A stretch of DNA of 64,000 nucleotides, taken from a virus. The translations under genes were made by a program, and so were the position numbers. The DNA lies in the IMG/VR virus record IMGVR_UViG_3300043410_001892, positions 308,174 to 372,173 of that record; one strand, given 5' to 3'. Numbering within the stretch: position 1 is the stretch's first letter; each line of letters opens with the position of its first letter. Under the pieces are notes generated by a model that saw nothing but the letters and a program-made list of their open reading frames with translations, ran no database searches and was not told the origin of the DNA. Below, piece after piece: positions 1 to 64,000 of this stretch.

Positions 1-3000
1 TATATTTGATGCTTTAAATAACTTAACAATGTTGATTGAATCGTTAGCAGTGTAAGATACTGAAGTAGTAGTTACATCTTGTCCCCAAACAAAATACAAT
101 CCGGTAATAGCTGGGAAATTTCCAGGATCTTGAATTGTAATTGAGTCATATGTAGATGAAACTGGTATAAAGACTTTATCGTAACTAGTTGCAGTATTTC
201 TAATTCTTACTCGATTAGTTTTGTTACGTATATTAGATGGGTTAAAGTATAACGTAATATAATCTGAAACAATAGTAGTTGAAACGAATGTATTTTTTTC
301 AAATGCATATACATTAGCAATAGATGGATTTGTGCTAAACCCAGTTCTACCAGTAATATAAATTAGTTCATCATACCATATTGGAGCAGTTGCACTTGTT
401 ATAGTTGATAATTCTTTACTTTGATAATTTCCAATTTTAACTGAAGTTAGAGCCAATAATTGTTTAGCAACATTGCCTTGTTTAATTTGGTTATTATCAT
501 TTGTAAGTTTAACTAGTTGTTTTGCCAATGTTCCGCTTACTGGAGCATCTACTAATTGACCTTGAAACTGTTTAACTTGTTTAATCAGTGGTACTGAATT
601 TGGATCAGTATAAGTTACATCAGTTTGTGTAGTTGAACGACCCCATGTGAAGTACATTCCTGAGATAGGAGGAAATTCGCGTGGTGCTTCGATTGTTACT
701 GAGTTAACAGTGGATGACACTACATTAAAGATTTGATTGTATCCAGTGTAAAGTTGTACAACACGAATTTTATCACCACCATTATATAAAGTTCTACCTG
801 TGTATAACGTGATGTAATTAGATGCAAGAGCAGTTGGTAAAATGATGTTTAAATCAAACTCGTACCATGCTGCAACTGATGGATTTGTGCTATGTCCACT
901 AATACCACTAACTGTAATCTGATCTGTATACCATATTACGGTTGGGAATGTTATACTTGTTGCACGTTCTGTACTTGCATATTTTCTATCAGATGTAAGT
1001 TTGACAATTTGTTTTGCTAAGTTGCCTGAAGTAACAGTTGTTCTATCAGATGCTACTTTAACTGATAGTGTGGTACTACTTACTTTGATAGCACTTGGTT
1101 CAGCTTTAACTATTATTCCTTTTAATTTTACACTATCGGATGACATCTTAGCAAGTGTATCTCTTAGTGAAATTTTAGAATTTATTAATATTCCATTAGC
1201 AGGAGTTACACTTGATGAACCTAATCCGGCTGAACCTTTGTTTAATGGTCTTAGCATTGAATAGTACAAGTTTTCTCTTGAATTAGTTGGGATAACAGTA
1301 GTTACTACTTGAGATTGTAAGTATACCGAAGCAGTAATTCGTTCTATATACAAGTTATCCATTGGCAATATAGTTGCTGGTTGTAAGAAACTAATTGAAT
1401 TGACTGTACCTGTAATTACTGTAGCAGTAATTGACATTAGGTCAGATGATATTTTTACAGTTGTGCCATTAGGATATGGAACTGCTAATTGCGTATCAAA
1501 GAATAATGTTTTAATAGTTGCAGGCGCAGATGTTGTAGTAATAACATTATTTTCAAACGTATACCACTGTAATATGTTGTTAGTTGCTGTTATTAAGTCA
1601 GATGTTTGTCTTGTAGCAAGTAATTTAAAATCACCTGTTATTTTCGTATCTTGGAAAACTTCAAGTCTGTTAGGTTGGCTAACATTTGTAACACCTGCAG
1701 CTCTATTACCAATTGAGTAATTAAATCCACGTAAGTTAGGTAATGTTTCAGTTGCGTACAAGTTTTCTCTTGGTAATGTAGTTTGAATAACAACACCGTA
1801 TTGCATTAATTGTGAAGCAACTAATGATCTACTGTATACTGGGTTTGAAACACTAACAATTGTCATACCGCTAATACTTGATGGAAAACCATCAACTTTT
1901 GCAAATGTTATGCTAAATGGTGTAGTTGATATTAGTTGTACAGTTGCAGAAAATCCACTTGATAACTGTTCAATTTTAACATAGTTGTTTTCATAGAATA
2001 GTTTAACTAAACCTTGTGTTGGACTATTAAATGTTAATGTCTGTGTTAATCCAGGAGTTGGTGTAGTTGATGCAACTATTTGATTTTCGTAAATATACCA
2101 AGATACAATATCATAGACTGCAGATTGACCAGTAACTGTTACTGGATTACCTTCAACTACATTATTAAAGTTAGATAACGCATACGATTTAACTGGGTCA
2201 CTTGGTACAGTAAATTTACTGTTAGCTGTAGGAGAAGTTGAAATCCCAGTTGGAATACCAAGTGGATTCATTTTTGCATATATTACTACTGGTGTTGCAT
2301 CACTAGAGTTTCCTGCATTAATATTAGATAAAACGCCGTATACTTCTTTATAAGTTTTTGCACTATATTTTTGAGGTACTACTTTTGAATAGAAGAAGTA
2401 ATCACATGGTCTTGATGCAGCACCATTTATAAGAATTGAATTTTGATCAATATAGTAATCAGTTGTAGCATATACCCCTATACCAGTATAGTTGATAGGA
2501 GGAAGTTGATCAATTTTAAGTTCGGGCAGTGTTGCAAGTTTATGTTTAAGTTTGGTTACTGTTTCAGTAGACAGTGCAATGTTATTACCTCTAACACCTA
2601 ATTTAATCTTTGTTAACGCTGATGCAGGTGTTGCGAATACATGTGTATTTGTAACAGTAAGTTTCATAAGTTTAGAAACTAGTAATTGCGTTGGTTCAGA
2701 TCTTACAGTTATTAGTTGTTTAGACATACTGCTCAATGATGATAGAGGATTAGGTGCAATTCCATTAACACTTCCGGTTAATTTAATAAAATTACCAATG
2801 AGTGGAAGAACTGGTAATGATTTAGCAAATATAACCTGCTTGCTTAATTGAGAATAACTAATATCTGCCGATACTGTTTTTAATTTTGTAATTGATTTAG
2901 ACAACCCTGATGACACAGGTGCTTCAAATACTTGAGAAGCTCCTGGTTTGTATTTTGTCATAGGTGACATAGAAATTACTGTTTTATCGGCTACTAATTT

Positions 3001-4599
3001 TGCTAATACTTTTTCTAATACAGCTGATCTAAGGTTGTTTCCAGACCCAGTACCTATAATTCGTACTCCAGATCGCAATCCAGGGCTTAAATTAAAGTAG
3101 TATAGATTTTCTCGAGGATTAACCGGTGTAGTTACTAATGAAACATTTTCTTGAGGAAATACGGATTTTGTAAAGTTATCAATGTATGTCCCATCAGTAA
3201 GGAATGCGTCAGACGTATCTAATATTACTGAATTGTTAGTACCTAATGCCACTGTGAATAATTTTGAATATCCATTTGTATTGTTTCTAAGTCTAATAGT
3301 GCTACCAGTTGGAAATGGTATTACGATTTGATTTTCAAAATATACAGTTTTAACTAATACTGCAGATGTGCCATATGTTAAAATATCAGAGTCGAATGCA
3401 TACCAAATACTTGTATTTGGATTTATAGTTATAAGATCAACTGATTGGCCAGTTATTGCAAAATTCTTATCACCAGTAAGAGCTTGATGTGTAAATGTTT
3501 CTAATTTGCTGTAGCTTGCTAATAAACGAGAATCTGCAAAGAATTGAGAAGTAGAAAATTTTACACCTCTAAAGTTTGGCAAATTTTCAGATGCAAATAA
3601 GTTCTCACGGGCCTTAGTAAGATTAGAAGGAACACCTTTACTTAACATTTCTGACTGCACTACAGATTTTGGATATACTTCCATAGTAACATTTACTAAT
3701 CTCAACGCTCCAGTATTTGTAGTAGGAAACCCGTCAACTACATCAAAAGTAATGCTTGCAACTGATGCTTCTCTAATTTGTACAATTGCACCAAACCCGG
3801 TTGTATCGTATGATATTTTAATTTTTTGATCTTTCTTATATCTTATTGATCCATTTTGAGAATTATCAAAGTATAACGTCTGTGTATTAACTACAGTCCG
3901 AGGTGATGATGTTAAAATTGCAGATTCTTTAATATACCAATCAACAACATTATACCCTAGATTGTACTGTCCGTTAATATATATTGGATTGTCAATTTCA
4001 GTTGATACGTTGTCAAACCAAGATAATTTAGGTGATACTTCTGGTAAGGTTGTAGTATTAAAGTTGTAATACCAACGTTTTGCAGATGTTGCTCCAGGTG
4101 CTGGAAAAGTAGTTGGTGCAGACGGCACAGGTGTACCTGGAAATAAATCAGTAGTAACGTTTACTAATCTAAGTCCGGCGGTATTAACTATTGGAAATCC
4201 ATCAAAGATATCAAAGGTAATACTTATTGGTGTAGATTCTTTAATAGTTACGATCTTGGAAAAACCGTCTCCAAGATATGTTAGTTTAATATCAGTATTT
4301 TTTCGATATAAGATCGCCCCAACTTTATCGGTATTATTAAGATATAAGGTTTGAGTTATAACCGGAGTTCTTATTGTTTTTGTAAGAATATTGCTTACAC
4401 TGCTAAGATACCAATCTGCTACATTATATGCAACATTGTATTGGCTACTTATGTAAGTAGGCGAATCAGTTTCAACTGGACTGTTTAAATATGTTGATAA
4501 TTTTCCAAAAACAGATGGAAGATCACATGAAACAAAGCTATCGGTTAATTGAAATGAGTTTGGTGCACCAGGTGCTGGAAAAATAATATTAGTAGTCAT
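1..4599 (-). CDS. Giant virion structural protein, partial
   Basis: The minus-strand frame stays open from an ATG at 4599 to the left edge (at least 1533 codons), so the C-terminus is missing. The translation is Ser/Thr/Asn-rich and modular. A segment (P/S)RENL(Y/F)(A/Y) recurs four times, blocks with a W-Y core followed by beta-rich sequence recur, and AKQ(I/L)VKLTSD-like units recur. No enzyme motif is seen. This suggests a very long beta-structured tail, baseplate or fibre protein. It lies directly downstream of another structural gene and its terminator, with fibre genes beyond. Family unknown; structural role is inferred from size, repeats and neighbours. Confidence 0.75.
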   Translation of the reverse strand, partial: MTTNIIFPAPGAPNSFQLTDSFVSCDLPSVFGKLSTYLNSPVETDSPTYISSQYNVAYNVADWYLSSVSNILTKTIRTPVITQTLYLNNTDKVGAILYRKNTDIKLTYLGDGFSKIVTIKESTPISITFDIFDGFPIVNTAGLRLVNVTTDLFPGTPVPSAPTTFPAPGATSAKRWYYNFNTTTLPEVSPKLSWFDNVSTEIDNPIYINGQYNLGYNVVDWYIKESAILTSSPRTVVNTQTLYFDNSQNGSIRYKKDQKIKISYDTTGFGAIVQIREASVASITFDVVDGFPTTNTGALRLVNVTMEVYPKSVVQSEMLSKGVPSNLTKARENLFASENLPNFRGVKFSTSQFFADSRLLASYSKLETFTHQALTGDKNFAITGQSVDLITINPNTSIWYAFDSDILTYGTSAVLVKTVYFENQIVIPFPTGSTIRLRNNTNGYSKLFTVALGTNNSVILDTSDAFLTDGTYIDNFTKSVFPQENVSLVTTPVNPRENLYYFNLSPGLRSGVRIIGTGSGNNLRSAVLEKVLAKLVADKTVISMSPMTKYKPGASQVFEAPVSSGLSKSITKLKTVSADISYSQLSKQVIFAKSLPVLPLIGNFIKLTGSVNGIAPNPLSSLSSMSKQLITVRSEPTQLLVSKLMKLTVTNTHVFATPASALTKIKLGVRGNNIALSTETVTKLKHKLATLPELKIDQLPPINYTGIGVYATTDYYIDQNSILINGAASRPCDYFFYSKVVPQKYSAKTYKEVYGVLSNINAGNSSDATPVVIYAKMNPLGIPTGISTSPTANSKFTVPSDPVKSYALSNFNNVVEGNPVTVTGQSAVYDIVSWYIYENQIVASTTPTPGLTQTLTFNSPTQGLVKLFYENNYVKIEQLSSGFSATVQLISTTPFSITFAKVDGFPSSISGMTIVSVSNPVYSRSLVASQLMQYGVVIQTTLPRENLYATETLPNLRGFNYSIGNRAAGVTNVSQPNRLEVFQDTKITGDFKLLATRQTSDLITATNNILQWYTFENNVITTTSAPATIKTLFFDTQLAVPYPNGTTVKISSDLMSITATVITGTVNSISFLQPATILPMDNLYIERITASVYLQSQVVTTVIPTNSRENLYYSMLRPLNKGSAGLGSSSVTPANGILINSKISLRDTLAKMSSDSVKLKGIIVKAEPSAIKVSSTTLSVKVASDRTTVTSGNLAKQIVKLTSDRKYASTERATSITFPTVIWYTDQITVSGISGHSTNPSVAAWYEFDLNIILPTALASNYITLYTGRTLYNGGDKIRVVQLYTGYNQIFNVVSSTVNSVTIEAPREFPPISGMYFTWGRSTTQTDVTYTDPNSVPLIKQVKQFQGQLVDAPVSGTLAKQLVKLTNDNNQIKQGNVAKQLLALTSVKIGNYQSKELSTITSATAPIWYDELIYITGRTGFSTNPSIANVYAFEKNTFVSTTIVSDYITLYFNPSNIRNKTNRVRIRNTATSYDKVFIPVSSTYDSITIQDPGNFPAITGLYFVWGQDVTTTSVSYTANDSINIVKLFKASNI

Positions 4600-4612
4600 G
4601 TTATTATTTACC

Positions 4613-4643
4613 AAAAAAATAGCTGCGGGTTAGGCAGCTATTT
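4613..4643 (-). terminator. Rho-independent terminator
   Basis: Read on the minus strand, a 10-bp stem (AAATAGCTGC / GCAGCTATTT) with a 7-nt loop runs into seven Ts. It lies just after the stop of the 4669-7734 gene and before the start of the giant gene. Confidence 0.85.
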
Positions 4644-4668
4644 CTTGTTTACCTAAACAACTGGTAAA

Positions 4669-7600
4669 TTATGCAGGAATTGCAAATCTAAAGTTGTTTA
4701 CAAATACTGCAGAAGGAGTAGTACTGTTTGATGCAGTAGTATCTTCTAAACTACGATATTGTGCAGTTACAGGAACGTTTGGTGATGCTACGTTAACGAT
4801 TGTAAATCTATAAGTTTCAACACCTGTTTTAGTTGATGTAACACTGTTACCAGGTGATGTAACAACCCAGTGATCAGTTGCAGGAGCAGTTGAATCATAG
4901 AAATCATTTACTGTATCAACAGTTACACTTACTGTATCCATCAATGAACCTAATGCACTTGGAATTACTTTTAAACCAAAAATTCTTCCACGGATATCTG
5001 GATCATATGCAGGCCCCATAACAACTACTGGGCTAAACATAAAGCGTTTGCTGTTATAAACGTTAGAGTTAACAGGTACTAAATTTCCTAAGTGCGGCAT
5101 TGGGAACGCGTTTGTAACTGTAGCAGTCATTAAACCTGCAGAAAGTGTACCAGGAGAATTACCATACATACCAGTTGCACTTTGTTCAATTAAATGTCCC
5201 CAACGTCCAGTAGTAATTGTACATGCTGAATAAACATGAGCATTTTTACCAATTAAGTCACCACTACTTACATGCACACGTGGGCAAGCATAGATACCAC
5301 CATGTACTGACAAGTTAACACTGTTTAATGTGTAGTCACTCGGAGCAGTTGGAATTTGTGATGATCCAGTTGGGAATCTATCAGAATGGAAGTATGCAAA
5401 GCAAGGCCATGGACTGATGTTTGGTTGTCCAGTAGGCGAAATACTTGTGAAATAGTTTACACCATTTGAAGTAGTTGTTCCTAAACCTGTACCAACGTCT
5501 TCTGGTTGTGCTCTTTCAAATTCAATACAACCTAACCATGATTTTTGTACATTTAAGAATGATTTACCTTGGATAATAAAGTATCTTGGTTTAGCAAACA
5601 AATACAAGAAACCACCTGCAGTCAGCGATGTAGTTGTACGATCGATAACAGCACTTACTGAAGCTGTGTTATCACTTAAATCAGCTTTGTTTAAACCAAC
5701 ACCACCTGATTGTCCAAGTCCAGCAACCCAACGTTCGTATACAACTAAGTTATATGCACCGTCAGATGTAGCAAATGTACCTGTTGATTGCATTGGCCAC
5801 CAACGGAATCCAAAGTATTTACGATCTAAGCTTTGGTTAAACAATGCAACCGATGCTTCAGCTGATTTGTTTGGAGCTGAGTAAATAAATTCAATAAACT
5901 CGTTTTGTCCTGAAGAAGGTGTTGGGCACCAAACTGCTGGAGATTGTGCTGCTGCAATTTGTGATACTGGAATTGAGTTACGTAATGGTGTACCAAGTAC
6001 TAAGTTGTATGGACCAGCACCTGTTTGTGATACGATATATGTATACAATGGAACAGTTCTAAAAATTGGTGTAATACCAACTGTTGCTGCAAATGAATAA
6101 CTTGCAGTGAATGCAGAATCAGATGTAATAGATGCAACGGTTGTGTAAACACCTGCGATACATACTTCAGCACCGACATGTAATTCAGTTCCAAATTTAG
6201 TACCATAACCTGTAACAGTTGTACCTGCACCAGTAACAGCAACTGAACCAGTTAACATAACAGGAGGTCCGCCAGCATTTTGAATTTTGATAAAGTTGTT
6301 AACTGTGTTAATACCTGAAACTGTGTTTACAGTAATTGATGTAGCACCAATTGTTGCTGCAGTAGTAACATAAGATACAGTTGAGAATTTACCAATTGCA
6401 GTTGCACCTTCACGTGTACCTTCTAATACATAACCGTGAATTTTTTTCTTTTTGTATACAGTTGACAATGCAGGAATTGTAGGCATATCTTGTCCTACGC
6501 GGAACATTGTATCACTGATGATTTGAACAACAGTTGCTTCAGTTCCATTAACAATAATATCGTCACCTACACGCAATTCTTGTGATAACACAGTATTACC
6601 TGATTGAACATACGCAATCAATGTGTCATCTTTTCTAAATGGAGATGCCGAAATTGCTTCACGAATAGTACCATCAGTACCGCCTGATGAATATGTCGGT
6701 GCAGATAAAGTTGCAGCGTTGTATGCAGTTGGAGTGAATGTACGTAATTCATCACCAATCCATACTTGACTTGCAGCTAATGGTAAATCCCAGTAGAAGT
6801 TAGCACCAACTACGTTACCTGGTATAACTGCTGAAGCACCGGCTGCAACAGCGATAGTTCCACGTGGGTATGATTTTACTTTTAAGTTACTGTCAAAGAA
6901 ATCAAAACCAGCGTTAACTGTTAGTTGTGTGTTGCTAAGAATTGCAGTAATTTGTCTAACACGACCACCGATTACAATTGTTCTACCAGCAACACCGTTG
7001 ATTGCTTTGTAAATTGCTGATGCAGTTGAAATTGCAGATGCAGGCGGTACTGTTACAGTTGCAGTTGTATCATTAGTTACAGTTGCAATTGTGAAGTAGT
7101 TACTTGCACCAATTCTAATTGAATCACCAGGTTGTAATGCTGTAGTTGAAAGACCAGTACCTGTTGCAAATTGTGAATTAACACCAGTAATAACACCGTC
7201 TGTACCAACTGTAACGGTTACTGCAGCAGTACCTGTAAGTTGTACGTCGGTTACTTGGTTTGTAAGTTCACTTAAAAAGTATGTTCCAGTACCGTTAACG
7301 ATTGTGCTGTTTAAATCCGCTGTAACTGCAACAGATCCGCTAATGATATTTGAAAAATTGTAGTACCCTGTACCAGTTGTTGTGTTGTTAGCTGTCCCCA
7401 ATAAAGTATAGTTAATAACTTTAATTGAAGATGCAGTTGTAACTGCAGGGCTAAATGCTTGAGTTACAGTAAAACTTGTATCAGAAGCAACTGATTGTAC
7501 AATACGCAATTGCCCGGCAAGCATGATAGTATCGCCTGCTCTTACTTGTGTGTTAAAAATTGTGTTGTTTGTACCAGTAACAGTTGTGCTTGCTGCTGTT

Positions 7601-7734
7601 GCTGTCCCCTGTAACGTATCGTTTCGTAACCATTTGTCAACAGTTGCGAAAGTAGGCCATTGTTCAGAACCTGTACCACTTGCTGGGTATGTGATTGCTG
7701 CACTATTTCTGCCAAGTTCGTTAAGTACTGCCAT
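4669..7734 (-). CDS. Repeat-rich virion structural protein (1021 aa)
   Basis: No enzymatic motif is seen. Several copies of an about 50-aa beta module occur, roughly at residues 45-95, 130-180, 175-235 and 490-545. Its pattern is TVTGTxTxFxT-x-L-x-GD-x-I-x-I followed by V-x-SI-x-SDT-x-F. The C-terminal half is non-repetitive and ends FRFAIPA. AAGGAG lies 8 nt before the ATG. The likely role is a tail, fibre or surface virion protein, from composition and position among fibre genes. A host or capsule attachment function cannot be decided from sequence. Confidence 0.8.
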   Translation of the reverse strand: MAVLNELGRNSAAITYPASGTGSEQWPTFATVDKWLRNDTLQGTATAASTTVTGTNNTIFNTQVRAGDTIMLAGQLRIVQSVASDTSFTVTQAFSPAVTTASSIKVINYTLLGTANNTTTGTGYYNFSNIISGSVAVTADLNSTIVNGTGTYFLSELTNQVTDVQLTGTAAVTVTVGTDGVITGVNSQFATGTGLSTTALQPGDSIRIGASNYFTIATVTNDTTATVTVPPASAISTASAIYKAINGVAGRTIVIGGRVRQITAILSNTQLTVNAGFDFFDSNLKVKSYPRGTIAVAAGASAVIPGNVVGANFYWDLPLAASQVWIGDELRTFTPTAYNAATLSAPTYSSGGTDGTIREAISASPFRKDDTLIAYVQSGNTVLSQELRVGDDIIVNGTEATVVQIISDTMFRVGQDMPTIPALSTVYKKKKIHGYVLEGTREGATAIGKFSTVSYVTTAATIGATSITVNTVSGINTVNNFIKIQNAGGPPVMLTGSVAVTGAGTTVTGYGTKFGTELHVGAEVCIAGVYTTVASITSDSAFTASYSFAATVGITPIFRTVPLYTYIVSQTGAGPYNLVLGTPLRNSIPVSQIAAAQSPAVWCPTPSSGQNEFIEFIYSAPNKSAEASVALFNQSLDRKYFGFRWWPMQSTGTFATSDGAYNLVVYERWVAGLGQSGGVGLNKADLSDNTASVSAVIDRTTTSLTAGGFLYLFAKPRYFIIQGKSFLNVQKSWLGCIEFERAQPEDVGTGLGTTTSNGVNYFTSISPTGQPNISPWPCFAYFHSDRFPTGSSQIPTAPSDYTLNSVNLSVHGGIYACPRVHVSSGDLIGKNAHVYSACTITTGRWGHLIEQSATGMYGNSPGTLSAGLMTATVTNAFPMPHLGNLVPVNSNVYNSKRFMFSPVVVMGPAYDPDIRGRIFGLKVIPSALGSLMDTVSVTVDTVNDFYDSTAPATDHWVVTSPGNSVTSTKTGVETYRFTIVNVASPNVPVTAQYRSLEDTTASNSTTPSAVFVNNFRFAIPA

Positions 7735-7781
7735 TTTTTATTCTCCTTATTAATGAAGTAAGCTCGTCACTTCGATAAATG

Positions 7782-7788
7782 TATTTAG
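7782..7788 (-). promoter_or_regulatory. Candidate T4-like late promoter box
   Basis: Minus-strand CTAAATA followed by C lies 48 nt before the start of the 1021-aa gene. It resembles the T4 late -10 element TATAAATA. Inference from recurrence across the window. Confidence 0.4.
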
Positions 7789-7794
7789 TTTATT

Positions 7795-9009
7795 TCACTG
7801 ATTATAAAGTAAAGTTAGACTAAAATTAGTACCTGCTCCTGCCACTACGCTAACCGTAAGTCGATCATTTGTATTGATACCAATTTGTAAACCAGTGTAC
7901 ATTGCTGTAATATTTGGTGCGTCAATTTGAAAAAATTGAACTAAGTCACCGCTTTTATATAATCCAACCATTATTTGTGAGGTTGTCATATTACCAACTG
8001 TTAGCTGTACAGATGTTATTAGTGAAGTAGCAACTGGAACAAAAATTGCACTTCCTAAAAGTGGTGCATGGAATTCTCCTAATATATTAAATGTTTTAAT
8101 TATAACAGGTGGGACATTATTTAAATCTTCGTAACTACCAGTTTTTGCTACAGTTGATAATCCTAAATTTGTAAATGCATTTAATTTTTCAGTATCTGAC
8201 AGATTTTGATTATTAACATCATATCTTATTGATGCAGTTACAAATTCAGTATATTCTAATCCATCTGCAGTAGAATTAACTCTTAAAACATTACCAGCTG
8301 CCCCGATTGGTAATGTAGTCATCTCATTATTAAGAGAACCAATTAGTATATCATTGGGATTAATAGATGAAAGACCAGTACCACCGTATTGTGGAGTTAT
8401 AACAGTACCATTCCACTCACCGGTAGTAATTGTTCCTAATGTAGTGATACTTGTTTGACCAACGTATGTGCTATCGATATCAATATTGGTAGTTGATACT
8501 ACAATTCGTCCATCAGTTCCTGCTTGTATTATCCCAGGAGGTCCTTGTTCACCTGTTGCACCGGTTGCACCAGTTGGTCCTTGTACACCAGGTACACCTT
8601 GTGGACCAGTATCACCTGTATCACCTTTAGGTCCTTGTAATCCGGTTTCTCCTTGTGGTCCAGTTAAACCAATAGGACCTTGATCACCAGTATCTCCCTT
8701 AGGTCCCTGTAAACCAGTTTCTCCTTGTGGTCCAGCAGGTCCAGTTTCACCTGTATCACCCTTAGGTCCTTGTAATCCAGTTTCACCTTGTGGTCCAGCA
8801 GGTCCAGTTTCACCTTGTGGACCAGTTGCACCCGGAATACCTTGTCCACCTGTTGAATATGGTAAATCATTCCATCGATGAATTCCATCACCAATCTTAA
8901 ATTTACCACCTTGATCTAATTCAATTGCTAATTCACCTTCAGCAAGAAGTGGATTATAATAAGTCCAGTCTGCCGCGAGTCCTCGCCGTAGTTGTAGCTG
9001 ATTAGCCAT
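7795..9009 (-). CDS. Collagen-like tail fibre protein (404 aa)
   Basis: The N-terminus (residues 1-55, [10 protein letters not shown]...[11 protein letters not shown]...KIGDG) matches the phage-fibre attachment domain seen in Mtd-type and other tail proteins. Residues about 57-160 are continuous Gly-X-Y collagen repeats ([16 protein letters not shown] type). The C-terminal 240 residues are beta-rich and probably form the distal trimeric head. The start overlaps the end of the upstream collagen-like gene by 8 nt, so the two are translationally coupled. Likely a host-recognition fibre; receptor unknown. Confidence 0.85.
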
Positions 9010-11056
9010 TTATTCCTCCAAAATCAAAGGTTACTAATCCGCCGTATACTGAATTAGGTCCACCTCCGTCTATCATAAATTGTGATAAATCACCTTTAGG
9101 TCCTTGTGGTCCAATCGGACCAATATCACCTGTGTCGCCTTTAGGTCCTTGCGGTCCTACAGCTCCGTCTATTCCTTGTCTTCCGTCAACACCGGCAGGT
9201 CCTTGTTCTCCCTGAGGTCCTTGTGGACCAATTGGTCCAGTTTCACCTTGAATTCCTTGAATTCCTTGTGGACCAGTTTCGCCTTGAATTCCTTGAATTC
9301 CTTGTGGACCTTGATCTCCGGTATCGCCTTTAGGTCCCTGTATGCCTTGAATCCCTTGTGGACCAGTTAAACCAATTTCTCCTTTAAGACCTTGTTCGCC
9401 TTGTGGTCCTTGTGGCCCAATCGGTCCAGTTAAACCAGTTAAACCACGTGGTCCTTGTTCTCCCTGAAGGCCTTGAGGTCCTTGGTCGCCTTGTGGACCA
9501 ATTAATCCTGCAGGTCCTTGTGGTCCTTGTGGCCCAGTTAAACCATCTGCTCCCTGTGGTCCTTGTGGTCCAACAGCACCAGTTAAACCAGTAGCGCCAG
9601 TTAGTCCGCGTTCTCCCTGAAGTCCCTGCGGACCTTGCGGTCCTTGTGGACCAGTTAAACCAGTAGCACCTGTTGCACCAGTTAACCCCTGTGGTCCTTG
9701 AGCACCTTGTTCGCCTTGAGGACCAGTAGCACCAGTTAAACCACGTAGACCTTGCGGTCCTGTTGGTCCAATTTCTCCTTGTGGTCCTTGTATACCTTGA
9801 GCACCAGTTAATCCAGTTAAACCACGTTCCCCTTGTATACCTTGATCGCCTTGTGGTCCTTGTGGTCCAACAGCACCAGTAGCACCGGTAGCACCAGTTA
9901 GGCCACGCTCTCCTTGTATACCTTGCGGTCCTTGTGGTCCAACAGGACCAGTTGCGCCAGTTGCTCCTGTAGCGCCAGTTGCACCTGGTAATCCGTCTGC
10001 ACCTGCAGGGCCTTGTGGTCCAACTGCGCCAGTAGCACCAGTTAAACCAGTTAGTCCGCGTTCGCCTTGTAATCCCTGCGGTCCTTGTTCGCCTTGTGGT
10101 CCGGCAGCACCAGTTAAACCAGTTAGTCCGCGTTCTCCCTGCGGTCCTTGTGGTCCAATTGGTCCTTGTTCACCAGTAGCACCAGTTAAGCCGCGCGGTC
10201 CAGTCGGTCCTGCCGGTCCGGTATCGCCTTGTATACCTTGTGGACCAGTTGCGCCAGTAGCACCAGTTAAACCAGTAGCGCCAGTTAACCCCTGTGGTCC
10301 TTGTAATCCCTGTGGTCCTTGTGGGCCAACAGCACCAGTTGCACCAGTAGCGCCAGTAGCGCCTGGTAATCCGTCTGCACCTGCAGGTCCTTGTGGTCCA
10401 GTTGGTCCAGTTAAGCCAGTTAACCCACGTGGTCCTTGATCACCGGTATCACCTTTAGGTCCAGTTGGTCCAGTTAAACCAGTAGCACCAGTAGCACCAG
10501 TTAGTCCTCGTTCCCCTTGTATACCTTGAGGTCCGTCAGGTCCAGTTGGTCCGGTTAAACCAGTTAAACCACGTGGTCCTTGATCGCCTTGAGGTCCTTG
10601 TGGACCAGTTAAGCCTTGAGGTCCTTGTGGTCCAGCTGGGCCAGCTGGCCCTTGTGGTCCTGTAGTATATTCGACGCTAATAGTTCCGTCTGCGCTAACA
10701 GTAATACCAGAACCAATTTTAACACCGCCGAGGATAGATGAAGTAGCAATAGGTGTAGCAGATGCAGATCGCCATGTATTTGCATATCGGATATTTAGAT
10801 TGCCAGTTGTGGTATTCCACCACAAAGTACCTGGATCTAAAGAAGATGGAGGAGTGCTTGAAACGTAGATTGTTGCGTTGCCGGAACCCCCTCCACCTCC
10901 AGATCCTCCAAAGGTGAGTGGAATACCGCCAAGCGTTATACCGTCAGATAATCGTAAATCGCCGACATCTTCGTTATAAAATATAATACCTTTTTCGCCG
11001 ACAAAGTCGTCGGCATCAATTTTAACACGTCCTGATCTAATCTTTTGAGTGGTCAT
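9002..11056 (-). CDS. Long collagen-like tail fibre protein (684 aa)
   Basis: Residues 1-55 ([28 protein letters not shown], interrupted, then LSDGITLGG) form an N-terminal virion-binding domain. A Gly-rich hinge and a short beta domain follow. About 500 residues of uninterrupted Gly-X-Y triplets then run from roughly residue 130 to 640, rich in GPQGPQG, GERGLTG and GATGATG. The tail after the collagen is only about 30 residues, so the tip may be contributed by the overlapping downstream fibre. Repetitive DNA here makes length variation by slippage or recombination likely. Confidence 0.85.
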
Positions 11057-11106
11057 ACATGTATTTATTGTAGATTATCAAAAGATTAAGCAGGGTGTAT
11101 AAGTAA

Positions 11107-11340
11107 CTAGCGACGTCGTTTAGCTAGAATCGCTTCTTTTTCTAATTTTTTACGGTAACGTGCTTTTGCAGCGCCTGCTTCACGTTTACGCTTTGTAGTG
11201 GGTTTTTCGTAGAATTCTTTCTTACGTAGAGTTTCTAATTTATTTGAATCTTCAACTTTGCGTTTAAATCTACGCAATGCTTGTGTAATATTTTCATTTT
11301 CTCTTACTGAAACTTTAACTTTATTCTGCAGTGTTATCAT
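11107..11340 (-). CDS. rpsU: Ribosomal protein S21 (bS21) homologue
   Basis: The 77-aa basic protein carries the S21 core: [19 protein letters not shown], then [16 protein letters not shown]. bS21 sits on the 30S subunit near the anti-Shine-Dalgarno and is the ribosomal protein most often found in phages. I chose the ATG at 11340 because GAGGAAG lies just upstream; longer in-frame starts lie inside the preceding gene. The start overlaps the upstream stop by 20 nt. It could bias host ribosomes toward phage mRNAs. Confidence 0.95.
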
Positions 11341-11728
11341 TATCTTCCTCATTGTTAATTTGATCAACTATCCAATCTAAATCAAAAATTCTATTTTTAG
11401 AAATTAAATTGTATGGTGTTAGTTCGTCGTTAGTTATATAATATGATTCTGGGTGTGTTAGCATAAAACTAATAAACAGTTTAGTAGTTGGATCACAATT
11501 ATCAACATCAATAATTATTACAGCTACTTGATGCATTACACTCAATAACCATTCAATATCTGGTTCGTCAGTATCGTAAATGAAGACATTCATGTCTTCA
11601 TCAGATTGACTAATAATAGTTTGAAAATTTTCTAAAACATTATTTGATGGACGTACTAATAAATAACCAACATCTAAATTAAAAAATTTATCTGGAGGAG
11701 TTATAACTGTAACTTTTCCTAAATTCAT
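11321..11728 (-). CDS. Conserved-looking phage protein of unknown function
   Basis: 135 aa, acidic, ending in an N/E/D-rich tail ([11 protein letters not shown]). The core alternates hydrophobic beta segments ([17 protein letters not shown]) with helices, giving a Rossmann-like impression ([18 protein letters not shown]), but no diagnostic motif. It immediately precedes and overlaps rpsU, so the two are probably co-expressed. Function unknown. Confidence 0.7.
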
Positions 11729-11736
11729 GTGACCTT

Positions 11737-12264
11737 CTATGTAGTGATTAGTTTTGTTTTGTATTTAGTGTAAAAACCTTTCACTGTTAAAGAAACCTTT
11801 TGAACACCGGTAATTCCAATTCTTTTAGCAGCTTCTTTTGAAAGATCAATGATTCTGCCTTTTAAAAATGGTCCGCGGTCATTGATTCTAACTAGTACTG
11901 ATTTATGATTTACATCATTAGTTACTTCAACAACTGTGCCAAATGGTAATGTCTTATGTGCTGCAGTTAGTTCTTTTGGACTAAAATATTCTCCGTTTGC
12001 AGTTTTTGGTCTGCGACGATATCTTGGTCCTGATTCATAACCATACCAGCTTGCATAACCATTCATGCTATCTCCAGATGCTAACGGATTTCTGTGTTTA
12101 TGTTTTCTGTGTTTTTTGAATAATGCAATTTTATGTTTCATTTTTGCATTGTGTTTAACTTGTTCGACATGTTTTTCGTTGACATGTTTTTGTGACGCAT
12201 CTACTGGAAATGCGGTTGAAATTAATGAGAGGGCAAGAAGCCCTATTGGTAGTGAATTTTTCAT
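11737..12264 (-). CDS. RlpA-like secreted double-psi beta-barrel protein
   Basis: 175 aa. [20 protein letters not shown] is a clear signal peptide. A basic Lys/His-rich linker follows, then an RlpA-like domain with [20 protein letters not shown]-x-V-x-INDRGPF and GRIIDLS. RlpA proteins bind or cleave peptidoglycan lacking stem peptides. The ATG at 12264 is preceded by AAAGGAG; longer in-frame ORFs run through the structured leader and lack the signal peptide at their start. Probable role: host cell-wall attack or remodelling at lysis. The catalytic Asp (NDRGP) is present. Confidence 0.88.
11762..11768 (-). promoter_or_regulatory. Candidate T4-like late promoter box
   Basis: Minus-strand CTAAATA plus C lies 34 nt before the start of the 135-aa gene, inside the 3' end of the RlpA-like gene. 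It could drive the unknown gene plus rpsU. Confidence 0.4.
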
Positions 12265-12575
12265 ATTTTCTCCTTTCACTTGGTGTGCTCTGTCACAGCC
12301 GCACATTACATTAAGGGAGTAAACTGCACGAGGTTCTTCGAACCCATTTGTTCGTGACGTCTTCTCCATCAGCCACAACATTAAAACTGCAAATGTTGTA
12401 CCTTTGGCAAGCCTGGCTTCCCGAATTTCGCGGGTTTCTACTTTGGCCAAGACTCGCAGGATTGATTACATCTCTCAATCCAACTATCTTAGTTTCTCTC
12501 GAAACATATAATATATAGTATAAATTGATAAAATACAATTTAAAATATGGTTTTTTATCTAATTAACTTATACTT
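12265..12575 (-). ncRNA. Long structured 5' leader of the rlpA-like gene
   Basis: About 310 nt lie between a strong promoter and the rlpA-like start. Read on the minus strand it can form many hairpins: GGATTGA/TCAATCC, CCCG/CGGG, AACATT/AATGTT, a CACGA/TCGTG stem enclosing GGTTC/GAACC, and GTGC/GCAC just before the ribosome binding site. Base composition is visibly richer in G and C than the flanks. It resembles a riboswitch or other cis-acting RNA, but I cannot match a known class. Confidence 0.45.
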
Positions 12576-12581
12576 TTACAT

Positions 12582-12610
12582 ATTATACATAAAAATTGCT
12601 AAGTTGTCAA
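12582..12610 (-). promoter_or_regulatory. Sigma70-type promoter (TTGACA-N17-TATAAT)
   Basis: Perfect consensus -35 and -10 boxes with 17-nt spacing on the minus strand. It would start transcription near 12575 and produce the long leader of the rlpA-like gene. Confidence 0.85.
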
Positions 12611-12620
12611 GTGAAAACTA

Positions 12621-12627
12621 CTAAATA
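12621..12627 (+). promoter_or_regulatory. Candidate T4-like late promoter box
   Basis: CTAAATA lies 21 nt before the plus-strand start at 12648, followed by an AATAGGAG ribosome binding site. Confidence 0.4.
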
Positions 12628-12647
12628 TAAGATAATAGGAGTTTTTA

Positions 12648-13550
12648 ATGAAAATACATGAATTAATGGAAGCACGTTTGCAAGATTCACTCCCTCATCT
12701 TCTTACAAGCGTAGCATCTTTAGAAAAACTATATACAATTACCATGCCAGGCATTCTTGCTGATTTTACAAGAAAAATGCGTGATACTGGTGCTGCTACT
12801 GATAGTTTTGGTCGTGGTATGGAAAATAGAGATATTAGAACTGTTACGATGCAACTTGGTGCTGCAAAATCAAAATGGTTTACTGAAAATTATTTTTCAT
12901 ATTCTAAGAGTAGAAGAGAGTTATCAGGGACTGGGCTAAAAACTGCATTAGTGGAATTATCAAAATTACCTGAATTACAAAGCATTCCTGCTATAAAAAC
13001 ATTAGCACATTTAGATGTTAACATAAATCCAAATAATAAATCTAAAGAAGCTGACATTATGTCATATGGTGAGTTAATGGGTGAGATTGAATTAGAGTTA
13101 CCAGAAATTTTAGAAAAAATTGGTAAAATTATTGGAAATCCGGATTTAACTGCTAGAGGAACAAGGTTAGATACTACTATCGGATCTTGGTATAAAAAGA
13201 AAGATGCTACTGTTCCAAAAGTTCATCAGGATGCAGACAAAATAGTAAAACGTGGTGATGCATATCATACTCATCGTAAAGATAGTAATTTAGGTAAAGG
13301 TGACATCATGTCGCCAGCTGAAAAACCTGGCAAATCTGGCAATCATAGTCAAAATATGAGTGCTGCTCAACAAGCAATTAATCAAGGTTTTGAATTACTT
13401 AAAAAGCATGGTATTAGAGATCATGAATTACATGCAATTAGACAAAAAGTTCAAAAAAGTGATAATCAACTAATGGCCTTACTGCAAGTATTTCAAGAGT
13501 TTGGAATCAACCCAAATGCGTTAATGGAAGCTTGGTTAAGAACTTATTAA
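12648..13550 (+). CDS. Putative internal/head-associated protein (300 aa)
   Basis: Begins MKIHELMEARL, matching the MK-x-x-E-hydrophobic-x-E pattern of T4-like capsid-targeting sequences with a possible prohead-protease cut after LME. The rest is mostly helical, with a His/Lys-rich middle (residues about 190-215) and a glutamine-rich helical C-terminus. It stands alone on the plus strand between divergent genes and ends at a strong bidirectional terminator. No enzyme motif. Virion location is inferred from the N-terminus only. Confidence 0.75.
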   Translation: MKIHELMEARLQDSLPHLLTSVASLEKLYTITMPGILADFTRKMRDTGAATDSFGRGMENRDIRTVTMQLGAAKSKWFTENYFSYSKSRRELSGTGLKTALVELSKLPELQSIPAIKTLAHLDVNINPNNKSKEADIMSYGELMGEIELELPEILEKIGKIIGNPDLTARGTRLDTTIGSWYKKKDATVPKVHQDADKIVKRGDAYHTHRKDSNLGKGDIMSPAEKPGKSGNHSQNMSAAQQAINQGFELLKKHGIRDHELHAIRQKVQKSDNQLMALLQVFQEFGINPNALMEAWLRTY

Positions 13551-13551
13551 G

Positions 13552-13578
13552 AAAAAAGGGCTAATTAGCCCTTTTTTT
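13552..13578. terminator. Bidirectional Rho-independent terminator
   Basis: AAAAAAGGGCTAATTAGCCC followed by seven Ts: a palindromic stem with A and T runs on both sides. It serves the plus-strand 300-aa gene and the minus-strand operon that ends with pqqA; the pqqA stop codon overlaps its edge. Confidence 0.9.
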
Positions 13579-13651
13579 AACGATTACAAATATACATAGT
13601 GACTTCAAAGCCAAACCGTATATCATTATAACTTGGTGTTTCCCATTTCAT
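13577..13651 (-). CDS. pqqA: PqqA, PQQ precursor peptide (24 aa)
   Basis: The 24-aa peptide starts MKWETPSYND and ends FGFEVTMYICNR. PqqA is the ribosomal substrate from which PqqE, PqqD and partners build pyrroloquinoline quinone by linking a Glu and a Tyr in an E-x-x-x-Y motif. Here these are E16 and Y20, with the family's G-x-E-V-T-x-Y context, an N-terminal W and the usual length (22-29 aa). AAAGGAG lies 8 nt upstream of the ATG. It is the last cistron of the nrdA-to-PAAR operon, and its stop abuts the terminator. No pqqB-E is in the window, so host enzymes would have to process it. Confidence 0.88.
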   Translation of the reverse strand: MKWETPSYNDIRFGFEVTMYICNR

Positions 13652-13664
13652 AACTTAATCTCCT

Positions 13665-13931
13665 TTATCCGCCTGCAAATACGTTACCTGAACCGGTTGC
13701 AGGATGTGCGCATGATGCTTTATCACCCTCGCGACATACTCCAATATTGTTAGCAAACACTGTTCCGCTATGGTCAACCATTACAGGTGACGCATGTGGT
13801 GCATCACCGTGACCTTGAATGTGAGCACCTTGTACTGTAATAGGTTTGTTATTAACAAATACAGTAGGTGCTAACGCTTCAATGATTGTGCCACCTGCGG
13901 TATCTTGATTTACTCTCGAAACCCCAGGCAT
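13665..13931 (-). CDS. PAAR-domain spike-tip protein
   Basis: 88 aa, Gly/His/Ala-rich, with PAAR features: ITVQGAHIQGHGDAPHASPVM, here split as ITVQGAHIQG and HGDAPHASP, then a Cys/His end (CREGDKASCAHPATGSGNVFAGG, likewise split at DKA). PAAR proteins cap the membrane-piercing spike of contractile tails and bind a metal through His/Cys (compare T4 gp5.4). It overlaps the upstream gene by 1 nt and lies 13 nt before pqqA. This supports a myovirus-type tail. Confidence 0.9.
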   Translation of the reverse strand: MPGVSRVNQDTAGGTIIEALAPTVFVNNKPITVQGAHIQGHGDAPHASPVMVDHSGTVFANNIGVCREGDKASCAHPATGSGNVFAGG

Positions 13932-14218
13932 TAGGTTATAATACCAGTTGTTGCTTTAGTATAAGAACTTGCTGATTCTTTTTCAGTTGGTTCCATTACT
14001 ACTACAGTAGATGCAGCAATTTTAACTACTTTATCAGGATCAACTGTAAACAAGTATGGTGCCATTCCAATACCTGATTGTGTATTAGCTAACACACGAG
14101 GTTTTGAAACTTTAATATATTTGTCTGTTTCTTCAACCAATGAGGCTAATAGTTCTTCACCAGAAGTTAATTTAATTGTAACTACATCACCTACTGAAAC
14201 GCCTTTATCTATAATCAT
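13931..14218 (-). CDS. Small beta-rich phage protein, possibly Sm-like
   Basis: 95 aa. The first 45 residues (VGDVVTIKLTSGEELLASLVEE) read like the Sm1 strand pattern of an Sm/LSm-like barrel: V-x-V-x-L-x-SGEE-hydrophobic. The C-terminal part is Ser/Thr-rich. It overlaps glutaredoxin by 4 nt and PAAR by 1 nt. Function unknown; the fold suggestion is weak. Confidence 0.75.
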   Translation of the reverse strand: MIIDKGVSVGDVVTIKLTSGEELLASLVEETDKYIKVSKPRVLANTQSGIGMAPYLFTVDPDKVVKIAASTVVVMEPTEKESASSYTKATTGIIT

Positions 14219-14448
14219 ACTTTACCTTTTAAATAATTTTGTAATTCTGAAAAACCACCTACATATTGACCATCAATTTTAATTTGTGGTACTGAACGTG
14301 CAGCTGGTACTTCTTCTAATAAATGTTCTTTTGTCCATCCGCCATCTGACAGATTTCTTTCTTCAAACTTAATGTTTTTCATTAGTAACAAGTTCTTAGC
14401 TTGTGTACATTGCGGGCACTGGTCCTTGCTCCATATAATTGCTGTCAT
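14215..14448 (-). CDS. Glutaredoxin
   Basis: 77 aa, thioredoxin fold. CPQC active site at residues 12-15 after IIWSKDQ, the cis-Pro segment SVPQIKI, and GGFSEL near the C-terminus for glutathione binding. Likely re-reduces the phage ribonucleotide reductase encoded upstream in the same operon. Overlaps both neighbours (ATGA and TAATG junctions). Confidence 0.93.
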   Translation of the reverse strand: MTAIIWSKDQCPQCTQAKNLLLMKNIKFEERNLSDGGWTKEHLLEEVPAARSVPQIKIDGQYVGGFSELQNYLKGKV

Positions 14449-14993
14449 TAAAAACTATCCATAATCTTTTGTAATCTATGCCATTCATCCATTTCTTTTT
14501 CTTTGTTAGCATTGCGGTAGTTTATGTATTCATCTGCGTACGGCGAAGCCGGCATTGGTTCTAAATTAGGTTTTGGATTTCCTGTAATACTGCAAACTGG
14601 TGCGTTTATCTTAGTTAACATATAATTACGAATTTTATCTGCAATAGTTTTTGATCGCGGTTTTTCAAAAAACTCAGCAACTGCACATAAAAACTTTACA
14701 GTACGGCATTCGTATTTTTGTTCAACTGCTTTTACGTGTTCGCTGATAATTTTCATATCATGTACTATTGCTCGATAATCCTCATCTGTTGATGTACGCA
14801 GTCTAACCAGTCGATCTTGACCTTCTTTTAATGTTATTTTTAACACTCTTATTCTTTCAGCCGGATTAATATACGAGTTATACCGGCTATTTGGATCAGC
14901 TTTGTCTGATTGACTTGGATTTTCAAGATCAGATATCTCTTGTTTTACTTTTTCAATTCTATCTTCTAATTTTTTTATTAAATGTGTTGTCAT
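14448..14993 (-). CDS. Coiled-coil phage protein of unknown function
   Basis: 181 aa. Residues 1-75 are charged heptad-like helices (LIKKLEDRIEKVKQEISDLE). The middle has AERIRVLKITLKEGQDRLVRL and the C-terminus PMPASPYADEYINYRNANKE. Family not recognised. It is coupled to grx by a 1-nt overlap and preceded by about 135 nt with no convincing gene. Confidence 0.7.
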   Translation of the reverse strand: MTTHLIKKLEDRIEKVKQEISDLENPSQSDKADPNSRYNSYINPAERIRVLKITLKEGQDRLVRLRTSTDEDYRAIVHDMKIISEHVKAVEQKYECRTVKFLCAVAEFFEKPRSKTIADKIRNYMLTKINAPVCSITGNPKPNLEPMPASPYADEYINYRNANKEKEMDEWHRLQKIMDSF

Positions 14994-15128
14994 TTTAAAA
15001 AGTCCTTATGTGGGTTAGACCAATCGATCAATGATATCTTTTTCATCATATCATCTATTGCTTGTTGTTGGCTATTGATCGCTGCTTTAGTTAGTTCAGT
15101 GTACCTAGATGCTCTAGCGCACCTATAC

Positions 15129-15323
15129 TTACGGCTTTTCTTCAAAAATCTGTCTGAGCGCATTCTTCATGGCCTCCTGTTCTTTTTCAGTCCATAAACC
15201 AGCTGATGGAGTTTTTCCTTCTTTAACCATTGCGCAAGGGCATACAGGATCATTGCCCTGCGGTCCCATGCATGCACAAATCTTAAGATCTTTGTATTCG
15301 TTATAAGGCTGGTAGTTCGTCAT
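15129..15323 (-). CDS. Small Cys-rich protein downstream of nrdB
   Basis: 64 aa with four cysteines in CACMGPQGNDPVCPCAM, suggesting a metal site or redox site, followed by an acidic amphipathic helix. It overlaps the 3' end of nrdB by 23 nt, consistent with coupled translation. Function unknown; association with ribonucleotide reduction is inferred from position. Confidence 0.65.
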   Translation of the reverse strand: MTNYQPYNEYKDLKICACMGPQGNDPVCPCAMVKEGKTPSAGLWTEKEQEAMKNALRQIFEEKP

Positions 15324-16395
15324 AATTTAATTCATCCGACATTACACCTACTACATAGTTGACACTTTCAGATTCTTGTAAAGCAGTTTGCTTTTTACTC
15401 GGATCACTATGCTTGTTAAACCATGGAATAGGAGTTGATTTAGGTGCATGTTCACGATACTTAATGCCAACTTCTTTTAAAGCGTGTGCAGCAGTATAGT
15501 CAACAAATTCTTTTAAGATGTTAGCGTTAAGTCCAATTACTGGTCCTTTTAAGAATAAGTAATCTGCCCATTCTTTTTCTTCGCGAATAACATCTAAGTA
15601 CATATTATACACTAATTCCTCGCATTCTGCTTTAATTTCGGCAAAACGCGGGTCATCTTTTATTACCAAATTAATCATGTAAGCAGTCCACTCTTTATGC
15701 AATAATTCATCTTGTAATATAAGTGCAATAATGTTACCATTACCGATGAACAGTTTATTTTCAACCATTGCTAAACTGGTAGCAAACGACACCATAAATC
15801 TTAATGATTCTAATGCGTAGCTGGCATGTAGCGCAAGCCAGATAGCTTTAATGTGTTCTCTTTCAGGTACATAAATGCTAAGTTCGCATTTGCAATTGAT
15901 TATATGTAATTCATTATAGTATCTACCAACACTACTTGCCATATCAACAATTGGTTTAGTATCATGGATAGTGTTAAATATCTCTTTTGGGACATTATAG
16001 ATATTACGAATAATATGACTATAACTACGACTATGAATATTTGATTCAAAAAAGCCCCAGTTAAGCATTAGTAGTTCTGCTTCAGGTACACTAACTACAG
16101 GTGTAAACACTTGTGTAGGACCTCGTCCTTGTAAACTGTCTAATGCAGTTTGTCTTAATAAGTTACTAGTGAAAATATGTTTAACTGCATCACTAGCATC
16201 TTTAAAATCATTAGCGTCTTTGCTTAATGAGATTTCTTCTGGAGTCCAAAAGAAACCTCTAGCAGTTTGCTCATATTTTTGAATTTTTGGATAGCGAACT
16301 TCTTCAAATCTTTGAATGGTAACTGTCCCGTCTAGAAACAATTTTCTAGACAGGTAGTTAGTTTGTTCGCTTAGATTATATTGTTCATCACTCAT
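15301..16395 (-). CDS. nrdB: Ribonucleotide reductase class Ia, small subunit
   Basis: 364 aa, within the NrdB size range. FFESNIHSRSY supplies the iron ligands Glu and His and the radical Tyr (equivalent to E. coli E115, H118, Y122). ALESLRF and QDELLHKEW give the second Glu set and the last His. TALDSLQGRGP is the conserved helix before the site. NrdB makes the diferric-tyrosyl cofactor used by NrdA to convert NDPs to dNDPs for phage DNA synthesis. Two accessory genes and a dismutase gene separate it from nrdA, all in one operon. Confidence 0.97.
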   Translation of the reverse strand: MSDEQYNLSEQTNYLSRKLFLDGTVTIQRFEEVRYPKIQKYEQTARGFFWTPEEISLSKDANDFKDASDAVKHIFTSNLLRQTALDSLQGRGPTQVFTPVVSVPEAELLMLNWGFFESNIHSRSYSHIIRNIYNVPKEIFNTIHDTKPIVDMASSVGRYYNELHIINCKCELSIYVPEREHIKAIWLALHASYALESLRFMVSFATSLAMVENKLFIGNGNIIALILQDELLHKEWTAYMINLVIKDDPRFAEIKAECEELVYNMYLDVIREEKEWADYLFLKGPVIGLNANILKEFVDYTAAHALKEVGIKYREHAPKSTPIPWFNKHSDPSKKQTALQESESVNYVVGVMSDELNYDELPAL

Positions 16396-16397
16396 TA

Positions 16398-16655
16398 TTA
16401 CACCGATTCGTTAGGTACAACTGTAAATTCAGGAGGAGGAATTTCATCTCCTGAATAATTTATACATAACCCTTGTTCTTTATCGATATATACACTTAAA
16501 ACATCATCTGCACTTAACGCGGCTAAAACCATAGGTTTAGCTTCTTCTTCAATTATAAAATTATCAGGAACTCCCCATAATTTTAATTTTTCATTAAGGC
16601 GTTCATTTAACAGTTCGTCGTTAGTGAATTCTTTAATTGCAACTTCGTTAGTCAT
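16398..16655 (-). CDS. Small acidic protein of unknown function
   Basis: 85 aa, acidic, with N-terminal helices (NDELLNERLNEKLKLWG) and a beta-rich C-terminus ending PPPEFTVVPNESV. It sits 2 nt before nrdB and overlaps the preceding small gene by 8 nt. Not recognised. Confidence 0.65.
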   Translation of the reverse strand: MTNEVAIKEFTNDELLNERLNEKLKLWGVPDNFIIEEEAKPMVLAALSADDVLSVYIDKEQGLCINYSGDEIPPPEFTVVPNESV

Positions 16656-16839
16656 TTATAATCCTTATTGTACTTGTTTCATCTAATGCATACCACGCAC
16701 TTTCAAAATATTTCGTTATGTCATTTAATGTTTCTTCTGGCATACGCATTACCCATTCGTTTGTTTCAGCATCATGTTTAAGTGGTAATTCGATTTTTAA
16801 ATTATGCCGCATTGATACTACTAATTTTTTATCTTTCAT
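16648..16839 (-). CDS. Small protein of unknown function
   Basis: 63 aa from the ATG at 16839, which overlaps the stop of the dismutase gene as ATGA; an upstream in-frame ATG at 16878 would lie inside that gene. Sequence includes RHNLKIELPLKHDAETNEW and an aromatic FESAWYALDE. Not recognised. Confidence 0.6.
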   Translation of the reverse strand: MKDKKLVVSMRHNLKIELPLKHDAETNEWVMRMPEETLNDITKYFESAWYALDETSTIRIIND

Positions 16840-17384
16840 AACGTTTTGTTTACCTGTTCCCAGTTTATTATTTTCCATTGATTTTCTAAATACTTTTGTT
16901 TATCTGATTGATAGTCTAGTGCCCATGCATGTTCCCACCAGTCAACTAATAATACAATGTCTTTTTTAATAGCATGGTTAGTTATAGTTTTAATTTGTCC
17001 ATTTTTAGCAAGATAGACCCAACCACTTCCTTGTATGCCCATTGCTACTTTTAAAAACTCTTCTTTGAATTTATCAAAGGTTTTATAATGGGTTTCAATG
17101 AGCTCAAGTGCCTTGCCAACTGGCTTGTTTAGTTTACCAGTTGACTCTTGATATTGCTGGAACAAAATGTTGTGTAAAAATACACCTGCTTCGTTAAACA
17201 CCGGATCACCTTCACCTGCATTATACCGTTTTGCGTATGTTTTAGCAAGATGTTCGTAATGGTAATCTAATGTTTCTTTTGATATAGCAGGACTTAACTC
17301 ATTCATCCCGTATGGCAGGGCATCTATTTTTAAAGATGCCGGTCTACCTTCAGTTATAAATTGTTTAATGAAGCTATAACTCAT
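16836..17384 (-). CDS. Fe/Mn superoxide dismutase family protein
   Basis: 182 aa. Ligands of the family are visible: H in LDYHYEHLAKTYAKRYN, H in FLHNILF, and D plus H in LLVDWWEHAW. The flanking QGSGWVYLAK and ALDYQSDKQKYLENQWKIIN are family signatures. The second-sphere site is odd. FeSOD Gln (in AAQVWNH) is replaced by Gly (NEAGVFLH), and the MnSOD Gln near TxNQD reads TNHAI, giving His. The start at 17384 overlaps the nrdA stop as ATGA. Likely role: protection of the radical enzyme or host from superoxide. Metal preference cannot be read. Confidence 0.9.
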   Translation of the reverse strand: MSYSFIKQFITEGRPASLKIDALPYGMNELSPAISKETLDYHYEHLAKTYAKRYNAGEGDPVFNEAGVFLHNILFQQYQESTGKLNKPVGKALELIETHYKTFDKFKEEFLKVAMGIQGSGWVYLAKNGQIKTITNHAIKKDIVLLVDWWEHAWALDYQSDKQKYLENQWKIINWEQVNKTL

Positions 17385-19696
17385 AGCTTGCAAGCCTCGC
17401 ATGATTCATCTTCTTCTTCAATAATTGCACTAGGTAAATCAATTTCAACTTCTTCTTTGCTACCAGTTTTGTCAATTAAACTATAGTAGAATGTCTTAAT
17501 ACCCCAATAGTGCCCTAACATTAAGTTTTTAGCAATTAGTGTAGTTGGTATCTTTCTACCTGGAAAGTGTTTTGGAGAATAGAATGTATCAGTACTAATT
17601 GATTGATCAATGTATGCAGCTAATACAGCCGCAGTTTTCAAATAACCAACACAATCAGTTTGTTCCCACATAAGTTGATATTTGTTTTTCAATTTATGAT
17701 ACTCAGGAACTACTTGTGTAAGTGAACCAGCTTTTGATTCTTTAGTTTGAATAAGCTGCATAGGCATTGCAATACCATTTGTAGAATTGATCACAACACT
17801 TGAACTTTCAACTGGAGCAATAGCACCTACTGTAGCATTTCTTACACCATATTGTTTCATTTCAGTACGTAGTGTTTCCCATGGTAATTCTGGAGTAAAG
17901 TCAGTTAAGTCATTAGCACCGTCTGCACGTAATTCCCATGGAAAGATACCTTGGCCATAACGTGTTTCTGCACTATGTCTGCAAGGACCACGTTCTTTAG
18001 CTAATTCAACTGACATTTCAGTTAAGTAGAAAGTTTGGTGTTCAATCCAGCTTTTAACTTCTGCCAATGCATCAGCATCTCCGTATTTAAAGTTACGTTT
18101 TGCATGCCAATATGCTAAGTTAGTAATACCAATACCTAACGGTCGTATTTCTTGATTGCTTTCATAACTATGTACAGACAAGAAATCTTGATAATCTAAG
18201 ATATTGTTTAAGCTGCGATGTAAAATACGGCAAGCTCTGCGCATATCTTCTGGATTACGGAATGCTCCCCAGTTCATAGACCCCAACGTACACAACGCTA
18301 TGCGTCCACTTGGATCATCCAATCGTTTAAATGCTTTTGTGGGGAGCAATATTTCTTGACATAAGTTACTTTGGTAAATTGTGTGAAAGTACGGATCAAA
18401 TGGTCCTTGCTTGATTACATTGTCAATGAACACTAAGTAAATACGGCCAGTGTCAGTGCGTTCTTTTAAGAGACCACCTTTGAACACCTCCTCGGCTGAC
18501 ATAGTTTTCTTCCGTAGCGTTTTATCTTGCTCATACTGGGTGTAGAGCTTTTCGAACAATAATGTATCAGTGTAAAACGCTTCATATAAGTCTGGTACTT
18601 CATTAGGATCAAAAAATGTTATGTTTTCTTTGTTTTTGAACCTACGCCAAAAGAATGCGTTTAATACAACGCTGTAATCTAAATGACGCACTCGTGTTTC
18701 ATCTGTTCCTTGATTGTTTTTAAGTACGATCAAGTCATCAAATTGATAATGCCAAATTGGAAATGTTATAGTTGCGCTTGCATTGCGTATGCCGCCTTGC
18801 GAGCAACTGCGTAAATCTCCAAACCATTTCTTTAAAAATGGAATCATTCCAGTATGCATGATTTCGCCACCGCGAATTGGGGAGCCCAAGGGGCGTAGTC
18901 GACCAATTTCTAATCCAATCCCCGCACGTTTACTGGCATATTTTGCCATCATTTCACCGCTTGCAAAAATAGAGTCAAGATCATCATCACTACGAATAAG
19001 TACGCAGGAGCTAAACTGTTTAGTTGGTGTGCCAAGCCCAGCAAGAACGGGTGTAGCAAGAGTAAATAAGCCATCGGATGCAGCATTATAATATTCCTTA
19101 ATATATTTCATTCTCGCAGTAGCAGGTTCTTCTTTATGGAAGACTGTTGCAGCAGCAATCATATATCTTACTTGTGGAGTTTCGTAAATATCTTTAGTAG
19201 CACGATTGCGTACTAAGTATTTTTCGATAAGTTGTTCAATAGCAGCATATGAGTAGGTTTCATCTTTTGAATGATCAAGCATGTCATTCATTTTATTCCA
19301 TTCTTCAACAGAATACCAATCAAGTAATTCTGAAGTGTATAGTCCAACTTCAATATTCTTTTTAACTATTGTATATAGATGTGGTGGTTCATATTGACCA
19401 TAGACATCTTTTCGTAGCATGGACAACCTTTGTTTACCTGCTACATATTGATAATTTGTATGACCTACATCAGGATTAGCGTCAACATCAATTAAGTTAA
19501 CAATTGCCCTTAATGTAATTTCGTCAATTTCTTGTGTAGTAATATTATCATAAAATTGTGGTTGGCTTTTGATTTCGATCATTGATTGACTAACATCTGC
19601 AATTCCACTGCAAATCTTTGCAATTTGAGCTTGCCATTTTTCGATTGTAAGATCGGCACAAATTCCGTTGCGTTTAATAACTTTTATTTTATTCAT
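17381..19696 (-). CDS. nrdA: Ribonucleotide reductase class Ia, large subunit
   Basis: 771 aa, full length. An ATP-cone-like N-terminus (IKVIKRNGICADL) is followed by the catalytic barrel: SSCVLI (first redox Cys), SNLCQEI (Asn-Cys-Glu radical site), LCTLGSMNWG (second redox Cys) and PVESSSVVINSTNGI. The C-terminal CEACKL is the swinging-arm thiol pair reduced by glutaredoxin, whose gene lies downstream. First gene of the operon ending at pqqA. Confidence 0.97.
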   Translation of the reverse strand: MNKIKVIKRNGICADLTIEKWQAQIAKICSGIADVSQSMIEIKSQPQFYDNITTQEIDEITLRAIVNLIDVDANPDVGHTNYQYVAGKQRLSMLRKDVYGQYEPPHLYTIVKKNIEVGLYTSELLDWYSVEEWNKMNDMLDHSKDETYSYAAIEQLIEKYLVRNRATKDIYETPQVRYMIAAATVFHKEEPATARMKYIKEYYNAASDGLFTLATPVLAGLGTPTKQFSSCVLIRSDDDLDSIFASGEMMAKYASKRAGIGLEIGRLRPLGSPIRGGEIMHTGMIPFLKKWFGDLRSCSQGGIRNASATITFPIWHYQFDDLIVLKNNQGTDETRVRHLDYSVVLNAFFWRRFKNKENITFFDPNEVPDLYEAFYTDTLLFEKLYTQYEQDKTLRKKTMSAEEVFKGGLLKERTDTGRIYLVFIDNVIKQGPFDPYFHTIYQSNLCQEILLPTKAFKRLDDPSGRIALCTLGSMNWGAFRNPEDMRRACRILHRSLNNILDYQDFLSVHSYESNQEIRPLGIGITNLAYWHAKRNFKYGDADALAEVKSWIEHQTFYLTEMSVELAKERGPCRHSAETRYGQGIFPWELRADGANDLTDFTPELPWETLRTEMKQYGVRNATVGAIAPVESSSVVINSTNGIAMPMQLIQTKESKAGSLTQVVPEYHKLKNKYQLMWEQTDCVGYLKTAAVLAAYIDQSISTDTFYSPKHFPGRKIPTTLIAKNLMLGHYWGIKTFYYSLIDKTGSKEEVEIDLPSAIIEEEDESCEACKL

Positions 19697-19731
19697 ATAA
19701 TTTCACTTCTGGTTAGGATAGTATTTAGTTG

Positions 19732-19738
19732 GTACTAA
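19732..19738 (-). promoter_or_regulatory. Candidate TAAATA promoter box of the nrd operon
   Basis: Minus-strand CTAAATA plus C lies 36 nt before the nrdA start. No good TTGACA/TATAAT pair is seen here, so this box is the best promoter candidate for the nrdA-to-pqqA operon. Confidence 0.35.
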
Positions 19739-19801
19739 ACCGATAAAATACAGATTAGATTCCGCCTAAAGACCAGTAAAATCAATAAGATTTAATCATT
19801 T

Positions 19802-19847
19802 AAAATCAAGTTTATCTCTTATCATTTTTGTAATTATACTTGATTTT
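19802..19847 (-). terminator. Possible terminator after tailspike gene
   Basis: A 10-bp inverted repeat (AAAATCAAGT / ACTTGATTTT) with a long 26-nt loop lies 25 nt beyond the tailspike stop. The T tract is short, so this is uncertain. Confidence 0.35.
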
Positions 19848-19872
19848 TTCTAATAAGTCTATCGATTTGGCA

Positions 19873-21459
19873 TTATGATATAGCTGAATATTTGTATGTA
19901 AATATACCCGAATCAGCTGTATATGTATTAAGGTAATTTAATGATATATTGTTATTTAGAACAGAAGCACTAAATTCCAATAATGTACTATTACTAGTTG
20001 TTCCAGTACAAGTGTAATCATCAACAACAGATAACGTTAATGATGTAGGATTTGGCGGAACATATATTGTAATAGTTCCTTGTCTGTTAAGATGATTACT
20101 TTTATAGGAGTAATCGATTGTGTATGTAACATCCCATGATCCAATTGAACCTCCTTCTGAATCAGTTGGAATTGGGAATCTAACTAATGATGTAGAAACC
20201 CCTACTACTGAAATAGTAGTATTAACTGTGTTTGTGCTGTACTCAACATGTCCTACTGCTACTGGGATAAATCTTGGTAAGGACAAAGATGTACTCGCCA
20301 TTGCAATAGCTCTTGATGATCTTAAATTTACAATTGAATTACCAACATCGTTAAAGTAAATTTGTGGATAATACGGCATTGTGTCTAAACCACCGACATG
20401 CTTCATTGATACATTGGCAATTGAGTTGTTAGATCCGTTATCTATAAACACACCTTGTTTAGTAATATCAGTAAACGTAGCATTTGTAATCTGTGTATTA
20501 AATGGTCCATTTGTACTTAAACCATTTCCTAAATTAACTGCAAAGTTACATATTGAAACTGTTAAATTAGTAAATGTGTTATTTGATGCACCAACATCAC
20601 CGTAAACTCCTGAATGATAGTTATTAATGGTAATATTGTTGAATACGTTATTAGATGAATTTTTTAGGTAAACTCCATTATGATCATTAAAGAAACCTGC
20701 AGTCCAACTTCCTGACATTTTTAAATCTTCAAATTTACTATCAGATACATTTGTAGCATTTATACCAGCATTAGTACCATTTGGTGATTTAAGCGTCATC
20801 CCTTGAATTGTAATAAATCTTGGGTTATTTGGTGATTCAAGTGAATCAACATCTGATACAAATCTAAATACGTCACTAGTATGTATATTTTGAATGATTG
20901 TTTTATCTATTCCTGCACCTATGATTGTTGTATAACTTGGTAATACAAGTGCATTAGTAATTTTATAAATACCAGCTGGCAAACGAAGAGTTACACGAGT
21001 TGAAATTCCATCGGCAGTGTTAAGGAATGATTTATTAGCAATTGGATTTGAAAACAATTGGTTAATTGCACGTTGTAGTAATGGAGTGTTATCAACTAAC
21101 CCATCCCCAACTGCACCAAAGTCAGCAGCCGATATTGAGTCATCAAGTTTTGATTGTATTGTTCTTGAAATAGGAAATGCTGCAGACGGACCAGTTACGA
21201 TTGGTGATCCTGCTGTTGCTCTATATGTATAAGGTAATAGAGAAATTAAGTTACCAGTAGTAGATGATATATCGCGTGAGGTTAATATTTTAGTTTTACC
21301 TATATAAGGTGCACCTTCTGCAATAGATCCGTTGCCAATGAACAACTCTTGTGTATCAATTGCCCATCCCATTTCGCCAGACGCTAGTTGCGGAAATCCA
21401 GTTTCGCTATTAGCTTTACCTCGACGTATTTGAATTTTTGAAACTTGGTAAACTGCCAT
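19873..21459 (-). CDS. Beta-helix tailspike, pectate-lyase-3-like
   Basis: 528 aa. Residues 1-60 are a virion-attachment domain (KIQIRRGKANS, GEMGWAIDTQELFIGNG) related to the N-termini of the collagen-like fibres. From about residue 110 the DFGAVGDGLVDNTPLLQRAI signature opens a right-handed beta-helix, with N-rich turns NSSNNVFNN and GASNNTFTNL. Such spikes often depolymerise surface polysaccharide; catalytic residues cannot be assigned here. A C-terminal beta domain of about 130 aa follows. Own late-type box upstream. Confidence 0.9.
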   Translation of the reverse strand: MAVYQVSKIQIRRGKANSETGFPQLASGEMGWAIDTQELFIGNGSIAEGAPYIGKTKILTSRDISSTTGNLISLLPYTYRATAGSPIVTGPSAAFPISRTIQSKLDDSISAADFGAVGDGLVDNTPLLQRAINQLFSNPIANKSFLNTADGISTRVTLRLPAGIYKITNALVLPSYTTIIGAGIDKTIIQNIHTSDVFRFVSDVDSLESPNNPRFITIQGMTLKSPNGTNAGINATNVSDSKFEDLKMSGSWTAGFFNDHNGVYLKNSSNNVFNNITINNYHSGVYGDVGASNNTFTNLTVSICNFAVNLGNGLSTNGPFNTQITNATFTDITKQGVFIDNGSNNSIANVSMKHVGGLDTMPYYPQIYFNDVGNSIVNLRSSRAIAMASTSLSLPRFIPVAVGHVEYSTNTVNTTISVVGVSTSLVRFPIPTDSEGGSIGSWDVTYTIDYSYKSNHLNRQGTITIYVPPNPTSLTLSVVDDYTCTGTTSNSTLLEFSASVLNNNISLNYLNTYTADSGIFTYKYSAIS

Positions 21460-21480
21460 ATAATATATCCTCTTGTTCTA

Positions 21481-21488
21481 TATTTATG
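21481..21488 (-). promoter_or_regulatory. Candidate T4-like late promoter box
   Basis: Minus-strand CATAAATA lies 22 nt before the tailspike ATG. Confidence 0.4.
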
Positions 21489-21501
21489 ACATTTTAGACA
21501 T

Positions 21502-21525
21502 AAAAAAGCCCTGTTTACCAGGGCT
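21502..21525 (-). terminator. Rho-independent terminator
   Basis: Minus-strand stem AGCCCTG / CAGGGCT with a 5-nt loop followed by six Ts, directly after the stop of the 184-aa gene. Confidence 0.85.
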
Positions 21526-21530
21526 AATTA

Positions 21531-22085
21531 TTAAGCTATTGTTAATGTAGTAGCTGATGCTACAGTTGATGTAGATAAATCGAAAGTTATTGTGAATACA
21601 GTTGCAGTTGTATAGCCAGTAGTTACAGGTGATGAAAGTGTTAAACTAGTTCCTGGAGTAACTGAAGAAACAGTAGTTCCTGTAGCAATACCTGGTCCTG
21701 TAACAGTTGCACCAACCATAACTGCAAGTGCAGAAACTGTAGTTAATGTTGAATTACTTGTTGTACCTAAGATATCAGCACCACTAATTCTACGAATACG
21801 TGTTTGTAATTCTGTTGCATCATTAATTGATTTATCCATAACTACGTGAATTAAGCCAGTTGATGCAGCAGGTGCATAGTAAATAAGTGGATTAATTTCT
21901 TTAATTATAGTTTCGTATAAACCATTAGGGTGTTGAGTAGTTGAATCAATATAGCTATCTTGTGCTTGTAGATCAATTGCAGTAGCACCCGTTTTTACTG
22001 TAATCAAATATGCATTTGCATTAGGTGTGTATATGGTTCCTGTTTTTGCAACAGAACCGTTTACTCTAGTAATTGTTTGAGTCAT
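21531..22085 (-). CDS. Putative virion protein, Thr/Ser-rich (184 aa)
   Basis: Beta-rich, with NGSVAKTGTIYTPNANAYLITV at the start (split here after IYTP in most copies of this kind) and a low-complexity C-terminal repeat region (TTVSALAVMVGATVTGPGIA, GTTVSSVTPGTSLTLSS). No enzyme motif. It has its own late-type box and its own terminator, as expected for an abundant structural protein. Exact role unknown. Confidence 0.7.
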   Translation of the reverse strand: MTQTITRVNGSVAKTGTIYTPNANAYLITVKTGATAIDLQAQDSYIDSTTQHPNGLYETIIKEINPLIYYAPAASTGLIHVVMDKSINDATELQTRIRRISGADILGTTSNSTLTTVSALAVMVGATVTGPGIATGTTVSSVTPGTSLTLSSPVTTGYTTATVFTITFDLSTSTVASATTLTIA

Positions 22086-22104
22086 TATAAATCTCCGTTT
22101 GTTG

Positions 22105-22111
22105 TATTTAT
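22105..22111 (-). promoter_or_regulatory. Candidate T4-like late promoter box
   Basis: Minus-strand ATAAATA plus C lies about 20 nt before the 184-aa gene, overlapping the end of the nuclease gene. Confidence 0.4.
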
Positions 22112-22827
22112 CAGTTCATACTGTAATATTGGTCCACGCGATCCCACCATAAATTAACATACTTGTGGAAATCAGAACCTTCTAATATAAATTCCTGATA
22201 CGACGGTTCTCCCCAAATACATGTTGCTAGTTCTGGTGGTTTAACACAAATTAATACAACACCTTTTTCTATATTAGTTTCATGTATCTTATTATGTGCA
22301 GTAGCATAGGCAGCTAATTGTAGAAAGTAGTCCTCAATGTACTCTCTTTTTTTAGGTTTGTTAGATTGTTTATAATCAAGAATTGACGGAACGCCTAAAT
22401 GCAAACCAACTGCGTCAGTTGTACCTGCATATAGTTCTGGATAGTAAAGAGCAACTTCATTACCCCATACTTCATTTACATTCTTTAATCCGTTTTCAAT
22501 AATGTGTTTAGCCATTTTGTGACTTTGATGACTATATGGATTAGAACCTGGTTCTTTTAGAAATCCTTGTTCTACGTAATCCTCAAGAAACTTGTGCATT
22601 CTAGTGCCGCGTCCAGCAGCTTCTGTGGTTATTTGTTGTGCTTTTTCATGGCCGACCCAATTGCGCCATGCTTGTAAAGCAGCTTTGTCTTTTTCTGGTT
22701 TGGTTTCAGAAAGAATAGTGGTTACGGAAGGGACTTTTGAACCGTCTGGGCAAGAATAAAGTCTCTTGCCCTCTACGGATTGTCGGTTTATTGGTATATA
22801 TTGATATCGTTCTGTAAGTAGTTTCAT
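22111..22827 (-). CDS. PD-(D/E)XK superfamily exonuclease
   Basis: 238 aa, RecB/Cas4-like nuclease core: GTRMHKFLEDY (His motif), AGTTDAVG (Asp), SILDYKQSNK (D-x-K), and QLAAYATAHNK (Q-x-x-x-Y). This arrangement is typical of phage single-strand or recombination exonucleases. The gene has a perfect sigma70-type promoter directly upstream, unlike the late genes around it, so expression is probably early or middle. Exact substrate unknown. Confidence 0.9.
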   Translation of the reverse strand: MKLLTERYQYIPINRQSVEGKRLYSCPDGSKVPSVTTILSETKPEKDKAALQAWRNWVGHEKAQQITTEAAGRGTRMHKFLEDYVEQGFLKEPGSNPYSHQSHKMAKHIIENGLKNVNEVWGNEVALYYPELYAGTTDAVGLHLGVPSILDYKQSNKPKKREYIEDYFLQLAAYATAHNKIHETNIEKGVVLICVKPPELATCIWGEPSYQEFILEGSDFHKYVNLWWDRVDQYYSMN

Positions 22828-22833
22828 AGTATG

Positions 22834-22862
22834 ATTATACTACAAATTACATCATGTGTCAA
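22834..22862 (-). promoter_or_regulatory. Sigma70-type promoter (TTGACA-N17-TATAAT)
   Basis: Perfect boxes and 17-nt spacer on the minus strand. The -10 lies only 7 nt before the nuclease ATG, so the transcript would be leaderless or nearly so. Confidence 0.8.
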
Positions 22863-23159
22863 TTACTTATTAAGCCGTCTTTTAGCTGTGCTTTTAGCAA
22901 TACCTGAAAGGTCAGCTTTTGGTTCTTGCATATCTACTGCATTGTCCGGTTGTTGCGGAGCAGTTGTTTTAAGTCTTAATCCAATTTGATCATAACCGTC
23001 AACATATTTTGCTAATTCGGGATCATTGTTAAATAATTCTTCAAAACCGGTACTATCAATAGCAGGAGCAGCACCATTTAAACTTTTATTGATATCTATA
23101 TATGTAAGAGTTTCTGGTGCTTCGCGTCTGTTTGCATCTGCTTGTAACTGACGTAACAT
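22863..23159 (-). CDS. Small protein of unknown function (98 aa)
   Basis: Polar, Ala/Pro/Asn-rich, starting MLRQLQADANRREAPETL and ending in a basic tail (KSTAKRRLNK). A weak FEELFNNDPELAKYV helix lies in the middle. It follows the 329-aa gene by 26 nt. Not recognised. Confidence 0.65.
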   Translation of the reverse strand: MLRQLQADANRREAPETLTYIDINKSLNGAAPAIDSTGFEELFNNDPELAKYVDGYDQIGLRLKTTAPQQPDNAVDMQEPKADLSGIAKSTAKRRLNK

Positions 23160-23185
23160 CAGTTTAAGCGGTTCAAGCGTTTCTA

Positions 23186-24175
23186 CTACTTTTTTTTTGA
23201 GGTTAACATCATACCAAGTTTACGGCTGTACTCAACACTTTCACGTTTTAAACGTCCAGCATCAGGCATTTCTTCTTCTGGATTACCTGGCATTGGAGCA
23301 CCGCCCTCTGGGCTACCTGGAGCAGGAGCACCACCTTCTGGGCCACCTGGCATTGGCGCACCACCTGGAGCAGGAGCACCGCCAGGAGCAGGAGCAGGAG
23401 CACCGCCGGCTGCACCCATAGTATCTGGTTCTTCACCTGATACAATTGACAAACCAGTTGTAAATCCTTGGCGTGCTTGTTCTAAAGCGTTGTAAATTGT
23501 TTCAAATGCAGGACGTACTGCTTCGTTATATCTGTGTGCAACATCGCTACCTGCAATTTGTTTAATTTCGTCTAACAATTCTAAGAACTGTTCTGAACGC
23601 ATTGCAGCAACGTCTTCTAACCATCCAGTTACACGATCAACAATGTCGCGTGTAGCCATAATTACTTCAGCGCGTGTTTCTTCGTTTTCTAACAAGATCC
23701 AGCTGGCTTGTGATTCATTTAAATCATAGCGTAATTTTAATTCTGCAGTTAGTTCACGACGATCTGATTCGCCTAATGAAATTCTACGAATTGCACTATC
23801 AATCCAACTGTCAGGTACTGAACATTTTTCAGCACGTTGACGTAATGTACGTTGTGCATATCCTTCTTGAGTTTTTTGTTTTTTCTTTTTAATCATATTT
23901 TCAACAGGTGTTTTTTCACAGTTTTCACGTTCGTATATTTCTTGATTGATAACATCAAGGAACATACGTGTTTTTTGATATTCTGAATTTTCAATAACTG
24001 TGCTGTAACTTTCGTTCATTTCAAATTGGCTAATTTTAGTACGCAATTTATTACGTGCATCTTCAAGCTGTGCATCTGAAAAGTTTTCTAATTGTAATTT
24101 ATAACCAAAGTTTTTAGCTAAACTTTCGTTTAGTTTCAAACTTGTCATTGGTTGATTTAAATCATTAATTTGCAT
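23186..24175 (-). CDS. Putative head/core protein with Pro-Gly linker (329 aa)
   Basis: Helical N-terminal half, including LNESLAKNFG (residues 14-23) and a Lys-rich KKKKQKTQ near 97. Residues about 245-310 are a low-complexity linker of GGAPAPG/GGAPMPG units. The C-terminus is basic (RLKRESVEYSRKLGMMLTSKKK, broken by a Met-Met). The N-terminus MQINDLNQPMTSLKLNESLAK, read as two parts, is a variant of the internal-protein leader. A perfect minus-strand TATAAATA lies 29 nt upstream. Probably a virion or scaffold component; no homologue recognised. Confidence 0.7.
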   Translation of the reverse strand: MQINDLNQPMTSLKLNESLAKNFGYKLQLENFSDAQLEDARNKLRTKISQFEMNESYSTVIENSEYQKTRMFLDVINQEIYERENCEKTPVENMIKKKKQKTQEGYAQRTLRQRAEKCSVPDSWIDSAIRRISLGESDRRELTAELKLRYDLNESQASWILLENEETRAEVIMATRDIVDRVTGWLEDVAAMRSEQFLELLDEIKQIAGSDVAHRYNEAVRPAFETIYNALEQARQGFTTGLSIVSGEEPDTMGAAGGAPAPAPGGAPAPGGAPMPGGPEGGAPAPGSPEGGAPMPGNPEEEMPDAGRLKRESVEYSRKLGMMLTSKKK

Positions 24176-24203
24176 AATTGGTTCCTAGGTTATTCTTATT
24201 ACG

Positions 24204-24211
24204 TATTTATA
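24204..24211 (-). promoter_or_regulatory. T4-like late promoter, perfect TATAAATA
   Basis: Exact match to the T4 late -10 consensus on the minus strand, 29 nt before the 329-aa gene. This is one of the best examples of the motif in the window. Confidence 0.6.
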
Positions 24212-24653
24212 TAAAAGTTTGGCGAAACAAAAGTAAAATTAATTTCTTATAATGCTTGTATTGTAAGCTATTCTCTTCAAATTTAGTTAATAACACATCG
24301 TGATTACTAAGATCTGTTACAGTATCTAAATTATGTTTAAAAATTAAATTATCATTTGATAACACTGCGTACTTTCTATCTAACTCGTTAATTTCGTAAT
24401 ATTTGGCATAATGCCTGTGGTTGTATGCTTTTGATGCTATCAACGCACTACTTTTAAGATAATATTCATTAATTAAGTCTTTAGTTGTTAAATTATACAT
24501 GCCCCAGTTCAGATTGTCAAGTTGTTTAACAAGAAAATCTTTATAAACTAATGATCCATCAGGCATTACTGATAATGGTAATGTAATTTGTAATTCCTGA
24601 TCAAAATAACTTGCTATTTCTTTGATTACAGTTTTAGATGGATATTTTTTCAT
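24207..24653 (-). CDS. Unknown phage protein (148 aa)
   Basis: Begins MKKYPSKTVIKEIASYFDQE from the ATG at 24653; a TTG 30 nt earlier is an alternative start. Aromatic and charged, with NHRHYAKYYEINELDRKYAV in the middle. The start overlaps the upstream gene by 20 nt. Not recognised. Confidence 0.65.
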   Translation of the reverse strand: MKKYPSKTVIKEIASYFDQELQITLPLSVMPDGSLVYKDFLVKQLDNLNWGMYNLTTKDLINEYYLKSSALIASKAYNHRHYAKYYEINELDRKYAVLSNDNLIFKHNLDTVTDLSNHDVLLTKFEENSLQYKHYKKLILLLFRQTFI

Positions 24654-24843
24654 TTGCAACAACTGTTGGATCTTTAAATCCAATTTTCTTTACTAGACTT
24701 TTATGAATCATTCTTTCAACACAAACTTGTTCACGATTTTCAAGTTGTGATAACTTAACTGGCGTTTGTAATTTTTCTAATAACTTAGCTTCTTCGTTAG
24801 TAGTCCAAATTTCAAAGTCTGATATAAGTTCGTTTATTTTCAT
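24634..24843 (-). CDS. Small helical protein, possible winged-helix
   Basis: 69 aa, MKINELISDFEIWTTNEEAK at the start, matching the internal-protein leader at its first six residues. The middle (LLEKLQTPVKLSQLENREQV) resembles a small wHTH helix-turn-helix, and the end has HKSLVKKIGFKDPTVVANEK. Overlaps both neighbours. Function unknown. Confidence 0.65.
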   Translation of the reverse strand: MKINELISDFEIWTTNEEAKLLEKLQTPVKLSQLENREQVCVERMIHKSLVKKIGFKDPTVVANEKISI

Positions 24844-25286
24844 CTTAATCCGGCAATAGTTAGCATAGCTTCAAGTTCTGCAGATTCACGAACACGTTTT
24901 CCTCTAGCACCTCTTTCAAACTCTTTATCAACTACATCATCAATAAAATCATCGGTAGGATCACCACCAATATCTTTATTTCCTTTTTTGCTAATTAAAT
25001 CTTTTTCACCCATAGCTTCTGAAGTTTGTATATCAGTAGTGTCTATTTCAACATCTGAACCAACTTTAGGTCCAATTGGATCATGCGGGTGAGTATTTGT
25101 ATTATCTATTGATAACACTTCTGGATTGATTGAGAATTTAGTTGGATCGTTTGGTGTAGATTGAAGTGCAGCTAATTGTTCTGGTGGAATAATGACTGTT
25201 GTACCATCTGGTTTAGTTAAAGTAACACCAGATGCATCATTTTTGGTTACTTTGAAATTTTCTTTTACAATTTCATTTACTTTCAT
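24840..25286 (-). CDS. Putative internal virion protein (148 aa)
   Basis: Starts MKVNEIVKENF (targeting-like leader, possible cleavage after VKE). It has an acidic, Asp/Thr-rich middle and ends RVRESAELEAMLTIAGLR. I recall C-terminal motifs of this RESAEL-x-x-ML-x-IAGLR type from other T4-like phage proteins. Overlaps the next gene by 4 nt. Function unknown. Confidence 0.7.
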   Translation of the reverse strand: MKVNEIVKENFKVTKNDASGVTLTKPDGTTVIIPPEQLAALQSTPNDPTKFSINPEVLSIDNTNTHPHDPIGPKVGSDVEIDTTDIQTSEAMGEKDLISKKGNKDIGGDPTDDFIDDVVDKEFERGARGKRVRESAELEAMLTIAGLR

Positions 25287-25308
25287 TTTATTTCTCGGTA
25301 AGTTTCAG

Positions 25309-25545
25309 TTAGAATTTTATTAAAATTGTAACAACAGTCGAAAGTAAACCGGCTACAATTGTAGCAGTTGCTCCTATGATTACTTTGCTCATACTTGATT
25401 GGCTATCTTGTATTTTTGAAGCTAACGTTTCAACTTTTGTTTCAATCACAGTAAGACGTGATTCTAAATTTTGGTATCGTAAAGCACATAGTTCAACATG
25501 GCTTTCTAAGTTTTCTTTTTCTATATCTGTAGGTTTTAGTGACAT
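25309..25545 (-). CDS. Coiled-coil membrane protein, holin-like
   Basis: 78 aa: an N-terminal charged coiled coil (ENLESHVELCALRYQNLESR ... ETKVETLASKI) followed by one C-terminal transmembrane helix (VIIGATATIVAGLLSTVVTI) and a short LIKF end. This layout resembles XhlA/haemolysin-like lysis accessory proteins. A lysis role is inference from architecture. Confidence 0.65.
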   Translation of the reverse strand: MSLKPTDIEKENLESHVELCALRYQNLESRLTVIETKVETLASKIQDSQSSMSKVIIGATATIVAGLLSTVVTILIKF

Positions 25546-25594
25546 CTCATCGCTCCATTGGTCGTTCGGTGAGTTACTCTTGTAACACTAATAT

Positions 25595-26017
25595 TTATTG
25601 CTTTTTATGAAAAACAATATTCTTCAATTTTCCTTCAGTAATAAACACTGCATAGTTTTGATGCATTAATTCATCTAACCCTTGTATATATGGTACTAGT
25701 TCAAAGTCTTGTTTAAGAAAACCAATTGGATCATCATCAACCTCAAAAACATGTTCACGTTCTGTGTAGAAGTCAAATCTCCAAACTCGTATTAGCTGGT
25801 TGGTATCAAACCCAATTAAACTTCCTTTAACCTCAGTGACAATTGGATTAGTACTAAAGTTGATATTAGAACGAATTCCAAGTGTTTGAAGAACAGTATT
25901 AAAGTTCTGTTCTTTCCATCGAGCAGCTTCTTTGCCAGGCTCTGCCCTATATTGCCCGGTATGTGTTATATCAACATACGTGTAAAGTTTATATTCCATA
26001 CTGTATTTAACAGTCAT
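25595..26017 (-). CDS. Phage structural-gene-cluster protein (140 aa)
   Basis: Sequence YTYVDITHTGQYRAEPGKEA and WKEQNFNTVLQTLGIRSNI resemble a conserved T4-like/pelagiphage hypothetical family as I remember it. An in-frame ATG at 26032 lies inside the terminator hairpin of the upstream gene, so I start at 26017; 25999 is also possible. Function unknown. Confidence 0.7.
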   Translation of the reverse strand: MTVKYSMEYKLYTYVDITHTGQYRAEPGKEAARWKEQNFNTVLQTLGIRSNINFSTNPIVTEVKGSLIGFDTNQLIRVWRFDFYTEREHVFEVDDDPIGFLKQDFELVPYIQGLDELMHQNYAVFITEGKLKNIVFHKKQ

Positions 26018-26050
26018 AAAAAAAGGGTTCATAAAAAATGAACCCTTTTT
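26018..26050 (-). terminator. Rho-independent terminator
   Basis: An 8-bp stem GGGTTCAT / ATGAACCC flanked by A5 and T5, with seven Ts at the minus-strand end. It follows the 161-aa gene. Confidence 0.9.
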
Positions 26051-26071
26051 GAATTAATAAACTAGGTTAAA

Positions 26072-26557
26072 TTAAGCTGTTGTAGCCCAAGATAAAGATT
26101 GTCCTGAGAACGCACCGTTACTAATAGTAACTGTAACACCAGCGCCTAAGTTGTCAGCGATGATTTTTTCAGCATCACCCCAAATAGCACCACCTGATGA
26201 TGCAACTGCGTTTGAACCGTCTTCACTGTCGTTTGCAGTGTCATCTGCAATGATTGCAACGAAGTCATTTGCAGTTGGTGGAAATACAGCATAAATTTCA
26301 GCAACTGTTTGTAATGCACGAATTGCAAGGCTATATTTACTCAATGCAGCGTATTGATCACCGTCATTTGAGTTAGTACCATTTTGATATGTTAAGTTAG
26401 TACCAGTAGCGTTAATTTTGATTACACGCAATGTACGTGTGCCAAAGTTAGTAAATTTAAGACCAGTTCCATATGTTTGTTGAACAGACATTTTACCGTA
26501 GTTAGCAGCTACGTTTGTTTTACTGTTTGTCAACGATGCGTCGAATAATGATGGCAT
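26072..26557 (-). CDS. Putative virion decoration or tail protein (161 aa)
   Basis: MPSLFDASLTNSKTNVAANY start, preceded by GAGGAGATAC. Beta-rich, Ala/Gly/Thr-rich, with an acidic loop (ADDTANDSEDGSNAVA). Monocistronic, with its own late-type box and strong terminator, the pattern of a highly expressed structural gene. Precise role unknown. Confidence 0.7.
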   Translation of the reverse strand: MPSLFDASLTNSKTNVAANYGKMSVQQTYGTGLKFTNFGTRTLRVIKINATGTNLTYQNGTNSNDGDQYAALSKYSLAIRALQTVAEIYAVFPPTANDFVAIIADDTANDSEDGSNAVASSGGAIWGDAEKIIADNLGAGVTVTISNGAFSGQSLSWATTA

Positions 26558-26611
26558 GATTTGTATCTCCTCTATTACCATATAACTTACACTCTGTAAG
26601 TATTGTAATAT

Positions 26612-26618
26612 TATTTAG
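26612..26618 (-). promoter_or_regulatory. Candidate T4-like late promoter box
   Basis: Minus-strand CTAAATA lies 55 nt before the 161-aa gene. Confidence 0.35.
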
Positions 26619-26642
26619 CTTTAAGAGTGAAATTATATAGTA

Positions 26643-26891
26643 TTATTTGCTTTCTTGAATACGTTTGATACTACGTTTAAACTTGTTAGTGTCGCTTGAT
26701 TTAATACTGTTAATGAATCTACGTTCTAATTCTATTGCAGTTTCGACATCATAATTTTCTTTAATTAGTTCAATTAGGTTAATTGCACTTTGAATTATAT
26801 TTGAACCTCGACTCTCAATAATTAAGTTTATATCTCTACTAACACCAATGTCGCTAAGTTCTTGTAATATTGATCGTGTACTCTTTTTCAT
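26643..26891 (-). CDS. Small helical protein (82 aa)
   Basis: Helical and basic, with SILQELSDIGVSRDINLIIE near the start and a Lys/Arg C-terminus (SDTNKFKRSIKRIQESK). The ILQE segment gives a possible prohead-protease site. It follows the peptidase gene by 2 nt. Function unknown. Confidence 0.65.
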   Translation of the reverse strand: MKKSTRSILQELSDIGVSRDINLIIESRGSNIIQSAINLIELIKENYDVETAIELERRFINSIKSSDTNKFKRSIKRIQESK

Positions 26892-26893
26892 AA

Positions 26894-27295
26894 TTATTCC
26901 ACTGATGGTTGTTTAAACAGATTAGGATGCATTTTACCCCATTTACGCATAACCACAGCAGCTTGGGCATTAGCTTCGTTTTCGTGTGGACTCCCATCCA
27001 TACCGCTATCTGGTGTTAGTTCGTTATTTAGATCTTGTCGGTAGTGTACTAGTTCATGTGCCAATGTTCTACAAACATCCATAATATGTCTATTTGACAA
27101 AGTAACTGTAATATGATGATTACCGTAACCGCCAAATGAGCGATGTTTTGCACTAATTTTATTACCATCTTGTAAATCAATGTTAGGTAAATTATCTAAC
27201 CCTAATTCACTTGCTGCAAATTCGATAAATTTATCAATAATGCGAGATGCTTTATCACGACTAAGACCTTCTGTTAAAATTTCTTTTACTTTCAT
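26894..27295 (-). CDS. SprT-like zinc metallopeptidase with targeting-like leader
   Basis: 133 aa. LAHELVHYRQDLNNEL contains the zinc site HELVH, and HENEANA about 25 residues later supplies the third ligand Glu. The N-terminus MKVKEILTEGL fits the internal-protein leader with a cut after LTE. This suggests a small peptidase carried in the virion or acting in head maturation; substrate unknown. Confidence 0.8.
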   Translation of the reverse strand: MKVKEILTEGLSRDKASRIIDKFIEFAASELGLDNLPNIDLQDGNKISAKHRSFGGYGNHHITVTLSNRHIMDVCRTLAHELVHYRQDLNNELTPDSGMDGSPHENEANAQAAVVMRKWGKMHPNLFKQPSVE

Positions 27296-27312
27296 ATTAG
27301 TATTTACCTATA

Positions 27313-29610
27313 TTATCTAGCTATCTCAGTAATTCTCATCCATAGGGCAGTTGATGAGTTTGTAATAGTTATATTATCATCTGCACTATCTCTACGAACC
27401 CCAACAGTAATAGACTTTGCAGTTACGTTTGTGTTTGTGTATCTACCAGTTAAGGGAAATAGAGCACCTGTTCTAAAACTTTCGTTGCTCTTTGTCATCT
27501 GCCGACTGTAGGTAATTTCAGCTCCATCTACTTTAATACGAGAAAAATAGCTGTCTGTACCGGCACCGCCTGTATCAGATGCTGCTGAATATGCAGCCAC
27601 GTGAACATGAATAATTAGATAACTTGAACTACTCGATGGCGTATAACTATAGGTGATAAAATCTGTATCACTATTGCTAGTAGCTACTGTTGTCGTATTA
27701 ACAGTAAATTCTGTATTGCTTAACATAGTATCTTTAATAATCTGCCCAGCTCTATAAGAACCTGGTAGTACAAACCCGGCGGTCGCTAGATTACCAGTGG
27801 TATCAATCGCTGCTTTTACCGATCCACCTGTTTCGTTTAGATTATATACAAATCGTAGTAACTGTCCACTTAGAACACTAAATTGTCCATTCCAACTATC
27901 AAGCGCAAAGTTAGTATTATTGGCATAATACAGTAAGAGACCAGGTGTGTCTGTACTTCCGTTATCTAAAGTAATATCACCGGTTGCATATCCAGTCTTA
28001 GTAAATGTATTAGATCCAAAGTTATTAAGACCGGTAGTTCTTAAACCTGCTAATGTACCAACACTTGTTAAACTACTATTAACAACATTGTTTCCTAATG
28101 TCGTACCAGACAACGCAGACGTGCCTGCAATATAATATGCCATTCCAGCATCAATATCAATGTTATTTCCAACAAAGATATTAGCGGATACACCTAGTGT
28201 CCCTGTTATATTAACGGTATTAGATATGTGATTATATGTTGAACCACCAGTGCCGCGAGTAAATTGAATATAGCCATTGGAAGTAAGTGCAGATAGAGTT
28301 CCAACACTTGTTAAACTTGAACCAACTACGGTTGAGTTTAATGATGTTCCAGTTAAGGTCGTCGCTGCTGCGGTAACAGTTTTACTTTCACCTAATGATA
28401 TTTGTGTACCATTAATATAGAATAAGCTATTGGCTAATTTAGCATTACTAATACTACCAGCTAACATTGTATTTGTTACGGTTCCTGTATCTGTAGTATA
28501 AACACCATTAGTTACAGTTGCAGCATTGCCAGATGATGTAATGTAACCACTATCATTTGTAAACGCGCTTAACGTTGTAGGTTTATTAGTTAGATTATTA
28601 TAATCAGTAGTACCAGCTGGTCCTGTAAGTCCTTGTGGACCTTGATCTCCAGTATCACCCTTAGGTCCCTGTATGCCCTGAATTCCTTGTGCACCAGTTG
28701 CCCCAGTTGCCCCAGTGTCACCTGTAAGTCCTTGTGGTCCAGTTAACCCAGTATCACCCTTAGGTCCCTGTATGCCTTGAATTCCTTGTGGTCCAGTTGC
28801 TCCAGTATCACCTTTAAGTCCTTGTGCACCAGTTGCTCCAGTATCACCTTTAAGTCCTTGTGGTCCAGTTAAACCAGTATCGCCCTTAGGTCCCTGTATG
28901 CCTTGTGCACCAGTTGCACCAGTTGCACCAGTATCGCCTTTAAGTCCTTGTATGCCTTGTATACCTTGCGGGCCAGTTGCCCCAGTTGCGCCTGTATCAC
29001 CTTTGAGTCCTTGCGGTCCAGTTGCCCCAGTTGCGCCTGTAGCACCGGTTGGGCCAACAATAGGTCCAATGTAATCCCATTGTCCAAGTGTTAAATTCCA
29101 AAACCATAGTGCACCGTTTACATGTGGTAATATGCCAGTAGTAACAATCCAACCGTGACCTGCATAATCATTTAAATTAGTCGGAACTGCAGGTAGTGCT
29201 GATTCAGTTGCAACTGTTCCTTGGAGCTGTACACTAATACCTTGTGCACCAGTAGCTCCTGTGTCACCTTTTGGTCCTTGCGGTCCAGTTGCGCCTGTAG
29301 CACCGGTTGCACCAGTAACGCCTGCAGGACCTTGAATTCCTTGTACACCTTGTGGTCCTGCTGGGACAGCAGCCCATAATACAGTAGTACCATTAGTTTG
29401 TAAAAAATTACCACTTTGATTGGCTTGATCTGGATAACTAGCAGTACCACTACCGCTACCACTAATAATTATACCACCAGGAGTTATACCGTCTGATACT
29501 CTAATAGTATTACTTTCACTATCATACCAAAGACGATTTAATTGCCCAATACGTGTATTACCGTCGTTATAATCTCGATAACTAGTAAAAAAATCTTGTG
29601 TGAATGCCAC
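27313..29610 (-). CDS. Third collagen-like tail fibre protein (765 aa)
   Basis: The N-terminal attachment domain (residues 1-60, [20 protein letters not shown]) resembles those of the two other collagen-like fibres. Gly-X-Y blocks lie at about residues 85-125 and 190-335, interrupted by a globular [20 protein letters not shown] insert. The remaining 430 residues are beta-rich with [17 protein letters not shown]-like repeats. The last 120 residues look like a compact distal domain. Likely a receptor-binding fibre. Confidence 0.87.
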
Positions 29611-29612
29611 AA

Positions 29613-29870
29613 TTAGCTCTCAAATGGTCCATCATCATCTGCTAAGTCAAATACAGATTTAAGACCTGCTGATTTTTTTAATAATTCAATTTTTTGTTGT
29701 AATGGCGGTGTAAACGGACCAGGTTCTTCATCTTCAGAATTACTTACATTGGAAGATGTTTCTCCATTCATATTATTATGGACGTGTACTACTACCGGTT
29801 GTTGTGTATTACCGTTTTCAATTTTATCTAATCGAGAAATTAATGATCTTAATAATTCTTGAATTGTCAT
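29613..29870 (-). CDS. Small acidic virion-cluster protein (85 aa)
   Basis: Leader [14 protein letters not shown], a His/Asn-rich stretch ([12 protein letters not shown]), an acidic patch, then [21 protein letters not shown]. The PLQQ-x-x-EL-x-KK motif is shared with the next upstream gene and, as I recall, with other T4-like phage proteins. Shares its start base with the upstream stop (TAATG). Confidence 0.7.
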
Positions 29871-30160
29871 TATAGTATACCTTTAATTATTTGTTTTAAT
29901 CTCGATAAATCATCTGGGGTATCATCACTATCGTCATCTTTACCAATATCTTCGGGTTCTGTAATTTTGTCTATAACTGCACTATCTTTACCAACCGCTG
30001 CTTTTTTAAGTTCTAATTCTTGTTGTAGTGGTGACACATAGATTGGATTCTCATCAGGTTCTTCTGAGTCATTGTTACCTGCTACATCAATTTCTGGATC
30101 ACCGTCACCGTTTATTCTAATATTAATAGGTACGTTGATTGTAAATTCTCTTGCTCTCAT
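29870..30160 (-). CDS. Small acidic virion-cluster protein (96 aa)
   Basis: Leader MRAREFTINVPINIRING, an acidic middle, YVSPLQQELELKKAAVGKDS (paralogous to the neighbour), and a C-terminal DDLSRLKQIIKGIL helix. Similar leader and motif order suggest the pair arose by duplication. Virion role inferred. Confidence 0.7.
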   Translation of the reverse strand: MRAREFTINVPINIRINGDGDPEIDVAGNNDSEEPDENPIYVSPLQQELELKKAAVGKDSAVIDKITEPEDIGKDDDSDDTPDDLSRLKQIIKGIL

Positions 30161-30190
30161 TATAAATCCTTTAGCTATACTGTACTTATC

Positions 30191-32194
30191 TTAATCTTCA
30201 CTGAATACAACTGCTAATGATACACGATTTAATGCACTAGATGATTGTATCGCAAATGTAATGCTATCGCCGGGCGGTATTGCTACACGAACATTATCTA
30301 ATTGATACCTTGATTCACCGTTGATTGCCGTAATAAATCTAGAAACTGCAGTATCAATCAAATAGTTTAGTTGTCCATCTACTACACTAACCATACCATT
30401 ATCTTTAGGTTGACTTCTGTAAACATGTGTGGTATTTAAACTAGATGCATTGTAAAACACATATAAAATACCCGGATCATTTCCCTGTACACCTACGCTT
30501 ACATCTTTAAGAAGTATTTCTTTAGCGTTTAAAATATAATTCCCATTAAGTGCTCCTGCAGATCCGTTAGTAACATACGGGTTACGAATAGTTAATAAAT
30601 GATGGCATAAATCCTTAACTAACCCAGCTTTAACACTTTGAGTACTACGATTAAGTTCATTTTGTTTAATTTCGCCTTCAATAGCTCCCATCATACAAAC
30701 ACCACTTACTGTCGTATTAGTTGTGCTACCCAAGCTATATGCAACATACCCAATTTTAAAACTTGGATTAGCAACATGTGGTAAATTGTATTGATTAGTG
30801 TAATGCTCTCTATGAAAGAATAAAAGTTCCCCAGTGATTTGATTTTCAAGAGCATATCTAATTTCGCCAACACCTAACCATCTAAAGTTTATTTGAAATA
30901 CATTTAAGTGTTCAGTTGCTATTGTCATTCCGCTTGGGTTTAAATCTTTAGTTCCTGTTAGTGGATTGATATAACCTAATTTATCAACATTAAAGTCTTT
31001 TTGATATGTCCAATGTTCAGTTTGTGCTACTCCGATTTGCAACTGAGCAAATGTACCAGAAATAGTTCCAGTACTTGTGATACTATAAGTTCCTGATTTT
31101 GCTCCTAATGAATTAGCTAAGAATACAATAGTATTATCAACTTGATCTACTAACCATCCAGTGTATCCATTTAAACGTGTTGCAATTATAGATGCAGCAA
31201 TAGCTGTATCAGCAGTATTGACTGTTATGTTATTAAATGGAACTCCATTGAGTGTTATAGTGATTGTTTGCGATCCAGTTGTTATGCTGTTGATAGTAAG
31301 TTGATGAATATCTGCTTTGCCACCTGTTGCTCTCATTACACCAAACTTAGGTCCTGTTCCGTCGTCATTCCATCCAACCATGATAGCATTTTCTTGATTG
31401 AATAAACCAGCACGTTGACTAGTAAGTGCAATGTTTGGTGTAAATGCTGCAGTGAAACGACACAATGCACCTTGTCCAGGGCGGTATCTTATAAATCTTT
31501 TTGATCTTAACACACCGTATCCGTATGCGTCAGTTCCGGTATTTACTGTGAATAATGCCTGCAGTGGGTTTGCAGATGCACCTGATCCAGTACCAGAATG
31601 ATAAGTTTGAATTACGTCGTCAGTAATACCGTATATGCTGTCTAGTTGTATAACTGGTGTAATTGTTAACCCAAACGGTTCGCCAAACGCCGATACCGAA
31701 CTTGCACCTTTAACTACAGTTTCTATAGTACCTCCAGTAACAGTAGCAGTTAAGTTACCAGTAACTGCAATTGGATCAGTATTAGAAACTTTAGCATCGA
31801 CGTATATGCGATTGCTAGTAGTGTTGTCGTTGCTATCTTTAGATACTTTGTATATTGTTGGGAATGCAGGAAAATTACCTACATCGATACTGGTTGGAAT
31901 CGCAGGGAAGTTTCCTACATTGATACTTGTCGGAAATGCTGGGAAGTTTCCTACATTGATACTTGTCGGAAATGCTGGGAAGTTACCCACATCGATGTTA
32001 CTTGTTAAATGTACAGGGATACTTTGTAATTCAGTATTATTAACCCTAATCTCAGATGCAATGTTAACACTGCCGGTAACTGTAATATTATCAGAACCCA
32101 AAGTAACTCGAACATGGGGTAAATCACCAACTAGTTCCATTGCATGATGTAAATTGTTTATATTAACATCGCTTCGATCGTGTACGTATGCCAT
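30191..32194 (-). CDS. Virion structural protein with short tandem repeats (667 aa)
   Basis: Residues 67-113 are four tandem 12-aa units of the type I(D/N)VGNFPAFPTS. The body is beta-rich with an RFIRYRPGQGALCRFTAAF segment (residues about 235-255) and QINFRWLGVGEIRYALEN (about 465-480). Such segments occur, as far as I recall, in large phage tail or capsid-fibre proteins. No enzyme motif. It overlaps the upstream gene by 1 nt. Confidence 0.8.
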   Translation of the reverse strand: MAYVHDRSDVNINNLHHAMELVGDLPHVRVTLGSDNITVTGSVNIASEIRVNNTELQSIPVHLTSNIDVGNFPAFPTSINVGNFPAFPTSINVGNFPAIPTSIDVGNFPAFPTIYKVSKDSNDNTTSNRIYVDAKVSNTDPIAVTGNLTATVTGGTIETVVKGASSVSAFGEPFGLTITPVIQLDSIYGITDDVIQTYHSGTGSGASANPLQALFTVNTGTDAYGYGVLRSKRFIRYRPGQGALCRFTAAFTPNIALTSQRAGLFNQENAIMVGWNDDGTGPKFGVMRATGGKADIHQLTINSITTGSQTITITLNGVPFNNITVNTADTAIAASIIATRLNGYTGWLVDQVDNTIVFLANSLGAKSGTYSITSTGTISGTFAQLQIGVAQTEHWTYQKDFNVDKLGYINPLTGTKDLNPSGMTIATEHLNVFQINFRWLGVGEIRYALENQITGELLFFHREHYTNQYNLPHVANPSFKIGYVAYSLGSTTNTTVSGVCMMGAIEGEIKQNELNRSTQSVKAGLVKDLCHHLLTIRNPYVTNGSAGALNGNYILNAKEILLKDVSVGVQGNDPGILYVFYNASSLNTTHVYRSQPKDNGMVSVVDGQLNYLIDTAVSRFITAINGESRYQLDNVRVAIPPGDSITFAIQSSSALNRVSLAVVFSED
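31856..31996 (-). repeat. Four tandem 36-bp coding repeats
   Basis: Encode the NFPAFPTS(I)(N/D)VG units; two neighbouring copies are nearly identical at the DNA level, so copy number may vary. Confidence 0.85.
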
Positions 32195-32454
32195 TATGTA
32201 ATCCAGGGACGACCTAATACTAATCCGCCTGCATTAGGATTGTCGGTAATTCCGTCACCGTTATATTTTGTTGGTAGTTGTGTAATATCGTAATTGTTTC
32301 TATCGCGATAATATGGTTTAGTAGAATCGATGCTACCAGTAACCGTTCCATTGGCTGCTACCGTTTTACCTTGACGTTTAGCTTTTGCTAAGTTAAGTTT
32401 GGCTGTTTGTTTTGCTTCTTTGGTTGATAACCATGCTATTCCGTTTGCTGACAT
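32194..32454 (-). CDS. Conserved T4-like virion-cluster protein (86 aa)
   Basis: MSANGIAWLSTKEAKQTAKL, a basic linker, then YDITQLPTKYNGDGITDNPN and GGLVLGRPWIT. This layout (YD-x-TQLPT-x-Y ... GRPW at the end) is one I recall from T4-like phages. 1-nt overlaps with both neighbours. Function unknown. Confidence 0.72.
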   Translation of the reverse strand: MSANGIAWLSTKEAKQTAKLNLAKAKRQGKTVAANGTVTGSIDSTKPYYRDRNNYDITQLPTKYNGDGITDNPNAGGLVLGRPWIT

Positions 32455-32819
32455 TATTGTCCCCTCATTGTTTTAATCATTATAACGTGTTCAGGTGTGT
32501 CGTTTGATGGTTGATCAAATTCTTGATCTATTAAATGTGGAGTTGCGCTTGGATCTTTAACTCTAATATCAGCAGGATGTTTTGGCCCATTTAAACCACC
32601 ACCTGCATGAATTGTAACAGAATCAATACCAGCATACGCAGGATTTGGTTCATTAACATATTGATGTCTTTCTGGACTGTCAGCTAAGTCAACAATTTGT
32701 TTAAATCTATTGATGTCGTCTCCTGCTGTAACTTTATGATCAGGTTTAAGAACAACTTGTGGTTCTTGGCTACCATCAATAAAGTTTAAAATACTTCTTA
32801 TAATTTCGTGAGCTCTCAT
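32454..32819 (-). CDS. Conserved T4-like virion-cluster protein (121 aa)
   Basis: Leader MRAHEIIRSILNFIDG, DDINRFKQI (like DDLSRLKQI in the 96-aa protein), then AYAGIDSVTIHAGGGLNGPK and HPADIRVKDPS. First gene of the tightly overlapping set down to the 667-aa protein. Function unknown; internal virion location inferred. Confidence 0.72.
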   Translation of the reverse strand: MRAHEIIRSILNFIDGSQEPQVVLKPDHKVTAGDDINRFKQIVDLADSPERHQYVNEPNPAYAGIDSVTIHAGGGLNGPKHPADIRVKDPSATPHLIDQEFDQPSNDTPEHVIMIKTMRGQ

Positions 32820-32837
32820 TTATATGTCCTCTTAGTG

Positions 32838-32844
32838 TATTTAG
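32838..32844 (-). promoter_or_regulatory. Candidate T4-like late promoter box
   Basis: Minus-strand CTAAATA plus C lies 19 nt before the 121-aa gene. The rest of 32845-32970 contains no gene that I can support. Confidence 0.4.
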
Positions 32845-32974
32845 TGTAAGAATAGACATTAAATGATGAATTTATAAATATGTTGTCAAAGTATGTTCTA
32901 AGATTTGAGGAAGAAAACGTTACAGGGATCGGTTGACAAAGTCAGTACCGTGGTGACATGGAAAATAATGAGAT

Positions 32975-33000
32975 AAAAAAATAGGAGCATAAGCTCCTAT
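32975..33000 (-). terminator. Rho-independent terminator
   Basis: An 8-bp stem ATAGGAGC / GCTCCTAT with a 4-nt loop, ending in a T-rich run on the minus strand, 17 nt after the ParB-like gene. Confidence 0.88.
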
Positions 33001-33016
33001 CTTTTTCTAAGTACTG

Positions 33017-34234
33017 TTAGATAATATGTGATGGATATGGTGTCCATGATGGTTGAGGAACAGGCAATTCTAAACTTGTGTGTTTTTCTAAAACTGCATG
33101 CAAATACACGTTACCTATTTTCTTCTCAGGACGTTGAATGCCTTGCAATGTACCAGTAGTTGAAATAACGTTTCTAAACCATTCGTTATACGCATTTGTA
33201 CCATAGTTCATAAACTTAATGACATCAAACTTACCACCCATAACTGCATTTAGTGTATCTGCAACTGTTTTGATATATGCACTATCAACTGTAATCTTAG
33301 ACTTTTCACAAGCATCAAAGAAGCTATACAGTAACCAGCTTTCTTTTGTATCAACTGGTCGCTTTGCATCACATACTGCAGAAAAGTATTCACAAAAGTT
33401 TTCTGTAACCGTTAAGCTATATGCATCATTAAGGAACTCTGTCATTGTATGCAAAGCACCAGGTTTGTCTGTGTCACCAAACTTTGCATGTGTTGCAAAC
33501 ATGTTTGATTTTTCTAAGATCTTTTGCTTTGCATCTGCAAGTAGCCAATAATCTTGATAATTACAATCAGTTCTAACACCAAATAACATTTGATGGTACA
33601 AGTCAATTGGATCAAAACGTTTGCTAGAAACAGTATTCATGTAGATAAGTTTTTCTCTAACTTCATGCTTTTCTGTAGTAGTATAGACTGAACCTGGAAC
33701 TATGCAGTTATCTAGGTCGTTCTCTAACCCCATGTTTTTTGCAATTAGGTATAACATGCAAGCAGTATGCATACCATCAAATGCAATAAATTTATCAGGT
33801 ATTGCAGCATCGCGATAAACTCTAATTGCATTTACTGCATACTGATCAAATTTAGTAATAAGTCCAATTAAGTGATTTATATCTAATTGTCGTTGTAATG
33901 TTGTATCAACCATAATATCACTTAACGGAATATCCTTACATTCACATAGTAGTATGTCGCTCCATTTTTCATACGAGTGTTTACGATTAAAGATCGTCAT
34001 TGCATTCTGTAATCCTAATTGAGTATTGTTAGCTGCACTAACAGTATCAATTAATGTTTCTAATGAAACATAATGCGAATCAGATTTAAAAAATCGTTGA
34101 TTAACCTGTGATGAATATGATGACGTAGGATCAATTGTTAAATTAATTTCTGACGTGTTTATCACCGATTTAGGATTTAACATCCGTTTAATAGTTAATT
34201 CAAAGTTTGTATCTAAATCTAAATCTATGTTCAT
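33017..34234 (-). CDS. ParB/Srx-fold protein (405 aa)
   Basis: Residues about 100-165 carry a ParB-like N-domain pattern: IPLSDIMVDTTLQRQLD, LIGLITKFD, then IAFDGMHTACMLYL, in which DGMHTA replaces the usual DG-x-HR. The long C-terminal part is helical and unrecognised. Proteins of this type in phages may be DNA-binding, nuclease or modification proteins; the substituted motif makes ATPase or CTPase activity doubtful. It has its own consensus promoter and terminator. Confidence 0.7.
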   Translation of the reverse strand: MNIDLDLDTNFELTIKRMLNPKSVINTSEINLTIDPTSSYSSQVNQRFFKSDSHYVSLETLIDTVSAANNTQLGLQNAMTIFNRKHSYEKWSDILLCECKDIPLSDIMVDTTLQRQLDINHLIGLITKFDQYAVNAIRVYRDAAIPDKFIAFDGMHTACMLYLIAKNMGLENDLDNCIVPGSVYTTTEKHEVREKLIYMNTVSSKRFDPIDLYHQMLFGVRTDCNYQDYWLLADAKQKILEKSNMFATHAKFGDTDKPGALHTMTEFLNDAYSLTVTENFCEYFSAVCDAKRPVDTKESWLLYSFFDACEKSKITVDSAYIKTVADTLNAVMGGKFDVIKFMNYGTNAYNEWFRNVISTTGTLQGIQRPEKKIGNVYLHAVLEKHTSLELPVPQPSWTPYPSHII

Positions 34235-34277
34235 GCTGTTTCCTCACTAGTTGTTTAAAAATTGTTAATATGTGCAT

Positions 34278-34306
34278 ATTATACAATAAATACTATGCAA
34301 TGTCAA
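34278..34306 (-). promoter_or_regulatory. Sigma70-type promoter (TTGACA-N17-TATAAT)
   Basis: Perfect minus-strand boxes with a 17-nt spacer upstream of the ParB-like gene. A plus-strand late-type box overlaps it. Confidence 0.85.
34286..34293 (+). promoter_or_regulatory. Candidate T4-like late promoter box
   Basis: AATAAATA plus C lies 33 nt before the plus-strand 47-aa gene. The overlap with the divergent early promoter could let one class of transcription switch off the other. Confidence 0.4.
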
Positions 34307-34325
34307 TGATAACGAAGGAATAGAT

Positions 34326-34469
34326 ATGGAATTAATTAAGAGTATTATACATAATGTAATAGTTCATCCAATATTACCATTTTTGCCACGTAAATGGGCA
34401 AAAGTAATACATGAAAAAAACGCCCTGTGGGCATATGGTCCAAATGGACCATTTAATGGTTTAGATTAG
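34326..34469 (+). CDS. Small conserved phage protein (47 aa)
   Basis: MELIKSIIHNVIVHPILPFL followed by PRKWAKVIHEKNALWAYGPN. GAAGGAATAG gives a ribosome binding site. The VHP-x-LPFLPR pattern, with a short amphipathic helix, recurs in phages as I recall. Function unknown. It lies 9 nt before the lipase gene. Confidence 0.72.
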   Translation: MELIKSIIHNVIVHPILPFLPRKWAKVIHEKNALWAYGPNGPFNGLD

Positions 34470-34478
34470 GAGCGTAAT

Positions 34479-35243
34479 ATGATATCAGATTTAACATTTG
34501 AAGAACAGTCTTTATTTTTTGCAAAACTAAGTTCTCTAGCGTATAACGATTATCAGTTATTCGATGGGTATGGTCTTAGTGGTGTATTTTTAAGTAATGG
34601 CGGATCACAGGCGTATGTACTGTGGAATAATGATGACATGATTATTGTATGTCGAGGAACTCAACCAAATGAACTTAATGACATTATTCACGATCTTGAA
34701 TTTGGATTAGTATCAAGTAGATCAGGATACGGACATGTTCACCGTGGGTTCCAAACCAGTATAGATTTAATATGGGTTGATATGCTTAAATTATTGCAGA
34801 AGTTTGGTTCTAATCGTAAGTTATGGTGTACTGGGCATAGTCTAGGTGCTGCAATGTCAACACTGGTTGCTGCACGATGTGCAAGAACAGATAAATTGCC
34901 ATGTCCAACGTTATTTACTTATGGTAGTCCGCGTGTAGGAAATATAGAATTTATTAGACATATGAATAATTTAGGAGTAGAACATCATAGATGGGTAAAC
35001 AATGCAGATATTGTTACGCGTAATCCAATTTATCCATATAAGCATCATGGAAAATTACACTACTTTGATCATTATGGCGATGTAAGAATTTTTACAAGAT
35101 GGCAAATGATCAAAGATAGAGTAAAAGGTTTTTATAAAGGTTTTAAAAAAGGTAAAGTGAATTTCTTTGTAAATCACTTTATGGATAACTACCTTAAGAA
35201 TTTAGAAAAGTTACAACCTTCCCCAAATGTCCCTGTTGACTGA
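34479..35243 (+). CDS. Class 3 lipase family protein
   Basis: 254 aa alpha/beta-hydrolase. WCTGHSLGAAMSTL holds the nucleophile Ser in G-x-S-x-G, VNNADIVTRNP carries the likely catalytic Asp, and the downstream KHHGKLHYFDH supplies a His. DMIIVCRGTQP is the oxyanion-loop region of lipase_3 proteins. No signal peptide is seen. Possible role: attack on host membrane lipid late in infection. Its 3' end overlaps the convergent nuclease gene by 33 nt. Confidence 0.88.
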   Translation: MISDLTFEEQSLFFAKLSSLAYNDYQLFDGYGLSGVFLSNGGSQAYVLWNNDDMIIVCRGTQPNELNDIIHDLEFGLVSSRSGYGHVHRGFQTSIDLIWVDMLKLLQKFGSNRKLWCTGHSLGAAMSTLVAARCARTDKLPCPTLFTYGSPRVGNIEFIRHMNNLGVEHHRWVNNADIVTRNPIYPYKHHGKLHYFDHYGDVRIFTRWQMIKDRVKGFYKGFKKGKVNFFVNHFMDNYLKNLEKLQPSPNVPVD

Positions 35244-35966
35244 TTGTTCAATTGGTGTGGTACCAAGTGATGGGAAGAAGTTAATATTTACTATATTTTG
35301 TAATTGTTCAACAGTTAAAAGGTATTTAGGTAAATCTTTAGCAGACACTGAGTCATTTGGTATCAAAAACGCAATTGATTGTTTATTAGTTTCGTCGTAG
35401 ATAACCTTCCATAAGTAGTCCGGAATAACTACACCTTTGCCAATAGTTTTAAATGGTTTATCAGGCATGTGATAGGTACCGGATATTACATAAATGTCTC
35501 TTCCATCTTCAGCCCAATTTCGAACTGTGGCTTCCAACTTGTTCCAGATGCCTCTATTGTGAGCTGGAACTTGTGGAACCATGTTTGCGAGAGAAAAGCT
35601 TTCGCTCATCACCTCCTTGCTTTGTGTACTATCACCTGCAGGTACTAAGTGTCCTCTATCATATGGATGTCCTGCATAGTCATGCAGTGTTGAACGAAAT
35701 TGTTCAGGTAACGTTAAGTCCGGATGGAAATCATCTTCACGGTGGAATTCACCGTGTATATCTTCAGGTGATACATGTTCAACTACGTATTCTGCAGTCT
35801 TAGTATCATAACGATAATGAATTGCGTAATTCTGTTTACACATATATTGAGTAGCTGTTAGTTTTGAAACAGGTGCACCATATATTGTAAATTGCGGACA
35901 TTTATCGTCAATGGGGTTTGCTGCTACCGTTAGAGGTAACAGTAGTAATAATAAGAGTTTTTTCAT
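35211..35966 (-). CDS. Secreted DNA/RNA non-specific endonuclease
   Basis: 251 aa. The first 17 residues (MKKLLLLLLLPLTVAANP) are a signal peptide. PYDRGHLVPAGD is the DRGH active site of the beta-beta-alpha-metal (NUC1) family, and NMVPQVPAHNRGIWNKLE supplies the metal-binding Asn. Export suggests degradation of nucleic acid in the periplasm or outside the cell, rather than host genome breakdown. It overlaps the DUF454 gene by 4 nt. Confidence 0.92.
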   Translation of the reverse strand: MKKLLLLLLLPLTVAANPIDDKCPQFTIYGAPVSKLTATQYMCKQNYAIHYRYDTKTAEYVVEHVSPEDIHGEFHREDDFHPDLTLPEQFRSTLHDYAGHPYDRGHLVPAGDSTQSKEVMSESFSLANMVPQVPAHNRGIWNKLEATVRNWAEDGRDIYVISGTYHMPDKPFKTIGKGVVIPDYLWKVIYDETNKQSIAFLIPNDSVSAKDLPKYLLTVEQLQNIVNINFFPSLGTTPIEQSVNRDIWGRL

Positions 35967-36373
35967 TTTAACCAGCCTATTTTTTTATTGTTGATAGTGC
36001 GAAAAATATATTCATCAATGCTTCCGGGGAATCTCCATGCCCATATTGCTACAAGCAACATAACACTTCCTGACCCAAAGATAGCATGTAAATTATGTGA
36101 AGTAAACCATATTGCAACTAATGAACTTGACATTACAAGTAACATCATATATTTCATTTTAGTTGGGAATACTTTCATGTTGACCCAATTATTTAAAAAT
36201 GGACCAAACTGTTTATGATTGTAGATCCATGTATGCATTCTAGGACTTCCTTTACTAAATGCATACGCAGATCCTACTAAAAATGGACTAAACGGTATAC
36301 CTGGAGTAACTACTCCAATATATGCTAGTCCTAATAAAATAAATCCTAAGATTTTCCAAAGTGTTTTTTTCAT
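35963..36373 (-). CDS. DUF454 (YbaN-like) membrane protein
   Basis: 136 aa, matching DUF454: ILGFILLGLAYIGVVTPGIP, F-x-L-x-SAYAFSKGSPR, then two further hydrophobic helices (MMLLVMSSSLVAIWF; SVMLLVAIWAW). Predicted inner-membrane protein of unknown biochemical role. Between algH-like and nuclease genes, with 1- and 4-nt overlaps. Confidence 0.88.
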   Translation of the reverse strand: MKKTLWKILGFILLGLAYIGVVTPGIPFSPFLVGSAYAFSKGSPRMHTWIYNHKQFGPFLNNWVNMKVFPTKMKYMMLLVMSSSLVAIWFTSHNLHAIFGSGSVMLLVAIWAWRFPGSIDEYIFRTINNKKIGWLK

Positions 36374-36927
36374 TAGATCATAAAGTTTTGAGCAAATTCA
36401 AGACTGCATCTTTCTAATGCTTCGTCCCATATATCTTCAAGATCTGTTTCAAGTGCTAATTCTGAATCACAAGTTGATTTACACCAGCTAATGCTAGTAG
36501 TAGTTTGTTTTGAACCATTTATTTGTGATTCTAAATCTTCTAAATTCCATGTACACATACCCAAGAACATTCTCCATTGTTCTGGTTCGTCACCTACTTC
36601 AAATCGTGAAAGTATTTCATCATCTGAGCTTAAACAAAAATGTTCACTAATTTGGAATGTATTTCTACTTCTCCATTCTGTTGAATGTAATAATGAAAAA
36701 CTTGTTTGTCTATCTGGGCCTCCTATATGTAGCATACCTGACACATGTTCAAGGTTTGCACTTAGTCTTGATCCAAATTCGTTGATTGTCATACGACTGT
36801 CCTTATTTAAAATAAGTCCAGTTACGCAATTTGATCGTTCAATGTCAGTGACTAAAATAGTCGATCGTTCCCATAGATGATGTTTTACGCTTGGTGGTGC
36901 TATTAGTAATGTTCCTGGTTTTATCAT
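36373..36927 (-). CDS. YqgE/AlgH family protein (UPF0301)
   Basis: 184 aa. Family marks: GTLLIAPPSV, NCVTGLILNKDSRMTINEF, and HIGGPDRQTSFSLLH. YqgE/AlgH proteins are found in many T4-like marine and freshwater phages, but their role is not known. The C-terminal third is acidic and Cys-containing. Confidence 0.88.
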   Translation of the reverse strand: MIKPGTLLIAPPSVKHHLWERSTILVTDIERSNCVTGLILNKDSRMTINEFGSRLSANLEHVSGMLHIGGPDRQTSFSLLHSTEWRSRNTFQISEHFCLSSDDEILSRFEVGDEPEQWRMFLGMCTWNLEDLESQINGSKQTTTSISWCKSTCDSELALETDLEDIWDEALERCSLEFAQNFMI

Positions 36928-36930
36928 ATG

Positions 36931-37968
36931 TTATGTTGGGTTATAAGTGTTATAATATTCGATTACGTCACCTTTAGTGTAATAATCTTGTCCTTTTGCT
37001 TGCGCAAATTTAGCAAATGCAGGGTTTGATCTCCATAAACTATCTCTAGAAATTTGAGTTCCTTTTAATGTTGAGTGATCACCTTTTCTTCCTATGACTT
37101 CAGAATTGCTTTTGTTTTTTGACCATGGTAAGAATGTTAGCATGTATATTTCAGAACCGGTCATTCCAGGTTTTACACCAATTACTTTATAATACTTATA
37201 AACATAATCTAATTGTTGTAATTGTGTCATGCTTGCAAGTTCTTTAAACGAAGTTCCTAGTCTTGCTGCTGTGTCTTCTGAAAATTGAATCAAACCAATG
37301 TGGTGACCTTTAGGCTCTCTTATTGAAGGCTTAAATGTCCCACCTGATTCGTGTTCCATAATTTTCATTAAAGTGTTTGGATCTATACCTAACTGCCCTG
37401 CAATCTTTTCAACTTTTTGAATAAATCCTGCTTCAAGTTTTCCGTTATAAGATTTCAATGGCTCAACTTTTGTTTTAGGTTCTTCATTACCTTTTGGTTC
37501 TTCATTACCTTTTAGTAGTTCGTCATCTTGATCAGTTCTAAATTGTTTAGTTATATCTTGATCTTGATCAGTGTTTTGTCTTGGTGTAACATTAAAATTA
37601 TCTATCGGTCTTTCTTTAGTGCCTTGTCCTTTATCACCTCCCAGTAATCTTGACACTAATGTAGTTAAGTATGCCATAACACCATTGATTTCAGGTGTTG
37701 CAATCAATGCAGTGTTGACATGATCGATAAATGTTGGATCAGCTTTTCCAGTAGCTGGCAATGATAAATCAGTCTGTGCTTGTTTTATAGCAGTCTCTGT
37801 TGGTAAATCATATTGTCCAGTTATTTGGTTTGGTTGCATATATTGAAATGCAACCAATATTTTTTGCAAATTTTGAGTATCGTCAGTGGTAGTAAGACTA
37901 ACAGGCAGTTGGTAAATCCCGTGAGTGCTTGCATAATCTTCGTTTATTCCAAATTCAGAGAATCTCAT
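36931..37968 (-). CDS. Lytic transglycosylase with peptidoglycan-binding-like region
   Basis: 345 aa. Residues 1-105 contain a peptidoglycan-binding-like helix set (NLQKILVAFQYMQPNQITGQ; TETAIKQAQTDLSLPATGK). After a charged repeat linker (GNEEPKGNEEPK), residues about 185-330 form an SLT-type domain: catalytic Glu in KIMEHESGG, then HHIGLIQFSED and YVYKYYK. The N-terminus MRFSEFGINED fits the internal-protein leader, so this may be a virion-associated muralytic enzyme used at entry. Confidence 0.87.
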   Translation of the reverse strand: MRFSEFGINEDYASTHGIYQLPVSLTTTDDTQNLQKILVAFQYMQPNQITGQYDLPTETAIKQAQTDLSLPATGKADPTFIDHVNTALIATPEINGVMAYLTTLVSRLLGGDKGQGTKERPIDNFNVTPRQNTDQDQDITKQFRTDQDDELLKGNEEPKGNEEPKTKVEPLKSYNGKLEAGFIQKVEKIAGQLGIDPNTLMKIMEHESGGTFKPSIREPKGHHIGLIQFSEDTAARLGTSFKELASMTQLQQLDYVYKYYKVIGVKPGMTGSEIYMLTFLPWSKNKSNSEVIGRKGDHSTLKGTQISRDSLWRSNPAFAKFAQAKGQDYYTKGDVIEYYNTYNPT

Positions 37969-37970
37969 GT

Positions 37971-38354
37971 TTAACTCCAGTCTGGTAAAGGTCCACCGTA
38001 CTTAGCGCCTTTAATTTTCTTCCCATCAACTTTTACTCTTTTTCCTTTAGAACCTTTTGTACTTTTGCCACCCTTATTGATCAAATGGCTTTTATCACCG
38101 TCGCGAGCTCGTAAACCTTGACTTTTACAACTTGCCAATTGGCTAGCACCAAGATCTTTGTCTGGTTTAGAACTTTTGCATAATTTTACACTAGCTTTGC
38201 CTCTTTCGTCAAGATGCATTTCTTCAGTTTCTAAAGATTTTTGTTTGTATCTTGGTTCAGCAGCATGTCCACGTGGTGGACGATCGCTTGCACGACCTGT
38301 TCGTTTTGGCGTAGTGCCAATCTTTTCTTCTTTAATGAATTCTACAGCTCTCAT
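37971..38354 (-). CDS. Basic putative internal protein (127 aa)
   Basis: Leader MRAVEFIKEEK (possible cleavage after IKE), then strongly basic: VKLCKSSKPDKDLGASQLAS and KSTKGSKGKRVKVDGKKIKG. The ATG at 38354 follows AAGGAAT; an earlier in-frame start lies inside the HldD-like gene and adds non-leader sequence. Could be a DNA-binding internal head protein. I recall similar CKS...LGASQLASCKSQG motifs in other phages. Confidence 0.78.
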   Translation of the reverse strand: MRAVEFIKEEKIGTTPKRTGRASDRPPRGHAAEPRYKQKSLETEEMHLDERGKASVKLCKSSKPDKDLGASQLASCKSQGLRARDGDKSHLINKGGKSTKGSKGKRVKVDGKKIKGAKYGGPLPDWS

Positions 38355-38376
38355 AAGTATTCCTTTATTGATAATA

Positions 38377-38384
38377 TATTTATC
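38377..38384 (-). promoter_or_regulatory. Candidate T4-like late promoter box
   Basis: Minus-strand GATAAATA lies 23 nt before the 127-aa basic protein. Confidence 0.4.
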
Positions 38385-39189
38385 TACTAATATATTCAAA
38401 TACATTAAGCCATGGCCGTTTTCCTATAGTTTCTTTTAGATGGGTTAAATTAGCACATGTTTTATTTCTTATTGCAGAATTAGTTGACTCAACTAACACA
38501 ATTTCAGCATCTTCTCTTTCTGCAATAGCTTCTGCTATATCTAAATAGCTATGTGCTAACCCTGAACCAACATTCCAAATGCCTGAACCATGTACTGTTT
38601 TAATAAAATCAATATGCAGCTTACACACATCACCGACCCAAACCCAATCACGTTTAATATGCTCAGCGTTATCCCAAACAGAAACTTTTCCAGTTTTATG
38701 GGCTTCTTCCTGCCAGCGATGTATAATATTAGCTTGATTGCCTCGGAGATGCATGTATTTGCCGTATACATTGAAATATCTAAATCCTTGTACAAATGCA
38801 GTATGTGCGGATTGCCTAAATGCCCATCTGTCAAAGAGATATTTACTCCATGCATACGGAGTTAGTGGTGAACACGCTGCAGTTTCACTAAAGTCTCGAT
38901 TATTACCATATACTGAACTTGTACTAGCATATTGTAAGTGAACTTCGTTAGTTTGACATTCGTTAAACAACCATTGGCTAAATTCATAATTTTGAATCAT
39001 AAACTTATCAATGTTTGTTTCAGTTTTGTCAGTTATTGCACCTAGATGGATTACCCATTGATACTTTTTAATATCAGGTAAATTGTTGGGATCGTAATCC
39101 CAACAATGTACATGCCATCCTTCGGCAGATAACCATTCAACCATATTTCGACCGATGAAACCAGACGAACCGGTTACTAAGATATTCAT
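38380..39189 (-). CDS. NAD-dependent sugar epimerase, HldD-like
   Basis: 269 aa short-chain dehydrogenase fold: MNILVTGSSGFIGRNMVEWL (GxxGxxG), STSSVYG, and YAWSKYLFD (Y-x-x-x-K). FRYFNVYG and RDWVWVGDVC match ADP-L-glycero-D-manno-heptose-6-epimerase (HldD/RfaD). It may alter or supply LPS core heptose, or modify a virion glycan. Shorter than typical HldD (about 310 aa) in its C-terminal part. Confidence 0.85.
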   Translation of the reverse strand: MNILVTGSSGFIGRNMVEWLSAEGWHVHCWDYDPNNLPDIKKYQWVIHLGAITDKTETNIDKFMIQNYEFSQWLFNECQTNEVHLQYASTSSVYGNNRDFSETAACSPLTPYAWSKYLFDRWAFRQSAHTAFVQGFRYFNVYGKYMHLRGNQANIIHRWQEEAHKTGKVSVWDNAEHIKRDWVWVGDVCKLHIDFIKTVHGSGIWNVGSGLAHSYLDIAEAIAEREDAEIVLVESTNSAIRNKTCANLTHLKETIGKRPWLNVFEYISR

Positions 39190-39386
39190 TCGTCGTCGTG
39201 TATAACTAGTGAATAATCAACGCTAGAGAATGGACAGAGAACATACTCTTCAGCATCTTCTCTATTGTCAAATGTCTCCATTTCACATCGTGAATCGGTA
39301 TACTTAAAGACATGTATTGGACCGTCTTCATTTTGGCGGACTTGAACTGAATGTGTGTTAAAAACTATAGTGCAAAGGTTAATCAT
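39186..39386 (-). CDS. Small protein of unknown function (66 aa)
   Basis: Acidic and beta-rich (FNTHSVQVRQNEDGPIHVFK), with FDNREDAEEYV and DYSLVIHDDE at the end. Overlaps the HldD-like start by 4 nt (ATGA). Not recognised. Confidence 0.65.
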   Translation of the reverse strand: MINLCTIVFNTHSVQVRQNEDGPIHVFKYTDSRCEMETFDNREDAEEYVLCPFSSVDYSLVIHDDE

Positions 39387-39407
39387 CGAACCACTCCCTT
39401 ATTATAA

Positions 39408-39415
39408 TATTTATG
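39408..39415 (-). promoter_or_regulatory. Candidate T4-like late promoter box
   Basis: Minus-strand CATAAATA lies 22 nt before the 66-aa gene. Confidence 0.38.
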
Positions 39416-39910
39416 TTAAGTTACTGGTAACAAAATTGATTCTAACCATACCTTACAGTCTTCCCATTTCTTATATTGATACCCAACACCGCCTGCTTCA
39501 TTCCATTCAGTAATGTTGCTCATTCGATCATCAATTAAGATATCACCAAACTGACAACGTTTTACTTTTTCATGACTACGCGGACCAATAAACACAGGTA
39601 TACCCGGAAAGTACTTTTGGCACCACTCAACTTTATCCATAACTGCATAAGGAACATCGTTGTTTCTTGGAATAGCTGTTAAGAAAAACAAACCAGCATT
39701 GTGCTTATGGCAGTAAACTCGTAACCAGTTTATAAGTTCGTAACCACCATCTCTTACTTTAAGGTCACGATATAGTCTTTGATTGTCGGCTAGTCGATTC
39801 CACTCTTCTGGAGGTAACCGTTCTCGATCATCAAGTTCCTTGTTAAAGAACTCTTGTGCATATCCTTTGAAGTCTGCAACAACTTCATCCATATCTACAT
39901 ATATATTCAT
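39416..39910 (-). CDS. HAD-type 5'(3')-deoxyribonucleotidase
   Basis: 164 aa. MNIYVDMDEVVADFKGYAQE holds the nucleophile motif D-x-D. FLTAIPRN is motif II (Thr), KVKRCQFGDILIDDRMSNI gives the motif III Lys and motif IV Asp pair. Phage enzymes of this NT5C-like type dephosphorylate deoxynucleoside monophosphates, here fitting the phage nucleotide metabolism set. Confidence 0.88.
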   Translation of the reverse strand: MNIYVDMDEVVADFKGYAQEFFNKELDDRERLPPEEWNRLADNQRLYRDLKVRDGGYELINWLRVYCHKHNAGLFFLTAIPRNNDVPYAVMDKVEWCQKYFPGIPVFIGPRSHEKVKRCQFGDILIDDRMSNITEWNEAGGVGYQYKKWEDCKVWLESILLPVT

Positions 39911-40242
39911 TAGTTACCTGCAGGTTGTTGTACGATAACATCTCTATTTGGAAAACGAGCTTGAACTGCAGCTATTGCCTCTTCTAAACTTTTACCTTGA
40001 CCCGCAAAGATATTAGTTGAAATATCATATAGATACCAATGAGTGTTTACATTTTCAACTGAAACGATTAGTGCATCAGGGTCGTCAACGTCTTCAGGAC
40101 CGGATACTGCTTCGTGATAATCTCTAATAGCTTGAATTAGTTCGTTTGGCGAATGCTTCATAGCACTACGATGCATCATCAATATAAGCCATGCACCTGA
40201 TAAAACCCCAATAATAAAAACACCAATAAAAATTGCAATCAT
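39910..40242 (-). CDS. Membrane-anchored small protein (110 aa)
   Basis: One N-terminal transmembrane helix (IAIFIGVFIIGVLSGAWLIL), then a soluble domain with VNTHWYLYDISTNIFAGQGK and SLEEAIAAVQARFP, which resembles small phage DUF-type alpha/beta domains. Shares one base with the nucleotidase gene. Function unknown. Confidence 0.72.
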   Translation of the reverse strand: MIAIFIGVFIIGVLSGAWLILMMHRSAMKHSPNELIQAIRDYHEAVSGPEDVDDPDALIVSVENVNTHWYLYDISTNIFAGQGKSLEEAIAAVQARFPNRDVIVQQPAGN

Positions 40243-40254
40243 CTCTAGTTCTCC

Positions 40255-40587
40255 TTAGTTTAAGTGTGAAGTGTCTAATTCTTCAATGTAAATATACAAT
40301 GTAGCATAAGATTTGTCCTCTGCTAATTTAATTATACAAAAATGCCCTAGTTCAATTACTTTCAATTCGATAGCAAGTAGTTCTTTTTGAAACTCCTTAA
40401 TCTTCTCATGGGCAATTAGTGCAACATTAGCAACTGGCAGCGGATCTTGCCGATATACATCAGTTGGTGTTACAACCAACATACAATGCTTTGATTCTTT
40501 TAGAGACTTGGCAATCTCATCGATTACCTTATCTAAAAGCGTAGGTTGAAAAAATTTACGCAAATATTTTACTGTGTCGTTAAACAT
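40255..40587 (-). CDS. Unknown phage protein (110 aa)
   Basis: MFNDTVKYLRKFFQPTLLDK, with IAKSLKESKHCMLVVTPTDV and an EKIKEFQKELLAIE helix. No motif recognised. Overlaps the thioesterase gene by 8 nt. Confidence 0.65.
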   Translation of the reverse strand: MFNDTVKYLRKFFQPTLLDKVIDEIAKSLKESKHCMLVVTPTDVYRQDPLPVANVALIAHEKIKEFQKELLAIELKVIELGHFCIIKLAEDKSYATLYIYIEELDTSHLN

Positions 40588-40945
40588 CTTGTTCCTTAGT
40601 TAGTGGACGTTTATTACCGGCTTTATCAATACTAACAAATGTAATGTTAGTGCTGAAAGCATGTTCTCTTGGGTTTGATCGGTCATCGCAGTACACATCA
40701 ATTTTAAATGTAACTGATGAATTACCGACCGTTGTAAGTACAGCATCAAATTCTAAAATAGATCCGGCTGGTACACGCTTAGTAAACGATACGCTGTCTA
40801 AACCGCGTGTAACAAACTCATGTCCTGGAAATTCGTAGTTAGCTGATACGTAGCCTACTGAATCGATCCAGTGCAGCATTTGTCCGCCAAATAAAAAATT
40901 ATAGTGATTTAAGTGTGAAGCTAACACTAGTTTGTGATGTTTCAT
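40580..40945 (-). CDS. Acyl-CoA thioesterase, hotdog fold
   Basis: 121 aa. HLNHYNFLFGGQMLHWIDSV is the ACOT/YciA signature (N-x-x-x-x-x-F-GG-x-x-L-x-W-x-D). Further marks are FTKRVPAGSILEFDAVLTTV and STNITFVSIDKAG. The catalytic Asp (WID) and Asn (HYN) are present. Such enzymes release CoA from acyl-CoAs in the cytoplasm. A thioesterase is unusual for a phage; it may redirect host fatty acid pools. Confidence 0.87.
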   Translation of the reverse strand: MKHHKLVLASHLNHYNFLFGGQMLHWIDSVGYVSANYEFPGHEFVTRGLDSVSFTKRVPAGSILEFDAVLTTVGNSSVTFKIDVYCDDRSNPREHAFSTNITFVSIDKAGNKRPLTKEQDV

Positions 40946-40965
40946 AATTTATACCTTAAAAAAGA

Positions 40966-40973
40966 CTAAATAC
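40966..40973 (+). promoter_or_regulatory. Possible late promoter box for the GIY-YIG gene
   Basis: Plus-strand CTAAATAC lies 67 nt before the ATG at 41040. Weak case, since the terminator hairpin lies between. Confidence 0.25.
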
Positions 40974-40977
40974 AAAT

Positions 40978-41014
40978 AAAAAAAGCTGCTCGCGATCTTG
41001 GCGGATCCAGCAGC
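40978..41014 (-). terminator. Minus-strand terminator hairpin
   Basis: GCTGCT / AGCAGC outer stem with an inner GATC/GATC pairing, ending in seven Ts on the minus strand. It would stop leftward transcription coming from the 42524-43315 genes before the thioesterase gene. Confidence 0.7.
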
Positions 41015-41039
41015 ATTAACGTCGTTAAGGGACATCAAC

Positions 41040-41774
41040 ATGATTATTTATCAACCATTTACATACCTTATTAAATTTAAACCAACAGGCCAAGTTTATT
41101 ATGGAGTTAGGTATGCAAAAAATTGCAACCCAACACAGTTGTGGACAACATATTTTACTTCTTCGAAACAAATAAAAAACTTAATCAAAGAATACGGAAT
41201 TGCTTCATTTCAAACACAAATACGACATGTGTTCAATACAAAAGAAGCAGCAGTTTTATGGGAATCTAAGATTCTATCAAAGTTTAATGCTGCATTAAAT
41301 CCTTTATGGTTAAATCAAAACAATGGAGATAGAAAATTTATAGGAAGTCGTAAGTGGACTGACTATCAAAAACAAATTCTTTCTCAGAAGTTATCAGGTC
41401 GGAAACTATCAGACGAAACTAAGTCTAAATTGTCAGCAGTTCACAAAGGAAAACCAAAACCTCCTATTTCTGATGAAACTCGTGCTAAATTAAAAAATGC
41501 AGCAAACAACGTTTCTGATGAAACTCGTGCTAAAATCTCAAATTCGTTAAACGGTCACTTAGTATCTACAGAAACTCGATCTAAGATTAGTGTTGCTAAT
41601 ACTGGAAAAACCCACACTGCTGAGACTAAAGCTAAGTTATCAACTATACGAAAAGGTAAACCGTTATCTGCAGAACATCGGGCAAAAATCGCAGCATCAT
41701 CAAGAGTAAGACCGCCAGTGTCAGATGAAACCCGCGCTAAAATTTCTGCATCTAAACGTAAAAATAAACCATAA
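41040..41774 (+). CDS. GIY-YIG homing endonuclease (Seg-like)
   Basis: 244 aa. N-terminal GIY-YIG-like nuclease domain: YLIKFKPTGQVYYGVRYAK, LIKEYGIASFQ and the catalytic Glu in AAVLWESKIL. The C-terminal half is six or so NUMOD3-like DNA-binding repeats of the type S-x-ETR-x-KIS...GK. AAGGGA precedes the ATG at 41040. Free-standing, as in T4 Seg enzymes; no intron or disrupted host gene is seen around it. Confidence 0.9.
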   Translation: MIIYQPFTYLIKFKPTGQVYYGVRYAKNCNPTQLWTTYFTSSKQIKNLIKEYGIASFQTQIRHVFNTKEAAVLWESKILSKFNAALNPLWLNQNNGDRKFIGSRKWTDYQKQILSQKLSGRKLSDETKSKLSAVHKGKPKPPISDETRAKLKNAANNVSDETRAKISNSLNGHLVSTETRSKISVANTGKTHTAETKAKLSTIRKGKPLSAEHRAKIAASSRVRPPVSDETRAKISASKRKNKP

Positions 41775-41779
41775 ATTCC

Positions 41780-41787
41780 TATAAATA
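41780..41787 (+). promoter_or_regulatory. T4-like late promoter, perfect TATAAATA
   Basis: Exact consensus on the plus strand, 21 nt before the kinase-like gene. Confidence 0.6.
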
Positions 41788-41807
41788 TATTATTATTTGG
41801 GTACAAC

Positions 41808-42527
41808 ATGAAAATTGAAGAAATACTAAGTGAAATAAAGTTTAAACCACGGATATCAAATAAATCTACAAGTGGTGTATTACAGTCACCAAGGTTGCAA
41901 TTTATTGCAGCTGGGTGTCAAGCCATTGCATACTATCATAAAACACATCCTAATACAGTAGTTAAAGTAGCTGCAGTATCAGGCGAAGATGATCCAATAT
42001 GGCAGTTCTTACGTGTATGTATCAATCATCCTAATAATCCGTATTTTCCAAAAATATTCAATCATAAAGTTTTTAACCTACAAGGTATAACACCTGAAGA
42101 AATAGACTATTTAGAGTCACAACCTGAGTTTGAATACCTTCCTATACACGACAATAGAAAGATGCAAATCTTAATAGTAACCGAGTTACTACAAGAAACT
42201 GATTCTGAACAGTTTGAAACATCATTAAACCGTATTGGAATACTTGATTACATCGTTAGCATGAAACCACAAGTCCAGGCTCAACGTAGAGCAAAGTATA
42301 ATATTACAACAGAATTTGCATGGATTCATCTGATGGATACACCACAGTTCCGTCGTGAAATAAGAAACCTTGCTACTGATAAGCATTTTAAAGATGCAAT
42401 GCGATTACTTGAACCATTATTTGCAAATACACGGTTTTATGCAGATGTCCATCTTGCTAATATGATGACACGCAGAAATGGACATCTAGTGTTCAATGAT
42501 CCGTTAGCACTTGCACTAACAGGTTAG
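41808..42527 (+). CDS. Kinase-like-fold protein with targeting-like leader
   Basis: 239 aa. N-terminus MKIEEILSEIKFKP matches the internal-protein leader with a cut after LSE. GCQAIAYYHKTHPNTVVKVA looks like a glycine-loop strand with the Lys of kinases, and FYADVHLANMMTRRNGHLVF followed by NDPLAL resembles a catalytic loop (D-x-H-x-x-N) and the D of the metal-binding motif. Possibly a phosphotransferase packaged in the head, or a degenerate kinase fold. Overlaps the convergent gene by 4 nt. Confidence 0.65.
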   Translation: MKIEEILSEIKFKPRISNKSTSGVLQSPRLQFIAAGCQAIAYYHKTHPNTVVKVAAVSGEDDPIWQFLRVCINHPNNPYFPKIFNHKVFNLQGITPEEIDYLESQPEFEYLPIHDNRKMQILIVTELLQETDSEQFETSLNRIGILDYIVSMKPQVQAQRRAKYNITTEFAWIHLMDTPQFRREIRNLATDKHFKDAMRLLEPLFANTRFYADVHLANMMTRRNGHLVFNDPLALALTG

Positions 42528-42772
42528 TACATTTCTGAATCTTTTGGAATACTGTCACACCAGCGTAAAACAAATACTCCGCGTTTCTTTTCGCTTTTAA
42601 AACTCCAAAGGCGTTCTGTCATACGAGTGCCGCAGTTATTATCCTTACACCATTGTTCCATTTCGTTACCTAATTCTTCGGTTATTTGTCCTTTGTCAAA
42701 AACAATCCCAGGTAGTCTAAACATTCCTACTTCACAAGTAGTCATGCCGTGTTGTTTGTTAGTGGTTGTCAT
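42524..42772 (-). CDS. Unknown small protein (82 aa)
   Basis: MTTTNKQHGMTTCEVGMFRL, then EEMEQWCKDNNC-like helix (NEMEQWCKDNNCGTRMTERL) and FVLRWCDSIPKD. Three Cys; resembles small phage proteins with a WSF-x-x-x-x-x-FVLRW strand. Not recognised. Confidence 0.6.
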   Translation of the reverse strand: MTTTNKQHGMTTCEVGMFRLPGIVFDKGQITEELGNEMEQWCKDNNCGTRMTERLWSFKSEKKRGVFVLRWCDSIPKDSEMY

Positions 42773-42780
42773 ATGATCTC

Positions 42781-43041
42781 CTAAGCTGAATGTTTAATAA
42801 TATATGTCATTACATGTGGTCCTTCAACTACTACTGTGTTCTCAGGTCTACATTGATAAAATTCACGTTTGTTGTACACGTTATTTGTATAAGCCGTTAC
42901 ACGATTTACCTTTACACGTTTTGGAGTAAGTTTAAGTACAGATCCAACTAATTGTTCATTACCTGAGCAATATGCAACTACATCACCTACTTTAATAACT
43001 TTACCTAACAAATCACGATGTTCAATTACTTTAGCTGCCAT
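42781..43041 (-). CDS. Small barrel-like phage protein (86 aa)
   Basis: MAAKVIEHRDLLGKVIKVGD followed by VVAYCSGNEQLVGSVLKL and RVKVNRVT give a KOW/SH3-like barrel impression. Start at the ATG 43041 preceded by GGGAA; an upstream in-frame start lies inside the neighbouring gene. Function unknown. Confidence 0.65.
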   Translation of the reverse strand: MAAKVIEHRDLLGKVIKVGDVVAYCSGNEQLVGSVLKLTPKRVKVNRVTAYTNNVYNKREFYQCRPENTVVVEGPHVMTYIIKHSA

Positions 43042-43315
43042 AGTATTCCCAATCATTTGTTTCATCATCCCAATGTCTGCTGTCATACATTGACATTGAT
43101 AATTCAAAACAAAGCAAGCCAATGATTAGTTTAGGTCCTGCATGGTCTAATCCAGATAGCTGTGTGTATAATTCAAACGCAAAAATAGTATTTAGGTTAA
43201 ACATAAACTCTACTTCCCAGTGTTTGTGTTTACTAAATGAACCATGTTTGCAAAACAAGTTGCGAAACTTATTAGTTACAAACGGGTTAGTAACAGTAAT
43301 ATTTAAAGATAACAT
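43031..43315 (-). CDS. Unknown protein (94 aa)
   Basis: MLSLNITVTNPFVTNKFRNL, FCKHGSFSKHKHWEVEFMFN and LDHAGPKLIIGLLCFELSMS, ending acidic (RHWDDETNDWEYYGS). CAGGAAA gives a ribosome binding site and a perfect promoter lies upstream. This family with KHWEVE...G-x-x-LH-x-GPKLI is, as I recall, seen in several phages. Confidence 0.7.
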   Translation of the reverse strand: MLSLNITVTNPFVTNKFRNLFCKHGSFSKHKHWEVEFMFNLNTIFAFELYTQLSGLDHAGPKLIIGLLCFELSMSMYDSRHWDDETNDWEYYGS

Positions 43316-43347
43316 AGTGTTTTCCTGTGATTGTTGTAATAGCGCAT

Positions 43348-43376
43348 ATTATATAGTGTTACATAAACATTGTCAA
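43348..43376 (-). promoter_or_regulatory. Sigma70-type promoter (TTGACA-N17-TATAAT)
   Basis: Perfect minus-strand boxes with a 17-nt spacer, 33 nt before the 94-aa gene. It marks the divergence point: genes to the right run on the plus strand. Confidence 0.85.
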
Positions 43377-43515
43377 GTTATATTTGTTTCTGCATTTTAC
43401 ACTTATTATATAGCATTACAATTTGTAATCAAAATGTAGCAAATGATTTATTATTATTGGTATATTGTGTTTAATTGTTTACTAATTGTAGATAGTCATT
43501 TTACTGTTTAGCTAC

Positions 43516-43544
43516 TTGTTTTTCGTGTTGAAAAAGCATAAAAT
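43516..43544 (+). promoter_or_regulatory. Candidate promoter (TTGTTT-N17-TAAAAT)
   Basis: Weaker boxes but correct spacing, 35 nt before the 51-aa membrane protein. The remainder of 43377-43578 shows no gene. Confidence 0.45.
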
Positions 43545-43578
43545 ACTATAGTAGCAACAACAAAAGGAGAACTACACT

Positions 43579-43734
43579 ATGATTAGCACTATTACAGCTT
43601 ATACTTCATCACGAAGTTGGAATGATTTAGCAATTGACGCATTGCATGTTGCAGGCGTTGTATTTTTTATTGGATTGGTTTGGGTAATGTTCTGTGGATA
43701 CATAATTACCCCTCCAGTCTGGTGGCATGTATAA
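43579..43734 (+). CDS. Small membrane protein (51 aa)
   Basis: Soluble N-terminal part followed by one transmembrane helix (VAGVVFFIGLVWVMFCGYII) and TPPVWWHV. AAAGGAGAAC precedes the ATG. Could be a holin-like or host-membrane protein; no family recognised. Confidence 0.65.
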   Translation: MISTITAYTSSRSWNDLAIDALHVAGVVFFIGLVWVMFCGYIITPPVWWHV

Positions 43735-43803
43735 CATGATCTCATAACTGCGTCACATTACAATACGTGGCGCAGTTATCCCCTAGCTTATCTTTCAAGT
43801 CAG

Positions 43804-43832
43804 TTGACTTGTCCTACAAAACTTGTTATACT
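43804..43832 (+). promoter_or_regulatory. Sigma70-type promoter (TTGACT-N17-TATACT)
   Basis: Located 25 nt before the first array gene; followed by a T-rich stretch as in other promoters of this region. Confidence 0.7.
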
Positions 43833-43856
43833 TTTATTTTTTCACGAGAGTATACT

Positions 43857-44108
43857 ATGAAATTCGAAATAGCTCCTATTGATACACATATACTATGTGG
43901 TTCTTATGAAGAAGCCAAGATGTATCTAATGTTTTTAGAAGTCAACGGCAAACGAAAATGGAGACTTCCTACTCGATACGAACACTGTAAATATTTTGTT
44001 GCAGGAGTTAATCTAAATTATAATGATCATATATGGGATCAACGAGATGACAATACTATTCTGTTAAATGGTAACAAACGCCGTGTAATCCCAGTGAGAG
44101 ATTTATGA
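43857..44108 (+). CDS. DUF1566/Lcl-like mini-protein, array member 1
   Basis: 83 aa. EEAKMYLMFLEVNGKRKWRL gives the helix and core where most members read NGHKDWRLPT; it ends RRVIPVRDL. The core is the start of DUF1566/Lcl C-terminal domains (C-type-lectin-related), and the end is their last strand. The middle of the domain is shortened to about 35 residues. Overlaps member 2 by 4 nt at the junction CCAGTGAGAGATTTATGA. Function unknown. Confidence 0.75.
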   Translation: MKFEIAPIDTHILCGSYEEAKMYLMFLEVNGKRKWRLPTRYEHCKYFVAGVNLNYNDHIWDQRDDNTILLNGNKRRVIPVRDL

Positions 44109-44341
44109 CAGAAGTTTCAGATAAGAGTGTATGGTGTAATGAAATATCGTTAGATGATGCTCGATTATATCTGTTATTCTTAAATCATCGAGGACATAAA
44201 GATTGGCGATTTCCTACAGCATTAGAACGAATGATGCTTCCAGAGTTTTCAAAAACAGGAGGGTATTGGTATTCATTTGACCTTGATAGCACTAACATGG
44301 CATCTAAAAAATATACGCTAGTTCCAGTTCGAGATTGCTAA
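44105..44341 (+). CDS. DUF1566/Lcl-like mini-protein, array member 2
   Basis: 78 aa; DDARLYLLFLNHRGHKDWRF then PTALERMM, ending TLVPVRDC. The variable middle is GGYWYSFDLDSTNMASKK. It is followed after 8 nt by a gene with a virion-type leader, so the array is interrupted here. Confidence 0.75.
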   Translation: MTEVSDKSVWCNEISLDDARLYLLFLNHRGHKDWRFPTALERMMLPEFSKTGGYWYSFDLDSTNMASKKYTLVPVRDC

Positions 44342-44349
44342 ATAATAGT

Positions 44350-44607
44350 ATGAAAATAGAAGAATTACTAACAGAACTTACGTTTAAGGGCTCGCAATGC
44401 ACTAAAGACTGCAGTGGTCACGAAGCAGGATTTAATCACCAAGTAAGAAAAGGTACTTCAAGTGACTCATATAGTCCTCATAGTCCTAGTTTTAATAAGG
44501 GTGCAGCTATTGCAAGGGCAGATCGAACTGTAACTAGAGCTCCTCAGCCTCGCGACAAAGGTAGATTTGCTGCTAGACCAAAGCCAAGAACTAAGAAATC
44601 TAAATAG
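44350..44607 (+). CDS. Putative internal virion protein (85 aa)
   Basis: Starts MKIEELLTELTF (leader with possible cut after LTE). CTKDCSGHEAGF is a motif I recall from small T4-like phage proteins. The C-terminus is basic and Pro/Arg-rich (RDKGRFAARPKPRTKKSK), suggesting nucleic acid binding. A TTG 15 nt upstream is rejected in favour of the ATG at 44350. The stop codon overlaps a GGCCCCGCTG element. Confidence 0.75.
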   Translation: MKIEELLTELTFKGSQCTKDCSGHEAGFNHQVRKGTSSDSYSPHSPSFNKGAAIARADRTVTRAPQPRDKGRFAARPKPRTKKSK

Positions 44608-44620
44608 GCCCCGCTGTGCA
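44607..44620 (+). repeat. Intercistronic GC-rich element, copy 1
   Basis: GGCCCCGCTGTGCA, overlapping the stop codon of the 85-aa gene; one base differs from the consensus GGCCCCGCTGTACACA. An inverted repeat GTGCAAG / CTTGCAC follows across 44616-44660. Confidence 0.6.
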
Positions 44621-44694
44621 AGTGTGTGATATACTTATATATATGCGCATGCTTGCACGTTCAAAAAAATTTCAATTTAATCAAGTCGTATACA

Positions 44695-44723
44695 TTGACA
44701 ATGCACACATATATGTGTATTAT
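44695..44723 (+). promoter_or_regulatory. Sigma70-type promoter (TTGACA-N17-TATTAT)
   Basis: Consensus -35 and near-consensus -10 with 17-nt spacing; a GC-rich element lies at about +10 and the 67-aa gene follows. Confidence 0.75.
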
Positions 44724-44739
44724 AACAGTTTTTAACATA

Positions 44740-44756
44740 GACCCCGCTGTACACAT
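44740..44756 (+). repeat. Intercistronic GC-rich element, copy 2
   Basis: GACCCCGCTGTACACAT followed directly by ATAGGAG, the ribosome binding site of the 67-aa gene. Probably in the 5' leader of that mRNA. Confidence 0.7.
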
Positions 44757-44769
44757 ATAGGAGAAAACA

Positions 44770-44973
44770 ATGGCAGACGATTTTGAATCAAGAGTACAAT
44801 TGTCATCAGGTTGTTTGATGTACGTTCGTACACAGCACGATGATGATCGATTAGTAGTGTTTGCATTTAAGCACGATGAGTTTAGATGTGATTTCCAAAT
44901 ATTTTATGACGATTGTAGTGACGAATTTAAAAGCTGGGTAGAACAGCCAGTTATCACTGCTGCTTCGTTTTAG
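44770..44973 (+). CDS. Small acidic protein (67 aa)
   Basis: MADDFESRVQLSSGCLMYVR with FAFKHDEFRCDFQIFYDDCS; alternating beta strands and acidic loops. Strong promoter and GGAG site upstream. Not recognised. The stop codon overlaps the next GC-rich element. Confidence 0.65.
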   Translation: MADDFESRVQLSSGCLMYVRTQHDDDRLVVFAFKHDEFRCDFQIFYDDCSDEFKSWVEQPVITAASF

Positions 44974-44990
44974 GCCCCGCTGTACACATA
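44973..44990 (+). repeat. Intercistronic GC-rich element, copy 3
   Basis: GGCCCCGCTGTACACATA starts within the stop codon (TAG) of the 67-aa gene; it precedes, rather than follows, the next promoter. Confidence 0.7.
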
Positions 44991-45007
44991 ATTGGTAAAA
45001 TCAATAA

Positions 45008-45036
45008 TTGACATTTGAGTTTAGTTACTGTATAGT
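45008..45036 (+). promoter_or_regulatory. Sigma70-type promoter (TTGACA-N17-TATAGT)
   Basis: Strong boxes and spacing, followed by about 370 nt without a convincing gene, so it may drive a non-coding RNA. Confidence 0.75.
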
Positions 45037-45041
45037 ATACG

Positions 45042-45412
45042 GTAACTACAGAAGGTGTCGCGCAAACCACATAGTAACTGCGCCCTATAACTGGACAACT
45101 GTATCACAGTGAAGGAATTGTTGAGCTGTAGCAACGACATAACCACCTACCCATTTGGATGAACATGAGATGTACCTTTACAAAACTCATTACAGGTTAT
45201 GGCCCCGCTGTACACATAAGGTTAAAAGAAGGAGTAGCACTCCTACGATTGTATATGCAGTTAGCATTGTGTATACAGTCCGCCGTCATATTTACCAGGA
45301 CGGAGCTCGAGGTACCGGATGACCGCCTCTGTAATGCTCTAATGCTAAGACATGAAAAACTCAACAAATGTTCGCCATTGGCCTTTACGGGCCAATGTGA
45401 CTTCTTAATCTA
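45042..45412 (+). ncRNA. Candidate non-coding RNA
   Basis: Sequence after the promoter is richer in G and C than its surroundings and has several possible hairpins: GCGCA/TGCGC, ACTGT/ACAGT, GGAGT/ACTCC, GTATAt/GTATAC, and a final strong CATTGGCC/GGCCAATG at about 45376-45397. It contains one GC-rich element. The 84-codon ORF at 45159-45413 has no ribosome binding site and no recognisable sequence, so I do not call it. Class unknown. Confidence 0.4.
45201..45217 (+). repeat. Intercistronic GC-rich element, copy 4
   Basis: GGCCCCGCTGTACACAT, inside the candidate non-coding RNA, followed by AAGG. Confidence 0.7.
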
Positions 45413-45438
45413 ACAAAATATTCAAAGAAATAAAAATT

Positions 45439-45490
45439 CAAATTAAAATAATGAATATGAGCGAATGCGAATTTGAATTATTTTAATTTG
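45439..45490. repeat. 14-bp perfect inverted repeat
   Basis: CAAATTAAAATAAT at 45439-45452 is mirrored by ATTATTTTAATTTG at 45477-45490, with a 24-nt loop. A second small hairpin GAGC/GCTC follows at about 45495. Possible terminator, operator or transcript-end structure. Confidence 0.55.
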
Positions 45491-45533
45491 TTTGTGAGCT
45501 GTAAGCTCGCAATTTTACTATTAGTGAGGAAAT

Positions 45534-45767
45534 ATGATTGAAATATCTGACAAAACTGCATGCAGGAAATTAGGATACAATGAAGCATGGCTGTATTGCT
45601 TAACTTTAAACCATAATGGACATAAAGATTGGCGTATGCCAGCTCAGTTTGATCATTATCAAGGTAACGACTGGCCAACTTCAACTTGGGTTGAAGTAAG
45701 TAACCCAAATAGTATTATAGATATCACTGATACTTTTGGAATAGTCCCAGTAAGAACTATTGATTAA
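45534..45767 (+). CDS. DUF1566/Lcl-like mini-protein, array member 3
   Basis: 77 aa; GYNEAWLYCLTLNHNGHKDW then RMPAQFDH, ending FGIVPVRTID. Isolated from other members, with its own GTGAGGAAAT ribosome binding site. Tyr-Cys before the core (LYC) is conserved in most copies. Confidence 0.78.
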   Translation: MIEISDKTACRKLGYNEAWLYCLTLNHNGHKDWRMPAQFDHYQGNDWPTSTWVEVSNPNSIIDITDTFGIVPVRTID

Positions 45768-45775
45768 ATTATCAT

Positions 45776-45804
45776 TTGTAAATTCTAAAAATTTATATTA
45801 CAAT
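45776..45804 (+). promoter_or_regulatory. Candidate promoter (TTGTAA-N17-TACAAT)
   Basis: Near-consensus boxes with 17-nt spacing and a following T run, 30 nt before the 118-aa gene. Confidence 0.6.
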
Positions 45805-45833
45805 AATGTTTTTTAATAATCATGAGGTGCAAC

Positions 45834-46190
45834 ATGGCAAAAAAAGTTAAGTATAAATCAGCCGAAGATAAACGCCGTGCATTAGAAGCTGAAAAACAAT
45901 GGAAAGAAATGACTAAGACATATGGTCTTAGTGATAAGCCGGCTAATACAAAATCACTTAGAACAATCTCACAGAAAAAAACATTAAGTAATGTTGCACC
46001 AACATATAGAGGTAGTGATAGTAAACCTCCCAGTTTAGTTACAACTACTAAAGGTGGCGGCAGCAAAGTTACAGCTCCAAGATATACCGGTACTTTGATT
46101 AAAGGTATCGCAACGATGCATAAATCAAATGCCGTGCCAATTATTGACCAAGAGCAAGCAACTGAGATTTCACGGATGCGTAGAGGATGA
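45834..46190 (+). CDS. Basic protein of unknown function (118 aa)
   Basis: MAKKVKYKSAEDKRRALEAE then KQWKEMTKTYGLSDKPANTK; strongly basic, low in aromatics, with TYRGSDSKPPSL in the middle and EQATEISRMRRG at the end. It resembles a phage protein group with a YRGSDSKP motif that I have seen before. GAGGTG precedes the ATG. Start base context and the 4-nt overlap with the next array gene suggest co-translation. Confidence 0.75.
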   Translation: MAKKVKYKSAEDKRRALEAEKQWKEMTKTYGLSDKPANTKSLRTISQKKTLSNVAPTYRGSDSKPPSLVTTTKGGGSKVTAPRYTGTLIKGIATMHKSNAVPIIDQEQATEISRMRRG

Positions 46191-46399
46191 CAGAATTTGC
46201 CCCAATGGTCTTCCATCAGCTAACATATAACGATGCATGGATGTACTGTGTTACATTAGAATACGATGGACATAAGGATTGGCGTTTGCCTACTTTTTTA
46301 GAATGGTGTAATAGAAATGATTTACTTGGTTGGTATGAAAACGCGACGGTGCAAGCCGCAACATCAGTGCGAGCTGTTTGCCCAGTGAGGGATATATGA
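46187..46399 (+). CDS. DUF1566/Lcl-like mini-protein, array member 4
   Basis: 70 aa; AWMYCVTLEYDGHKDWRLPT, then WYENATVQAATSVRAVCPVR. Near-identical to the next gene except in residues about 37-60, so a recent tandem duplication. Differences between the two are not restricted to adenines. Confidence 0.78.
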   Translation: MTEFAPMVFHQLTYNDAWMYCVTLEYDGHKDWRLPTFLEWCNRNDLLGWYENATVQAATSVRAVCPVRDI

Positions 46400-46608
46400 T
46401 AGAATTTGCCGCAATGGTCTTCCATCAGCTAACATATAGCGAGGCATGGATGTACTGTGTTACATTAGAATACGATGGACATAAGGATTGGCGCCTGCCA
46501 ACCCTTAACGAATGGAGTAATAGTAGTGAATTACTCGGTTGGTATGAAAACGCGTCGCCGGTTTTCACCCATTCTAAGCGAGCTGTTTGCCCAGTGAGGG
46601 ATATATGA
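46396..46608 (+). CDS. DUF1566/Lcl-like mini-protein, array member 5
   Basis: 70 aa; shares EFAAMVFHQLTYSEAWMYCV almost exactly with member 4 and diverges after DWRLPT (LNEWSNSSELLGWYENASPV). Starts inside the stop of member 4 (ATGA) with GTGAGGGAT as ribosome binding site. Confidence 0.78.
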   Translation: MIEFAAMVFHQLTYSEAWMYCVTLEYDGHKDWRLPTLNEWSNSSELLGWYENASPVFTHSKRAVCPVRDI

Positions 46609-46865
46609 TAGAATTTGGTCCATTATCTAGTACAAAATTTTTGTATCGAGATGCATGGCTATATTGTCACACCTTTAATTATAATGGACATAAGGATTGG
46701 CGTATGATAACAAAAGCAGATGCATTCGTATTAGCGTTGGACGGTATAACCATCTATTCTGGTACTTGGATTGATAAAACTGTTCCTGATCACATGTTAA
46801 GTAATAATATATTTGGCGACTTTACACGAGCCCATGTAATACCAGTGAGGGATAAAAATGATTGA
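46605..46865 (+). CDS. DUF1566/Lcl-like mini-protein, array member 6
   Basis: 86 aa; RDAWLYCHTFNYNGHKDWRM, but ITKADAF replaces the usual PT-x-x-E. Longer variable part (TVPDHMLSNNIFGDFTRAHV), ending IPVRDKND. Divergent member. Confidence 0.75.
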   Translation: MIEFGPLSSTKFLYRDAWLYCHTFNYNGHKDWRMITKADAFVLALDGITIYSGTWIDKTVPDHMLSNNIFGDFTRAHVIPVRDKND

Positions 46866-47079
46866 TTTTGCAGAACTACCAGATTATAGGTTTACTTATA
46901 ATGAAGCATTTCTTTATTGTATAACACTAAGTTACAATGGTCATAAAGACTGGAGAATGCCAACACACGACGAATATATGAATTGCAAAGAGATTGCTAG
47001 TGAATCGTTTGATGACAGTGATGACCCTAAAGATATTAAAGCTAAATATCCCATTGTACCAGTCCGTGATGTGAACTAA
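46858..47079 (+). CDS. DUF1566/Lcl-like mini-protein, array member 7
   Basis: 73 aa; NEAFLYCITLSYNGHKDWRM then PTHDEYMN, acidic middle (DDSDDPKDIKAKYP), ending IVPVRDVN. Overlaps member 6 by 8 nt. Ends a run; a new promoter follows within 10 nt. Confidence 0.78.
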   Translation: MIDFAELPDYRFTYNEAFLYCITLSYNGHKDWRMPTHDEYMNCKEIASESFDDSDDPKDIKAKYPIVPVRDVN

Positions 47080-47086
47080 TAACTAC

Positions 47087-47115
47087 TTGCAAATTCTAAT
47101 ATAATTTGTTATAAT
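47087..47115 (+). promoter_or_regulatory. Promoter (TTGCAA-N17-TATAAT)
   Basis: First clear example of the TTGCAA-type promoter that recurs to the right, with a T-rich tract after the -10. Confidence 0.8.
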
Positions 47116-47142
47116 TATTTTTTAAACTAAATGCGAGGTTAT

Positions 47143-47235
47143 ATGATTGATTTATTTTTAACTCTAAGTTTAATTGTAGTAATGCTATATTTGATGAATA
47201 AAGTTAGTGAGATTATCGAACATGATAGAATTTAG
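47143..47235 (+). CDS. Tiny membrane protein (30 aa)
   Basis: MIDLFLTLSLIVVMLYLMNK, a single transmembrane helix with a short charged tail (VSEIIEHDRI). GCGAGGTT precedes the ATG. Overlaps the next gene start by 14 nt. Could be real given promoter and ribosome binding site; no family. Confidence 0.5.
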   Translation: MIDLFLTLSLIVVMLYLMNKVSEIIEHDRI

Positions 47236-47470
47236 TACGCTATCTGATCAGATGGTTGACAGAGAAACTGCCATCATGTTAGAGTTTATGTGCTGTCACA
47301 ACAATAAAAAAGGTTGGAGATTTCCAACCGATCGAGAATACATCACTCGTAAAGAAATCCCATATGGAGTTTGGTCTAAAGGGTTAGTTGATCGTAATGA
47401 TAAAAAATCAAGATTATGCTTTTTTGTGAGAGATATAAATGACGAAAACATGGAAAGTAGCAGTAGGTGA
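47222..47470 (+). CDS. DUF1566/Lcl-like mini-protein, array member 8
   Basis: 82 aa; ETAIMLEFMCCHNNKKGWRF then PTDREYITRKEI. Diverged core (NNKKGWRFPT), then CFFVRDIND followed by an extra ENMESSSR read past the usual end, which overlaps member 9 by 32 nt. Confidence 0.7.
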   Translation: MIEFSTLSDQMVDRETAIMLEFMCCHNNKKGWRFPTDREYITRKEIPYGVWSKGLVDRNDKKSRLCFFVRDINDENMESSSR

Positions 47471-47741
47471 TTACGTAGTAGAAGTTGCTGATTATCCACG
47501 TAACTATATGTCGTATGATGAAGCAGCTATGCACTGTTTGTTTTTGAAAATCAATAAAGCAGCTGGTTGGCGAATACCAACTGCAGCTGAATATAACAAA
47601 ATTGATGGCATCACTTGTATAATTGATAGATATCGTGATAGTGGGCTATCAGCACCATTTGATCAACGTGATTTTGAGTCAGCAATACGTCGACCATTAT
47701 TACCAGTTAGAACTATCAAAGACCCCGCTGTACACACGTAG
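47439..47741 (+). CDS. DUF1566/Lcl-like mini-protein, array member 9
   Basis: 100 aa, longer N-terminus (MTKTWKVAVGDYVVEVADYP), then DEAAMHCLFLKINKAAGWRI and PTAAEYNK, ending PLLPVRTIKDPAVHT. The last residues DPAVHT are encoded by a copy of the GC-rich element. Confidence 0.7.
   Translation: MTKTWKVAVGDYVVEVADYPRNYMSYDEAAMHCLFLKINKAAGWRIPTAAEYNKIDGITCIIDRYRDSGLSAPFDQRDFESAIRRPLLPVRTIKDPAVHT
47721..47736 (+). repeat. Intercistronic GC-rich element, copy 5
   Basis: GACCCCGCTGTACACA at the 3' end of member 9, whose stop lies 3 nt further (CGTAGG). Confidence 0.7.
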
Positions 47742-47779
47742 GAAAATAGTAAATAATGAATTAGCCCGGGAGGAAAGTT

Positions 47780-48040
47780 ATGAAAAAACTTATTTTATCA
47801 GTTTTAGAAACTGGTCCAAAGACTCCGATTGAATTATTCAATCTTTGCAAGTTTACAGATCCTTATGTATTTGCAAGAACCATAACTGAACTCACTATTT
47901 CTAAGAAGATTCAAAGAAATGTGATAATCCCTAACCATCCTACAGTTTATCATTCAATTACCGCAGTACCTAATAAACTATTTGAGAATCTCTCATGGGA
48001 AGATATTCGGGTAGAATACCATTTGACATCCACACAGTAA
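47780..48040 (+). CDS. Small winged-helix-like protein (86 aa)
   Basis: MKKLILSVLETGPKTPIELF with LCKFTDPYVFARTITELTIS and KKIQRNV. The order helix, helix-turn-helix, wing fits a small transcription regulator. GGGAGGAAAG gives a strong ribosome binding site. Target unknown. Confidence 0.6.
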   Translation: MKKLILSVLETGPKTPIELFNLCKFTDPYVFARTITELTISKKIQRNVIIPNHPTVYHSITAVPNKLFENLSWEDIRVEYHLTSTQ

Positions 48041-48051
48041 TACACTATAAT
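48023..48051 (+). promoter_or_regulatory. Sigma70-type promoter (TTGACA-N17-TATAAT)
   Basis: Perfect boxes, overlapping the end of the winged-helix-like gene and 33 nt before the 72-aa gene. Confidence 0.85.
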
Positions 48052-48083
48052 TTAACACATTACAACAACTTTAAGGAATCTAA

Positions 48084-48302
48084 ATGCAAGTGACGCAGAA
48101 CAATAAGGGCGATACAGTTGGTATTATTAAAGACGCAGAGGAAACAGTTATACTAAATTATTCCTTTTGGGAATGCGATTGTTCAACTATGTTTATACGA
48201 CCGGTAACTATTACACATTGTCGACAATGTGGTGCTGATCGTGATGACAGTCCTATTGCAAATGATCTTCATGTACAGATTTTTGTTTATAACACTATTT
48301 AA
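48084..48302 (+). CDS. Small zinc-ribbon-like protein (72 aa)
   Basis: FWECDCSTMFIRPVTITHCR followed by QCGADRDD: C-x-C and C-x-x-C pairs about 15 residues apart could bind zinc. Acidic C-terminus. Possible regulator or adaptor; not recognised. Confidence 0.65.
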   Translation: MQVTQNNKGDTVGIIKDAEETVILNYSFWECDCSTMFIRPVTITHCRQCGADRDDSPIANDLHVQIFVYNTI

Positions 48303-48314
48303 TAAGGAGTAACT

Positions 48315-49394
48315 ATGACACTCGAAGCAACTGCTATTTCAATTCTTGAAGGCGAAGAAGTAAGTCCAATTGATAAAAAAGATGCAATGGAACTTATCGA
48401 ACACTTACAAGCATGGCTGCCAAATTATCCACAAGGTTCAAATAAGTTTATTTCTTATCTACATAAGAATTTAACTCCAATTCACGCAGTCTACGGTTTA
48501 TACTCTGCAGTTGACAATGGTAGTTTAGAAATTACACATCGTAATCTCCAAACTATGATGTTGTTTGAAAAAGATCTTGGTTACTTAGTCAAACATTTAG
48601 AAAATCCAGAGAAGAAGATAAACTTCTTCAATGCTATGCTTAAAGGTACTGATATTTCGTATGTCGAGCTGGAACTAACTAGTCCGTTTATGATTCAACC
48701 AGAAGAAGAGATTGGCACTGGTACATACGAACAAACTGTTGCGATTGAAGATTTATTTGCTAATACTGAAGAAGAAGATACTACAACAGCAGCTTCGACG
48801 ACCTCAGCGCCAAGTGTATCAACTGCAACTAAATCGTCTACTAATAAAATATCAGAACCATTTAAAGATATTTTAGATACTGCTGCTAAAAAAGTACTTG
48901 GCGTAGGAGTTAAGAAGACTGATGCTGAAAAAGATCAAGAACAAGATGATCATGATGCATACTATGTATATACGCAGTATTTGTATCAGTTTACCCCGGA
49001 TGAAGACTGTGATCTTGCTATCTCAGTAGTATCGCAAAAGTTTTGGGATGACAACGGATATCTTGATGATCAACACATCTCGGAGTATTTAGAAGCGATT
49101 ATTCCAGACTGGTCCGATAACTGGTGTGAAACTATGGAAAGTGTATTTGAATACACTGGTGGTTCAACTAAGGCAGAAGCTATTGCTTATTTAAAAGCAA
49201 CTGGGTTCTTTAAAGAAGAAGAACTATTTGATGTTGAATTTAGTAAAGCAGATATCTTACTAGGTTATCTTGAAGGCCAACCTGAAGAAATAATTTCTAA
49301 GTTTCTCAAAGAGGCACTTACACATCTTGATGAAAGCCAAATTGAAGACTTAATTCAAAAGTATGAAGACGCTTGGCACGAAGAGGATGATTGA
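48315..49394 (+). CDS. Acidic unknown protein (359 aa)
   Basis: Largest gene of the right-hand region. Two helical domains (residues 1-150 and 215-359) are joined by a Thr/Ser-rich linker (DTTTAASTTSAPSVSTATKS). The C-terminus is very acidic (QKYEDAWHEEDD). AAGGAGTAAC precedes the ATG. Its 3' end overlaps the next array gene by 8 nt. No family recognised; may be a DNA-mimic-like acidic protein, which is speculative. Confidence 0.75.
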   Translation: MTLEATAISILEGEEVSPIDKKDAMELIEHLQAWLPNYPQGSNKFISYLHKNLTPIHAVYGLYSAVDNGSLEITHRNLQTMMLFEKDLGYLVKHLENPEKKINFFNAMLKGTDISYVELELTSPFMIQPEEEIGTGTYEQTVAIEDLFANTEEEDTTTAASTTSAPSVSTATKSSTNKISEPFKDILDTAAKKVLGVGVKKTDAEKDQEQDDHDAYYVYTQYLYQFTPDEDCDLAISVVSQKFWDDNGYLDDQHISEYLEAIIPDWSDNWCETMESVFEYTGGSTKAEAIAYLKATGFFKEEELFDVEFSKADILLGYLEGQPEEIISKFLKEALTHLDESQIEDLIQKYEDAWHEEDD

Positions 49395-49608
49395 TATACA
49401 CGATCTAGGCATATCAACTGATTACACCACTGCATGGTTGATATGCCTAACCATGGAACACAACGGACATAAAGATTGGCGATTGCCAACATGGTATGAC
49501 TATATAAATAGTGCAGAACTACATGACTGCTGGTATGAAGATGATTTTTACACCGTATACATAGGAAAGAACGTATTTGCAGTTCGTAGCAAAGAGGCCC
49601 CACTGTAA
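49387..49608 (+). CDS. DUF1566/Lcl-like mini-protein, array member 10
   Basis: 73 aa; TTAWLICLTMEHNGHKDWRL then PTWYDYINSAEL. The usual end PVRD is replaced by FAVRSKEAPL, where the last codons and stop are a variant GC-rich element (GGCCCCACTGTAA). Start at 49387 overlaps the 359-aa gene. Confidence 0.75.
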   Translation: MIDIHDLGISTDYTTAWLICLTMEHNGHKDWRLPTWYDYINSAELHDCWYEDDFYTVYIGKNVFAVRSKEAPL

Positions 49609-49826
49609 TGGAAAAAATAGAAATTGCTCAAACTACTCGAAAATCCTTAACTTATGCTGAAGCACAGATGTATTGTTTTGTGTATGAAGAGAATAATATT
49701 CGTGGTTGGAGATTACCAACTGAAGATGAGTATGTAAACCACAATGAAATATGGGGTTGGGTTCAAGATGATGAACGTCAAGACGAGTACGGTACCTTGA
49801 GAGTTACTCCAGTGAGAGATTTATGA
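49608..49826 (+). CDS. DUF1566/Lcl-like mini-protein, array member 11
   Basis: 72 aa; AEAQMYCFVYEENNIRGWRL then PTEDEYVNHNEI, ending LRVTPVRDL. Diverged core (NNIRGWRLPT). Shares its first base with the preceding stop (TAATG). Confidence 0.76.
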   Translation: MEKIEIAQTTRKSLTYAEAQMYCFVYEENNIRGWRLPTEDEYVNHNEIWGWVQDDERQDEYGTLRVTPVRDL

Positions 49827-50056
49827 TTGAGTTTGCCCCTCAATCACCAACCAATATGTCATTTGATGAAGCATTTCTCTATTGTTTAACACTTAACTAC
49901 AAAGGACATAAGGATTGGTCTATACCTTATAGACGAGAGAAACGCTCATACATGATAGGTACTTGGTCTATTGATGATATAAAACTGATAGAGTTTTACT
50001 ATTCATCTGATACAAAGACATCTGTATTTCCTATTAGAGGTTATTATGAATCATGA
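49823..50056 (+). CDS. DUF1566/Lcl-like mini-protein, array member 12
   Basis: 77 aa; DEAFLYCLTLNYKGHKDWSI, with P-Y-RRE instead of PT-x-x-E. The tail reads VFPIRGYYES rather than PVRD, showing drift at the C-terminus. Confidence 0.74.
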   Translation: MIEFAPQSPTNMSFDEAFLYCLTLNYKGHKDWSIPYRREKRSYMIGTWSIDDIKLIEFYYSSDTKTSVFPIRGYYES

Positions 50057-50273
50057 ATACGGTATAAGATCGCCCGATCGCTTAACTTTTGACGAAGCAT
50101 TTCTGTATTGCCTTACACATAATTTTAATGGACATAAAGATTGGTATATGCCAACTTTTACTATGTGGGTATTTGATGATGTTATTACTGGCTGGCATAG
50201 TTCAGCTAAACTGCAACGTGATATTAGTTATGACATATCACGAGTTATACCAGTGAGAGATATAGATGATTGA
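50046..50273 (+). CDS. DUF1566/Lcl-like mini-protein, array member 13
   Basis: 75 aa; DEAFLYCLTHNFNGHKDWYM then PTFTMWVF, ending RVIPVRDIDD. Starts MNHEYGIRS instead of MIE-x-A-P and overlaps member 12 by 11 nt. Confidence 0.76.
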   Translation: MNHEYGIRSPDRLTFDEAFLYCLTHNFNGHKDWYMPTFTMWVFDDVITGWHSSAKLQRDISYDISRVIPVRDIDD

Positions 50274-50481
50274 AATTGCATATAAAACTATAAAAGACAT
50301 GGATTACGATACTGCATGGCTTTATTGTTTGGTATATGAGAAAGACGGGCATAAAGATTGGCGATTGCCTAGTCGTGACGAATACTTTAATACTGACGGA
50401 ATACATCTACATACTTGGTTTGAAAACAGAGAAGATGACACTAAATGGTGTTGCCAACCAGTGAGAGGTATAGATGATTGA
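50266..50481 (+). CDS. DUF1566/Lcl-like mini-protein, array member 14
   Basis: 71 aa; DTAWLYCLVYEKDGHKDWRL then PSRDEYFN, aromatic-rich middle (HLHTWFENREDDTKWCC), ending QPVRGIDD. First of four consecutive genes joined by the junction CCAGTGAGAGATATAGATG or a one-base variant. Confidence 0.78.
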   Translation: MIEIAYKTIKDMDYDTAWLYCLVYEKDGHKDWRLPSRDEYFNTDGIHLHTWFENREDDTKWCCQPVRGIDD

Positions 50482-50686
50482 ATTTGCTATACGATCTCAA
50501 GAAGAAATGGTTTACGACCAAGCATTTCTGTATTGTCTAACACTCGAGTATAATGGACATAAAGATTGGCGATTGCCTACAGGAATTGAATATTCTATTA
50601 CGGATGCGCTATCATTTTGCTGGTTTGAAGAAAGAAAAACCGGCGAAAGATGGGTATGTCAACCAGTGAGAGATATAGATGATTGA
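50474..50686 (+). CDS. DUF1566/Lcl-like mini-protein, array member 15
   Basis: 70 aa, close to the family consensus: DQAFLYCLTLEYNGHKDWRL, PTGIEY, FCWFEERKTGERWVC, QPVRDIDD. Overlap of 8 nt on both sides. Confidence 0.8.
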   Translation: MIEFAIRSQEEMVYDQAFLYCLTLEYNGHKDWRLPTGIEYSITDALSFCWFEERKTGERWVCQPVRDIDD

Positions 50687-50891
50687 AAAAGGACCAGCAG
50701 CTGGAAAAAAACTTCATTATAGAGAAGCGTGGATGTATTGTCTTACACTCTCTTATAACGGACACAAAGATTGGCGTATGCCAAGTTACTTTGAAACTAA
50801 TTACGGGTGGAATGAACGAGATGTAATGAACCCTAATTTAGAATCGCCCTATCAATATTCAATTATACCAGTGAGAGATATAGATGATTGA
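50679..50891 (+). CDS. DUF1566/Lcl-like mini-protein, array member 16
   Basis: 70 aa; REAWMYCLTLSYNGHKDWRM then PSYFETNYGWN, ending SIIPVRDIDD. N-terminus MIEKGPAAGKKLHY differs from the usual MIE(F/Y)AP. Confidence 0.78.
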   Translation: MIEKGPAAGKKLHYREAWMYCLTLSYNGHKDWRMPSYFETNYGWNERDVMNPNLESPYQYSIIPVRDIDD

Positions 50892-51090
50892 ATACGCCCC
50901 ACCAACAACAGAATGTGTAGACTATGACACTGCTTGGCTGTATTGCGTTACCCTAGCACACGATAACAAATACGACTGGCGAATGCCAACACATAAAGAA
51001 TATGAGACTTCTCCATTTATATTAGGTTGGTTTGTAGATAGACCACAGACTGAAAATCTCTGGACTTGCCAACCAGTGCGTGATTGTTAA
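50884..51090 (+). CDS. DUF1566/Lcl-like mini-protein, array member 17
   Basis: 68 aa; DTAWLYCVTLAHDNKYDWRM, PTHKEYE, LGWFVDRPQTENLWTC, ending QPVRDC. Core Gly-His-Lys replaced by Asn-Lys-Tyr. Last of a run of eight; a promoter follows. Confidence 0.77.
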   Translation: MIEYAPPTTECVDYDTAWLYCVTLAHDNKYDWRMPTHKEYETSPFILGWFVDRPQTENLWTCQPVRDC

Positions 51091-51095
51091 ACCAT

Positions 51096-51124
51096 TTGCA
51101 ATTTTAAATTTATACTGTTATAAT
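51096..51124 (+). promoter_or_regulatory. Promoter (TTGCAA-N17-TATAAT)
   Basis: Consensus spacing; a CCCCGCGGGAG stretch at about 51142-51152 in the leader resembles a shortened GC-rich element fused to the ribosome binding site. Confidence 0.8.
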
Positions 51125-51157
51125 ATATTTTTATTTACACACCCCGCGGGAGTATAT

Positions 51158-51451
51158 ATGTCTAACGAACTTATTGAAAAATTAGCACAAGACCCAGGTT
51201 CTCATTCAGCTTACATTGAGGATTCAGAATTACGAGAAATGGCAATTGTATGGGCAGTTGTAATTCGTAATGAAACCCGACCAGATCATTATTCAGAGTA
51301 TGTAAAACGAATAGATGAGATGAAGAAAAATGAGCCATTGTTGTATAGACGATTTGCTGACTATCTAGTCGATACTGTTGAAAACGGTACACATAGCGCA
51401 GCTTGGAGTGCACCAGCAGACCGTATTCGTAGAACATTACTACCTAAGTGA
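51158..51451 (+). CDS. Unknown helical protein (97 aa)
   Basis: MSNELIEKLAQDPGSHSAYI, HYSEYVKRIDEMKKNEPLLY then RRFADYLVDTVENG. Helical, no motif recognised. First gene of a new transcription unit with GGGAG before the ATG. Confidence 0.65.
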   Translation: MSNELIEKLAQDPGSHSAYIEDSELREMAIVWAVVIRNETRPDHYSEYVKRIDEMKKNEPLLYRRFADYLVDTVENGTHSAAWSAPADRIRRTLLPK

Positions 51452-51458
51452 GGTAAGC

Positions 51459-51662
51459 ATGGCAATTGAACACGCGCCACGTTCTGAACATAAGATGAGT
51501 TACGAACAAGCAGAGATATACGCATTTATGTGTAACCATGACGGTAAGCGCGGTTGGCGCTTACCGACCTTTAACGAGTTTGTGGATCCTAATACATGGT
51601 ATAAAGATGCTGAGATTACTAAAAGAAAGTGGTTTGTTGCACCAGTGAGGGATATAAAATGA
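51459..51662 (+). CDS. DUF1566/Lcl-like mini-protein, array member 18
   Basis: 67 aa; EQAEIYAFMCNHDGKRGWRL then PTFNEFVDPNTWYKDA, ending FVAPVRDIK. Core reads DGKRGWRLPT. Confidence 0.77.
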   Translation: MAIEHAPRSEHKMSYEQAEIYAFMCNHDGKRGWRLPTFNEFVDPNTWYKDAEITKRKWFVAPVRDIK

Positions 51663-51991
51663 ACTTTGAGATATCACCAAAAACGATGGAGATACACGCT
51701 ACGTGGGATCAAGCAGTTATTTACTGTTTTGGTTTAGGAGATGGTTGGCGATTACCAACGTTGGCGGAATTACAAGAAATAACCACAATCTCTAAAAATT
51801 CCCTTAATCCTACAACAAGCGTACTAACACATGTCCCATATCATGATATGGCAAATAAATGGCATTGGTCGTCTGACGAATATGAGTATAATAACAATAA
51901 AGTCTTGTGTTTCAATTATTGGACCAATACAATGTGGGACTGCGATAAAAACAACTGTTATATTATTAGACCAGTGAGGGATATAAAATGA
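51659..51991 (+). CDS. Longer DUF1566/Lcl-like protein, array member 19
   Basis: 110 aa, the most complete domain in the array: WDQAVIYCFGLGDGWRLPTL and AELQEI, then KWHWSSDEYEYNNNKVLCFN and YWTNTMWD, ending YIIRPVRDIK. The WHWSSDEY and VRPVR-type strands are the second half of DUF1566/Lcl domains. This copy links the shorter members to the family. Confidence 0.82.
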   Translation: MNFEISPKTMEIHATWDQAVIYCFGLGDGWRLPTLAELQEITTISKNSLNPTTSVLTHVPYHDMANKWHWSSDEYEYNNNKVLCFNYWTNTMWDCDKNNCYIIRPVRDIK

Positions 51992-52194
51992 AAGCTAAAG
52001 AACTAATTAAATTATTATCACAACATCCTAACGCTGATGTGGTTATAAGTGACTATAATGGTTGGGAAACACCATTTTATGATGTCGATGCTATTGAATT
52101 CCATGAAAATAGTTATCCTGTTGGTGAAAATATTAGAAAAAGTGCCAAGCCTAATAATGGTTTGGTTACTTTCACATTGGGTAAGAGACATTAA
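51988..52194 (+). CDS. Small unknown protein (68 aa)
   Basis: MKAKELIKLLSQHPNADVVI, then SDYNGWETPFYDVDAIEF. The first half matches small phage/bacterial proteins that start with a K-ELI-x-x-L-x-x-P-x-A-x-V pattern. Its 3' end runs, in another frame, over a VRDIK-encoding junction that starts the next gene. Confidence 0.7.
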   Translation: MKAKELIKLLSQHPNADVVISDYNGWETPFYDVDAIEFHENSYPVGENIRKSAKPNNGLVTFTLGKRH

Positions 52195-52195
52195 A

Positions 52196-52591
52196 ATGAT
52201 TGAATATGCACCAATCGCTATTACCAAACAACACTATGACAACAGATCCTCAGTTTATTCGGATAAATTGTTTGTGGTATGGATGCCAGATAATACCAGA
52301 AGAAAAACAATCGAACTAGCCATTAAATCAGTAAGTTTATCTTGGGCTAATTTAGCACATGATGATTTGTCAGAGTTAGATTTATCAGGTCTAGATCTTT
52401 CTTATGCTGATTTATCGTTTGCAAATTTGTCAAATGCTAATCTAACCAATACGAATTTATTTCAAGCAAGTTTACGTGGAGCAGATCTTACAGGTGCATT
52501 ACTTGACAATACCAACCTACAATATGTGGATCTGTCCTATGCAACTTTAGATCATACCAACTTACACAACTGCAACTTCCATAAATTATGA
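52196..52591 (+). CDS. Pentapeptide-repeat protein with array-type N-terminus
   Basis: 131 aa. Residues 1-8 (MIEYAPIA) are the array leader. Residues about 50-128 are pentapeptide repeats of the type A(D/N)LS: LDLSGLDLSYADLSFANLSN then TNLFQASLRGADLTGALLDN. These form a right-handed quadrilateral helix, and some relatives mimic DNA. A fusion of the array start signal to an unrelated domain. Confidence 0.85.
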   Translation: MIEYAPIAITKQHYDNRSSVYSDKLFVVWMPDNTRRKTIELAIKSVSLSWANLAHDDLSELDLSGLDLSYADLSFANLSNANLTNTNLFQASLRGADLTGALLDNTNLQYVDLSYATLDHTNLHNCNFHKL

Positions 52592-52902
52592 ATATTGAAC
52601 TAGCCCCTTACAAATATTGGCTGATTGACACTAATTTTGACACAGCTAAAATGCACTGCTTTTTTCTTAACATTGACAATAAGCTTGGTTGGCGTTTACC
52701 AACTAATCAAGAAGCCTGTGATCTTGTTAATTTTGTTGAATCGTTAGATACTGATTTCCCAAAAGAATTACAAGAGTTTTCAGAGTATTGGTTTGATGAC
52801 GAGAGTTATGGTTTTTGGACTTTTGAAGATGAAGATCTTCATTCAAATGCAGATTTAGGCGAATTATTTACAGTAATCCCCGTGAGAGATAAAGATGCTT
52901 GA
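52588..52902 (+). CDS. Longer DUF1566/Lcl-like protein, array member 20
   Basis: 104 aa; DTAKMHCFFLNIDNKLGWRL then PTNQEACDLV, a long acidic insert (FDDESYGFWTFEDEDLHSNA), ending FTVIPVRDKDA. Core reads DNKLGWRLPT. Confidence 0.75.
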   Translation: MNIELAPYKYWLIDTNFDTAKMHCFFLNIDNKLGWRLPTNQEACDLVNFVESLDTDFPKELQEFSEYWFDDESYGFWTFEDEDLHSNADLGELFTVIPVRDKDA

Positions 52903-53104
52903 ACATGCACCAAGAATAGAAAAAGATATGTGTTATGATACCGCATGGCTTCACTGCCTAACACTTAACTATAATGGCCATAAAGATTGGCGATTACCAA
53001 CTCAAAGAGAATATGATAAATCTAGTATAACAATAAGTTGGTTTGAAGATAGATTACCAACACCATTACAATGGTACTGTCAACCTGTACGCGATATAAT
53101 ATAA
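52895..53104 (+). CDS. DUF1566/Lcl-like mini-protein, array member 21
   Basis: 69 aa, consensus-like: DTAWLHCLTLNYNGHKDWRL, PTQREYDK, SWFEDRLPTPLQWYC, ending QPVRDII. Last member before a new promoter. Confidence 0.79.
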   Translation: MLEHAPRIEKDMCYDTAWLHCLTLNYNGHKDWRLPTQREYDKSSITISWFEDRLPTPLQWYCQPVRDII

Positions 53105-53106
53105 TC

Positions 53107-53135
53107 TTTACAAATCAACAAATAATTGCTATACT
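53107..53135 (+). promoter_or_regulatory. Promoter (TTTACA-N17-TATACT)
   Basis: Near-consensus boxes with a T-rich tract after the -10, followed by a GC-rich element and the 200-aa gene. Confidence 0.7.
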
Positions 53136-53161
53136 ATATTTTTTTAACACTACAGCAAGCA

Positions 53162-53180
53162 GGCCCCGCTGTACACACAG
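53162..53180 (+). repeat. Intercistronic GC-rich element, copy 6
   Basis: GGCCCCGCTGTACACACAG merging into GGAGC, the ribosome binding site of the 200-aa gene. CTGT/ACAG could form a small hairpin next to it. Confidence 0.72.
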
Positions 53181-53189
53181 GAGCATAAC

Positions 53190-53792
53190 ATGGCAACACG
53201 TAGCGCAATTGGTTTTATGAGAAACGATGGTACTGTCCGTGCAGTATATTGTCATTGGGATGGATACTTATCACACGTTGGTAAAATCCTTATTGAGAAT
53301 TATGATTTACTTGGTGTTGATGACTTATGCGATTTAGGTGATATAAGCTCATTAGGTGAAACAATTGAAGATACTGTGTTTTACGGACGCGATCGCAACG
53401 AAGATGATGTTGAAGCACATGAGTTTGCATCTGAACAAGAGTTTGTAGATTGGTATGATGATTCTGAGTTTTTCTACTTAATAAAAGATGACAAATGGTA
53501 TGTGTCAGAACATTGCGAAGAGTTCTCGTTACTTGAAGATCGTTTAAAAGATACAAAAGTTAAGTTTACTAAGTATGTTCGTCCAGATGAAACAACAACA
53601 TCCTACAGTGCAAGAGATGCAGTAGTAGCAATGGTAGCCGATGGTGTAGTTGAACCAGTGTATATGGTTAAGTTATTGCTTGATCGTATTGATCCTGAAA
53701 CATTAGAAGCGTTGTTGAAAGAAGAATTCCACATTGACGAGATCATTCCAGAATGCTACTTTGAAGAGGAGGAAAATAATGAAATTGATTAA
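53190..53792 (+). CDS. Conserved phage protein, ATRSAIG family (200 aa)
   Basis: MATRSAIGFMRNDGTVRAVY then CHWDGYLSHVG is a well-marked N-terminal signature I recall from many phages and plasmids (ATRS-x-I-x...VYCHWDGY). The C-terminal half is acidic. Function unknown. Overlaps the next gene by 14 nt. Confidence 0.85.
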   Translation: MATRSAIGFMRNDGTVRAVYCHWDGYLSHVGKILIENYDLLGVDDLCDLGDISSLGETIEDTVFYGRDRNEDDVEAHEFASEQEFVDWYDDSEFFYLIKDDKWYVSEHCEEFSLLEDRLKDTKVKFTKYVRPDETTTSYSARDAVVAMVADGVVEPVYMVKLLLDRIDPETLEALLKEEFHIDEIIPECYFEEEENNEID

Positions 53793-54009
53793 ACTAACAG
53801 AGTTAAACACTGATCCTATGGTAATACCTAACACTTATCATATACCAGTTGAGAAAATTGATTATGTTATTGAACATGAAACAGGATCAACTGTTGTAGT
53901 CAATCGTGCAGATTTAAGGGTAATTGAACCAGCTGAATATATCAATAGCATATTATCAGCTAATACTGATTTTAGTAATTTTGGAGGGTTTGATGAGTAC
54001 GTCAATTAA
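53779..54009 (+). CDS. Small unknown protein (76 aa)
   Basis: MKLIKLTELNTDPMVIPNTY, IDYVIEHETGSTVVVNRADL; looks like a short beta domain found in phage proteins that restate a contextual MKLIKLT start. GAGGAGGAAAA gives a strong ribosome binding site in the preceding gene. Not recognised. Confidence 0.66.
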   Translation: MKLIKLTELNTDPMVIPNTYHIPVEKIDYVIEHETGSTVVVNRADLRVIEPAEYINSILSANTDFSNFGGFDEYVN

Positions 54010-54283
54010 AGTCAATGTTGTAGCTAAGGATTCTAAACCTAAAAAACCAGTAATCAAAAAACGTTTGGTTCAGGTTGATAATCATCGCATTCGAATCGCT
54101 GAAACTGATTTGCCACATAAAGGTAATGTTGACCTGCATGATCCTAAGATTAAAGAACGCGGACCTAATCAAGAATTGGTAGTGTATGCTACTGCCAAAG
54201 AAGATACTTACGAACCTGGGAGAGAATACGTCTGTTACTTTACTCTTAAAGGTAAACTTGAAGGTTACTTCACAGTCAATTAG
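53993..54283 (+). CDS. Small basic beta protein (96 aa)
   Basis: MSTSIKVNVVAKDSKPKKPV, then VQVDNHRIRIAETDLPHKGN and EYVCYFTLKGKLEGYF. GGAGGG precedes the ATG. Overlaps the previous gene by 17 nt. Function unknown. Confidence 0.66.
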   Translation: MSTSIKVNVVAKDSKPKKPVIKKRLVQVDNHRIRIAETDLPHKGNVDLHDPKIKERGPNQELVVYATAKEDTYEPGREYVCYFTLKGKLEGYFTVN

Positions 54284-54291
54284 AAGGCACA

Positions 54292-54696
54292 ATGAATATT
54301 ACATTTGCAAGTTTAAAGACAACTGGTAAAGTTGAAACAGTATGGTGTGTACTTGATCTTGGTATGTCAAATTATTATAGTGACCTAGGTTACAGAGATC
54401 ATATTCGAGATTATCTAATAGTATGGGGTAGGCGTGGTGGCAAATTACAGACTATTGTGAAACGAGGACACACTAAAATCTCTATCAATAAAGACATTTA
54501 CGATCAAGAATTTCGCGAAAATATGTGGGGTTTTTACCAAATTACTCACGGCCAAGGTATGGCTATAGCTAAACGGATTTATAAGATTCTTAAGAAAGAT
54601 TATATTCCATTTAAGGCAGATTCTCTCGAAGAGATTGATCCAAACTTACCTGAACAGCTAAACAAATTAGTATTTTGGGAGACTATGAAATTATGA
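54292..54696 (+). CDS. WGR-like domain protein (134 aa)
   Basis: MNITFASLKTTGKVETVWCV, then DYLIVWGRRGGKLQTIVKRG: the WGRRGG-x-LQ element resembles WGR domains, which bind DNA in PARP-type and bacterial proteins. Ends FWETMKL. Paralogous to the gene at 55104. Possible DNA-binding accessory protein. Confidence 0.7.
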   Translation: MNITFASLKTTGKVETVWCVLDLGMSNYYSDLGYRDHIRDYLIVWGRRGGKLQTIVKRGHTKISINKDIYDQEFRENMWGFYQITHGQGMAIAKRIYKILKKDYIPFKADSLEEIDPNLPEQLNKLVFWETMKL

Positions 54697-54875
54697 GTGG
54701 ATTAGGATATATTGCAGCTGAACTTGAACAGTGTTGTGAACTCTGTGGCAAAATTGAAGAATGTCGTCCGTATGGTCCTAATGGTGAACAAATCTGTTTT
54801 GACTGTGGTATGAAAGATGAAGAAACTACTAAACAACAGATGGCAAAGTATATCTTTGGAGTAGACAGTGATTAA
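54693..54875 (+). CDS. Small zinc-finger protein (60 aa)
   Basis: CCELCGKIEECRPYGPNGEQ then ICFDCGMKDEET: two C-x-x-C pairs typical of a zinc ribbon. It could be a regulator or an adaptor to another protein. Start overlaps the WGR-like gene as ATGA. Confidence 0.72.
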   Translation: MSGLGYIAAELEQCCELCGKIEECRPYGPNGEQICFDCGMKDEETTKQQMAKYIFGVDSD

Positions 54876-55107
54876 AGATAATCCGTTGCTCGATTATGCT
54901 CCACCGTTAAATAAACCTGTAGATGAAGATACCGCATTCATGTATTGTATAACACTAAGTTACAATGGTTATAAAGACTGGAGATTCCCAACAAGACCTG
55001 AATTTGGAGATACGGGTGATGTATGGTTTGACGGTGAGAACTTTTCTAATGCATCTGGCTATTGGAGATGGCGAGTTCAACCAGTAAGATCTAAAGAGGA
55101 TATATGA
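54868..55107 (+). CDS. DUF1566/Lcl-like mini-protein, array member 22
   Basis: 79 aa from a GTG start; DTAFMYCITLSYNGYKDWRF then PTRPEFGD, middle with WFDGENFSNASGYWRWR, ending VQPVRSKEDI. It sits between two WGR-like paralogues, apart from the rest of its family. Confidence 0.73.
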   Translation: MIKDNPLLDYAPPLNKPVDEDTAFMYCITLSYNGYKDWRFPTRPEFGDTGDVWFDGENFSNASGYWRWRVQPVRSKEDI

Positions 55108-55448
55108 AGATTACATTTGCAGGTTTAAAGACCTCAGGTAAAGTTGAAACGGTCTGGGTTGTTATTGAGTTAGGTACACATCAACCACAATCATGGTATC
55201 ATGATTTTGTGATTGCCTGGGGCAGACGAGGCGGCAAATTGCAGTCTATGACTCGATTAGGATATAATCAACCACATTTAGAATATAACTCTGATCGTTA
55301 CCACAGGTTTAGCACTATTGGCGGCATGATCAATAAGAAACTTAACAATGGATACAAAAGTATTGACGAAACACAGTTAGATGAAGTATATCCAGAGTTT
55401 AAACAAGATTTAGATAAACTTGCATTTTGGGAAACATTGAAACTATGA
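55104..55448 (+). CDS. WGR-like domain protein, paralogue (114 aa)
   Basis: MKITFAGLKTSGKVETVWVV, FVIAWGRRGGKLQSM, ending LAFWETLKL. Same ends as the 54292 protein with a diverged middle, so a duplication separated by insertion of the zinc-finger and array genes. Confidence 0.7.
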   Translation: MKITFAGLKTSGKVETVWVVIELGTHQPQSWYHDFVIAWGRRGGKLQSMTRLGYNQPHLEYNSDRYHRFSTIGGMINKKLNNGYKSIDETQLDEVYPEFKQDLDKLAFWETLKL

Positions 55449-55726
55449 GAACAGTTGATCTTAAAGAAAACGAAAATGCATCTGATTTACATGTAAATCT
55501 AATACGAAGTTGTGTTAAGGAATATGAACAACTGAACGATACAACACTATTTGAAGTATTTCATTTTAAAGATTGGCTAATACCATGGATTTTTTCAAAA
55601 TATAAAGTTAAGTATAATGTGTTCATCGACGACGATGGCGATGACGCTATTTGTAGTGTTACTATAACCGATGAAAAGCAATACGCTTGGTACTTATTAA
55701 AACATACAACCTGCGAGGTCTTATGA
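55445..55726 (+). CDS. Unknown protein (93 aa)
   Basis: MRTVDLKENENASDLHVNLI, helical first half, then FIDDDGDDAICSVTITDEKQ. Overlaps both neighbours by 4 nt. Not recognised. Confidence 0.65.
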   Translation: MRTVDLKENENASDLHVNLIRSCVKEYEQLNDTTLFEVFHFKDWLIPWIFSKYKVKYNVFIDDDGDDAICSVTITDEKQYAWYLLKHTTCEVL

Positions 55727-55980
55727 AAATAACAACAAACGATGAAATGTTTAATGGTGCAATTCGAACAGCCTATAGAGATGCATTCCGCGGTACATCT
55801 TATGCCAATCAGTGGTATTTTCGATACAGTGCAATAGAGCTTCTCACTAATTGGGCTAAACAGCACGGCATCCGTCCTTATGCTAAAGCACATGGAAGAT
55901 TTGTACAACTTAGAAAGAAAGATTGGTATATTACAGATAAAAAGAAGTATATGTTTTTCATTATGCAATATGGAAAGTAA
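55723..55980 (+). CDS. Unknown protein (85 aa)
   Basis: MKITTNDEMFNGAIRTAYRD, with aromatic, basic middle (YRYSAIELL-like RYSAIELLTNWAKQHGIRPY) and basic end (QLRKKDWYITDKKKYMFF). Not recognised. A promoter follows within 10 nt. Confidence 0.65.
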   Translation: MKITTNDEMFNGAIRTAYRDAFRGTSYANQWYFRYSAIELLTNWAKQHGIRPYAKAHGRFVQLRKKDWYITDKKKYMFFIMQYGK

Positions 55981-55989
55981 AAATACTGC

Positions 55990-56018
55990 TTGCAATGCCA
56001 AACAAACTTTGCTATAAT
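55990..56018 (+). promoter_or_regulatory. Promoter (TTGCAA-N17-TATAAT)
   Basis: Perfect -10, TTTGC before it (extended -10 character), and ATATTTTTT after it. Confidence 0.85.
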
Positions 56019-56051
56019 ATATTTTTTAGTTAAACAACTGCGGAGCACACA

Positions 56052-56225
56052 ATGGACCAAATAGAACAATTTGAAGTAGACCAAATCACAGCTAATCTTG
56101 CAGCAAAAGGTATTACTGAATTTTCAATGCGACGTGGTAACAACTGCGTTTGGGTTTCATATGGCAGAGTAGATGCTTACTACATTTTTAGAGATGAGAA
56201 GTTAGTTGATATTCAAATTGACTAA
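56052..56225 (+). CDS. Small unknown protein (57 aa)
   Basis: MDQIEQFEVDQITANLAAKG then MRRGNNCVWVSYGRVDAYYI. CGGAGC precedes the ATG. Sandwiched between two near-identical promoters, so probably a single-gene transcription unit. Not recognised. Confidence 0.65.
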   Translation: MDQIEQFEVDQITANLAAKGITEFSMRRGNNCVWVSYGRVDAYYIFRDEKLVDIQID

Positions 56226-56233
56226 TAACGTGC

Positions 56234-56262
56234 TTGCAATCCAGCTTACACTTTGCTATAAT
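56234..56262 (+). promoter_or_regulatory. Promoter (TTGCAA-N17-TATAAT), duplicated sequence
   Basis: Identical, including its spacer (TCCAGCTTACACTTTGC) and T-rich downstream tract, to the promoter at 60672. Confidence 0.88.
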
Positions 56263-56297
56263 ATATTTTTACTTACACAACATTAGGAGCGTACACT

Positions 56298-56720
56298 ATG
56301 GCTTACATGTCAAAAGAAAACAAAGAATCAAAAGCACCACGCTTAAGAGCTTTGGCTAAATCATATGGCTTAACTGCAACAGTAGCAGTTCATCATTCTA
56401 GTACATTGGTGTTAAATGTGTCTAAAGGTAAAATTGATTTTATCTCTAACTATGCTGATACTGTTTACAAAACTAATCACTGGGCAGCTGATAACGAACA
56501 AGACTACGAGTATAATAAAACTCGCACATATATGCAAGTATCGCATCACTACACAGGCAACTTTGATGGCAAGGCTAAAGAGTTTTTAGATAAAGCGTTT
56601 GCTATTATGTTTGAAGGCAATCATGATCGCAGCGATATCATGACAGACTACTTTGACGTGGGCTGGTATTGCGACATCAATATTGGAAAATGGGATAAAC
56701 CTTATATCGTTACTGCTTAA
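56298..56720 (+). CDS. Unknown phage protein (140 aa)
   Basis: LRALAKSYGLTATVAVHHSS, with KIDFISNYADTVYK and a C-terminal acidic YFDVGWYCDINIGKWDKPYI. The order resembles large-polyvalent-protein-associated small domains in phages; weak. A diverged copy of its last nine codons recurs at 56997. Confidence 0.7.
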   Translation: MAYMSKENKESKAPRLRALAKSYGLTATVAVHHSSTLVLNVSKGKIDFISNYADTVYKTNHWAADNEQDYEYNKTRTYMQVSHHYTGNFDGKAKEFLDKAFAIMFEGNHDRSDIMTDYFDVGWYCDINIGKWDKPYIVTA

Positions 56721-56732
56721 GAGGAGATTGAA

Positions 56733-56981
56733 ATGGCAGTTAAAGTTACAACAAACCAAACAGAGTCTGTTGAAAAAAATAAGTATCCAATACTTGGAAT
56801 TTTTCCAGATGGTACTATTATTTTGTTTTCTTCTATAAATGAAGGCACTATCTTGAAATCAGAATCAAAACAAAGTATAGGTCAGTATAGTTCAAATCGG
56901 CCCGATTATCGCCATTTTGGTCCGGACTATAACTGGGTTCCGTATACTGGAACTATTACATTATCTAATGAGGAGCTATGA
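56733..56981 (+). CDS. Small unknown protein (82 aa)
   Basis: YPILGIFPDGTIILFSSINE, then YRHFGPDYNWVPYTGTITLS. The RHFGPDY end vaguely recalls the HRYYGP motif of the array that begins just after. AGAGGAGATT precedes the ATG. Confidence 0.68.
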   Translation: MAVKVTTNQTESVEKNKYPILGIFPDGTIILFSSINEGTILKSESKQSIGQYSSNRPDYRHFGPDYNWVPYTGTITLSNEEL

Positions 56982-56996
56982 GGGATTTAATAAATG

Positions 56997-57026
56997 TGGG
57001 ATAAGCCATACGTCGTTACCGCGTAA
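56997..57026 (+). pseudogene. Remnant of a paralogue of the 56298 gene
   Basis: Encodes WDKPYVVTA-stop, against WDKPYIVTA-stop at the end of the intact gene. Six of the seven codons that differ are changed only at the third base, so the relic descends from a copy that evolved under selection. A short ATG-AGG-GAT-TTA-ATA fragment (RDLIN) matching the 59932 protein precedes it. Confidence 0.6.
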
Positions 57027-57038
57027 CTTTCATTACAC

Positions 57039-57069
57039 AAGGTGCTTTGGTAACAGAGCACCTTTTTTT
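57039..57069 (+). terminator. Rho-independent terminator
   Basis: AAGGTGCT / AGCACCTT stem with a 10-nt loop followed by seven Ts; the next gene's ATG lies just beyond. Confidence 0.85.
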
Positions 57070-57079
57070 ATGAGATTAT

Positions 57080-57274
57080 ATGATAGAATTTTCATTTGAC
57101 GAACAAAATGGTGTTATTCATCGTACTAATGGTCCAGCTTGGATAAATCCAGGATATGGACATACTCCACTTGGATACTATTGGCATTGGCGGCTATTTG
57201 GCGTTAGACATCGTTATTATGGACCGCAAAATCGGGATGGTGATTGGTGGTTACATGGGAAGAGAGTAAAATGA
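57080..57274 (+). CDS. HR-GPA repeat mini-protein, array member 1
   Basis: 64 aa with two copies of an about 24-aa repeat: VIHRTNGPAW...W-x-WRLFG and VRHRYYGPQN...WWLHGKRVK. Repeats of this HR-x-x-GPA...W-x-x-G kind occur as long tandem chains in some phage and giant-virus proteins. Here each gene holds one and a half to two units. Starts MIEFSF after GAGATTAT, right behind a terminator. Confidence 0.75.
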   Translation: MIEFSFDEQNGVIHRTNGPAWINPGYGHTPLGYYWHWRLFGVRHRYYGPQNRDGDWWLHGKRVK

Positions 57275-57474
57275 TTGAAATACGAAACACTGCTAACAAT
57301 GGATTTGTATATCTTTTAGATGGTAATTGGCATCGATCTAATGGCCCTGCTAGGGTATGGGCAAATGGAGAATGGGGATGGTATTTAACTGATCGCCAAC
57401 ATCGCTATTATGGTCCGCAAGCAAACAATGAGTGGTGGATACATGGGGAGTGTATAAAATATGGATTCGACTAA
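57271..57474 (+). CDS. HR-GPA repeat mini-protein, array member 2
   Basis: 67 aa; WHRSNGPARVWANGEWGWYL then HRYYGPQANNEWWIHGECIK. Starts inside the preceding stop (ATGA), with GGGAAGAGAG as ribosome binding site. Confidence 0.76.
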   Translation: MIEIRNTANNGFVYLLDGNWHRSNGPARVWANGEWGWYLTDRQHRYYGPQANNEWWIHGECIKYGFD

Positions 57475-57682
57475 GTCACAACGATATTTATACAGTTATT
57501 TAACACCTAATGATACAGTTGAGTACAAATTGCATACTGGTGGGTTTCATCGATGTGATGGACCTGCACTAACACGATATGAAAGATGGGCATGGTTTTT
57601 ATATGATCAACATCATCGGTATTATGGTCCGCAGCACTCACATTATCCTAATTGGATGATTCATGGGAAGAGGGTTAAATGA
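57461..57682 (+). CDS. HR-GPA repeat mini-protein, array member 3
   Basis: 73 aa; longer N-terminus (MDSTKSQRYLYSYLTPNDTV), FHRCDGPALTRYERWAWFLY, then HRYYGPQHSHYPNWMIHGKR. Most similar to member 11, not to its neighbours. Confidence 0.76.
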   Translation: MDSTKSQRYLYSYLTPNDTVEYKLHTGGFHRCDGPALTRYERWAWFLYDQHHRYYGPQHSHYPNWMIHGKRVK

Positions 57683-57879
57683 TTAAACAAACTAAAAACG
57701 ATCATAGTATTAGGTTTACTAAAGATGGTAAGTTGCATTGTGCAAATGGTCCAACAGTATCATGGAATGATGGTTCATGGTCCTGGTATTTAGATGGCTA
57801 TCCTCATCGTTATTATGGACCACAAAAATCTTATGTGTTATATCGTAACTGGTATATTCACGGGATTGAAATTAAATGA
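57679..57879 (+). CDS. HR-GPA repeat mini-protein, array member 4
   Basis: 66 aa; LHCANGPTVSWNDGSWSWYL then HRYYGPQKSYVLYRNWYIHG. First repeat has Cys and Thr (HCANGPT) where most have Arg and Ala. Confidence 0.76.
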   Translation: MIKQTKNDHSIRFTKDGKLHCANGPTVSWNDGSWSWYLDGYPHRYYGPQKSYVLYRNWYIHGIEIK

Positions 57880-58076
57880 TTATAAGAATTGAAGAAGAAC
57901 ATAGTATATGCTATCGATTAGAAAATGGTGTGTGCCATCGACCTAATGGACCTGCTGTAGAGTTTAAGGCTGACAAGACAGGCTATTGGTTCTTGTTTGG
58001 TAAACGACATAGATACTATGGTCCGGCATCTCATGCTAATAATTGGTTTTGGATACATGACAAGAGAGTTAAATGA
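57876..58076 (+). CDS. HR-GPA repeat mini-protein, array member 5
   Basis: 66 aa; CHRPNGPAVEFKADKTGYWF then LFGKRHRYYGPASHANNWFW. Similar to member 6 in the second repeat. 4-nt overlaps on both sides. Confidence 0.76.
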   Translation: MIIRIEEEHSICYRLENGVCHRPNGPAVEFKADKTGYWFLFGKRHRYYGPASHANNWFWIHDKRVK

Positions 58077-58267
58077 TTACAAAAACTAAGGAAGGCAGTA
58101 TTGTTGTATACCGATTAAATGACATGTGGCATCGATCTAGTGGTCCTGCTTATGAGTTTCCTAATGGTAAAGGCTTTTGGGCATTATTTGGTAAACGACA
58201 TAGATACTATGGTCCGGCATCTCCCTATAGTAACATATATTATCTACATGACAGGTTGGTTAAATGA
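58073..58267 (+). CDS. HR-GPA repeat mini-protein, array member 6
   Basis: 64 aa; WHRSSGPAYEFPNGKGFWAL then FGKRHRYYGPASPYSNIYYL. Gene pair with member 5 by local similarity. Confidence 0.76.
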   Translation: MITKTKEGSIVVYRLNDMWHRSSGPAYEFPNGKGFWALFGKRHRYYGPASPYSNIYYLHDRLVK

Positions 58268-58491
58268 TAGAAAGATTTGAAGACATTGAATGTGTTCGTT
58301 ACCGATTAAATGGTGTGCCTCATCGAACTAATGGACCTGCGTTTGAATGGCTAAATGGTGACTGGAGTTGGGCATTGCATGGGAAAATACATCGTTATTA
58401 CGGACTTGCAGGTAGCAATGCAATGATAGATATTTTTCATGAATCGCGCAAAATAAAGTTTTGGGTATTGCACGGTGAGAGAGTTAGATGA
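58264..58491 (+). CDS. HR-GPA repeat mini-protein, array member 7
   Basis: 75 aa; PHRTNGPAFEWLNGDWSWAL then HGKIHRYYGLAGSNAMIDIF. Pro of GP is lost in the second repeat (YGLA). Recent duplicate of member 8. Confidence 0.76.
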   Translation: MIERFEDIECVRYRLNGVPHRTNGPAFEWLNGDWSWALHGKIHRYYGLAGSNAMIDIFHESRKIKFWVLHGERVR

Positions 58492-58712
58492 TTGATCGAA
58501 TTGAGGAAAACGATCGTGTTTGTTATCGATTAAATGGGGTGCCTCACCGTCCTAATGGACCTGCGTTTGAATGGCCAAATGGTGACTGGAGTTGGTCGTT
58601 GTATGGGAAAATACATCGCTATTACGGACCTGCGGCTTGCAATGAAACGATAGATAAGTATCATGGCGGCAATTCAAAGTTTTGGGTATTGCACGGTGAG
58701 GGAGTTAGATGA
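58488..58712 (+). CDS. HR-GPA repeat mini-protein, array member 8
   Basis: 74 aa; PHRPNGPAFEWPNGDWSWSL then YGKIHRYYGPAACNETIDKY. Differs from member 7 by scattered substitutions and a short length change near KFWVLHGE. Confidence 0.76.
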   Translation: MIDRIEENDRVCYRLNGVPHRPNGPAFEWPNGDWSWSLYGKIHRYYGPAACNETIDKYHGGNSKFWVLHGEGVR

Positions 58713-58948
58713 TTGAAGAAAGACAGTGTGTAGCATCAGTTGTTGGTACATACACAGAATATGTAAAAGACAATAAACCTCATCGACCCAATGGCCCGGC
58801 AAGGATCTATAATGATGGTGATGCTTACTGGTGGTTATATGGGAATAGACATAGATACTATGGACCTCAAACATCTAACCAAGAACGATCAATTTGGCGA
58901 GTACACGACCGGGAAATGAAATATGAAGTCCACTGGATTGAAGAATAA
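58709..58948 (+). CDS. HR-GPA repeat mini-protein, array member 9
   Basis: 79 aa, the longest member; PHRPNGPARIYNDGDAYWWL then YGNRHRYYGPQTSNQERSIW. Extra C-terminal tail KYEVHWIEE overlaps the next gene by 26 nt. Closest to member 13. Confidence 0.76.
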   Translation: MIEERQCVASVVGTYTEYVKDNKPHRPNGPARIYNDGDAYWWLYGNRHRYYGPQTSNQERSIWRVHDREMKYEVHWIEE

Positions 58949-59117
58949 TAAGTATTATGAGCATCGAGAAGATGACAAGTTACACTGCACTAATGGTCCG
59001 GCATGTGCTGCCGGACCAAACAGTTGGTTATGGTGTTTAAATGATCAACCTCATAGATATTACGGTCCTTACCATTCTGACGGATGTTGGTGTCTTCACG
59101 GGAAAAGAGTTAAATGA
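58923..59117 (+). CDS. HR-GPA repeat mini-protein, array member 10
   Basis: 64 aa; LHCTNGPACAAGPNSWLWCL then NDQPHRYYGPYHSDGCWCLH. Starts MKSTGLKNN rather than MI-x-x; start lies within member 9. Confidence 0.74.
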   Translation: MKSTGLKNNKYYEHREDDKLHCTNGPACAAGPNSWLWCLNDQPHRYYGPYHSDGCWCLHGKRVK

Positions 59118-59323
59118 CTAAGCCACACCGATATGTAAGCACTTATTGTGAAACTGATGATACAGTTATTTATAGAGTGCTCAATGATTATCATCGATGT
59201 GATGGACCTGCACTAATACAATATGACAAATGGGGATGGTTTTTGTTTAACAACTGGCACAGGTATTATGGAGAGGCTCGTAGTGCCGGTGATTGGTATA
59301 TTCACGGGAAATTAGTTAAATGA
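59114..59323 (+). CDS. HR-GPA repeat mini-protein, array member 11
   Basis: 69 aa; YHRCDGPALIQYDKWGWFLF then NNWHRYYGEARSAGDWYIHG. Pro of the second GP is replaced by Glu. Shares its N-terminal layout (Y-x-x-T-x-DTV) with member 3. Confidence 0.76.
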   Translation: MTKPHRYVSTYCETDDTVIYRVLNDYHRCDGPALIQYDKWGWFLFNNWHRYYGEARSAGDWYIHGKLVK

Positions 59324-59511
59324 TAAAAAAAACAGATGGCGGATATTATTATGAATATCGATCAAATGGTAAGAGACATCAAGTCAATGGTCCTGCGTTA
59401 GTCTTTGTTACTGGTGAAAAATATTGGTTTTTATATGATCAATGGCATAGATATTATGGCTATCAATCTAACAAGAATCAATGGTGGTTACATGGGGAAA
59501 AAATTAAATGA
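59320..59511 (+). CDS. HR-GPA repeat mini-protein, array member 12
   Basis: 63 aa; RHQVNGPALVFVTGEKYWFL then YDQWHRYYGYQSNKNQWWLH. First Arg replaced by Gln (HQ), second GP by GY. Confidence 0.76.
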   Translation: MIKKTDGGYYYEYRSNGKRHQVNGPALVFVTGEKYWFLYDQWHRYYGYQSNKNQWWLHGEKIK

Positions 59512-59720
59512 TTGAACAATTTGAGTACCATAGTTGCACAGTATATTTAAAGGACGGCGAACCGCATCGTCCTAATGGACCAGCAAGGATATACCGTGAT
59601 GGATCTAAGTATTGGTGGTTATATGGGATTCGCCATCGATACTATGGACCACAATGTAAGGATATTTATGGAACAATTTGGAGAATACATGGCTTACTGA
59701 TAAAACATGAACACAAATAA
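59508..59720 (+). CDS. HR-GPA repeat mini-protein, array member 13
   Basis: 70 aa; PHRPNGPARIYRDGSKYWWL then YGIRHRYYGPQCKDIYGTIW. Near-copy of member 9 in the repeats. Overlaps member 14 by 14 nt. Confidence 0.76.
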   Translation: MIEQFEYHSCTVYLKDGEPHRPNGPARIYRDGSKYWWLYGIRHRYYGPQCKDIYGTIWRIHGLLIKHEHK

Positions 59721-59871
59721 CGATCTAACACATAAGACTAATGGCCCCGCTGTAACGTGTAGCAACGGTTATTGGTCATGGAGATTATTTAACAATTATC
59801 ACAGGTATTACGGTCCGGTAAATAGTAGAGGACGATGGTGTATTCATAACAAGTGGGTTAAATGGTTGTAA
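59707..59871 (+). CDS. HR-GPA repeat mini-protein, array member 14 (short)
   Basis: 54 aa; HKTNGPAVTCSNGYWSWRLF then NNYHRYYGPVNSRGRWCIHN. The shortest copy, lacking most of the N-terminus, and last of the array. The NGPAV codons read AATGGCCCCGCTGT, which equals the core of the intercistronic GC-rich element. Confidence 0.7.
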   Translation: MNTNNDLTHKTNGPAVTCSNGYWSWRLFNNYHRYYGPVNSRGRWCIHNKWVKWL

Positions 59872-59877
59872 AAATCA

Positions 59878-59907
59878 TTGTACATTTCTGTGATAATATG
59901 CTATAAT
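59878..59907 (+). promoter_or_regulatory. Promoter (TTGTAC-N18-TATAAT)
   Basis: Strong -10 with TGC before it and ATATTTTTTT after it; the -35 is weak and spacing is 18. Confidence 0.65.
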
Positions 59908-59931
59908 ATATTTTTTTACTTGCAAAATTAT

Positions 59932-60195
59932 ATGCCTAAATTAAAAAAACAAAAAGGGTTTTGGTATGCCCCTAAACCATATAAAGGAGTAATTGCTTTG
60001 AGAGATTTAATAAACATTGTCGAAGACAAAGAATGCCAGACACCTGGCGCAAATTATAGATTTGAAACAACTGATGATAGCGTAACATCAACTGTTACAT
60101 TACCATTCAAACTTAACTTAACAGAAGAACAGGTTAAGAAACTTGAAAACGAATTACACGATTCATTAGAACAAGTATTTAAACAATTTTTCTAG
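59932..60195 (+). CDS. Unknown protein (87 aa)
   Basis: MPKLKKQKGFWYAPKPYKGV, then ALRDLINIVEDKECQTPGAN and LTEEQVKKLENELHDSLEQV. Basic start, acidic helical end. No clear ribosome binding site before the ATG at 59932; a short leader is likely from the promoter position. Confidence 0.62.
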   Translation: MPKLKKQKGFWYAPKPYKGVIALRDLINIVEDKECQTPGANYRFETTDDSVTSTVTLPFKLNLTEEQVKKLENELHDSLEQVFKQFF

Positions 60196-60206
60196 GATAA
60201 CACACA

Positions 60207-60278
60207 ATGATACCTGGACCGCCTGCACCAAACACAATAAACTGGTTTTGTGTTAGACCAGTGAGGGATATTAAATGA
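60207..60278 (+). pseudogene. Truncated DUF1566/Lcl-like relic (23 codons)
   Basis: MIPGPPAPNTINWFCVRPVR followed by DIK and stop: only the C-terminal strand of the array family remains, with the same junction leading into the next gene (AAATGA). It may still act as a translation lead-in. Confidence 0.6.
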
Positions 60279-60664
60279 CTATCGAAACTGCTAAAGAGTA
60301 TATCAAACACCGTGCAAGACCGCGATACACCAAATATTACGATGAAAGTGCAGTAGTTGAAACTACAATGCGATCTGGATGGATAGTGCATGATTTTAAA
60401 TTATCAGTTGAGCATAACCTCAACCTAATCCATGATGTAGCCCGTGCTTGGCTAACATCAACTCATGAGGAACGTATTGCCAACTGCAAGGCGACAACTT
60501 ACGACGAATGGTTGAAGAATCCTAAATCAGATTTTATTATGGTTCGTGATGGCCATAGAAGAGAAGTACAACGAGTAAATGATATTACTGAAATAGAAAA
60601 AACGCATACCTTTGAAGGTATGAGTACATTAGGCACTATGCCTATATTTCGCAAACAGGTTTAA
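60275..60664 (+). CDS. Unknown protein (129 aa)
   Basis: MTIETAKEYIKHRARPRYTK, LIHDVARAWLTSTHEERIAN and a Lys/Arg-rich DGHRREVQRVND. Its start is supplied by an array-type junction although it is not an array member. Not recognised. Confidence 0.67.
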   Translation: MTIETAKEYIKHRARPRYTKYYDESAVVETTMRSGWIVHDFKLSVEHNLNLIHDVARAWLTSTHEERIANCKATTYDEWLKNPKSDFIMVRDGHRREVQRVNDITEIEKTHTFEGMSTLGTMPIFRKQV

Positions 60665-60671
60665 AAATCAT

Positions 60672-60700
60672 TTGCAATCCAGCTTACACTTTGCTATAAT
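60672..60700 (+). promoter_or_regulatory. Promoter (TTGCAA-N17-TATAAT), duplicated sequence
   Basis: Same 17-nt spacer and flanks as at 56234, 33 nt before the 176-aa gene. Confidence 0.88.
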
Positions 60701-60732
60701 ATATTTTTTTAACGCACACATGAGGCAAACGC

Positions 60733-61263
60733 ATGGCACTGCTAAAATCTATGTCGCAACAAACTGTTCCAGTTCCAGTTACGGAACCAGTTACTGTATT
60801 TTCTCCATTTGGTAACAGTATAACAAATGGCATTCGCATTTCGACACATGTTAGGATTTCATTTAACACAGAAGATTTAACTCCGGTTAGCTTTTACAGT
60901 TTCTTTGCAGGTAATACATTGCCTTACCCTCATCAGCAAATGAGCTTTTCTGCGCGAGATGGCTATAAAGTAATGTACACATCAACTCCTAGTCCAGTAC
61001 ATAACATCGATGAAAATAGTTTACTTACTGTGGACAACATCATAGGTCCACATAAGATAACAGATGACATTTATGTTCATTTTAAAGATGGATATGATAT
61101 TCAAAGATCTCTAAATCTTGATATAAAAGATAGACGGCTAATAGCCTATATCCCCGATGCAAGTGGTAATAATACAGTCAGTTTAATACCACATGTCACG
61201 CGTGAAAATCTTGACGCATGGATTCGCGTGTTCTTAACATTCCGAACTTTAATAGAGGACTAA
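60733..61263 (+). CDS. Unknown protein, paralogue pair A (176 aa)
   Basis: MALLKSMSQQTVPVPVTEPV, beta-rich middle, and a helical end ENLDAWIRVFLTFRTLIED. Shares its first and last segments with the next gene. GAGGCAAACGC precedes the ATG. Not recognised. Confidence 0.68.
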   Translation: MALLKSMSQQTVPVPVTEPVTVFSPFGNSITNGIRISTHVRISFNTEDLTPVSFYSFFAGNTLPYPHQQMSFSARDGYKVMYTSTPSPVHNIDENSLLTVDNIIGPHKITDDIYVHFKDGYDIQRSLNLDIKDRRLIAYIPDASGNNTVSLIPHVTRENLDAWIRVFLTFRTLIED

Positions 61264-61264
61264 T

Positions 61265-61786
61265 ATGTCAATTTTAAAATCAATGGTTAAACCTAGAACA
61301 ATTACTGTTGCAACTCCTCAACCAGTAGAAGATTCATATGATAAGAATACTATGCAGATTGCAGAAAATAAATGGATTCGTGCTTGTATCGATGACTTAG
61401 AAAAACCATCGTGCAATGTTAGAAGTGATGGGAACGACAGGGTATTATCGTGGGAGTTTCACGACTGGGACGACGATTACTATTCAGGTCCTGTTTGTAC
61501 AGTTGACTTTAGGAGCGGTCTTCCAGAGAAGTGCGGTGTGTTATCTTTTGATGAGGTGTTATCTTACAATGATGGAGGAGTCTACTATGTTCAGATAACA
61601 GAACCAGAATCATGTAAGAACTTAGAGGTTCAACTTACCCTTGCTGTAGATAGACGTACAGACGTATTGAGCATAGTACCTGACCCATATAATGGTGAAC
61701 GCATCTCTTTACTACATCTAGACAATCCTGCCGCACTTGATGCTTTGATTAGATCACTGATGGTTATTAGAAGTACGATCGTTTAA
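61265..61786 (+). CDS. Unknown protein, paralogue pair B (173 aa)
   Basis: MSILKSMVKPRTITVATPQP, an acidic middle (WEFHDWDDDYYSGP), and DNPAALDALIRSLMVIRSTI. Diverged duplicate of the 176-aa protein: LLKSM/ILKSM start and LDA-x-IR end match, the centre does not. Confidence 0.68.
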   Translation: MSILKSMVKPRTITVATPQPVEDSYDKNTMQIAENKWIRACIDDLEKPSCNVRSDGNDRVLSWEFHDWDDDYYSGPVCTVDFRSGLPEKCGVLSFDEVLSYNDGGVYYVQITEPESCKNLEVQLTLAVDRRTDVLSIVPDPYNGERISLLHLDNPAALDALIRSLMVIRSTIV

Positions 61787-61814
61787 CAGCCACACTAAGT
61801 TGAAGAGGTATACG

Positions 61815-62627
61815 ATGGACACACTTGACCATTACGTGTTGCTAGGATTTCCTGTGCATCACAGTGAATCACCACGTATTCATGCGTTATTTGCAGAACA
61901 AACCGGGCAAAATATGAGTTATCTTGCGCAAGAAGTTAGGCCAGAAAATTTTATCGTTGCCGTCAATGAATTTTTTGAAAAAGGCGGCAAAGGCCTAAAC
62001 TGTACGCTACCACTCAAAGAATTGGCATGGGAATTTGCCACGAATAAAACGCCACGCGCCCAAGCGGCAAAAGCAGTCAATACACTGGTTTTGCAAGAAA
62101 ATGGGCAAATTTTAGGTGACAATACCGACGGCATTGGTTTAGTAACAGATTTGACAAACAATCACGGTGTCAATCTTGAAAATAAACGATTGCTTATTTT
62201 GGGAGCGGGTGGTGCTACACGCGGAATTTTATTGCCGCTACTTGATGAAAAGCCCAAAAGTATCACTATTGCTAATCGTACCGTTGAAAAAGCCATGCAA
62301 CTCGCTAATGAGTTTCAACAACACATTCATGCGTGTAGATTTGAGGCGTTAGAAAATCATCAATTCGATGTTATTTTAAACGCCACATCGGCCAGTTTGA
62401 GTGATGATTTGCCACCGCTACCAGAAAATATATTGGCTGAAAACGGCATTTGTTACGATTTAGCGTATAGCAATCAACCGACTGCGTTTGTGCGTTGGGG
62501 GATTGAGCAAAACGCCCATAAAAGCGTTGACGGCTTAGGCATGCTTGTTGAGCAAGCGGCAGAGGCTTTTTTTCTCTGGCGTGGCGTTCGTCCTAGCACA
62601 CAATTTTTATTACATGACATGAAGTAA
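61815..62627 (+). CDS. aroE: Shikimate dehydrogenase
   Basis: 270 aa, full AroE length. LLGFPVHHSESPRIH (substrate Ser pair), NCTLPLKELA (catalytic Lys), NTDGIG (catalytic Asp), LLILGAGGATRGIL (NADP loop), ANRTVEKA (phosphate site) and GLGMLVEQAAEAFFLW. It reduces 3-dehydroshikimate to shikimate. The ATG at 61815 follows AGAGG. Codons with GCG, CGC and GGC are far more common than in neighbouring genes, suggesting recent transfer from a bacterial host. Confidence 0.96.
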   Translation: MDTLDHYVLLGFPVHHSESPRIHALFAEQTGQNMSYLAQEVRPENFIVAVNEFFEKGGKGLNCTLPLKELAWEFATNKTPRAQAAKAVNTLVLQENGQILGDNTDGIGLVTDLTNNHGVNLENKRLLILGAGGATRGILLPLLDEKPKSITIANRTVEKAMQLANEFQQHIHACRFEALENHQFDVILNATSASLSDDLPPLPENILAENGICYDLAYSNQPTAFVRWGIEQNAHKSVDGLGMLVEQAAEAFFLWRGVRPSTQFLLHDMK

Positions 62628-62634
62628 ATATCAT

Positions 62635-62663
62635 TTGACAACCACACTAAATAATTGTATAAT
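62635..62663 (+). promoter_or_regulatory. Sigma70-type promoter (TTGACA-N17-TATAAT)
   Basis: Perfect boxes directly after aroE, 35 nt before the 123-aa gene; T-rich tract after the -10. Confidence 0.85.
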
Positions 62664-62697
62664 TGTTTTTTTACTTACACGCTATAGGAGCAAAAAA

Positions 62698-63069
62698 ATG
62701 TCTAAAACACTTAAAGAAACCTCACAAGCAGTTGCCAATGCTAACTTTGACGCAGCCAAAACTGCGGCAGTATTGTCAGCAGCTGGTATTGCTAACCGTC
62801 AAATTGTTAAGTTAGCAGCATCAAAAGCACCGCTAATGATGAGAGGTTACGTTGATACTGCATTTGGTAAGTTAGTTCTCGCTAACATCGCAGCACAAGG
62901 TTTAATGTATGCAAGACCAAACGATGCCAGAATCAACACCTTAGCAGAAGCTATGATGGTTACTGCTTATCAAGATGCAATTGGCGAGTTTGATATCGAT
63001 GGCATGATCGATGACTTCCTTAATACATCACAGATGAAAAAAGCATTAGCTAATTTGGAGACGGAGTAA
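62698..63069 (+). CDS. Unknown Ala-rich helical protein (123 aa)
   Basis: MSKTLKETSQAVANANFDAA, KTAAVLSAAGIANRQIVKLA then MMRGYVDTAFGKLVLANIAA. Helical, Ala-rich, with an acidic GEFDIDGMIDDF. AGGAGC precedes the ATG. It resembles small phage proteins predicted to associate with membranes, but no family is recognised. Confidence 0.72.
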   Translation: MSKTLKETSQAVANANFDAAKTAAVLSAAGIANRQIVKLAASKAPLMMRGYVDTAFGKLVLANIAAQGLMYARPNDARINTLAEAMMVTAYQDAIGEFDIDGMIDDFLNTSQMKKALANLETE

Positions 63070-63090
63070 AAACTTCCGTTTATAATAGCT

Positions 63091-63216
63091 TTGATAGCTT
63101 GGCTAACATCAACACTGCTGTTAGCATCTAATCCATATCCGGACTTACAAGGCTTGCTATGTCTTGTAATTACAATGACAGCAGTTGATATGGTTTCATC
63201 AACTATGGGGGAGTAA
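63091..63216 (+). CDS. Possible small membrane protein with TTG start
   Basis: 41 codons: MIAWLTSTLLLASNPYPDLQ then GLLCLVITMTAVDMVSSTMG. Two hydrophobic stretches. No ATG and no ribosome binding site at the right distance; the frame is continuous with the preceding gene past its TAA. Low confidence. Confidence 0.3.
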   Translation: MIAWLTSTLLLASNPYPDLQGLLCLVITMTAVDMVSSTMGE

Positions 63217-63222
63217 TTCCCC
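63206..63222 (+). other. GC hairpin at the end of the small ORF
   Basis: GGGGGA / TCCCCC with a 5-nt loop and no T run; possible attenuator or processing site before the next gene. Confidence 0.4.
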
Positions 63223-63246
63223 CATTCACAGAATGGTGGTTACTTA

Positions 63247-63738
63247 ATGTTTAAGAAACACAGATCAGAACGCATCTCAGCATACTCTAACATGATTGCT
63301 GAATTGGCTATTGAGTTAGCTATGGACGATACAACAAAAGATGATGCAGTTAAATATGCAGCACGGTCTATGGGTAATATATTAGAGCGACTGATGCTAA
63401 GTCCTGAAGCGATTGAGCTACTTGACAATGACTTACAAACGAATGTAATTCCATTCTACACTCTCACAAAGTCAAAGAATGACGCTATCAGACGTGCTAA
63501 ACGAAAAGCTAAGAAAACAGACGATGACGAGTTTAATTTTGATTTAGACAAAATGAAAGCTGCTGTTGAGTCCGGACGTGTTTCAATTCCTAAAGAAGCC
63601 TTAACAAGTTTTGAAGCATTTGATAAATGGTTAAGTGAAGACACTGAACCTGTTATAAAAAAAGTTTGCGATCAAAAAGTAAATGGCAGTTGCCCATTAC
63701 ATAATCTACATTGTCAATATCCCGAATGTGAGAAATAA
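63247..63738 (+). CDS. Unknown protein with Cys-rich tail (163 aa)
   Basis: MFKKHRSERISAYSNMIAEL, helical, with basic RRAKRKAKKTDDDE at about 80 and CDQKVNGSCPLHNLHCQYPE as a Cys/His tail that could bind zinc. Not recognised. Confidence 0.68.
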   Translation: MFKKHRSERISAYSNMIAELAIELAMDDTTKDDAVKYAARSMGNILERLMLSPEAIELLDNDLQTNVIPFYTLTKSKNDAIRRAKRKAKKTDDDEFNFDLDKMKAAVESGRVSIPKEALTSFEAFDKWLSEDTEPVIKKVCDQKVNGSCPLHNLHCQYPECEK

Positions 63739-63741
63739 ACA

Positions 63742-64000
63742 ATGATAACATTTTATCCCCGTAATATAGGAATGTGGCGTGAAGTATTTACATTTAATGA
63801 TATTACATTAAGTGTGAATAATATACAATCCAAAACATTTTATAACCGTGATGAATTGATTGAATTTTTAAAGCAACATAAAGTTAGATTAGATGATCCA
63901 AAATATCCCTTAGAATTCGATGGACCTTACGAACATCATGTCTTTGGTAATTGTGTTTATACCGTTATACAATGGTCCACTATTGGCTGGATTAAAGACG
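63742..64000 (+). CDS. Unknown protein, partial at window end
   Basis: MITFYPRNIGMWREVFTFND, then YNRDELIEFLKQHKVRLDDP, still open at position 64000 (86 codons). The start lies 3 nt after the preceding stop. Not recognised. Confidence 0.65.
   Translation, partial: MITFYPRNIGMWREVFTFNDITLSVNNIQSKTFYNRDELIEFLKQHKVRLDDPKYPLEFDGPYEHHVFGNCVYTVIQWSTIGWIKD

Follow-up and report, generated by a model that had tools for sequence, protein, structure and literature searches.

A stand-alone pqqA gene carried by a pmoC-bearing jumbo phage and by other viruses

We examined a 64,000-nucleotide stretch (the window) of a viral record from IMG/VR and found that it carries pqqA, the gene for the precursor that is consumed in making the cofactor PQQ. 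Analysis of the sequence confirmed the open reading frame as a genuine PqqA, for which crosslinking by PqqE and PqqD is predicted. We consider it probable that this phage-borne pqqA serves a jumbo pmoC-phage of a Methylococcales methanotroph as an auxiliary metabolic gene, feeding consumed precursor to host PqqDE and supporting methanol dehydrogenase. Within this reading, we infer the host, that the gene is expressed, that host enzymes process its product, and that metabolism benefits.

The pqqA gene and its operon

The gene lies in the following arrangement, given in window coordinates.

12648–13550, plus strand: convergent phage gene for a 300-aa protein, the synteny anchor
13552–13577, no strand assigned: intrinsic terminator hairpin AAAAAAAGGGCTAATTAGCCCTTTTTT, U-rich, −13.6 kcal/mol, z −4.4, kept in contigs L027 to L031
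13577–13651, minus strand: pqqA, 24 codons with ATG start and TAA stop, encoding MKWETPSYNDIRFGFEVTMYICNR, with E16 and Y20 as predicted crosslink residues
13660–13665, minus strand: Shine-Dalgarno sequence AAGGAG, 8 nt 5′ of the ATG, overlapping the PAAR stop codon by one base; same site in contigs L027 and L028
13665–13931, minus strand: PAAR-motif protein, the upstream neighbor (PF05488, 32.8 bits; phrog_281)
13931–14218, minus strand: 95-aa phage protein with no assigned function (phrog_527)
14215–14448, minus strand: glutaredoxin (PF00462)
15301–16395, minus strand: nrdB, ribonucleotide reductase small chain (PF00268)
16836–17402, minus strand: Fe/Mn superoxide dismutase (PF02777, PF00081)
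17381–19696, minus strand: nrdA, ribonucleotide reductase large chain (PF02867, PF00317; tblastn)

PF08042 (PqqA) was the sole Pfam-A family on MKWETPSYNDIRFGFEVTMYICNR, matching residues 2–20 at 44.4 bits (E 1.5e-11) with the whole profile covered; the curated cut-off is 21.1 bits. Residues E16 and Y20 stand in the E-x-x-x-Y spacing. A six-frame search of the entire 372,173-base record recovered one PqqA only, the window ORF (42.4 bits, E 5e-11), and the same search found none in 14 control genomes, so a chance match is excluded. No PHROGs family matched the peptide. A sequence-only reading of this DNA had proposed a 24-codon PqqA in a phage, with E16 and Y20 spaced as above, and had named the PF08042 search as a check; the proposal is borne out by the HMM match, the motif, the peptide length, and the closest relatives.

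The operon runs in the order nrdA, sod, two small ORFs, nrdB, a 181-aa ORF, glutaredoxin, the 95-aa ORF, PAAR, and pqqA. The hairpin AAAAAAAGGGCTAATTAGCCCTTTTTT closes it and is probably shared with the convergent gene. Gene order and hairpin both agree with the earlier proposal that pqqA ends an nrdA-sod-nrdB-grx-PAAR operon, and the strong ribosome binding site described there corresponds to the AAGGAG. A consensus promoter scan gave no score above shuffles, and the AT-rich hairpin at 13552–13577 was missing from the output of the terminator part of that scan. Two side observations concern the neighborhood. The 95-aa protein at 13931–14218 has an additional weak match to phrog_471, labeled methylamine utilization, which is probably a matter of the label only, and a DPBB_1 (lytic transglycolase-like) protein is encoded at 11737–12450 beside collagen-like tail-fiber genes.

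The carrier phage, its likely host, and its relatives

The 372-kb source record is that of a tailed jumbo phage, encoding a tail sheath, a phage DNA polymerase, and virion structural and tail-fiber proteins. Phage genes flank pqqA in it, and a second assembly of the same phage (contig L026) is 100% identical over 16.9 kb including pqqA. Bacterial contamination or misassembly in viral bins does happen, as two INPHARED records named “Acinetobacter phage” that appear bacterial illustrate. Here, however, the flanking genes, the virion and replication proteins of the record, the identical second assembly, and the complete genomes of isolated phages that also carry pqqA make such an error scarcely credible.

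The same record encodes PmoC outside the window (PF04896, 404 bits, 256-aa ORF).

Record positions 249671–250387: pmoC, full-length; a gene for a ClpP-like protease lies nearby

The best PDB matches of this protein were the PmoC chains of 6cxh and 7s4l, which we take to be from gammaproteobacterial methanotrophs, aligned over residues 7–256 with most positions identical. Carrying a full PmoC, the record thus resembles published pmoC-phages of methanotrophs. The nearest cellular pqqA DNA, at 62 of 72 bases, belonged to a Methylomonas metagenome-assembled genome (Methylococcales) and genomes of its family, in which pqqA was found in 139 of 151 sampled genomes and as a single copy in 131. Based on the PmoC relatives and this nearest cellular pqqA DNA, a methanotrophic Methylococcales host is likely.

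The remainder of the PQQ pathway was sought across the entire record. The PqqD HMM gave no match, tblastn with PqqB–E yielded nothing over noise, and neither a methanol dehydrogenase nor another PQQ-binding beta-propeller (PF13360) was found in the record, in keeping with the earlier remark that pqqB–E are missing. PmoA (PF02461) also had no match in the record, in a search that gave no match in control genomes either and so lacked a positive control. A radical SAM match at record position 184047 was considered as PqqE and rejected: judged by its sequence, the 280-aa protein is QueE-like, and a FolE-like GTP cyclohydrolase is encoded close to it. QueE-like radical SAM and FolE-like GTP cyclohydrolase genes (L025, 1180–3257) suggest 7-deazaguanine synthesis by the phage.

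Relatives were gathered with the convergent 300-aa gene as query, which yielded six contigs. In L027 and L028, whose 300-aa neighbor proteins are 46–48% identical to that of the window, pqqA occupies the same slot before the terminator; nrdB of L027 shows 92% identity, and in L028 pqqA lies directly 3′ of a PAAR-type gene. In L029, L030, and L031, the flanking genes and terminator are kept and pqqA is missing. A different PAAR-type gene ends immediately before the terminator in L029, where this longer gene and a 496-aa repetitive protein occupy the pqqA slot (both within 9009–11245), indicating a variable cargo site. Since some close relatives lack pqqA although their flanks are intact, we class it as accessory cargo of a defined slot; such patchy occurrence is normal for auxiliary metabolic genes. 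The sequence-only reading had held that loss or frameshift in relatives would count against the gene. Loss was found, with flanks intact, in three of the contigs; frameshift was not: in this lineage pqqA is either present with an intact frame or absent, and was never seen broken.

Breadth among phages, pairing with pmoC, and selection

To survey isolates and other deposited phages, we searched INPHARED (50,697 phage records) with the peptide by tblastn at E up to 10. The 12 matches comprised nine Methylophilales phages (four Melnitz, Venkman, P19250A, MEP301, MEP401, and MEP402, complete genomes of isolates among them), one uncultured spring podovirus, and two “Acinetobacter phage” contigs. 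We discarded the last two as bacterial; of these, CAKLQF020000010.1 (“Acinetobacter phage MD-2021a”) was examined, has pqqABCDE among metabolic genes, and looks like bacterial chromosome misfiled as phage. None of the INPHARED phages carrying pqqA has it annotated as such, and it goes unmentioned in the main texts describing Melnitz, Venkman, MEP301, and MEP401/402. The MEP301 terminase, used as a query, found no other Methylophilales phage, the MEP401/402 terminase is related to that of vibriophage ICP2, and Melnitz is a T4-type myophage; at least three unrelated phage lineages therefore carry pqqA.

IMG/VR was searched with two degenerate DNA patterns for pqqA. The first gave at least 120 loci, with a PqqA-like peptide in 117 among the matches listed, and a complete scan with the second gave 68 loci, all PqqA when the peptides were judged by eye. 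In all, stand-alone pqqA was found on more than 180 IMG/VR contigs. Within the stretch around each locus, pqqB–E accompanied viral pqqA in 0 of 117 (among the matches listed) and 0 of 68 cases; of bacterial pqqA loci, 68/119 had pqqB–E nearby.

Whole-record searches of 47 viral pmoC records recovered pqqA in five, one being the window's own phage species; most were without it, though the records are fragments. On three contigs (L356/L295, L292/L384, and L306/L407), pqqA follows pmoC on the same strand at a distance of 70–105 bp.

L356, 1498–1626: pqqA directly 3′ of viral pmoC
L292, about 2726–2795: pqqA directly 3′ of viral pmoC
L306, about 2854–2922: pqqA directly 3′ of viral pmoC

A terminator-like hairpin with a T run separates the two genes and could set different expression levels for them. 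In L354/L387, pmoC is followed by pqqA only after about 2 kb. PmoC itself was not found in INPHARED. We also note that the L356 pqqA has lost its stop codon, the frame continuing into the next terminator.

Viral pqqA codons are under purifying selection. Over the first 11 codons, which are those left unfixed by the first search pattern, pS was 0.53 and pN 0.19 in the viral set (pN/pS 0.36); comparing pS and pN over all 18 core codons gave 0.22, a value biased by the pattern, which fixes part of them. One peptide core was encoded by 22 different DNA sequences in 23 copies, and 122 of 126 copies had a Shine-Dalgarno-like site 5′ of the gene. The crosslink residues E and Y were present in 196 of 196 viral loci, an invariance partly built in by a search pattern that fixes both in most loci; they were kept also in copies found via pmoC rather than via the PqqA pattern. 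Between them, a few viral copies vary (VTC, VTT, and VCA), and the remaining PqqA motif is host-like.

These data bear on two further explanations. If pqqA were a neutral or transient passenger from the host, functionless for the phage, its patchy presence among close relatives would be expected, and 24 codons are cheap to carry. Against this, the Shine-Dalgarno sequence and frame are conserved with pN well below pS, the gene recurs in several unrelated phage lineages, all of whose known hosts oxidize C1 compounds, and L027 and L028 hold it in the same slot despite the divergence of the neighboring protein. We regard a passenger as unlikely. As a decoy or inhibitor, viral PqqA would lower the supply of PQQ by occupying PqqD/PqqE or by flooding the pathway, and so divert carbon or avert formaldehyde stress. 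Competition with host PqqA is conceivable for a precursor peptide that stands alone, and the residues that vary between E and Y in a few copies would fit. Yet both crosslink residues are kept, including in copies found through pmoC, the other motif positions are host-like, and the pmoC pairing in some phages argues for promoting the pathway rather than blocking it, which leaves inhibition a distinctly poor prospect.

We tie viral pqqA to C1 oxidizers through the isolates, pmoC, and peptide similarity, the known hosts all being C1 oxidizers. On balance we lean toward a wider reading, held with only slight preference, in which stand-alone pqqA is a near-general auxiliary gene of phages of obligate C1 oxidizers, acquired several times and sometimes as a pmoC-pqqA cassette, which would support both methane-to-methanol and methanol-to-formaldehyde conversion. 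A gene of 72–75 nt is under the usual gene-caller minimum, and together with the lack of a matching PHROGs family this would explain why it has been overlooked.

Proposed role and comparison with known systems

In PQQ synthesis, PqqD delivers PqqA to PqqE, a radical SAM enzyme that links Glu to Tyr. All other residues are discarded, and each cofactor molecule thus costs one PqqA. PQQ is required by methanol dehydrogenases, and a phage supplying its consumed precursor could therefore set the methanol oxidation rate of infected cells. Under the auxiliary-gene reading, the peptide would be translated during infection from the end of the nrdA-to-PAAR transcript, host PqqD would bind it, and host PqqE would crosslink E16 to Y20. 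The crosslinked peptide would then be trimmed, and host PqqB and PqqC would complete PQQ. Since one PqqA is spent per PQQ, supply of the peptide may be stoichiometrically limiting; a further gene copy could relieve this and keep methanol dehydrogenase charged with cofactor, and a strongly translated phage copy could sustain PQQ levels as the host's own expression declines. Phage PmoC would act one step earlier, feeding into the same pathway. The guess of the sequence-only reading that methanol oxidation may be boosted gains weight from two findings, the PmoC encoded by this genome and the hosts of the pqqA-bearing isolate phages; the boost itself we still infer.

Published work on bacteria bears on whether PqqA is limiting. 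In Methylovorus MP688, PqqA availability is reported to be rate-determining (PMC11317620, citing Ge 2015), and methylotroph genomes often have several pqqA copies (PMC9851590). We found five to seven scattered copies each in genomes of Methylobacillus, Methylophilus, and Methylophaga (L167, L177, L176, and L155). In M. extorquens AM1, pqqA was reported dispensable, the orphan copies there being left out of examination (PMC11317620). The orphan pqqA genes of that strain respond to neodymium source, and the authors suggest lanthanide uptake (PMC11317620); phage PqqA might likewise play another role in infected cells, such as lanthanide acquisition. Even this would take effect chiefly by way of lanthanide methanol dehydrogenase, and we consider a separate role very improbable.

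The sequence-only reading knew of no described case with this gene context, but viral pqqA as such has been described: a 2020 study reported it in Lake Baikal VP_266, among phages with viral methanol dehydrogenase (PMC7678222), and a 2026 reservoir study lists it (PMC13188868). PQQ goes unmentioned in a survey of viral genes for methane metabolism (PMC10904782). As a kind, viral pqqA is thus already known; the open-access papers searched yielded no mention of its breadth over phage lineages, of its co-occurrence with pmoC, or of pmoC and pqqA as adjacent pairs. If the breadth is real, a 23–25-codon gene would rank with the most frequent metabolic genes in phages of methylotrophs, linking viruses to the methane sink, and the cultured carriers Melnitz, Venkman, MEP301, MEP401/402, and P19250A make its role directly testable.

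The window copy shares with the PqqA family (PF08042) its length, the W..P and R.GFE.T.Y core, the E/Y crosslink residues, and an HMM score equal to that of host copies, and differs in being phage-encoded and away from any pqqBCDE operon, a neighbor that is customary in the family without being obligatory. In VP_266, phage PqqA was likewise interpreted as enhancing methanol oxidation by methylotrophs (PMC7678222), but VP_266 is a T4-like Methylophilaceae virus with a methanol dehydrogenase, whereas the window phage is a jumbo phage, probably of a methanotroph, with pmoC and no methanol dehydrogenase-type beta-propeller in its record. The published pmoC-phages (2020, PMC7674155) are similar in their large freshwater genomes, pmoC, and inferred methanotroph hosts; their main text is without PQQ, pqqA, or methanol dehydrogenase, whereas the window phage has pqqA too. 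Finally, the orphan pqqA genes of Methylovorus MP688 and M. extorquens are also stand-alone, with pqqBCDE elsewhere and copy number acting as dosage, but those genes are chromosomal, while the pqqA of the window is delivered at infection.

Follow-up and report, generated by a model that had tools for sequence, protein, structure and literature searches.

Here, we describe an array of short overlapping genes in a jumbo phage, which may form an early-expressed, cassette-built repertoire of cytosolic binders with a mini-lectin fold, probably directed against host or competitor factors. For this interpretation as a whole we see the arguments as evenly balanced. The underlying architecture, comprising family membership, copy number, layout, codon bias, gain, loss and reordering of units, purifying selection and a promoter motif, is well supported.

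A family of shortened DUF1566/Lcl_C-like genes

The window, a stretch of 64,000 nucleotides from a 372-kb phage record, contains 22 ORFs of 67–110 aa, all on the + strand at 43857–55107, which form one family far above background (Table 1). A profile built from these ORFs returned in a six-frame scan of the window just the 22 genes that the initial annotation had listed (E 1e-16 to 2e-31), and the best non-member ORF reached E 0.18. The conserved core and PVRD tail described there were likewise recovered, the family consensus having an invariant A, WR, P, central W and PVR. Averaged over paralogues, identity is 68% in the tail and 41% in the stretch from the start to WRLPT, but falls to 18% in the centre. 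The copies are old, having diverged to 35–55% identity, with genes 4 and 5 as the closest pair in the window. The "variable centre" reflects divergence between paralogues.

Although this array is real, it is only one part of the family, of which at least 49 copies occur across the record. The record was read in the stretches to which searches pointed. The array itself is broken by other small genes into strings of 1–8 mini-lectin genes. Units also exist outside strings and long members such as the 51659 gene occur, and therefore the array layout is not strict. The earlier finding covered the mini-lectin array only; a second, unrelated mini-family with 57 copies in the record, 14 of them in the window, falls outside it. 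This second family had no match in four related contigs, and its model (pLDDT 81, best Z 4.5) gave no fold assignment.

Table 1. Promoters and array genes of the window (window coordinates).
Feature	Position	Strand	Remarks
Sigma-70-type promoter TTGACT-17-TATACT	43804..43832	+	directly 5' of first array gene; sequence read
Mini-lectin (Lcl_C-like) gene 1	43857..44108	+	G002 orthologue 59% identical
Mini-lectin gene 2	44105..44341	+	overlaps gene 1 by 4 nt
Mini-lectin gene 3	45534..45767	+	
Mini-lectin gene 4	46187..46399	+	
Mini-lectin gene 5	46396..46608	+	76% identical to gene 4
Mini-lectin gene 6	46605..46865	+	
Mini-lectin gene 7	46858..47079	+	CGT in tail; end overlapped by no gene
Zone-type promoter TTGCAA-17-TATAAT, extended -10	47087..47115	+	
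Mini-lectin gene 8	47222..47470	+	
Mini-lectin gene 9	47439..47741	+	
Mini-lectin gene 10	49387..49608	+	
Mini-lectin gene 11	49608..49826	+	
Mini-lectin gene 12	49823..50056	+	
Mini-lectin gene 13	50046..50273	+	
Mini-lectin gene 14	50266..50481	+	
Mini-lectin gene 15	50474..50686	+	structure predicted; protein 83% identical to single unit of the otherwise different G002/G003 array
Mini-lectin gene 16	50679..50891	+	
Mini-lectin gene 17	50884..51090	+	CGT, not AGR, in tail; end overlapped by no array gene or ATG-started ORF
Zone-type promoter TTGCAA-17-TATAAT	51096..51124	+	
Mini-lectin gene 18, 67 aa	51459..51662	+	
Mini-lectin member, 110 aa, longest in window	51659..51991	+	PF07603 38.5 vs cut-off 34.9 bits
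Mini-lectin gene 20, 104 aa	52588..52902	+	
Mini-lectin gene 21	52895..53104	+	
Zone-type promoter TTTACA-17-TATACT	53107..53135	+	
Mini-lectin gene 22	54868..55107	+	start uncertain: GTG 54868 or TTG 54886
Zone-type promoter	55990..56018	+	5' of second array
Zone-type promoter	56234..56262	+	5' of second array
Second array, 14 genes, single-repeat family HRxNGPA..W.L.G..HRYYGP..W.IHG..IK	57080..59868	+	overlapping layout as in first array

The annotated DUF1566/Lcl_C ancestry was supported by matches of 60 of the 111 family members to PF07603 at E<=0.01 (best 3e-16). The alignments of most examined matching members cover only about positions 19–57 of 117, and among the window members scanned only the 51659 gene passes the cut-off; the mini-lectins are best read as derived, shortened members. 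That the domain is normally about twice as long was overstated, because the Pfam model is 117 positions long and DUF1566 within Lcl spans residues 314–399 (PMC11162425), compared with about 70 residues here. The AF2 model of the 70-residue product of gene 15, a single unit, has a pLDDT of 93.8 and shows two helices and a strand at either end; the C-type-lectin-like fold is a double-looped alpha/beta fold that likewise has N- and C-terminal strands. All 15 structural matches listed by VIA-align are C-type-lectin-like or Link domains, the best being A33 (Z 7.5, hence below 8; 62 residues aligned at 2.4 Å, 13% identity), followed by MBP (Z 5.5), CD94/NKG2A (5.2) and TSG-6 (4.9). By its pLDDT, the product is predicted with high confidence to be a minimal C-type-lectin-like domain, in line with the lectin-like core proposed earlier; the fold assignment builds on this consistent list and on the Pfam link. 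A PDB sequence search with the family profile gave nothing significant, the Lcl domain 8Q4E appearing only at E 0.71, and Foldseek gave no match at E<=0.001 in PDB and BFVD.

Calcium-dependent carbohydrate-binding C-type lectins are marked by conserved disulfides and by a long loop that carries EPN/QPD and WND motifs. The EPN/QPD and WND motifs are absent from the mini-lectin consensus, 140 of 167 family members contain 0–2 cysteines, and the consensus offers no conserved partner for the sole frequent cysteine (LYC); assignment to this class was rejected. The maximal 15-aa hydropathy has a median of 0.64, indicating that the minis carry no hydrophobic leader.

Junctions, promoters and turnover of whole units

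The conserved PVRD tail, written GTGAGRGAT, also serves as the Shine-Dalgarno sequence of the next, overlapping gene, as in the GAG-bearing junction coding sequence GTGAGAGAT. Strong Shine-Dalgarno-like motifs precede 85% of 91 overlapping starts, compared with 15% (maximum 26%) in 300 synonymous recodings; for any GAG, AGG or GGA the values are 97% and 55% (maximum 71%). The tail arginine is AGR in 131 of 147 tails leading into an ATG-started next ORF versus 14 of 26 without one (Fisher p 7e-5, with relatives that are not independent), and AGR is found at WR of the same genes in 50 of 168 cases. The Shine-Dalgarno sequence in the tail codons therefore goes beyond the synonymous-coding expectation, which is a new point, and the overlaps agree with the earlier suggestion of a set expressed together. 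An integron-type cassette array has an integrase gene and attC sites between its cassettes, whereas these junctions consist of coding sequence and a Shine-Dalgarno sequence with overlapping ORFs, leaving little room for a usual attC.

If many paralogues are translated in series from a single mRNA, they might also be subunits of one heteromeric assembly in the infected cell, with the centre diversity marking different positions. Lcl-CTD indeed trimerises (PMC11162425), and A33, the best structural match, is a C-type-lectin-like dimer. However, close relatives have lost, gained and rearranged units, which is unlike the behaviour of subunits in a fixed assembly, and the conserved DUF1566 positions have been described as mostly core residues (PMC11162425) instead of a shared interface. 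We regard such an assembly as very improbable.

A family of some 30 sigma-70-like promoters is specific to the array zone and does not occur in the structural half of the window. The exact -10 motif occurs 29 times in the whole record, always forward and always in the zone, with no occurrence in reverse and none with a reversed-pattern control. The motif lies neither within an array gene nor in window 1–42500. A generic promoter scan of the array was at chance level overall (66 vs 64), and only the recurring motif is meaningful. This zone-specific promoter family is a further new point, and its consensus may point to early expression of the array. A SegE-like GIY-YIG endonuclease gene with NUMOD3 motifs lies 2 kb before the array (40998–41771); other models detect this gene, although the GIY-YIG Pfam model matched nothing in the record. 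Few recognisable anti-defence genes were seen in the zone, which weighs against the proposed interpretation.

Comparison of related phages shows that whole units have been gained, lost and reordered with breakpoints at the junctions, also a new point. Between G002 and G004, two single-unit indels end at the junction with overlaps of 11 and 22 nt, and the order of several units differs. Where neighbours differ, homology stops between about -32 and 0 relative to the start codon, or between 0 and +12 relative to the stop. Gene 15, in addition, has a counterpart with 83% identity in an array that is otherwise different. The junction is not uniquely homologous, as GHKDWRLPT contains as much exact DNA common to units. 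Therefore, microhomology alone does not explain the breaks at junctions, and selection against chimeric genes would also account for them.

Copy number and content vary between close relatives, two units are fused in one case (8862–9296), and the two unrelated families, amplified alike in one genome, can occur in one string. All this would fit a duplication ratchet, in which units multiply because recombination at the junction is easy and a self-sufficient unit does no harm. Most copies would then have weak or redundant functions, and the array would be chiefly a side effect of slack in the genome size of a large phage. However, orthologous units hold their sequence (dN/dS 0.10–0.35 between phages with dS up to ~1), and single-gene orthologues persist at 78–93% identity between otherwise diverged arrays. 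A ratchet thus seems rather unlikely.

Selection on the centre and candidate function

An actively diversified centre is not supported. Orthologous centres in related phages are under purifying selection, with dN/dS of 0.21–0.35 compared with 0.10–0.21 for the N-terminal part, and RVT_1 found no reverse transcriptase in the 372-kb record, which may be incomplete, although positive controls were detected. Paralogues differ throughout, and no hypervariable region in otherwise near-identical copies was found. Since orthologues keep their centres and no reverse transcriptase was found, the centres are not hypervariable, and the hypothesis of a diversity-generating retroelement (DGR) was rejected. 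The suggested repertoire of binders stays plausible, with a library that changes not by hypermutation but by gain, loss and shuffling of whole genes. The roughly twofold higher dN/dS of the centre also fits relaxed constraint instead of a binding face.

Combined, these observations can be accommodated as follows. Each unit is a ~210-nt gene for a predicted stripped-down C-type-lectin-like domain from DUF1566/Lcl_C, which we infer to be cytosolic. Its end encodes PVR(D/T) by the same codons that provide the Shine-Dalgarno sequence of the following unit, whose ATG overlaps the stop, so that strings would be translated serially from one mRNA. The common junction sequence would also be a recombination site, recombination being the presumed mechanism that duplicates, removes or rearranges whole units and moves them from phage to phage while frame and ribosome site stay intact. 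Once acquired, a unit is maintained by purifying selection, centre included, which implies distinct functions of the units. Most likely they would act as small binders, each holding a different host or competitor factor, e.g. a defence protein; the variable centre would then be the putative binding face. In its most specific form, this becomes a modular library of about 50 interchangeable, overlapping cassettes of a minimal lectin-fold scaffold, joined by a junction that is at once tail, ribosome site and recombination site. Each cassette would have its own host or competitor protein as target and would be exchanged between phages, and one lineage would have amplified a second, unrelated scaffold in like manner; we put this forward tentatively.

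If so, the phage would keep and trade a large library of small binders by moving whole genes, in contrast to DGRs, which mutate one gene. Each genome would offer about 50 testable candidates for new proteins of anti-defence or host takeover, together with a natural scaffold of 70 residues whose centre tolerates wide change. The junction would represent a simple general design, common to two unrelated families here, and it would become directly testable why large phages accumulate tiny early genes, a long-standing question.

A role on the virion, as lectin-like decorations or tail-tip proteins for different hosts, would resemble that of DUF1566 adhesins and of C-type-lectin proteins varied by DGRs. 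In Lcl, DUF1566 serves as an adhesin domain (PMC11162425); it is also a common DGR target (PMC6642488), and the same phage encodes long collagen-like fibre proteins (window 7795–11056 and 27313–29610). The minis, however, have no fibre, collagen or signal sequence and are encoded on the other strand from the structural module, which lacks the zone promoters; a median net charge of -4 contrasts with the binding of sulphated glycans by Lcl, and the reverse transcriptase search was negative. A virion role is accordingly improbable. DGR targets with a C-type-lectin fold share with the minis a lectin-fold scaffold and a variable region, but the minis vary by whole-gene turnover.

Relation to known systems

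In the literature searched, no description of such an array was found. Searching 50,697 phage records by tblastn gave no convincing relative of the minis, and only weak matches with a longer relative as query; the search thus revealed no cultured phage that carries an array of this kind. Relatives found outside the phage group are nearly all ORFs of 113–1500 aa, none in such a string. Lcl_C/DUF1566 proteins (PF07603, including the Legionella Lcl C-terminal domain 8Q4E) share with the minis a helix, GxxxWRLPT, a central W and a terminal V/I-R strand in that order, and longer members of the same arrays reach or approach the PF07603 cut-off. In contrast to Lcl, which is secreted, fused to collagen repeats and trimeric, the minis are ~70 aa, free-standing, cytosolic-looking and arranged in overlapping strings. 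Poxvirus A33, the closest solved fold, is also a short C-type-lectin-like domain, but belongs to the envelope of an animal virus, with no sequence relationship demonstrated.

Bacillus phage G is another jumbo phage in which a small domain is present dozens of times: a jumbo-phage survey describes a lineage-specific zinc ribbon expansion of ~35 copies (PMC7824862). The fold differs there, the passage on this expansion describes no overlapping cassette layout, and the survey reports no FGS-type C-type-lectin domains in jumbo phages. Tandem small phage genes further arise in T4, where the anti-defence gene tifA is amplified (tifA/dmd segment) via recombination at 6–10 bp microhomology (PMC9391042), and in SegB-driven amplification of anti-defence loci (PMC13096335). 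The T4 repeats are recent and identical with varying ends, whereas the minis are old and diverged, each of them is conserved in its own right, and a fixed functional junction connects them.

Strings of small, probably lectin-like genes

The initial annotation had described an array of 22 shortened DUF1566/Lcl-like genes. All 22 were found as ORFs of 67-110 aa, and a profile built from them recovered exactly these 22 with E-values of 1e-16 or better when all six frames of the window were scanned; the best other ORF reached E 0.18. The whole virus record (372,173 bp, of which the window spans bases 308174-372173) carries at least 49 copies of the family. Since orthologues of both major copy groups stand in a single order at 319-360 kb of the related phage record G002, this record probably has its two ends joined, which would unite the arrays in a single zone of about 64 kb. 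Small proteins, each conserved, lie here in overlapping strings whose units are gained, lost and shuffled.

A second, unrelated family of mini-genes (57 copies of 50-85 aa; pattern HRxNGPA...W.L.G..HRYYGP...W.IHG..IK) shares the zone, and the two families jointly occupy about 22.7 kb. On contig L097, the family appears beside one Lcl-like gene. The search of four related contigs gave no match, an empty result that is not proof of absence there. Its predicted fold is only partly confident, and structural comparison gave no assignment (pLDDT 81, best structural match Z 4.5).

Strings of mini-lectin genes were found in one phage group alone (records G000/G001, G002/G003, G004 and G005, and L081). 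The remaining matches in genome and viral contigs were mostly longer Lcl_C proteins, and no convincing relative of the mini-lectin genes was found among 50,697 phage records. By NrdB, the closest cultured phage is Xanthomonas phage X1 (62%), a match from which the host is not certain. A Rhodospirillales MAG contig (L056) holds six adjacent longer Lcl_C ORFs (172-213 aa), a tandem long-form family in a bacterial contig.

Coordinates of the array genes, promoters and neighbouring features
Feature	Sequence	Position	Strand	Remarks
Mini-lectin genes	window	43857-55107	+	22 copies
Mini-lectin genes	record	2.4-43.8 kb		26 copies
Mini-lectin gene	record	290.9 kb	opposite	1 copy
Fused ORF		8862-9296		single ORF, two units
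Second-family array	window	57080-59868		14 copies, overlapping layout like the mini-lectin genes
Second-family copies elsewhere	G000	19838-43593
Mixed string of both families		41408-43829		LLLLLLLHHHL
Sigma-70-like zone promoters	G000 zone; window	1-54 kb; 47107-60692	forward
Promoter of first window string	window	43804-43832		TTGACT-17-TATACT
SegE-like GIY-YIG endonuclease	window	40998-41771		NUMOD3 motifs; 2 kb upstream of array
Polynucleobacter-1 RNA (RF01718)	window	45055-45199		gap between array strings
Polynucleobacter-1 RNA	L025; L028	6606-6750; 3995-4139		corresponding place in two related phages
Kinase-like ORF	window	41808-42527		weak match
Shikimate dehydrogenase-like gene	window	61800-62627
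RlaP-type nucleotidyltransferase	G000:C1 (L009)	11557-12492		in paralogue zone

Predicted fold and the variable centre

Among 111 diverse members, 60 matched Pfam Lcl_C (DUF1566; best 3e-16), the only family to give repeated matches. In relatives, the arrays also include longer members that finish with the usual YWSS...VR (such as a 97-aa unit at G002:329982). The simplest reading is thus that the small proteins are DUF1566 domains that were shortened but retained the helix, WRLPT, a single Trp and the final strand. The AlphaFold2 model, based on 111 sequences, reached a pLDDT of 93.8. Foldseek by itself was weak on this model (E 1.2); with a second aligner, 15 of 15 chains among the matches listed were C-type-lectin-like or Link domains, among them A33, MBP, CD94/NKG2A, TSG-6 and E-selectin. 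As Z is at most 7.5, a minimal C-type-lectin-like fold is a good prediction rather than proof. Neither a Ca2+/sugar motif nor a conserved disulfide was found in the family consensus, and no hydrophobic leader was evident in the members, which makes a cytosolic, non-classical lectin fold likely. Virion adhesins, an alternative reading of these proteins, are decidedly improbable.

The centre had been proposed to vary as in a repertoire of binding proteins. Between units this diversity was confirmed (mean paralogue identity: N-terminal part through WRLPT 41%, centre 18%, tail 68%), but the centre is kept between orthologues. In four genome pairs of related phages, dN/dS (Nei-Gojobori; small samples, with confidence intervals overlapping in some cases) was 0.32, 0.35, 0.34 and 0.21 for the centre, and 0.17, 0.20, 0.21 and 0.10, respectively, for the N-terminal part. 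G002-G004 orthologues are mostly 80-99% identical, paralogues within one genome mostly 35-55%, and RVT_1 has no match anywhere in the record. Judged by these comparisons, the centre thus differs from unit to unit but is stable within each unit. The main rival, a duplication ratchet leaving little function to each unit, is unlikely beside such orthologue conservation; heteromeric assembly of the divergent units is slightly less probable than virion adhesins.

Junctions and unit-wise turnover

The overlap between adjacent units is usually 4 nt (ATGA) or 8 nt (ATGATTGA), and the tail PVR(D/T) is encoded as, for example, CCAGTGAGRGAT, whereby GAG or GAGG lies about 8 nt upstream of the next ATG. 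As a control for protein coding, in each of 300 runs the tail codons were replaced by synonymous ones sampled from these very genes. Strong SD-like motifs, from a list picked post hoc with the data already seen, occurred at 85% of 91 real junctions compared with 15% of recoded ones (maximum 26%), while the plain core GAG/AGG/GGA, which was not so picked, occurred at 97% compared with 55% (maximum 71%). The tail Arg is AGR in 131/147 tails leading into an ATG-started ORF and in 14/26 tails without one; in the same genes, the Arg at WR is AGR in 50/168. The second family shows a like but weaker trend (51% real, 20% recoded).

Two units are present or absent between G004 and G002, with flanking homology blocks that overlap at the junction by 11 nt (G004:81464) and 22 nt (G002:357976). 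The G002 order 358410, 358606, 358820, 359218, 360298 corresponds to an orthologue order of 358410, 359218, 358820, 358606, 360298 in G004. Where neighbours differ, homology stops either at about -32 to 0 relative to the start codon or at 0 to +12 relative to the stop codon (gapped cases excluded). The window unit starting at 50474 shares 85% DNA identity over 256 bases, junctions included, with a single unit of the G002/G003 array; the rest of that array matches the window's array only weakly. We infer recombination at the junction rather than claim it as observed, because the GHKDWRLPT DNA is equally repetitive and selection against broken genes gives the same pattern. In T4, a small anti-defence gene is amplified via 6-10 bp microhomology (PMC9391042). 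The SegE-like endonuclease is possibly a driver of local recombination.

Small-domain expansion in one jumbo phage (about 35 zinc ribbons in phage G, as outlined in PMC7824862) and anti-defence gene amplification in T4-like phages are already known. As far as our searches reach, what is new is the arrays of mini C-type-lectin-like genes, the SD-in-tail junction that delimits units, and the evidence for turnover unit by unit.

Promoters and candidate role

About 34 near-identical promoter-like sequences (TTGCAA-17-TATAAT with an extended -10, the -10 being preceded by TGC) lie in the paralogue zone. The motif was found neither inside array genes nor in the window's structural half, and shuffled sequence gave no hit. 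Of the -10 core, the whole record has 29 copies, always forward and within the zone (control pattern 0), and the core is found in the zones of relatives too. Such host-sigma-70-type promoters suggest early expression of the arrays. The proteins would act in the cytosol, where every unit would use its centre to bind a partner of its own, with host defence or takeover targets as the most likely partners. We regard this complete account, from conserved unit strings to early binders with distinct partners, as evenly balanced between right and wrong, and its architectural part alone as highly probable.

Other genes were noted nearby. The kinase-like ORF weakly matches (2e-5) a PHROG of a protein kinase inhibiting host transcription, and the RlaP-type RNA-repair nucleotidyltransferase is a plausible counter-defence gene. 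The shikimate dehydrogenase-like gene, with three Pfam domains over cut-off, is a possible auxiliary metabolic gene.

Follow-up and report, generated by a model that had tools for sequence, protein, structure and literature searches.

Overlapping HRYYG mini-genes chained in tandem in a jumbo phage: a possible stock of diversified small MORN-type proteins

Introduction

Within the window considered here, a stretch of 64,000 nucleotides of viral DNA, fourteen small related genes follow one another at positions 57080-59871, each overlapping the next. They raise the question of why a phage should carry short repeats as a chain of separate genes, and what so many similar small proteins would be made for. 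The explanation we favour, to which we assign a probability of roughly 0.45, is that a T4-like jumbo phage has expanded coupled MORN-type mini-genes into a repertoire of small binders with diversified sequences.

Results

The array consists of 14 consecutive overlapping open reading frames on the plus strand, all with ATG starts and encoding 54-79 aa. Mini-genes 1 to 5 lie at 57080-57274 (64 aa), 57271-57474 (67 aa; the start was taken as the ATG at 57271, not a TTG further upstream), 57461-57682 (73 aa), 57679-57879 (66 aa) and 57876-58076 (66 aa); 6 to 10 at 58073-58267 (64 aa), 58264-58491 (75 aa), 58488-58712 (74 aa), 58709-58948 (79 aa) and 58923-59117 (64 aa); and 11 to 14 at 59114-59323 (69 aa), 59320-59511 (63 aa), 59508-59720 (70 aa) and 59707-59871 (54 aa), the last being the array's final gene. 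Neighbours overlap at all 13 junctions, by the four nucleotides ATGA at ten of them, by 14 nt where 3 follows 2 and 14 follows 13, and by 26 nt where 10 follows 9. Upstream, a hairpin and T run resembling an intrinsic terminator (57039-57070, plus strand; stem 57039-57064, 11 pairs) lies about 10 nt before mini-gene 1. A strict scan of 96 kb for such sites gave six on the plus strand, two of them at most 23 nt before an HR gene, which are too few to interpret. Immediately 3' of the array is a promoter-like site, TGTACA-17-TATAAT (59879-59907, plus strand), containing the TGCTATAAT core that is also seen before many other genes of the phage.

The first-pass annotation had credited each of the fourteen genes with an NGPA and an HRYYGP repeat. 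The fourteen overlapping frames are indeed present and HRYYG occurs in every one, but HRYYGP is found in 11 (members 7, 11 and 12 read HRYYGL, HRYYGE and HRYYGY) and exact NGPA in 10 (DGPA in 3 and 11, NGPT in 4, SGPA in 6). A third half-unit at the C-termini, approximately W-x-[IL]-H-[GDN]-x-x-[IV]-[KR], had been overlooked.

Searching the 372-kb phage record with a profile built from these fourteen genes gives 57 matches, of which 53 have E <1e-9, so the array is not a product of chance. All are on the plus strand; the window accounts for 14 and the stretch at 19.8-43.6 kb for the other 43, and together they form about a dozen clusters, the smallest with one member and the largest with 14. 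Genes across the record are about 2.5 units long (50-89 aa) and share a fixed core, W...HRYYG...W..H, with a variable N-terminus and a variable loop after HRYYGP. The motif is intact in all 57 genes and is encoded by 40 different 15-mers, which indicates that selection acts at the protein level; the genes for this count were gathered by HRYYG itself, and the profile search, which does not require the motif, gave the same 57 places. For 11 chosen gene pairs dN/dS lies between 0.15 and 0.99; it exceeds 1 in none of them and thus gives no sign of active diversification.

Short overlaps are a hallmark of this family. Across the record 31 of 49 HR-HR junctions are 4-nt ATGA overlaps, compared with 4 of 62 where the adjoining genes belong to neither mini-gene family (Fisher p 8e-11), and at these junctions the C-terminal codons of the upstream gene favour a Shine-Dalgarno (SD) sequence for the next one. 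At the 31 coupled ends, a set that includes related junctions, pairing with the anti-SD has an energy of -4.68, whereas random synonymous codons give -2.99 (p 4e-7), and all ten coupled junctions of the window's array beat this synonymous-codon null. When the set was pruned to at most 45% identity between upstream genes, 15 ends remained with p 0.001; pruning at 42% left nine (Wilcoxon p 0.01, sign test p 0.09). No such effect was seen in 277 internal windows, at the 9 ends without a follower gene or at the 17 ends with other spacing. At 20 of the 31 ATGA junctions the frame of the downstream gene has an in-frame stop immediately 5' of its ATG. Hallmarks of termination-reinitiation, a form of coupling between overlapping genes described in PMC6728339, are present here as the 4-nt stop-start overlap and the SD sequence within the upstream gene. 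Given the ATGA overlaps and the SD-favouring C-terminal codons, translational coupling of the mini-genes, which the first-pass annotation had proposed, is well supported by these sequence signals, and the layout of the junctions likewise bears out its view that every pair of repeats is a gene of its own with its own start. The C-terminal segment would then be a single stretch of protein constrained twice, as part of the fold and as a ribosome-binding site.

The same junctions bear on whether the array might be one long repeat gene split into frames by sequencing or assembly error. Repeats assemble poorly, and contig G001 stops within member 3. Against such an error stand the uniform junction design of SD and ATGA, the in-frame stops before ATG and the separate-gene form found again in a related phage contig; a second contig, possibly from the same sample, agrees letter for letter for 6394 nt, reaching halfway into member 3, and the longest identical stretch between copies is 41 nt, which is short for a collapse. 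We consider an error of this kind highly improbable, and on the in-frame stops and the separate genes of the related contig a frameshifted single gene was rejected.

The interleaved similarity reported earlier is real, in that members 3 and 11 (51% identity), 9 and 13 (62%) and 7 and 8 (75%) are mutual best matches. The block duplication read from it does not stand: these pairs are 8, 4 and 1 genes apart, and within the fourteen genes none of the lags tested (1, 2, 3, 4 and 8) exceeds random order. Over all 57 genes neighbours are more similar than under random order (0/2000 shuffles), and identity is patchy, with mini-genes 5 and 6, otherwise diverged, sharing 37 identical nt around HRYYGP. 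From the sequences we prefer a history in which the arrays probably grew by tandem duplication and partial recombination.

A second family of small genes, Lcl_C/DUF1566-like, adds another 48 matches in the zone where the HRYYG genes lie, and the window holds 22 of these. Those on the plus strand of the window include two at 43857-44341 (43857-44108 and 44105-44341), one at 45534-45767, four consecutive genes at 46187-47079 (overlaps of 4, 4 and 8 nt), one at 47439-47741, seven consecutive genes at 49608-51090 (overlaps of 4-11 nt), two at 51459-51991, two at 52588-53104 and one at 54940-55107, for which the longer reading 54868-55107 was used in the Pfam scan. Of six proteins scanned against Pfam PF07603 (Lcl_C), one is over the cut-off, the second gene of the 51459-51991 pair (scanned as 51629-51991), and the other five are weak; across the record PF07603 has 31 matches, two marked over the cut-off. 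The idea that a diversity-generating retroelement targets the Lcl_C-like genes was rejected, as the record, possibly incomplete, gave no RVT_1 match.

Such parallel expansion invites a mostly non-adaptive explanation, in which tandem duplication, acting like an accordion in an accessory zone prone to recombination, has multiplied short genes that were coupled beforehand and left most copies with little function. The same zone also holds tandem duplicates of other genes, among them several two-gene families, as well as remnants such as partial units between clusters. However, the HRYYG motif has stayed intact despite the variation in its codons, 56 of the 57 matches are free of internal stops, and SD codons are favoured only at coupled junctions, and we regard this explanation as unlikely.

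The closest kin of the mini-genes are fused HR-GPA (HRxDGPA) proteins of environmental phages, such as Agrobacterium phage Atu_ph07 and Celeribacter phage P12053L. Comparison of the mini profile with these proteins gives a profile-profile probability of 98.7 (E 2e-16), and the minis carry the H-x-x-x-G every 23 residues that marks the HR-GPA family (H20 and H43 in member 8; H25, H48, H71 and H94 in a fused relative). One scan of environmental phages gave 528 confirmed HR-GPA loci. The fused relatives have a median of 4 units per ORF (180 ORFs, 54 non-redundant loci) compared with about 2.5 in the minis, an HRYYG ORF is absent from all 54 of these loci, and -4 overlaps account for 12 of 127 neighbour pairs in the relatives' loci as opposed to 31 of 49 HR-HR junctions here. 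The premise that such repeats are usually fused is only partly right: long HR-GPA proteins do exist, but small HR-GPA genes in tandem are common too, at least two in a row occurring at 37 of 80 environmental phage loci, with a longest run of 15 genes.

A related phage contig of 42,960 bp carries six HRYYG members and one Lcl mini-gene, and in both phages a three-gene cluster follows the same lipoprotein-like gene. Judged from these sequences, HRYYG copy number varies between phages (57 here, 6 in the relative's fragment). When viral sequences were scanned with different consensus peptides or with a sub-alignment, nothing was found; more relatives probably exist, since the member-rich contig L097 surfaced solely through a DNA pattern. 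In bacterial genomes, one scan for exact 8-residue peptides returned 61 pattern matches, none of which was confirmed as an HRYYG gene. Literature searches found no paper naming HR-GPA repeats or such arrays, the terms 'repeat', 'paralog' and 'duplicat' being absent from the main text of the Atu_ph07 paper (PMC6102473) and 'tandem' and 'repeat' from PMC6892783; a named functional family for HR-GPA repeats was not found in this analysis.

The structure model of a fused relative (pLDDT 91.6) has MORN1 proteins as its best PDB matches (Foldseek E 2.8e-4) and a VIA Z of 7.3 to MORN4, and the predicted fold of the longer HR-GPA relatives is MORN-like. The model of mini-protein 8 is of middling confidence (pLDDT 77), has no PDB match at E <=0.001 and scores Z 2-4 against MORN, amid unrelated entries. 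Ten of the fourteen minis were scanned against Pfam and matched no family, including MORN, MORN_2 and DUF6745 (PF20530). The fused relatives scanned (sets of 4 and 15) likewise gave no MORN match, only other families, and one fused relative is over the DUF6745 cut-off (30.1 vs 27 bits). PHROGs matches of the minis are weak, and no sequence relative of known structure was significant. A known defence family was rejected, eight proteins scanned with PADLOC giving no match.

Discussion

We infer a binding role for the HRYYG minis, together with their expression and its timing, as follows. A T4-like jumbo phage would have expanded a short MORN-type repeat family to 57 tandem-chained genes, alongside the Lcl_C/DUF1566-like family. 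In most of these genes the codons of the terminal half-unit would also supply the next gene with its ribosome-binding site and overlapping start, and a ribosome ending one mini-gene would restart on its neighbour by termination-reinitiation. Since each gene brings a start, a stop and the restart signal of the next, copies could undergo duplication, loss or partial recombination while their neighbours stay intact. The HRYYG core would be held constant while the N-terminus and the post-HRYYGP loop diversify, and the products may be diversified small binders made during infection, each for a different host or rival target, in a polyimmunity-like manner.

A different use of coupling would be to match the amounts of subunits in a hetero-oligomeric assembly, the idea of the first-pass annotation, with the minis docking edge to edge into a MORN-like sheet or ring. 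Short overlaps are, according to PMC10666635, enriched among subunits of heteromeric complexes elsewhere; with a median of 4 units in the fused relatives, the minis could be one longer sheet that has been split, and end-to-end stacking of open MORN-like sheets would be possible in principle. However, the 57 genes are split among roughly twelve separate clusters, each with between 1 and 14 members, and the relative's fragment has six, which speaks against one particle of fixed stoichiometry, and gene order is not conserved, best-match pairs within the fourteen being up to 8 genes apart. We find such an assembly rather doubtful.

Equally tentative is a wider reading in which more than 100 mini-genes or domains (57 MORN-like, 48 Lcl_C-like) of two unrelated families form a cassette system where diversity is both made and kept. 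The conserved tail would here serve as protein fold, as the next gene's ribosome-binding site and as a recombination joint. If true, the virus could grow, shrink and shuffle its repertoire of recognition proteins with the operon unbroken.

Returning to the stock of small binders, environmental phages abound in HR-GPA repeat proteins, and this phage stands out in that its versions are very small, keep the HRYYG core unchanged and follow a readily legible expression logic. Single HRYYG members therefore lend themselves to expression and to a search for their targets.

Among known systems, MORN proteins (MORN1, MORN4, junctophilin) provide the best fold match of the fused relative, and the MORN unit, at 23 residues, equals the HR-GPA unit in length. 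The minis differ from them in carrying about 2.5 units and in having no Pfam MORN sequence match. According to the long-read work in PMC9238414, MORN repeats are 37 times commoner in long reads than in assemblies, and arrays of this kind are therefore probably under-counted. In layout, the HRYYG genes resemble the polyimmunity loci of polymorphic toxin systems, which are outlined in PMC3482391 as many tandem same-strand paralogues with short gaps and variable number; the HRYYG genes too are tandem, on one strand, closely spaced and variable in number. The likeness is one of layout; the HRYYG genes are phage-borne with no toxin known, and the minis scanned had no Pfam or PADLOC match to toxin-immunity families. 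A further comparison is the zinc-ribbon expansion of Bacillus phage G, termed unprecedented in PMC7824862: in both cases a jumbo phage has multiplied a single small protein in a lineage-specific way, but the zinc-ribbons belong to another protein family and number about 35 copies, against 57 here.

Results and Discussion

On the plus strand at 57080-59871, 14 short ORFs are arranged head to tail, each encoding a first unit of H-x-x-x-G-P, a second of W-x-L-x-x-x-x-H-R-Y-Y-G and a C-terminal half-unit of approximately W-x-x-H-x-x-x-[IV]-[KR]. Neighbouring ORFs overlap at all 13 junctions, through ATGA at ten of them, over 14 nt at two and over 26 nt at the remaining one. This bears out the first-pass annotation's description of 14 consecutive overlapping mini-genes. 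The window is the terminal part (308174-372173) of a phage record of 372,173 bp, and a profile built from the 14 finds 57 matches (HR genes) in that record, 14 in the window and the other 43 between 19.8 and 43.6 kb. They share one strand, and one of them has an internal stop. An ORF collection in which HRYYG was required, as it was not in the profile search, also numbers 57, with a combined length of 11.6 kb. HRYYG is invariant in all 57, yet is encoded by 40 different 15-mers, a mark of protein-level selection. Many genes of this phage are preceded by a promoter-like element, a TTGCAAT-type box and TGCTATAAT core and then a T run, which recurs at 56010, 56254, 59899 and 60692 and at L012 and L013, HR clusters with genes at 20456 and 34331 on G000; directly 5' of these two genes lies a long near-palindromic leader common to both clusters (arms GCTGTTTAAGCG and GCTAAACAGC). 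Near the array is an AroE-like shikimate dehydrogenase (61800-62627, plus strand; Pfam Shikimate_dh_N, E 9.5e-21).

Translational coupling, also proposed at first pass, is well supported at the sequence level. A 4-nt overlap joins 31 of 49 HR-HR neighbours vs 4 of 62 pairs of neither family in the same zone, the latter called by greedy selection of ORFs of at least 50 aa. Anti-SD pairing at the coupled ends is -4.68 kcal/mol with the actual synonymous codons vs -2.99 kcal/mol with random ones (n=31, p 4e-7), an effect not seen in 277 internal windows, 17 ends with a follower at another spacing or nine follower-less ends. When related junctions are pruned, the effect persists with 15 left (p 0.001); with nine left it is weak (p 0.01, sign test 0.09). 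All 10 ATGA junctions of the window array pair better than their own null mean. At 20 of the 31 junctions a downstream-frame stop codon stands immediately 5' of the ATG, which rules out a single, simply frameshifted gene. PMC6728339 reports experimental demonstration of termination-reinitiation at such overlaps in bacteria and archaea. A coupled chain, in which each RBS would lie inside the conserved tail of the preceding gene, is a well-supported expression logic. The main rival account of the genes' role, a hetero-oligomer whose balance is kept by coupling, is favoured by PMC10666635, which describes short overlaps as enriched in genes for subunits of complexes.

Across all 57 genes, neighbours resemble each other more than random ordering would give, a value that none of 2000 shuffles attained. 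For the 14 taken alone, lags 1, 2, 3, 4 and 8 give p 0.28, 0.95, 0.84, 0.20 and 0.33, and none is distinct. The interleaved pairs noted at first pass (3/11, 9/13 and 7/8) are indeed mutual best matches, but they lie 8, 4 and 1 genes apart, so the block duplication drawn from them is not supported. Around HRYYGP, a stretch of 37 nt is identical between members 5 and 6, whose proteins are just 54% identical; such patchy identity is what partial recombination would be expected to leave. dN/dS spans 0.15-0.99 in 11 chosen pairs. A 42,960-bp contig from a related phage contains six HR matches (five HRYYG, one NRYYG) and one match to the second, Lcl_C/DUF1566-like (Lcl) family. This makes the expansion probably specific to the lineage of the phage under study, with the caveat that the relative is a fragment. 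Both phages carry three mini-genes downstream of one lipoprotein-like gene (50% identity between phages). That the expansion is a largely non-adaptive accordion ranks third among our readings.

The mini-genes match the HR-GPA repeat-protein profile with a probability of 98.7 (E 2e-16). Of 544 IMG/VR sites that fit the pattern of such proteins, 528 were confirmed. Among the best 80 of the 528 loci, 37 have at least two consecutive HR-GPA ORFs, with a run of 15 at one locus. The non-redundant subset of these (54 loci, 180 ORFs) has a median of 4 units per ORF and no HRYYG ORF. A confident model of one fused relative (pLDDT 91.6) has MORN1 proteins as its top PDB matches; VIA-align gives Z 7.3 to MORN4, with other open-sheet proteins alongside, a level that common arrangements also reach. 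The weaker model of member 8 (pLDDT 77) has no significant PDB match and matches viral HR-GPA proteins, with giant-virus MORN repeat proteins further down the list. Pfam MORN models match neither the minis nor the fused relatives tested.

All-against-all comparison (BLAST clustering) of 221 called genes from the window and 14-46 kb gave one other large family, the Lcl genes, with 28 members. Twenty lie in the window as a tandem mini-gene array adjoining the HR array (43857-55107). One of six tested proteins exceeds the Pfam cut-off for Lcl_C/DUF1566. Searched with a profile of 15 members, the record yields 50 matches. Of these, 22 fall in the window and 26 between 2.4 and 43.8 kb (two within a single ORF at 8.9-9.3 kb); an outlier sits at 291 kb on the opposite strand, and the last, containing a stop, is probably a chance match. 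Some operons contain both families, with the -4 overlap at 2 of 2 HR-to-Lcl junctions and 0 of 2 Lcl-to-HR junctions. Within the Lcl array lies a pentapeptide-repeat protein (52049-52591, plus strand; E 3.7e-18). We found no reverse transcriptase in the phage record; a section of PMC6642488 gives DUF1566, of C-type-lectin fold, as the commonest Pfam domain among diversity-generating retroelement targets.

At the DNA level the terminase region is distantly similar to those of Pseudomonas phage MIJ3 and Serratia phage BF (17 matching records, each with coverage below 80%), relatives from which we read the phage as T4-like. Elsewhere in the window are an iron/manganese superoxide dismutase (16836-17402, minus strand; Sod_Fe_C, E 3.9e-23), flanked by what we take to be ribonucleotide reductase subunits; a class 3 lipase (34479-35243, plus strand; E 4.8e-25) adjoining a DNA/RNA non-specific endonuclease (35211-35966, minus strand; E 1.7e-47); and an AlgH-like DUF179 protein (36373-36927, minus strand; E 1.6e-22), to our knowledge unusual for a phage.

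We prefer to read the HR genes as a stock of diversified small binders, because their number and place vary while the core is fixed. The analogy underlying this preference is with polyimmunity loci, as portrayed in part of PMC3482391.
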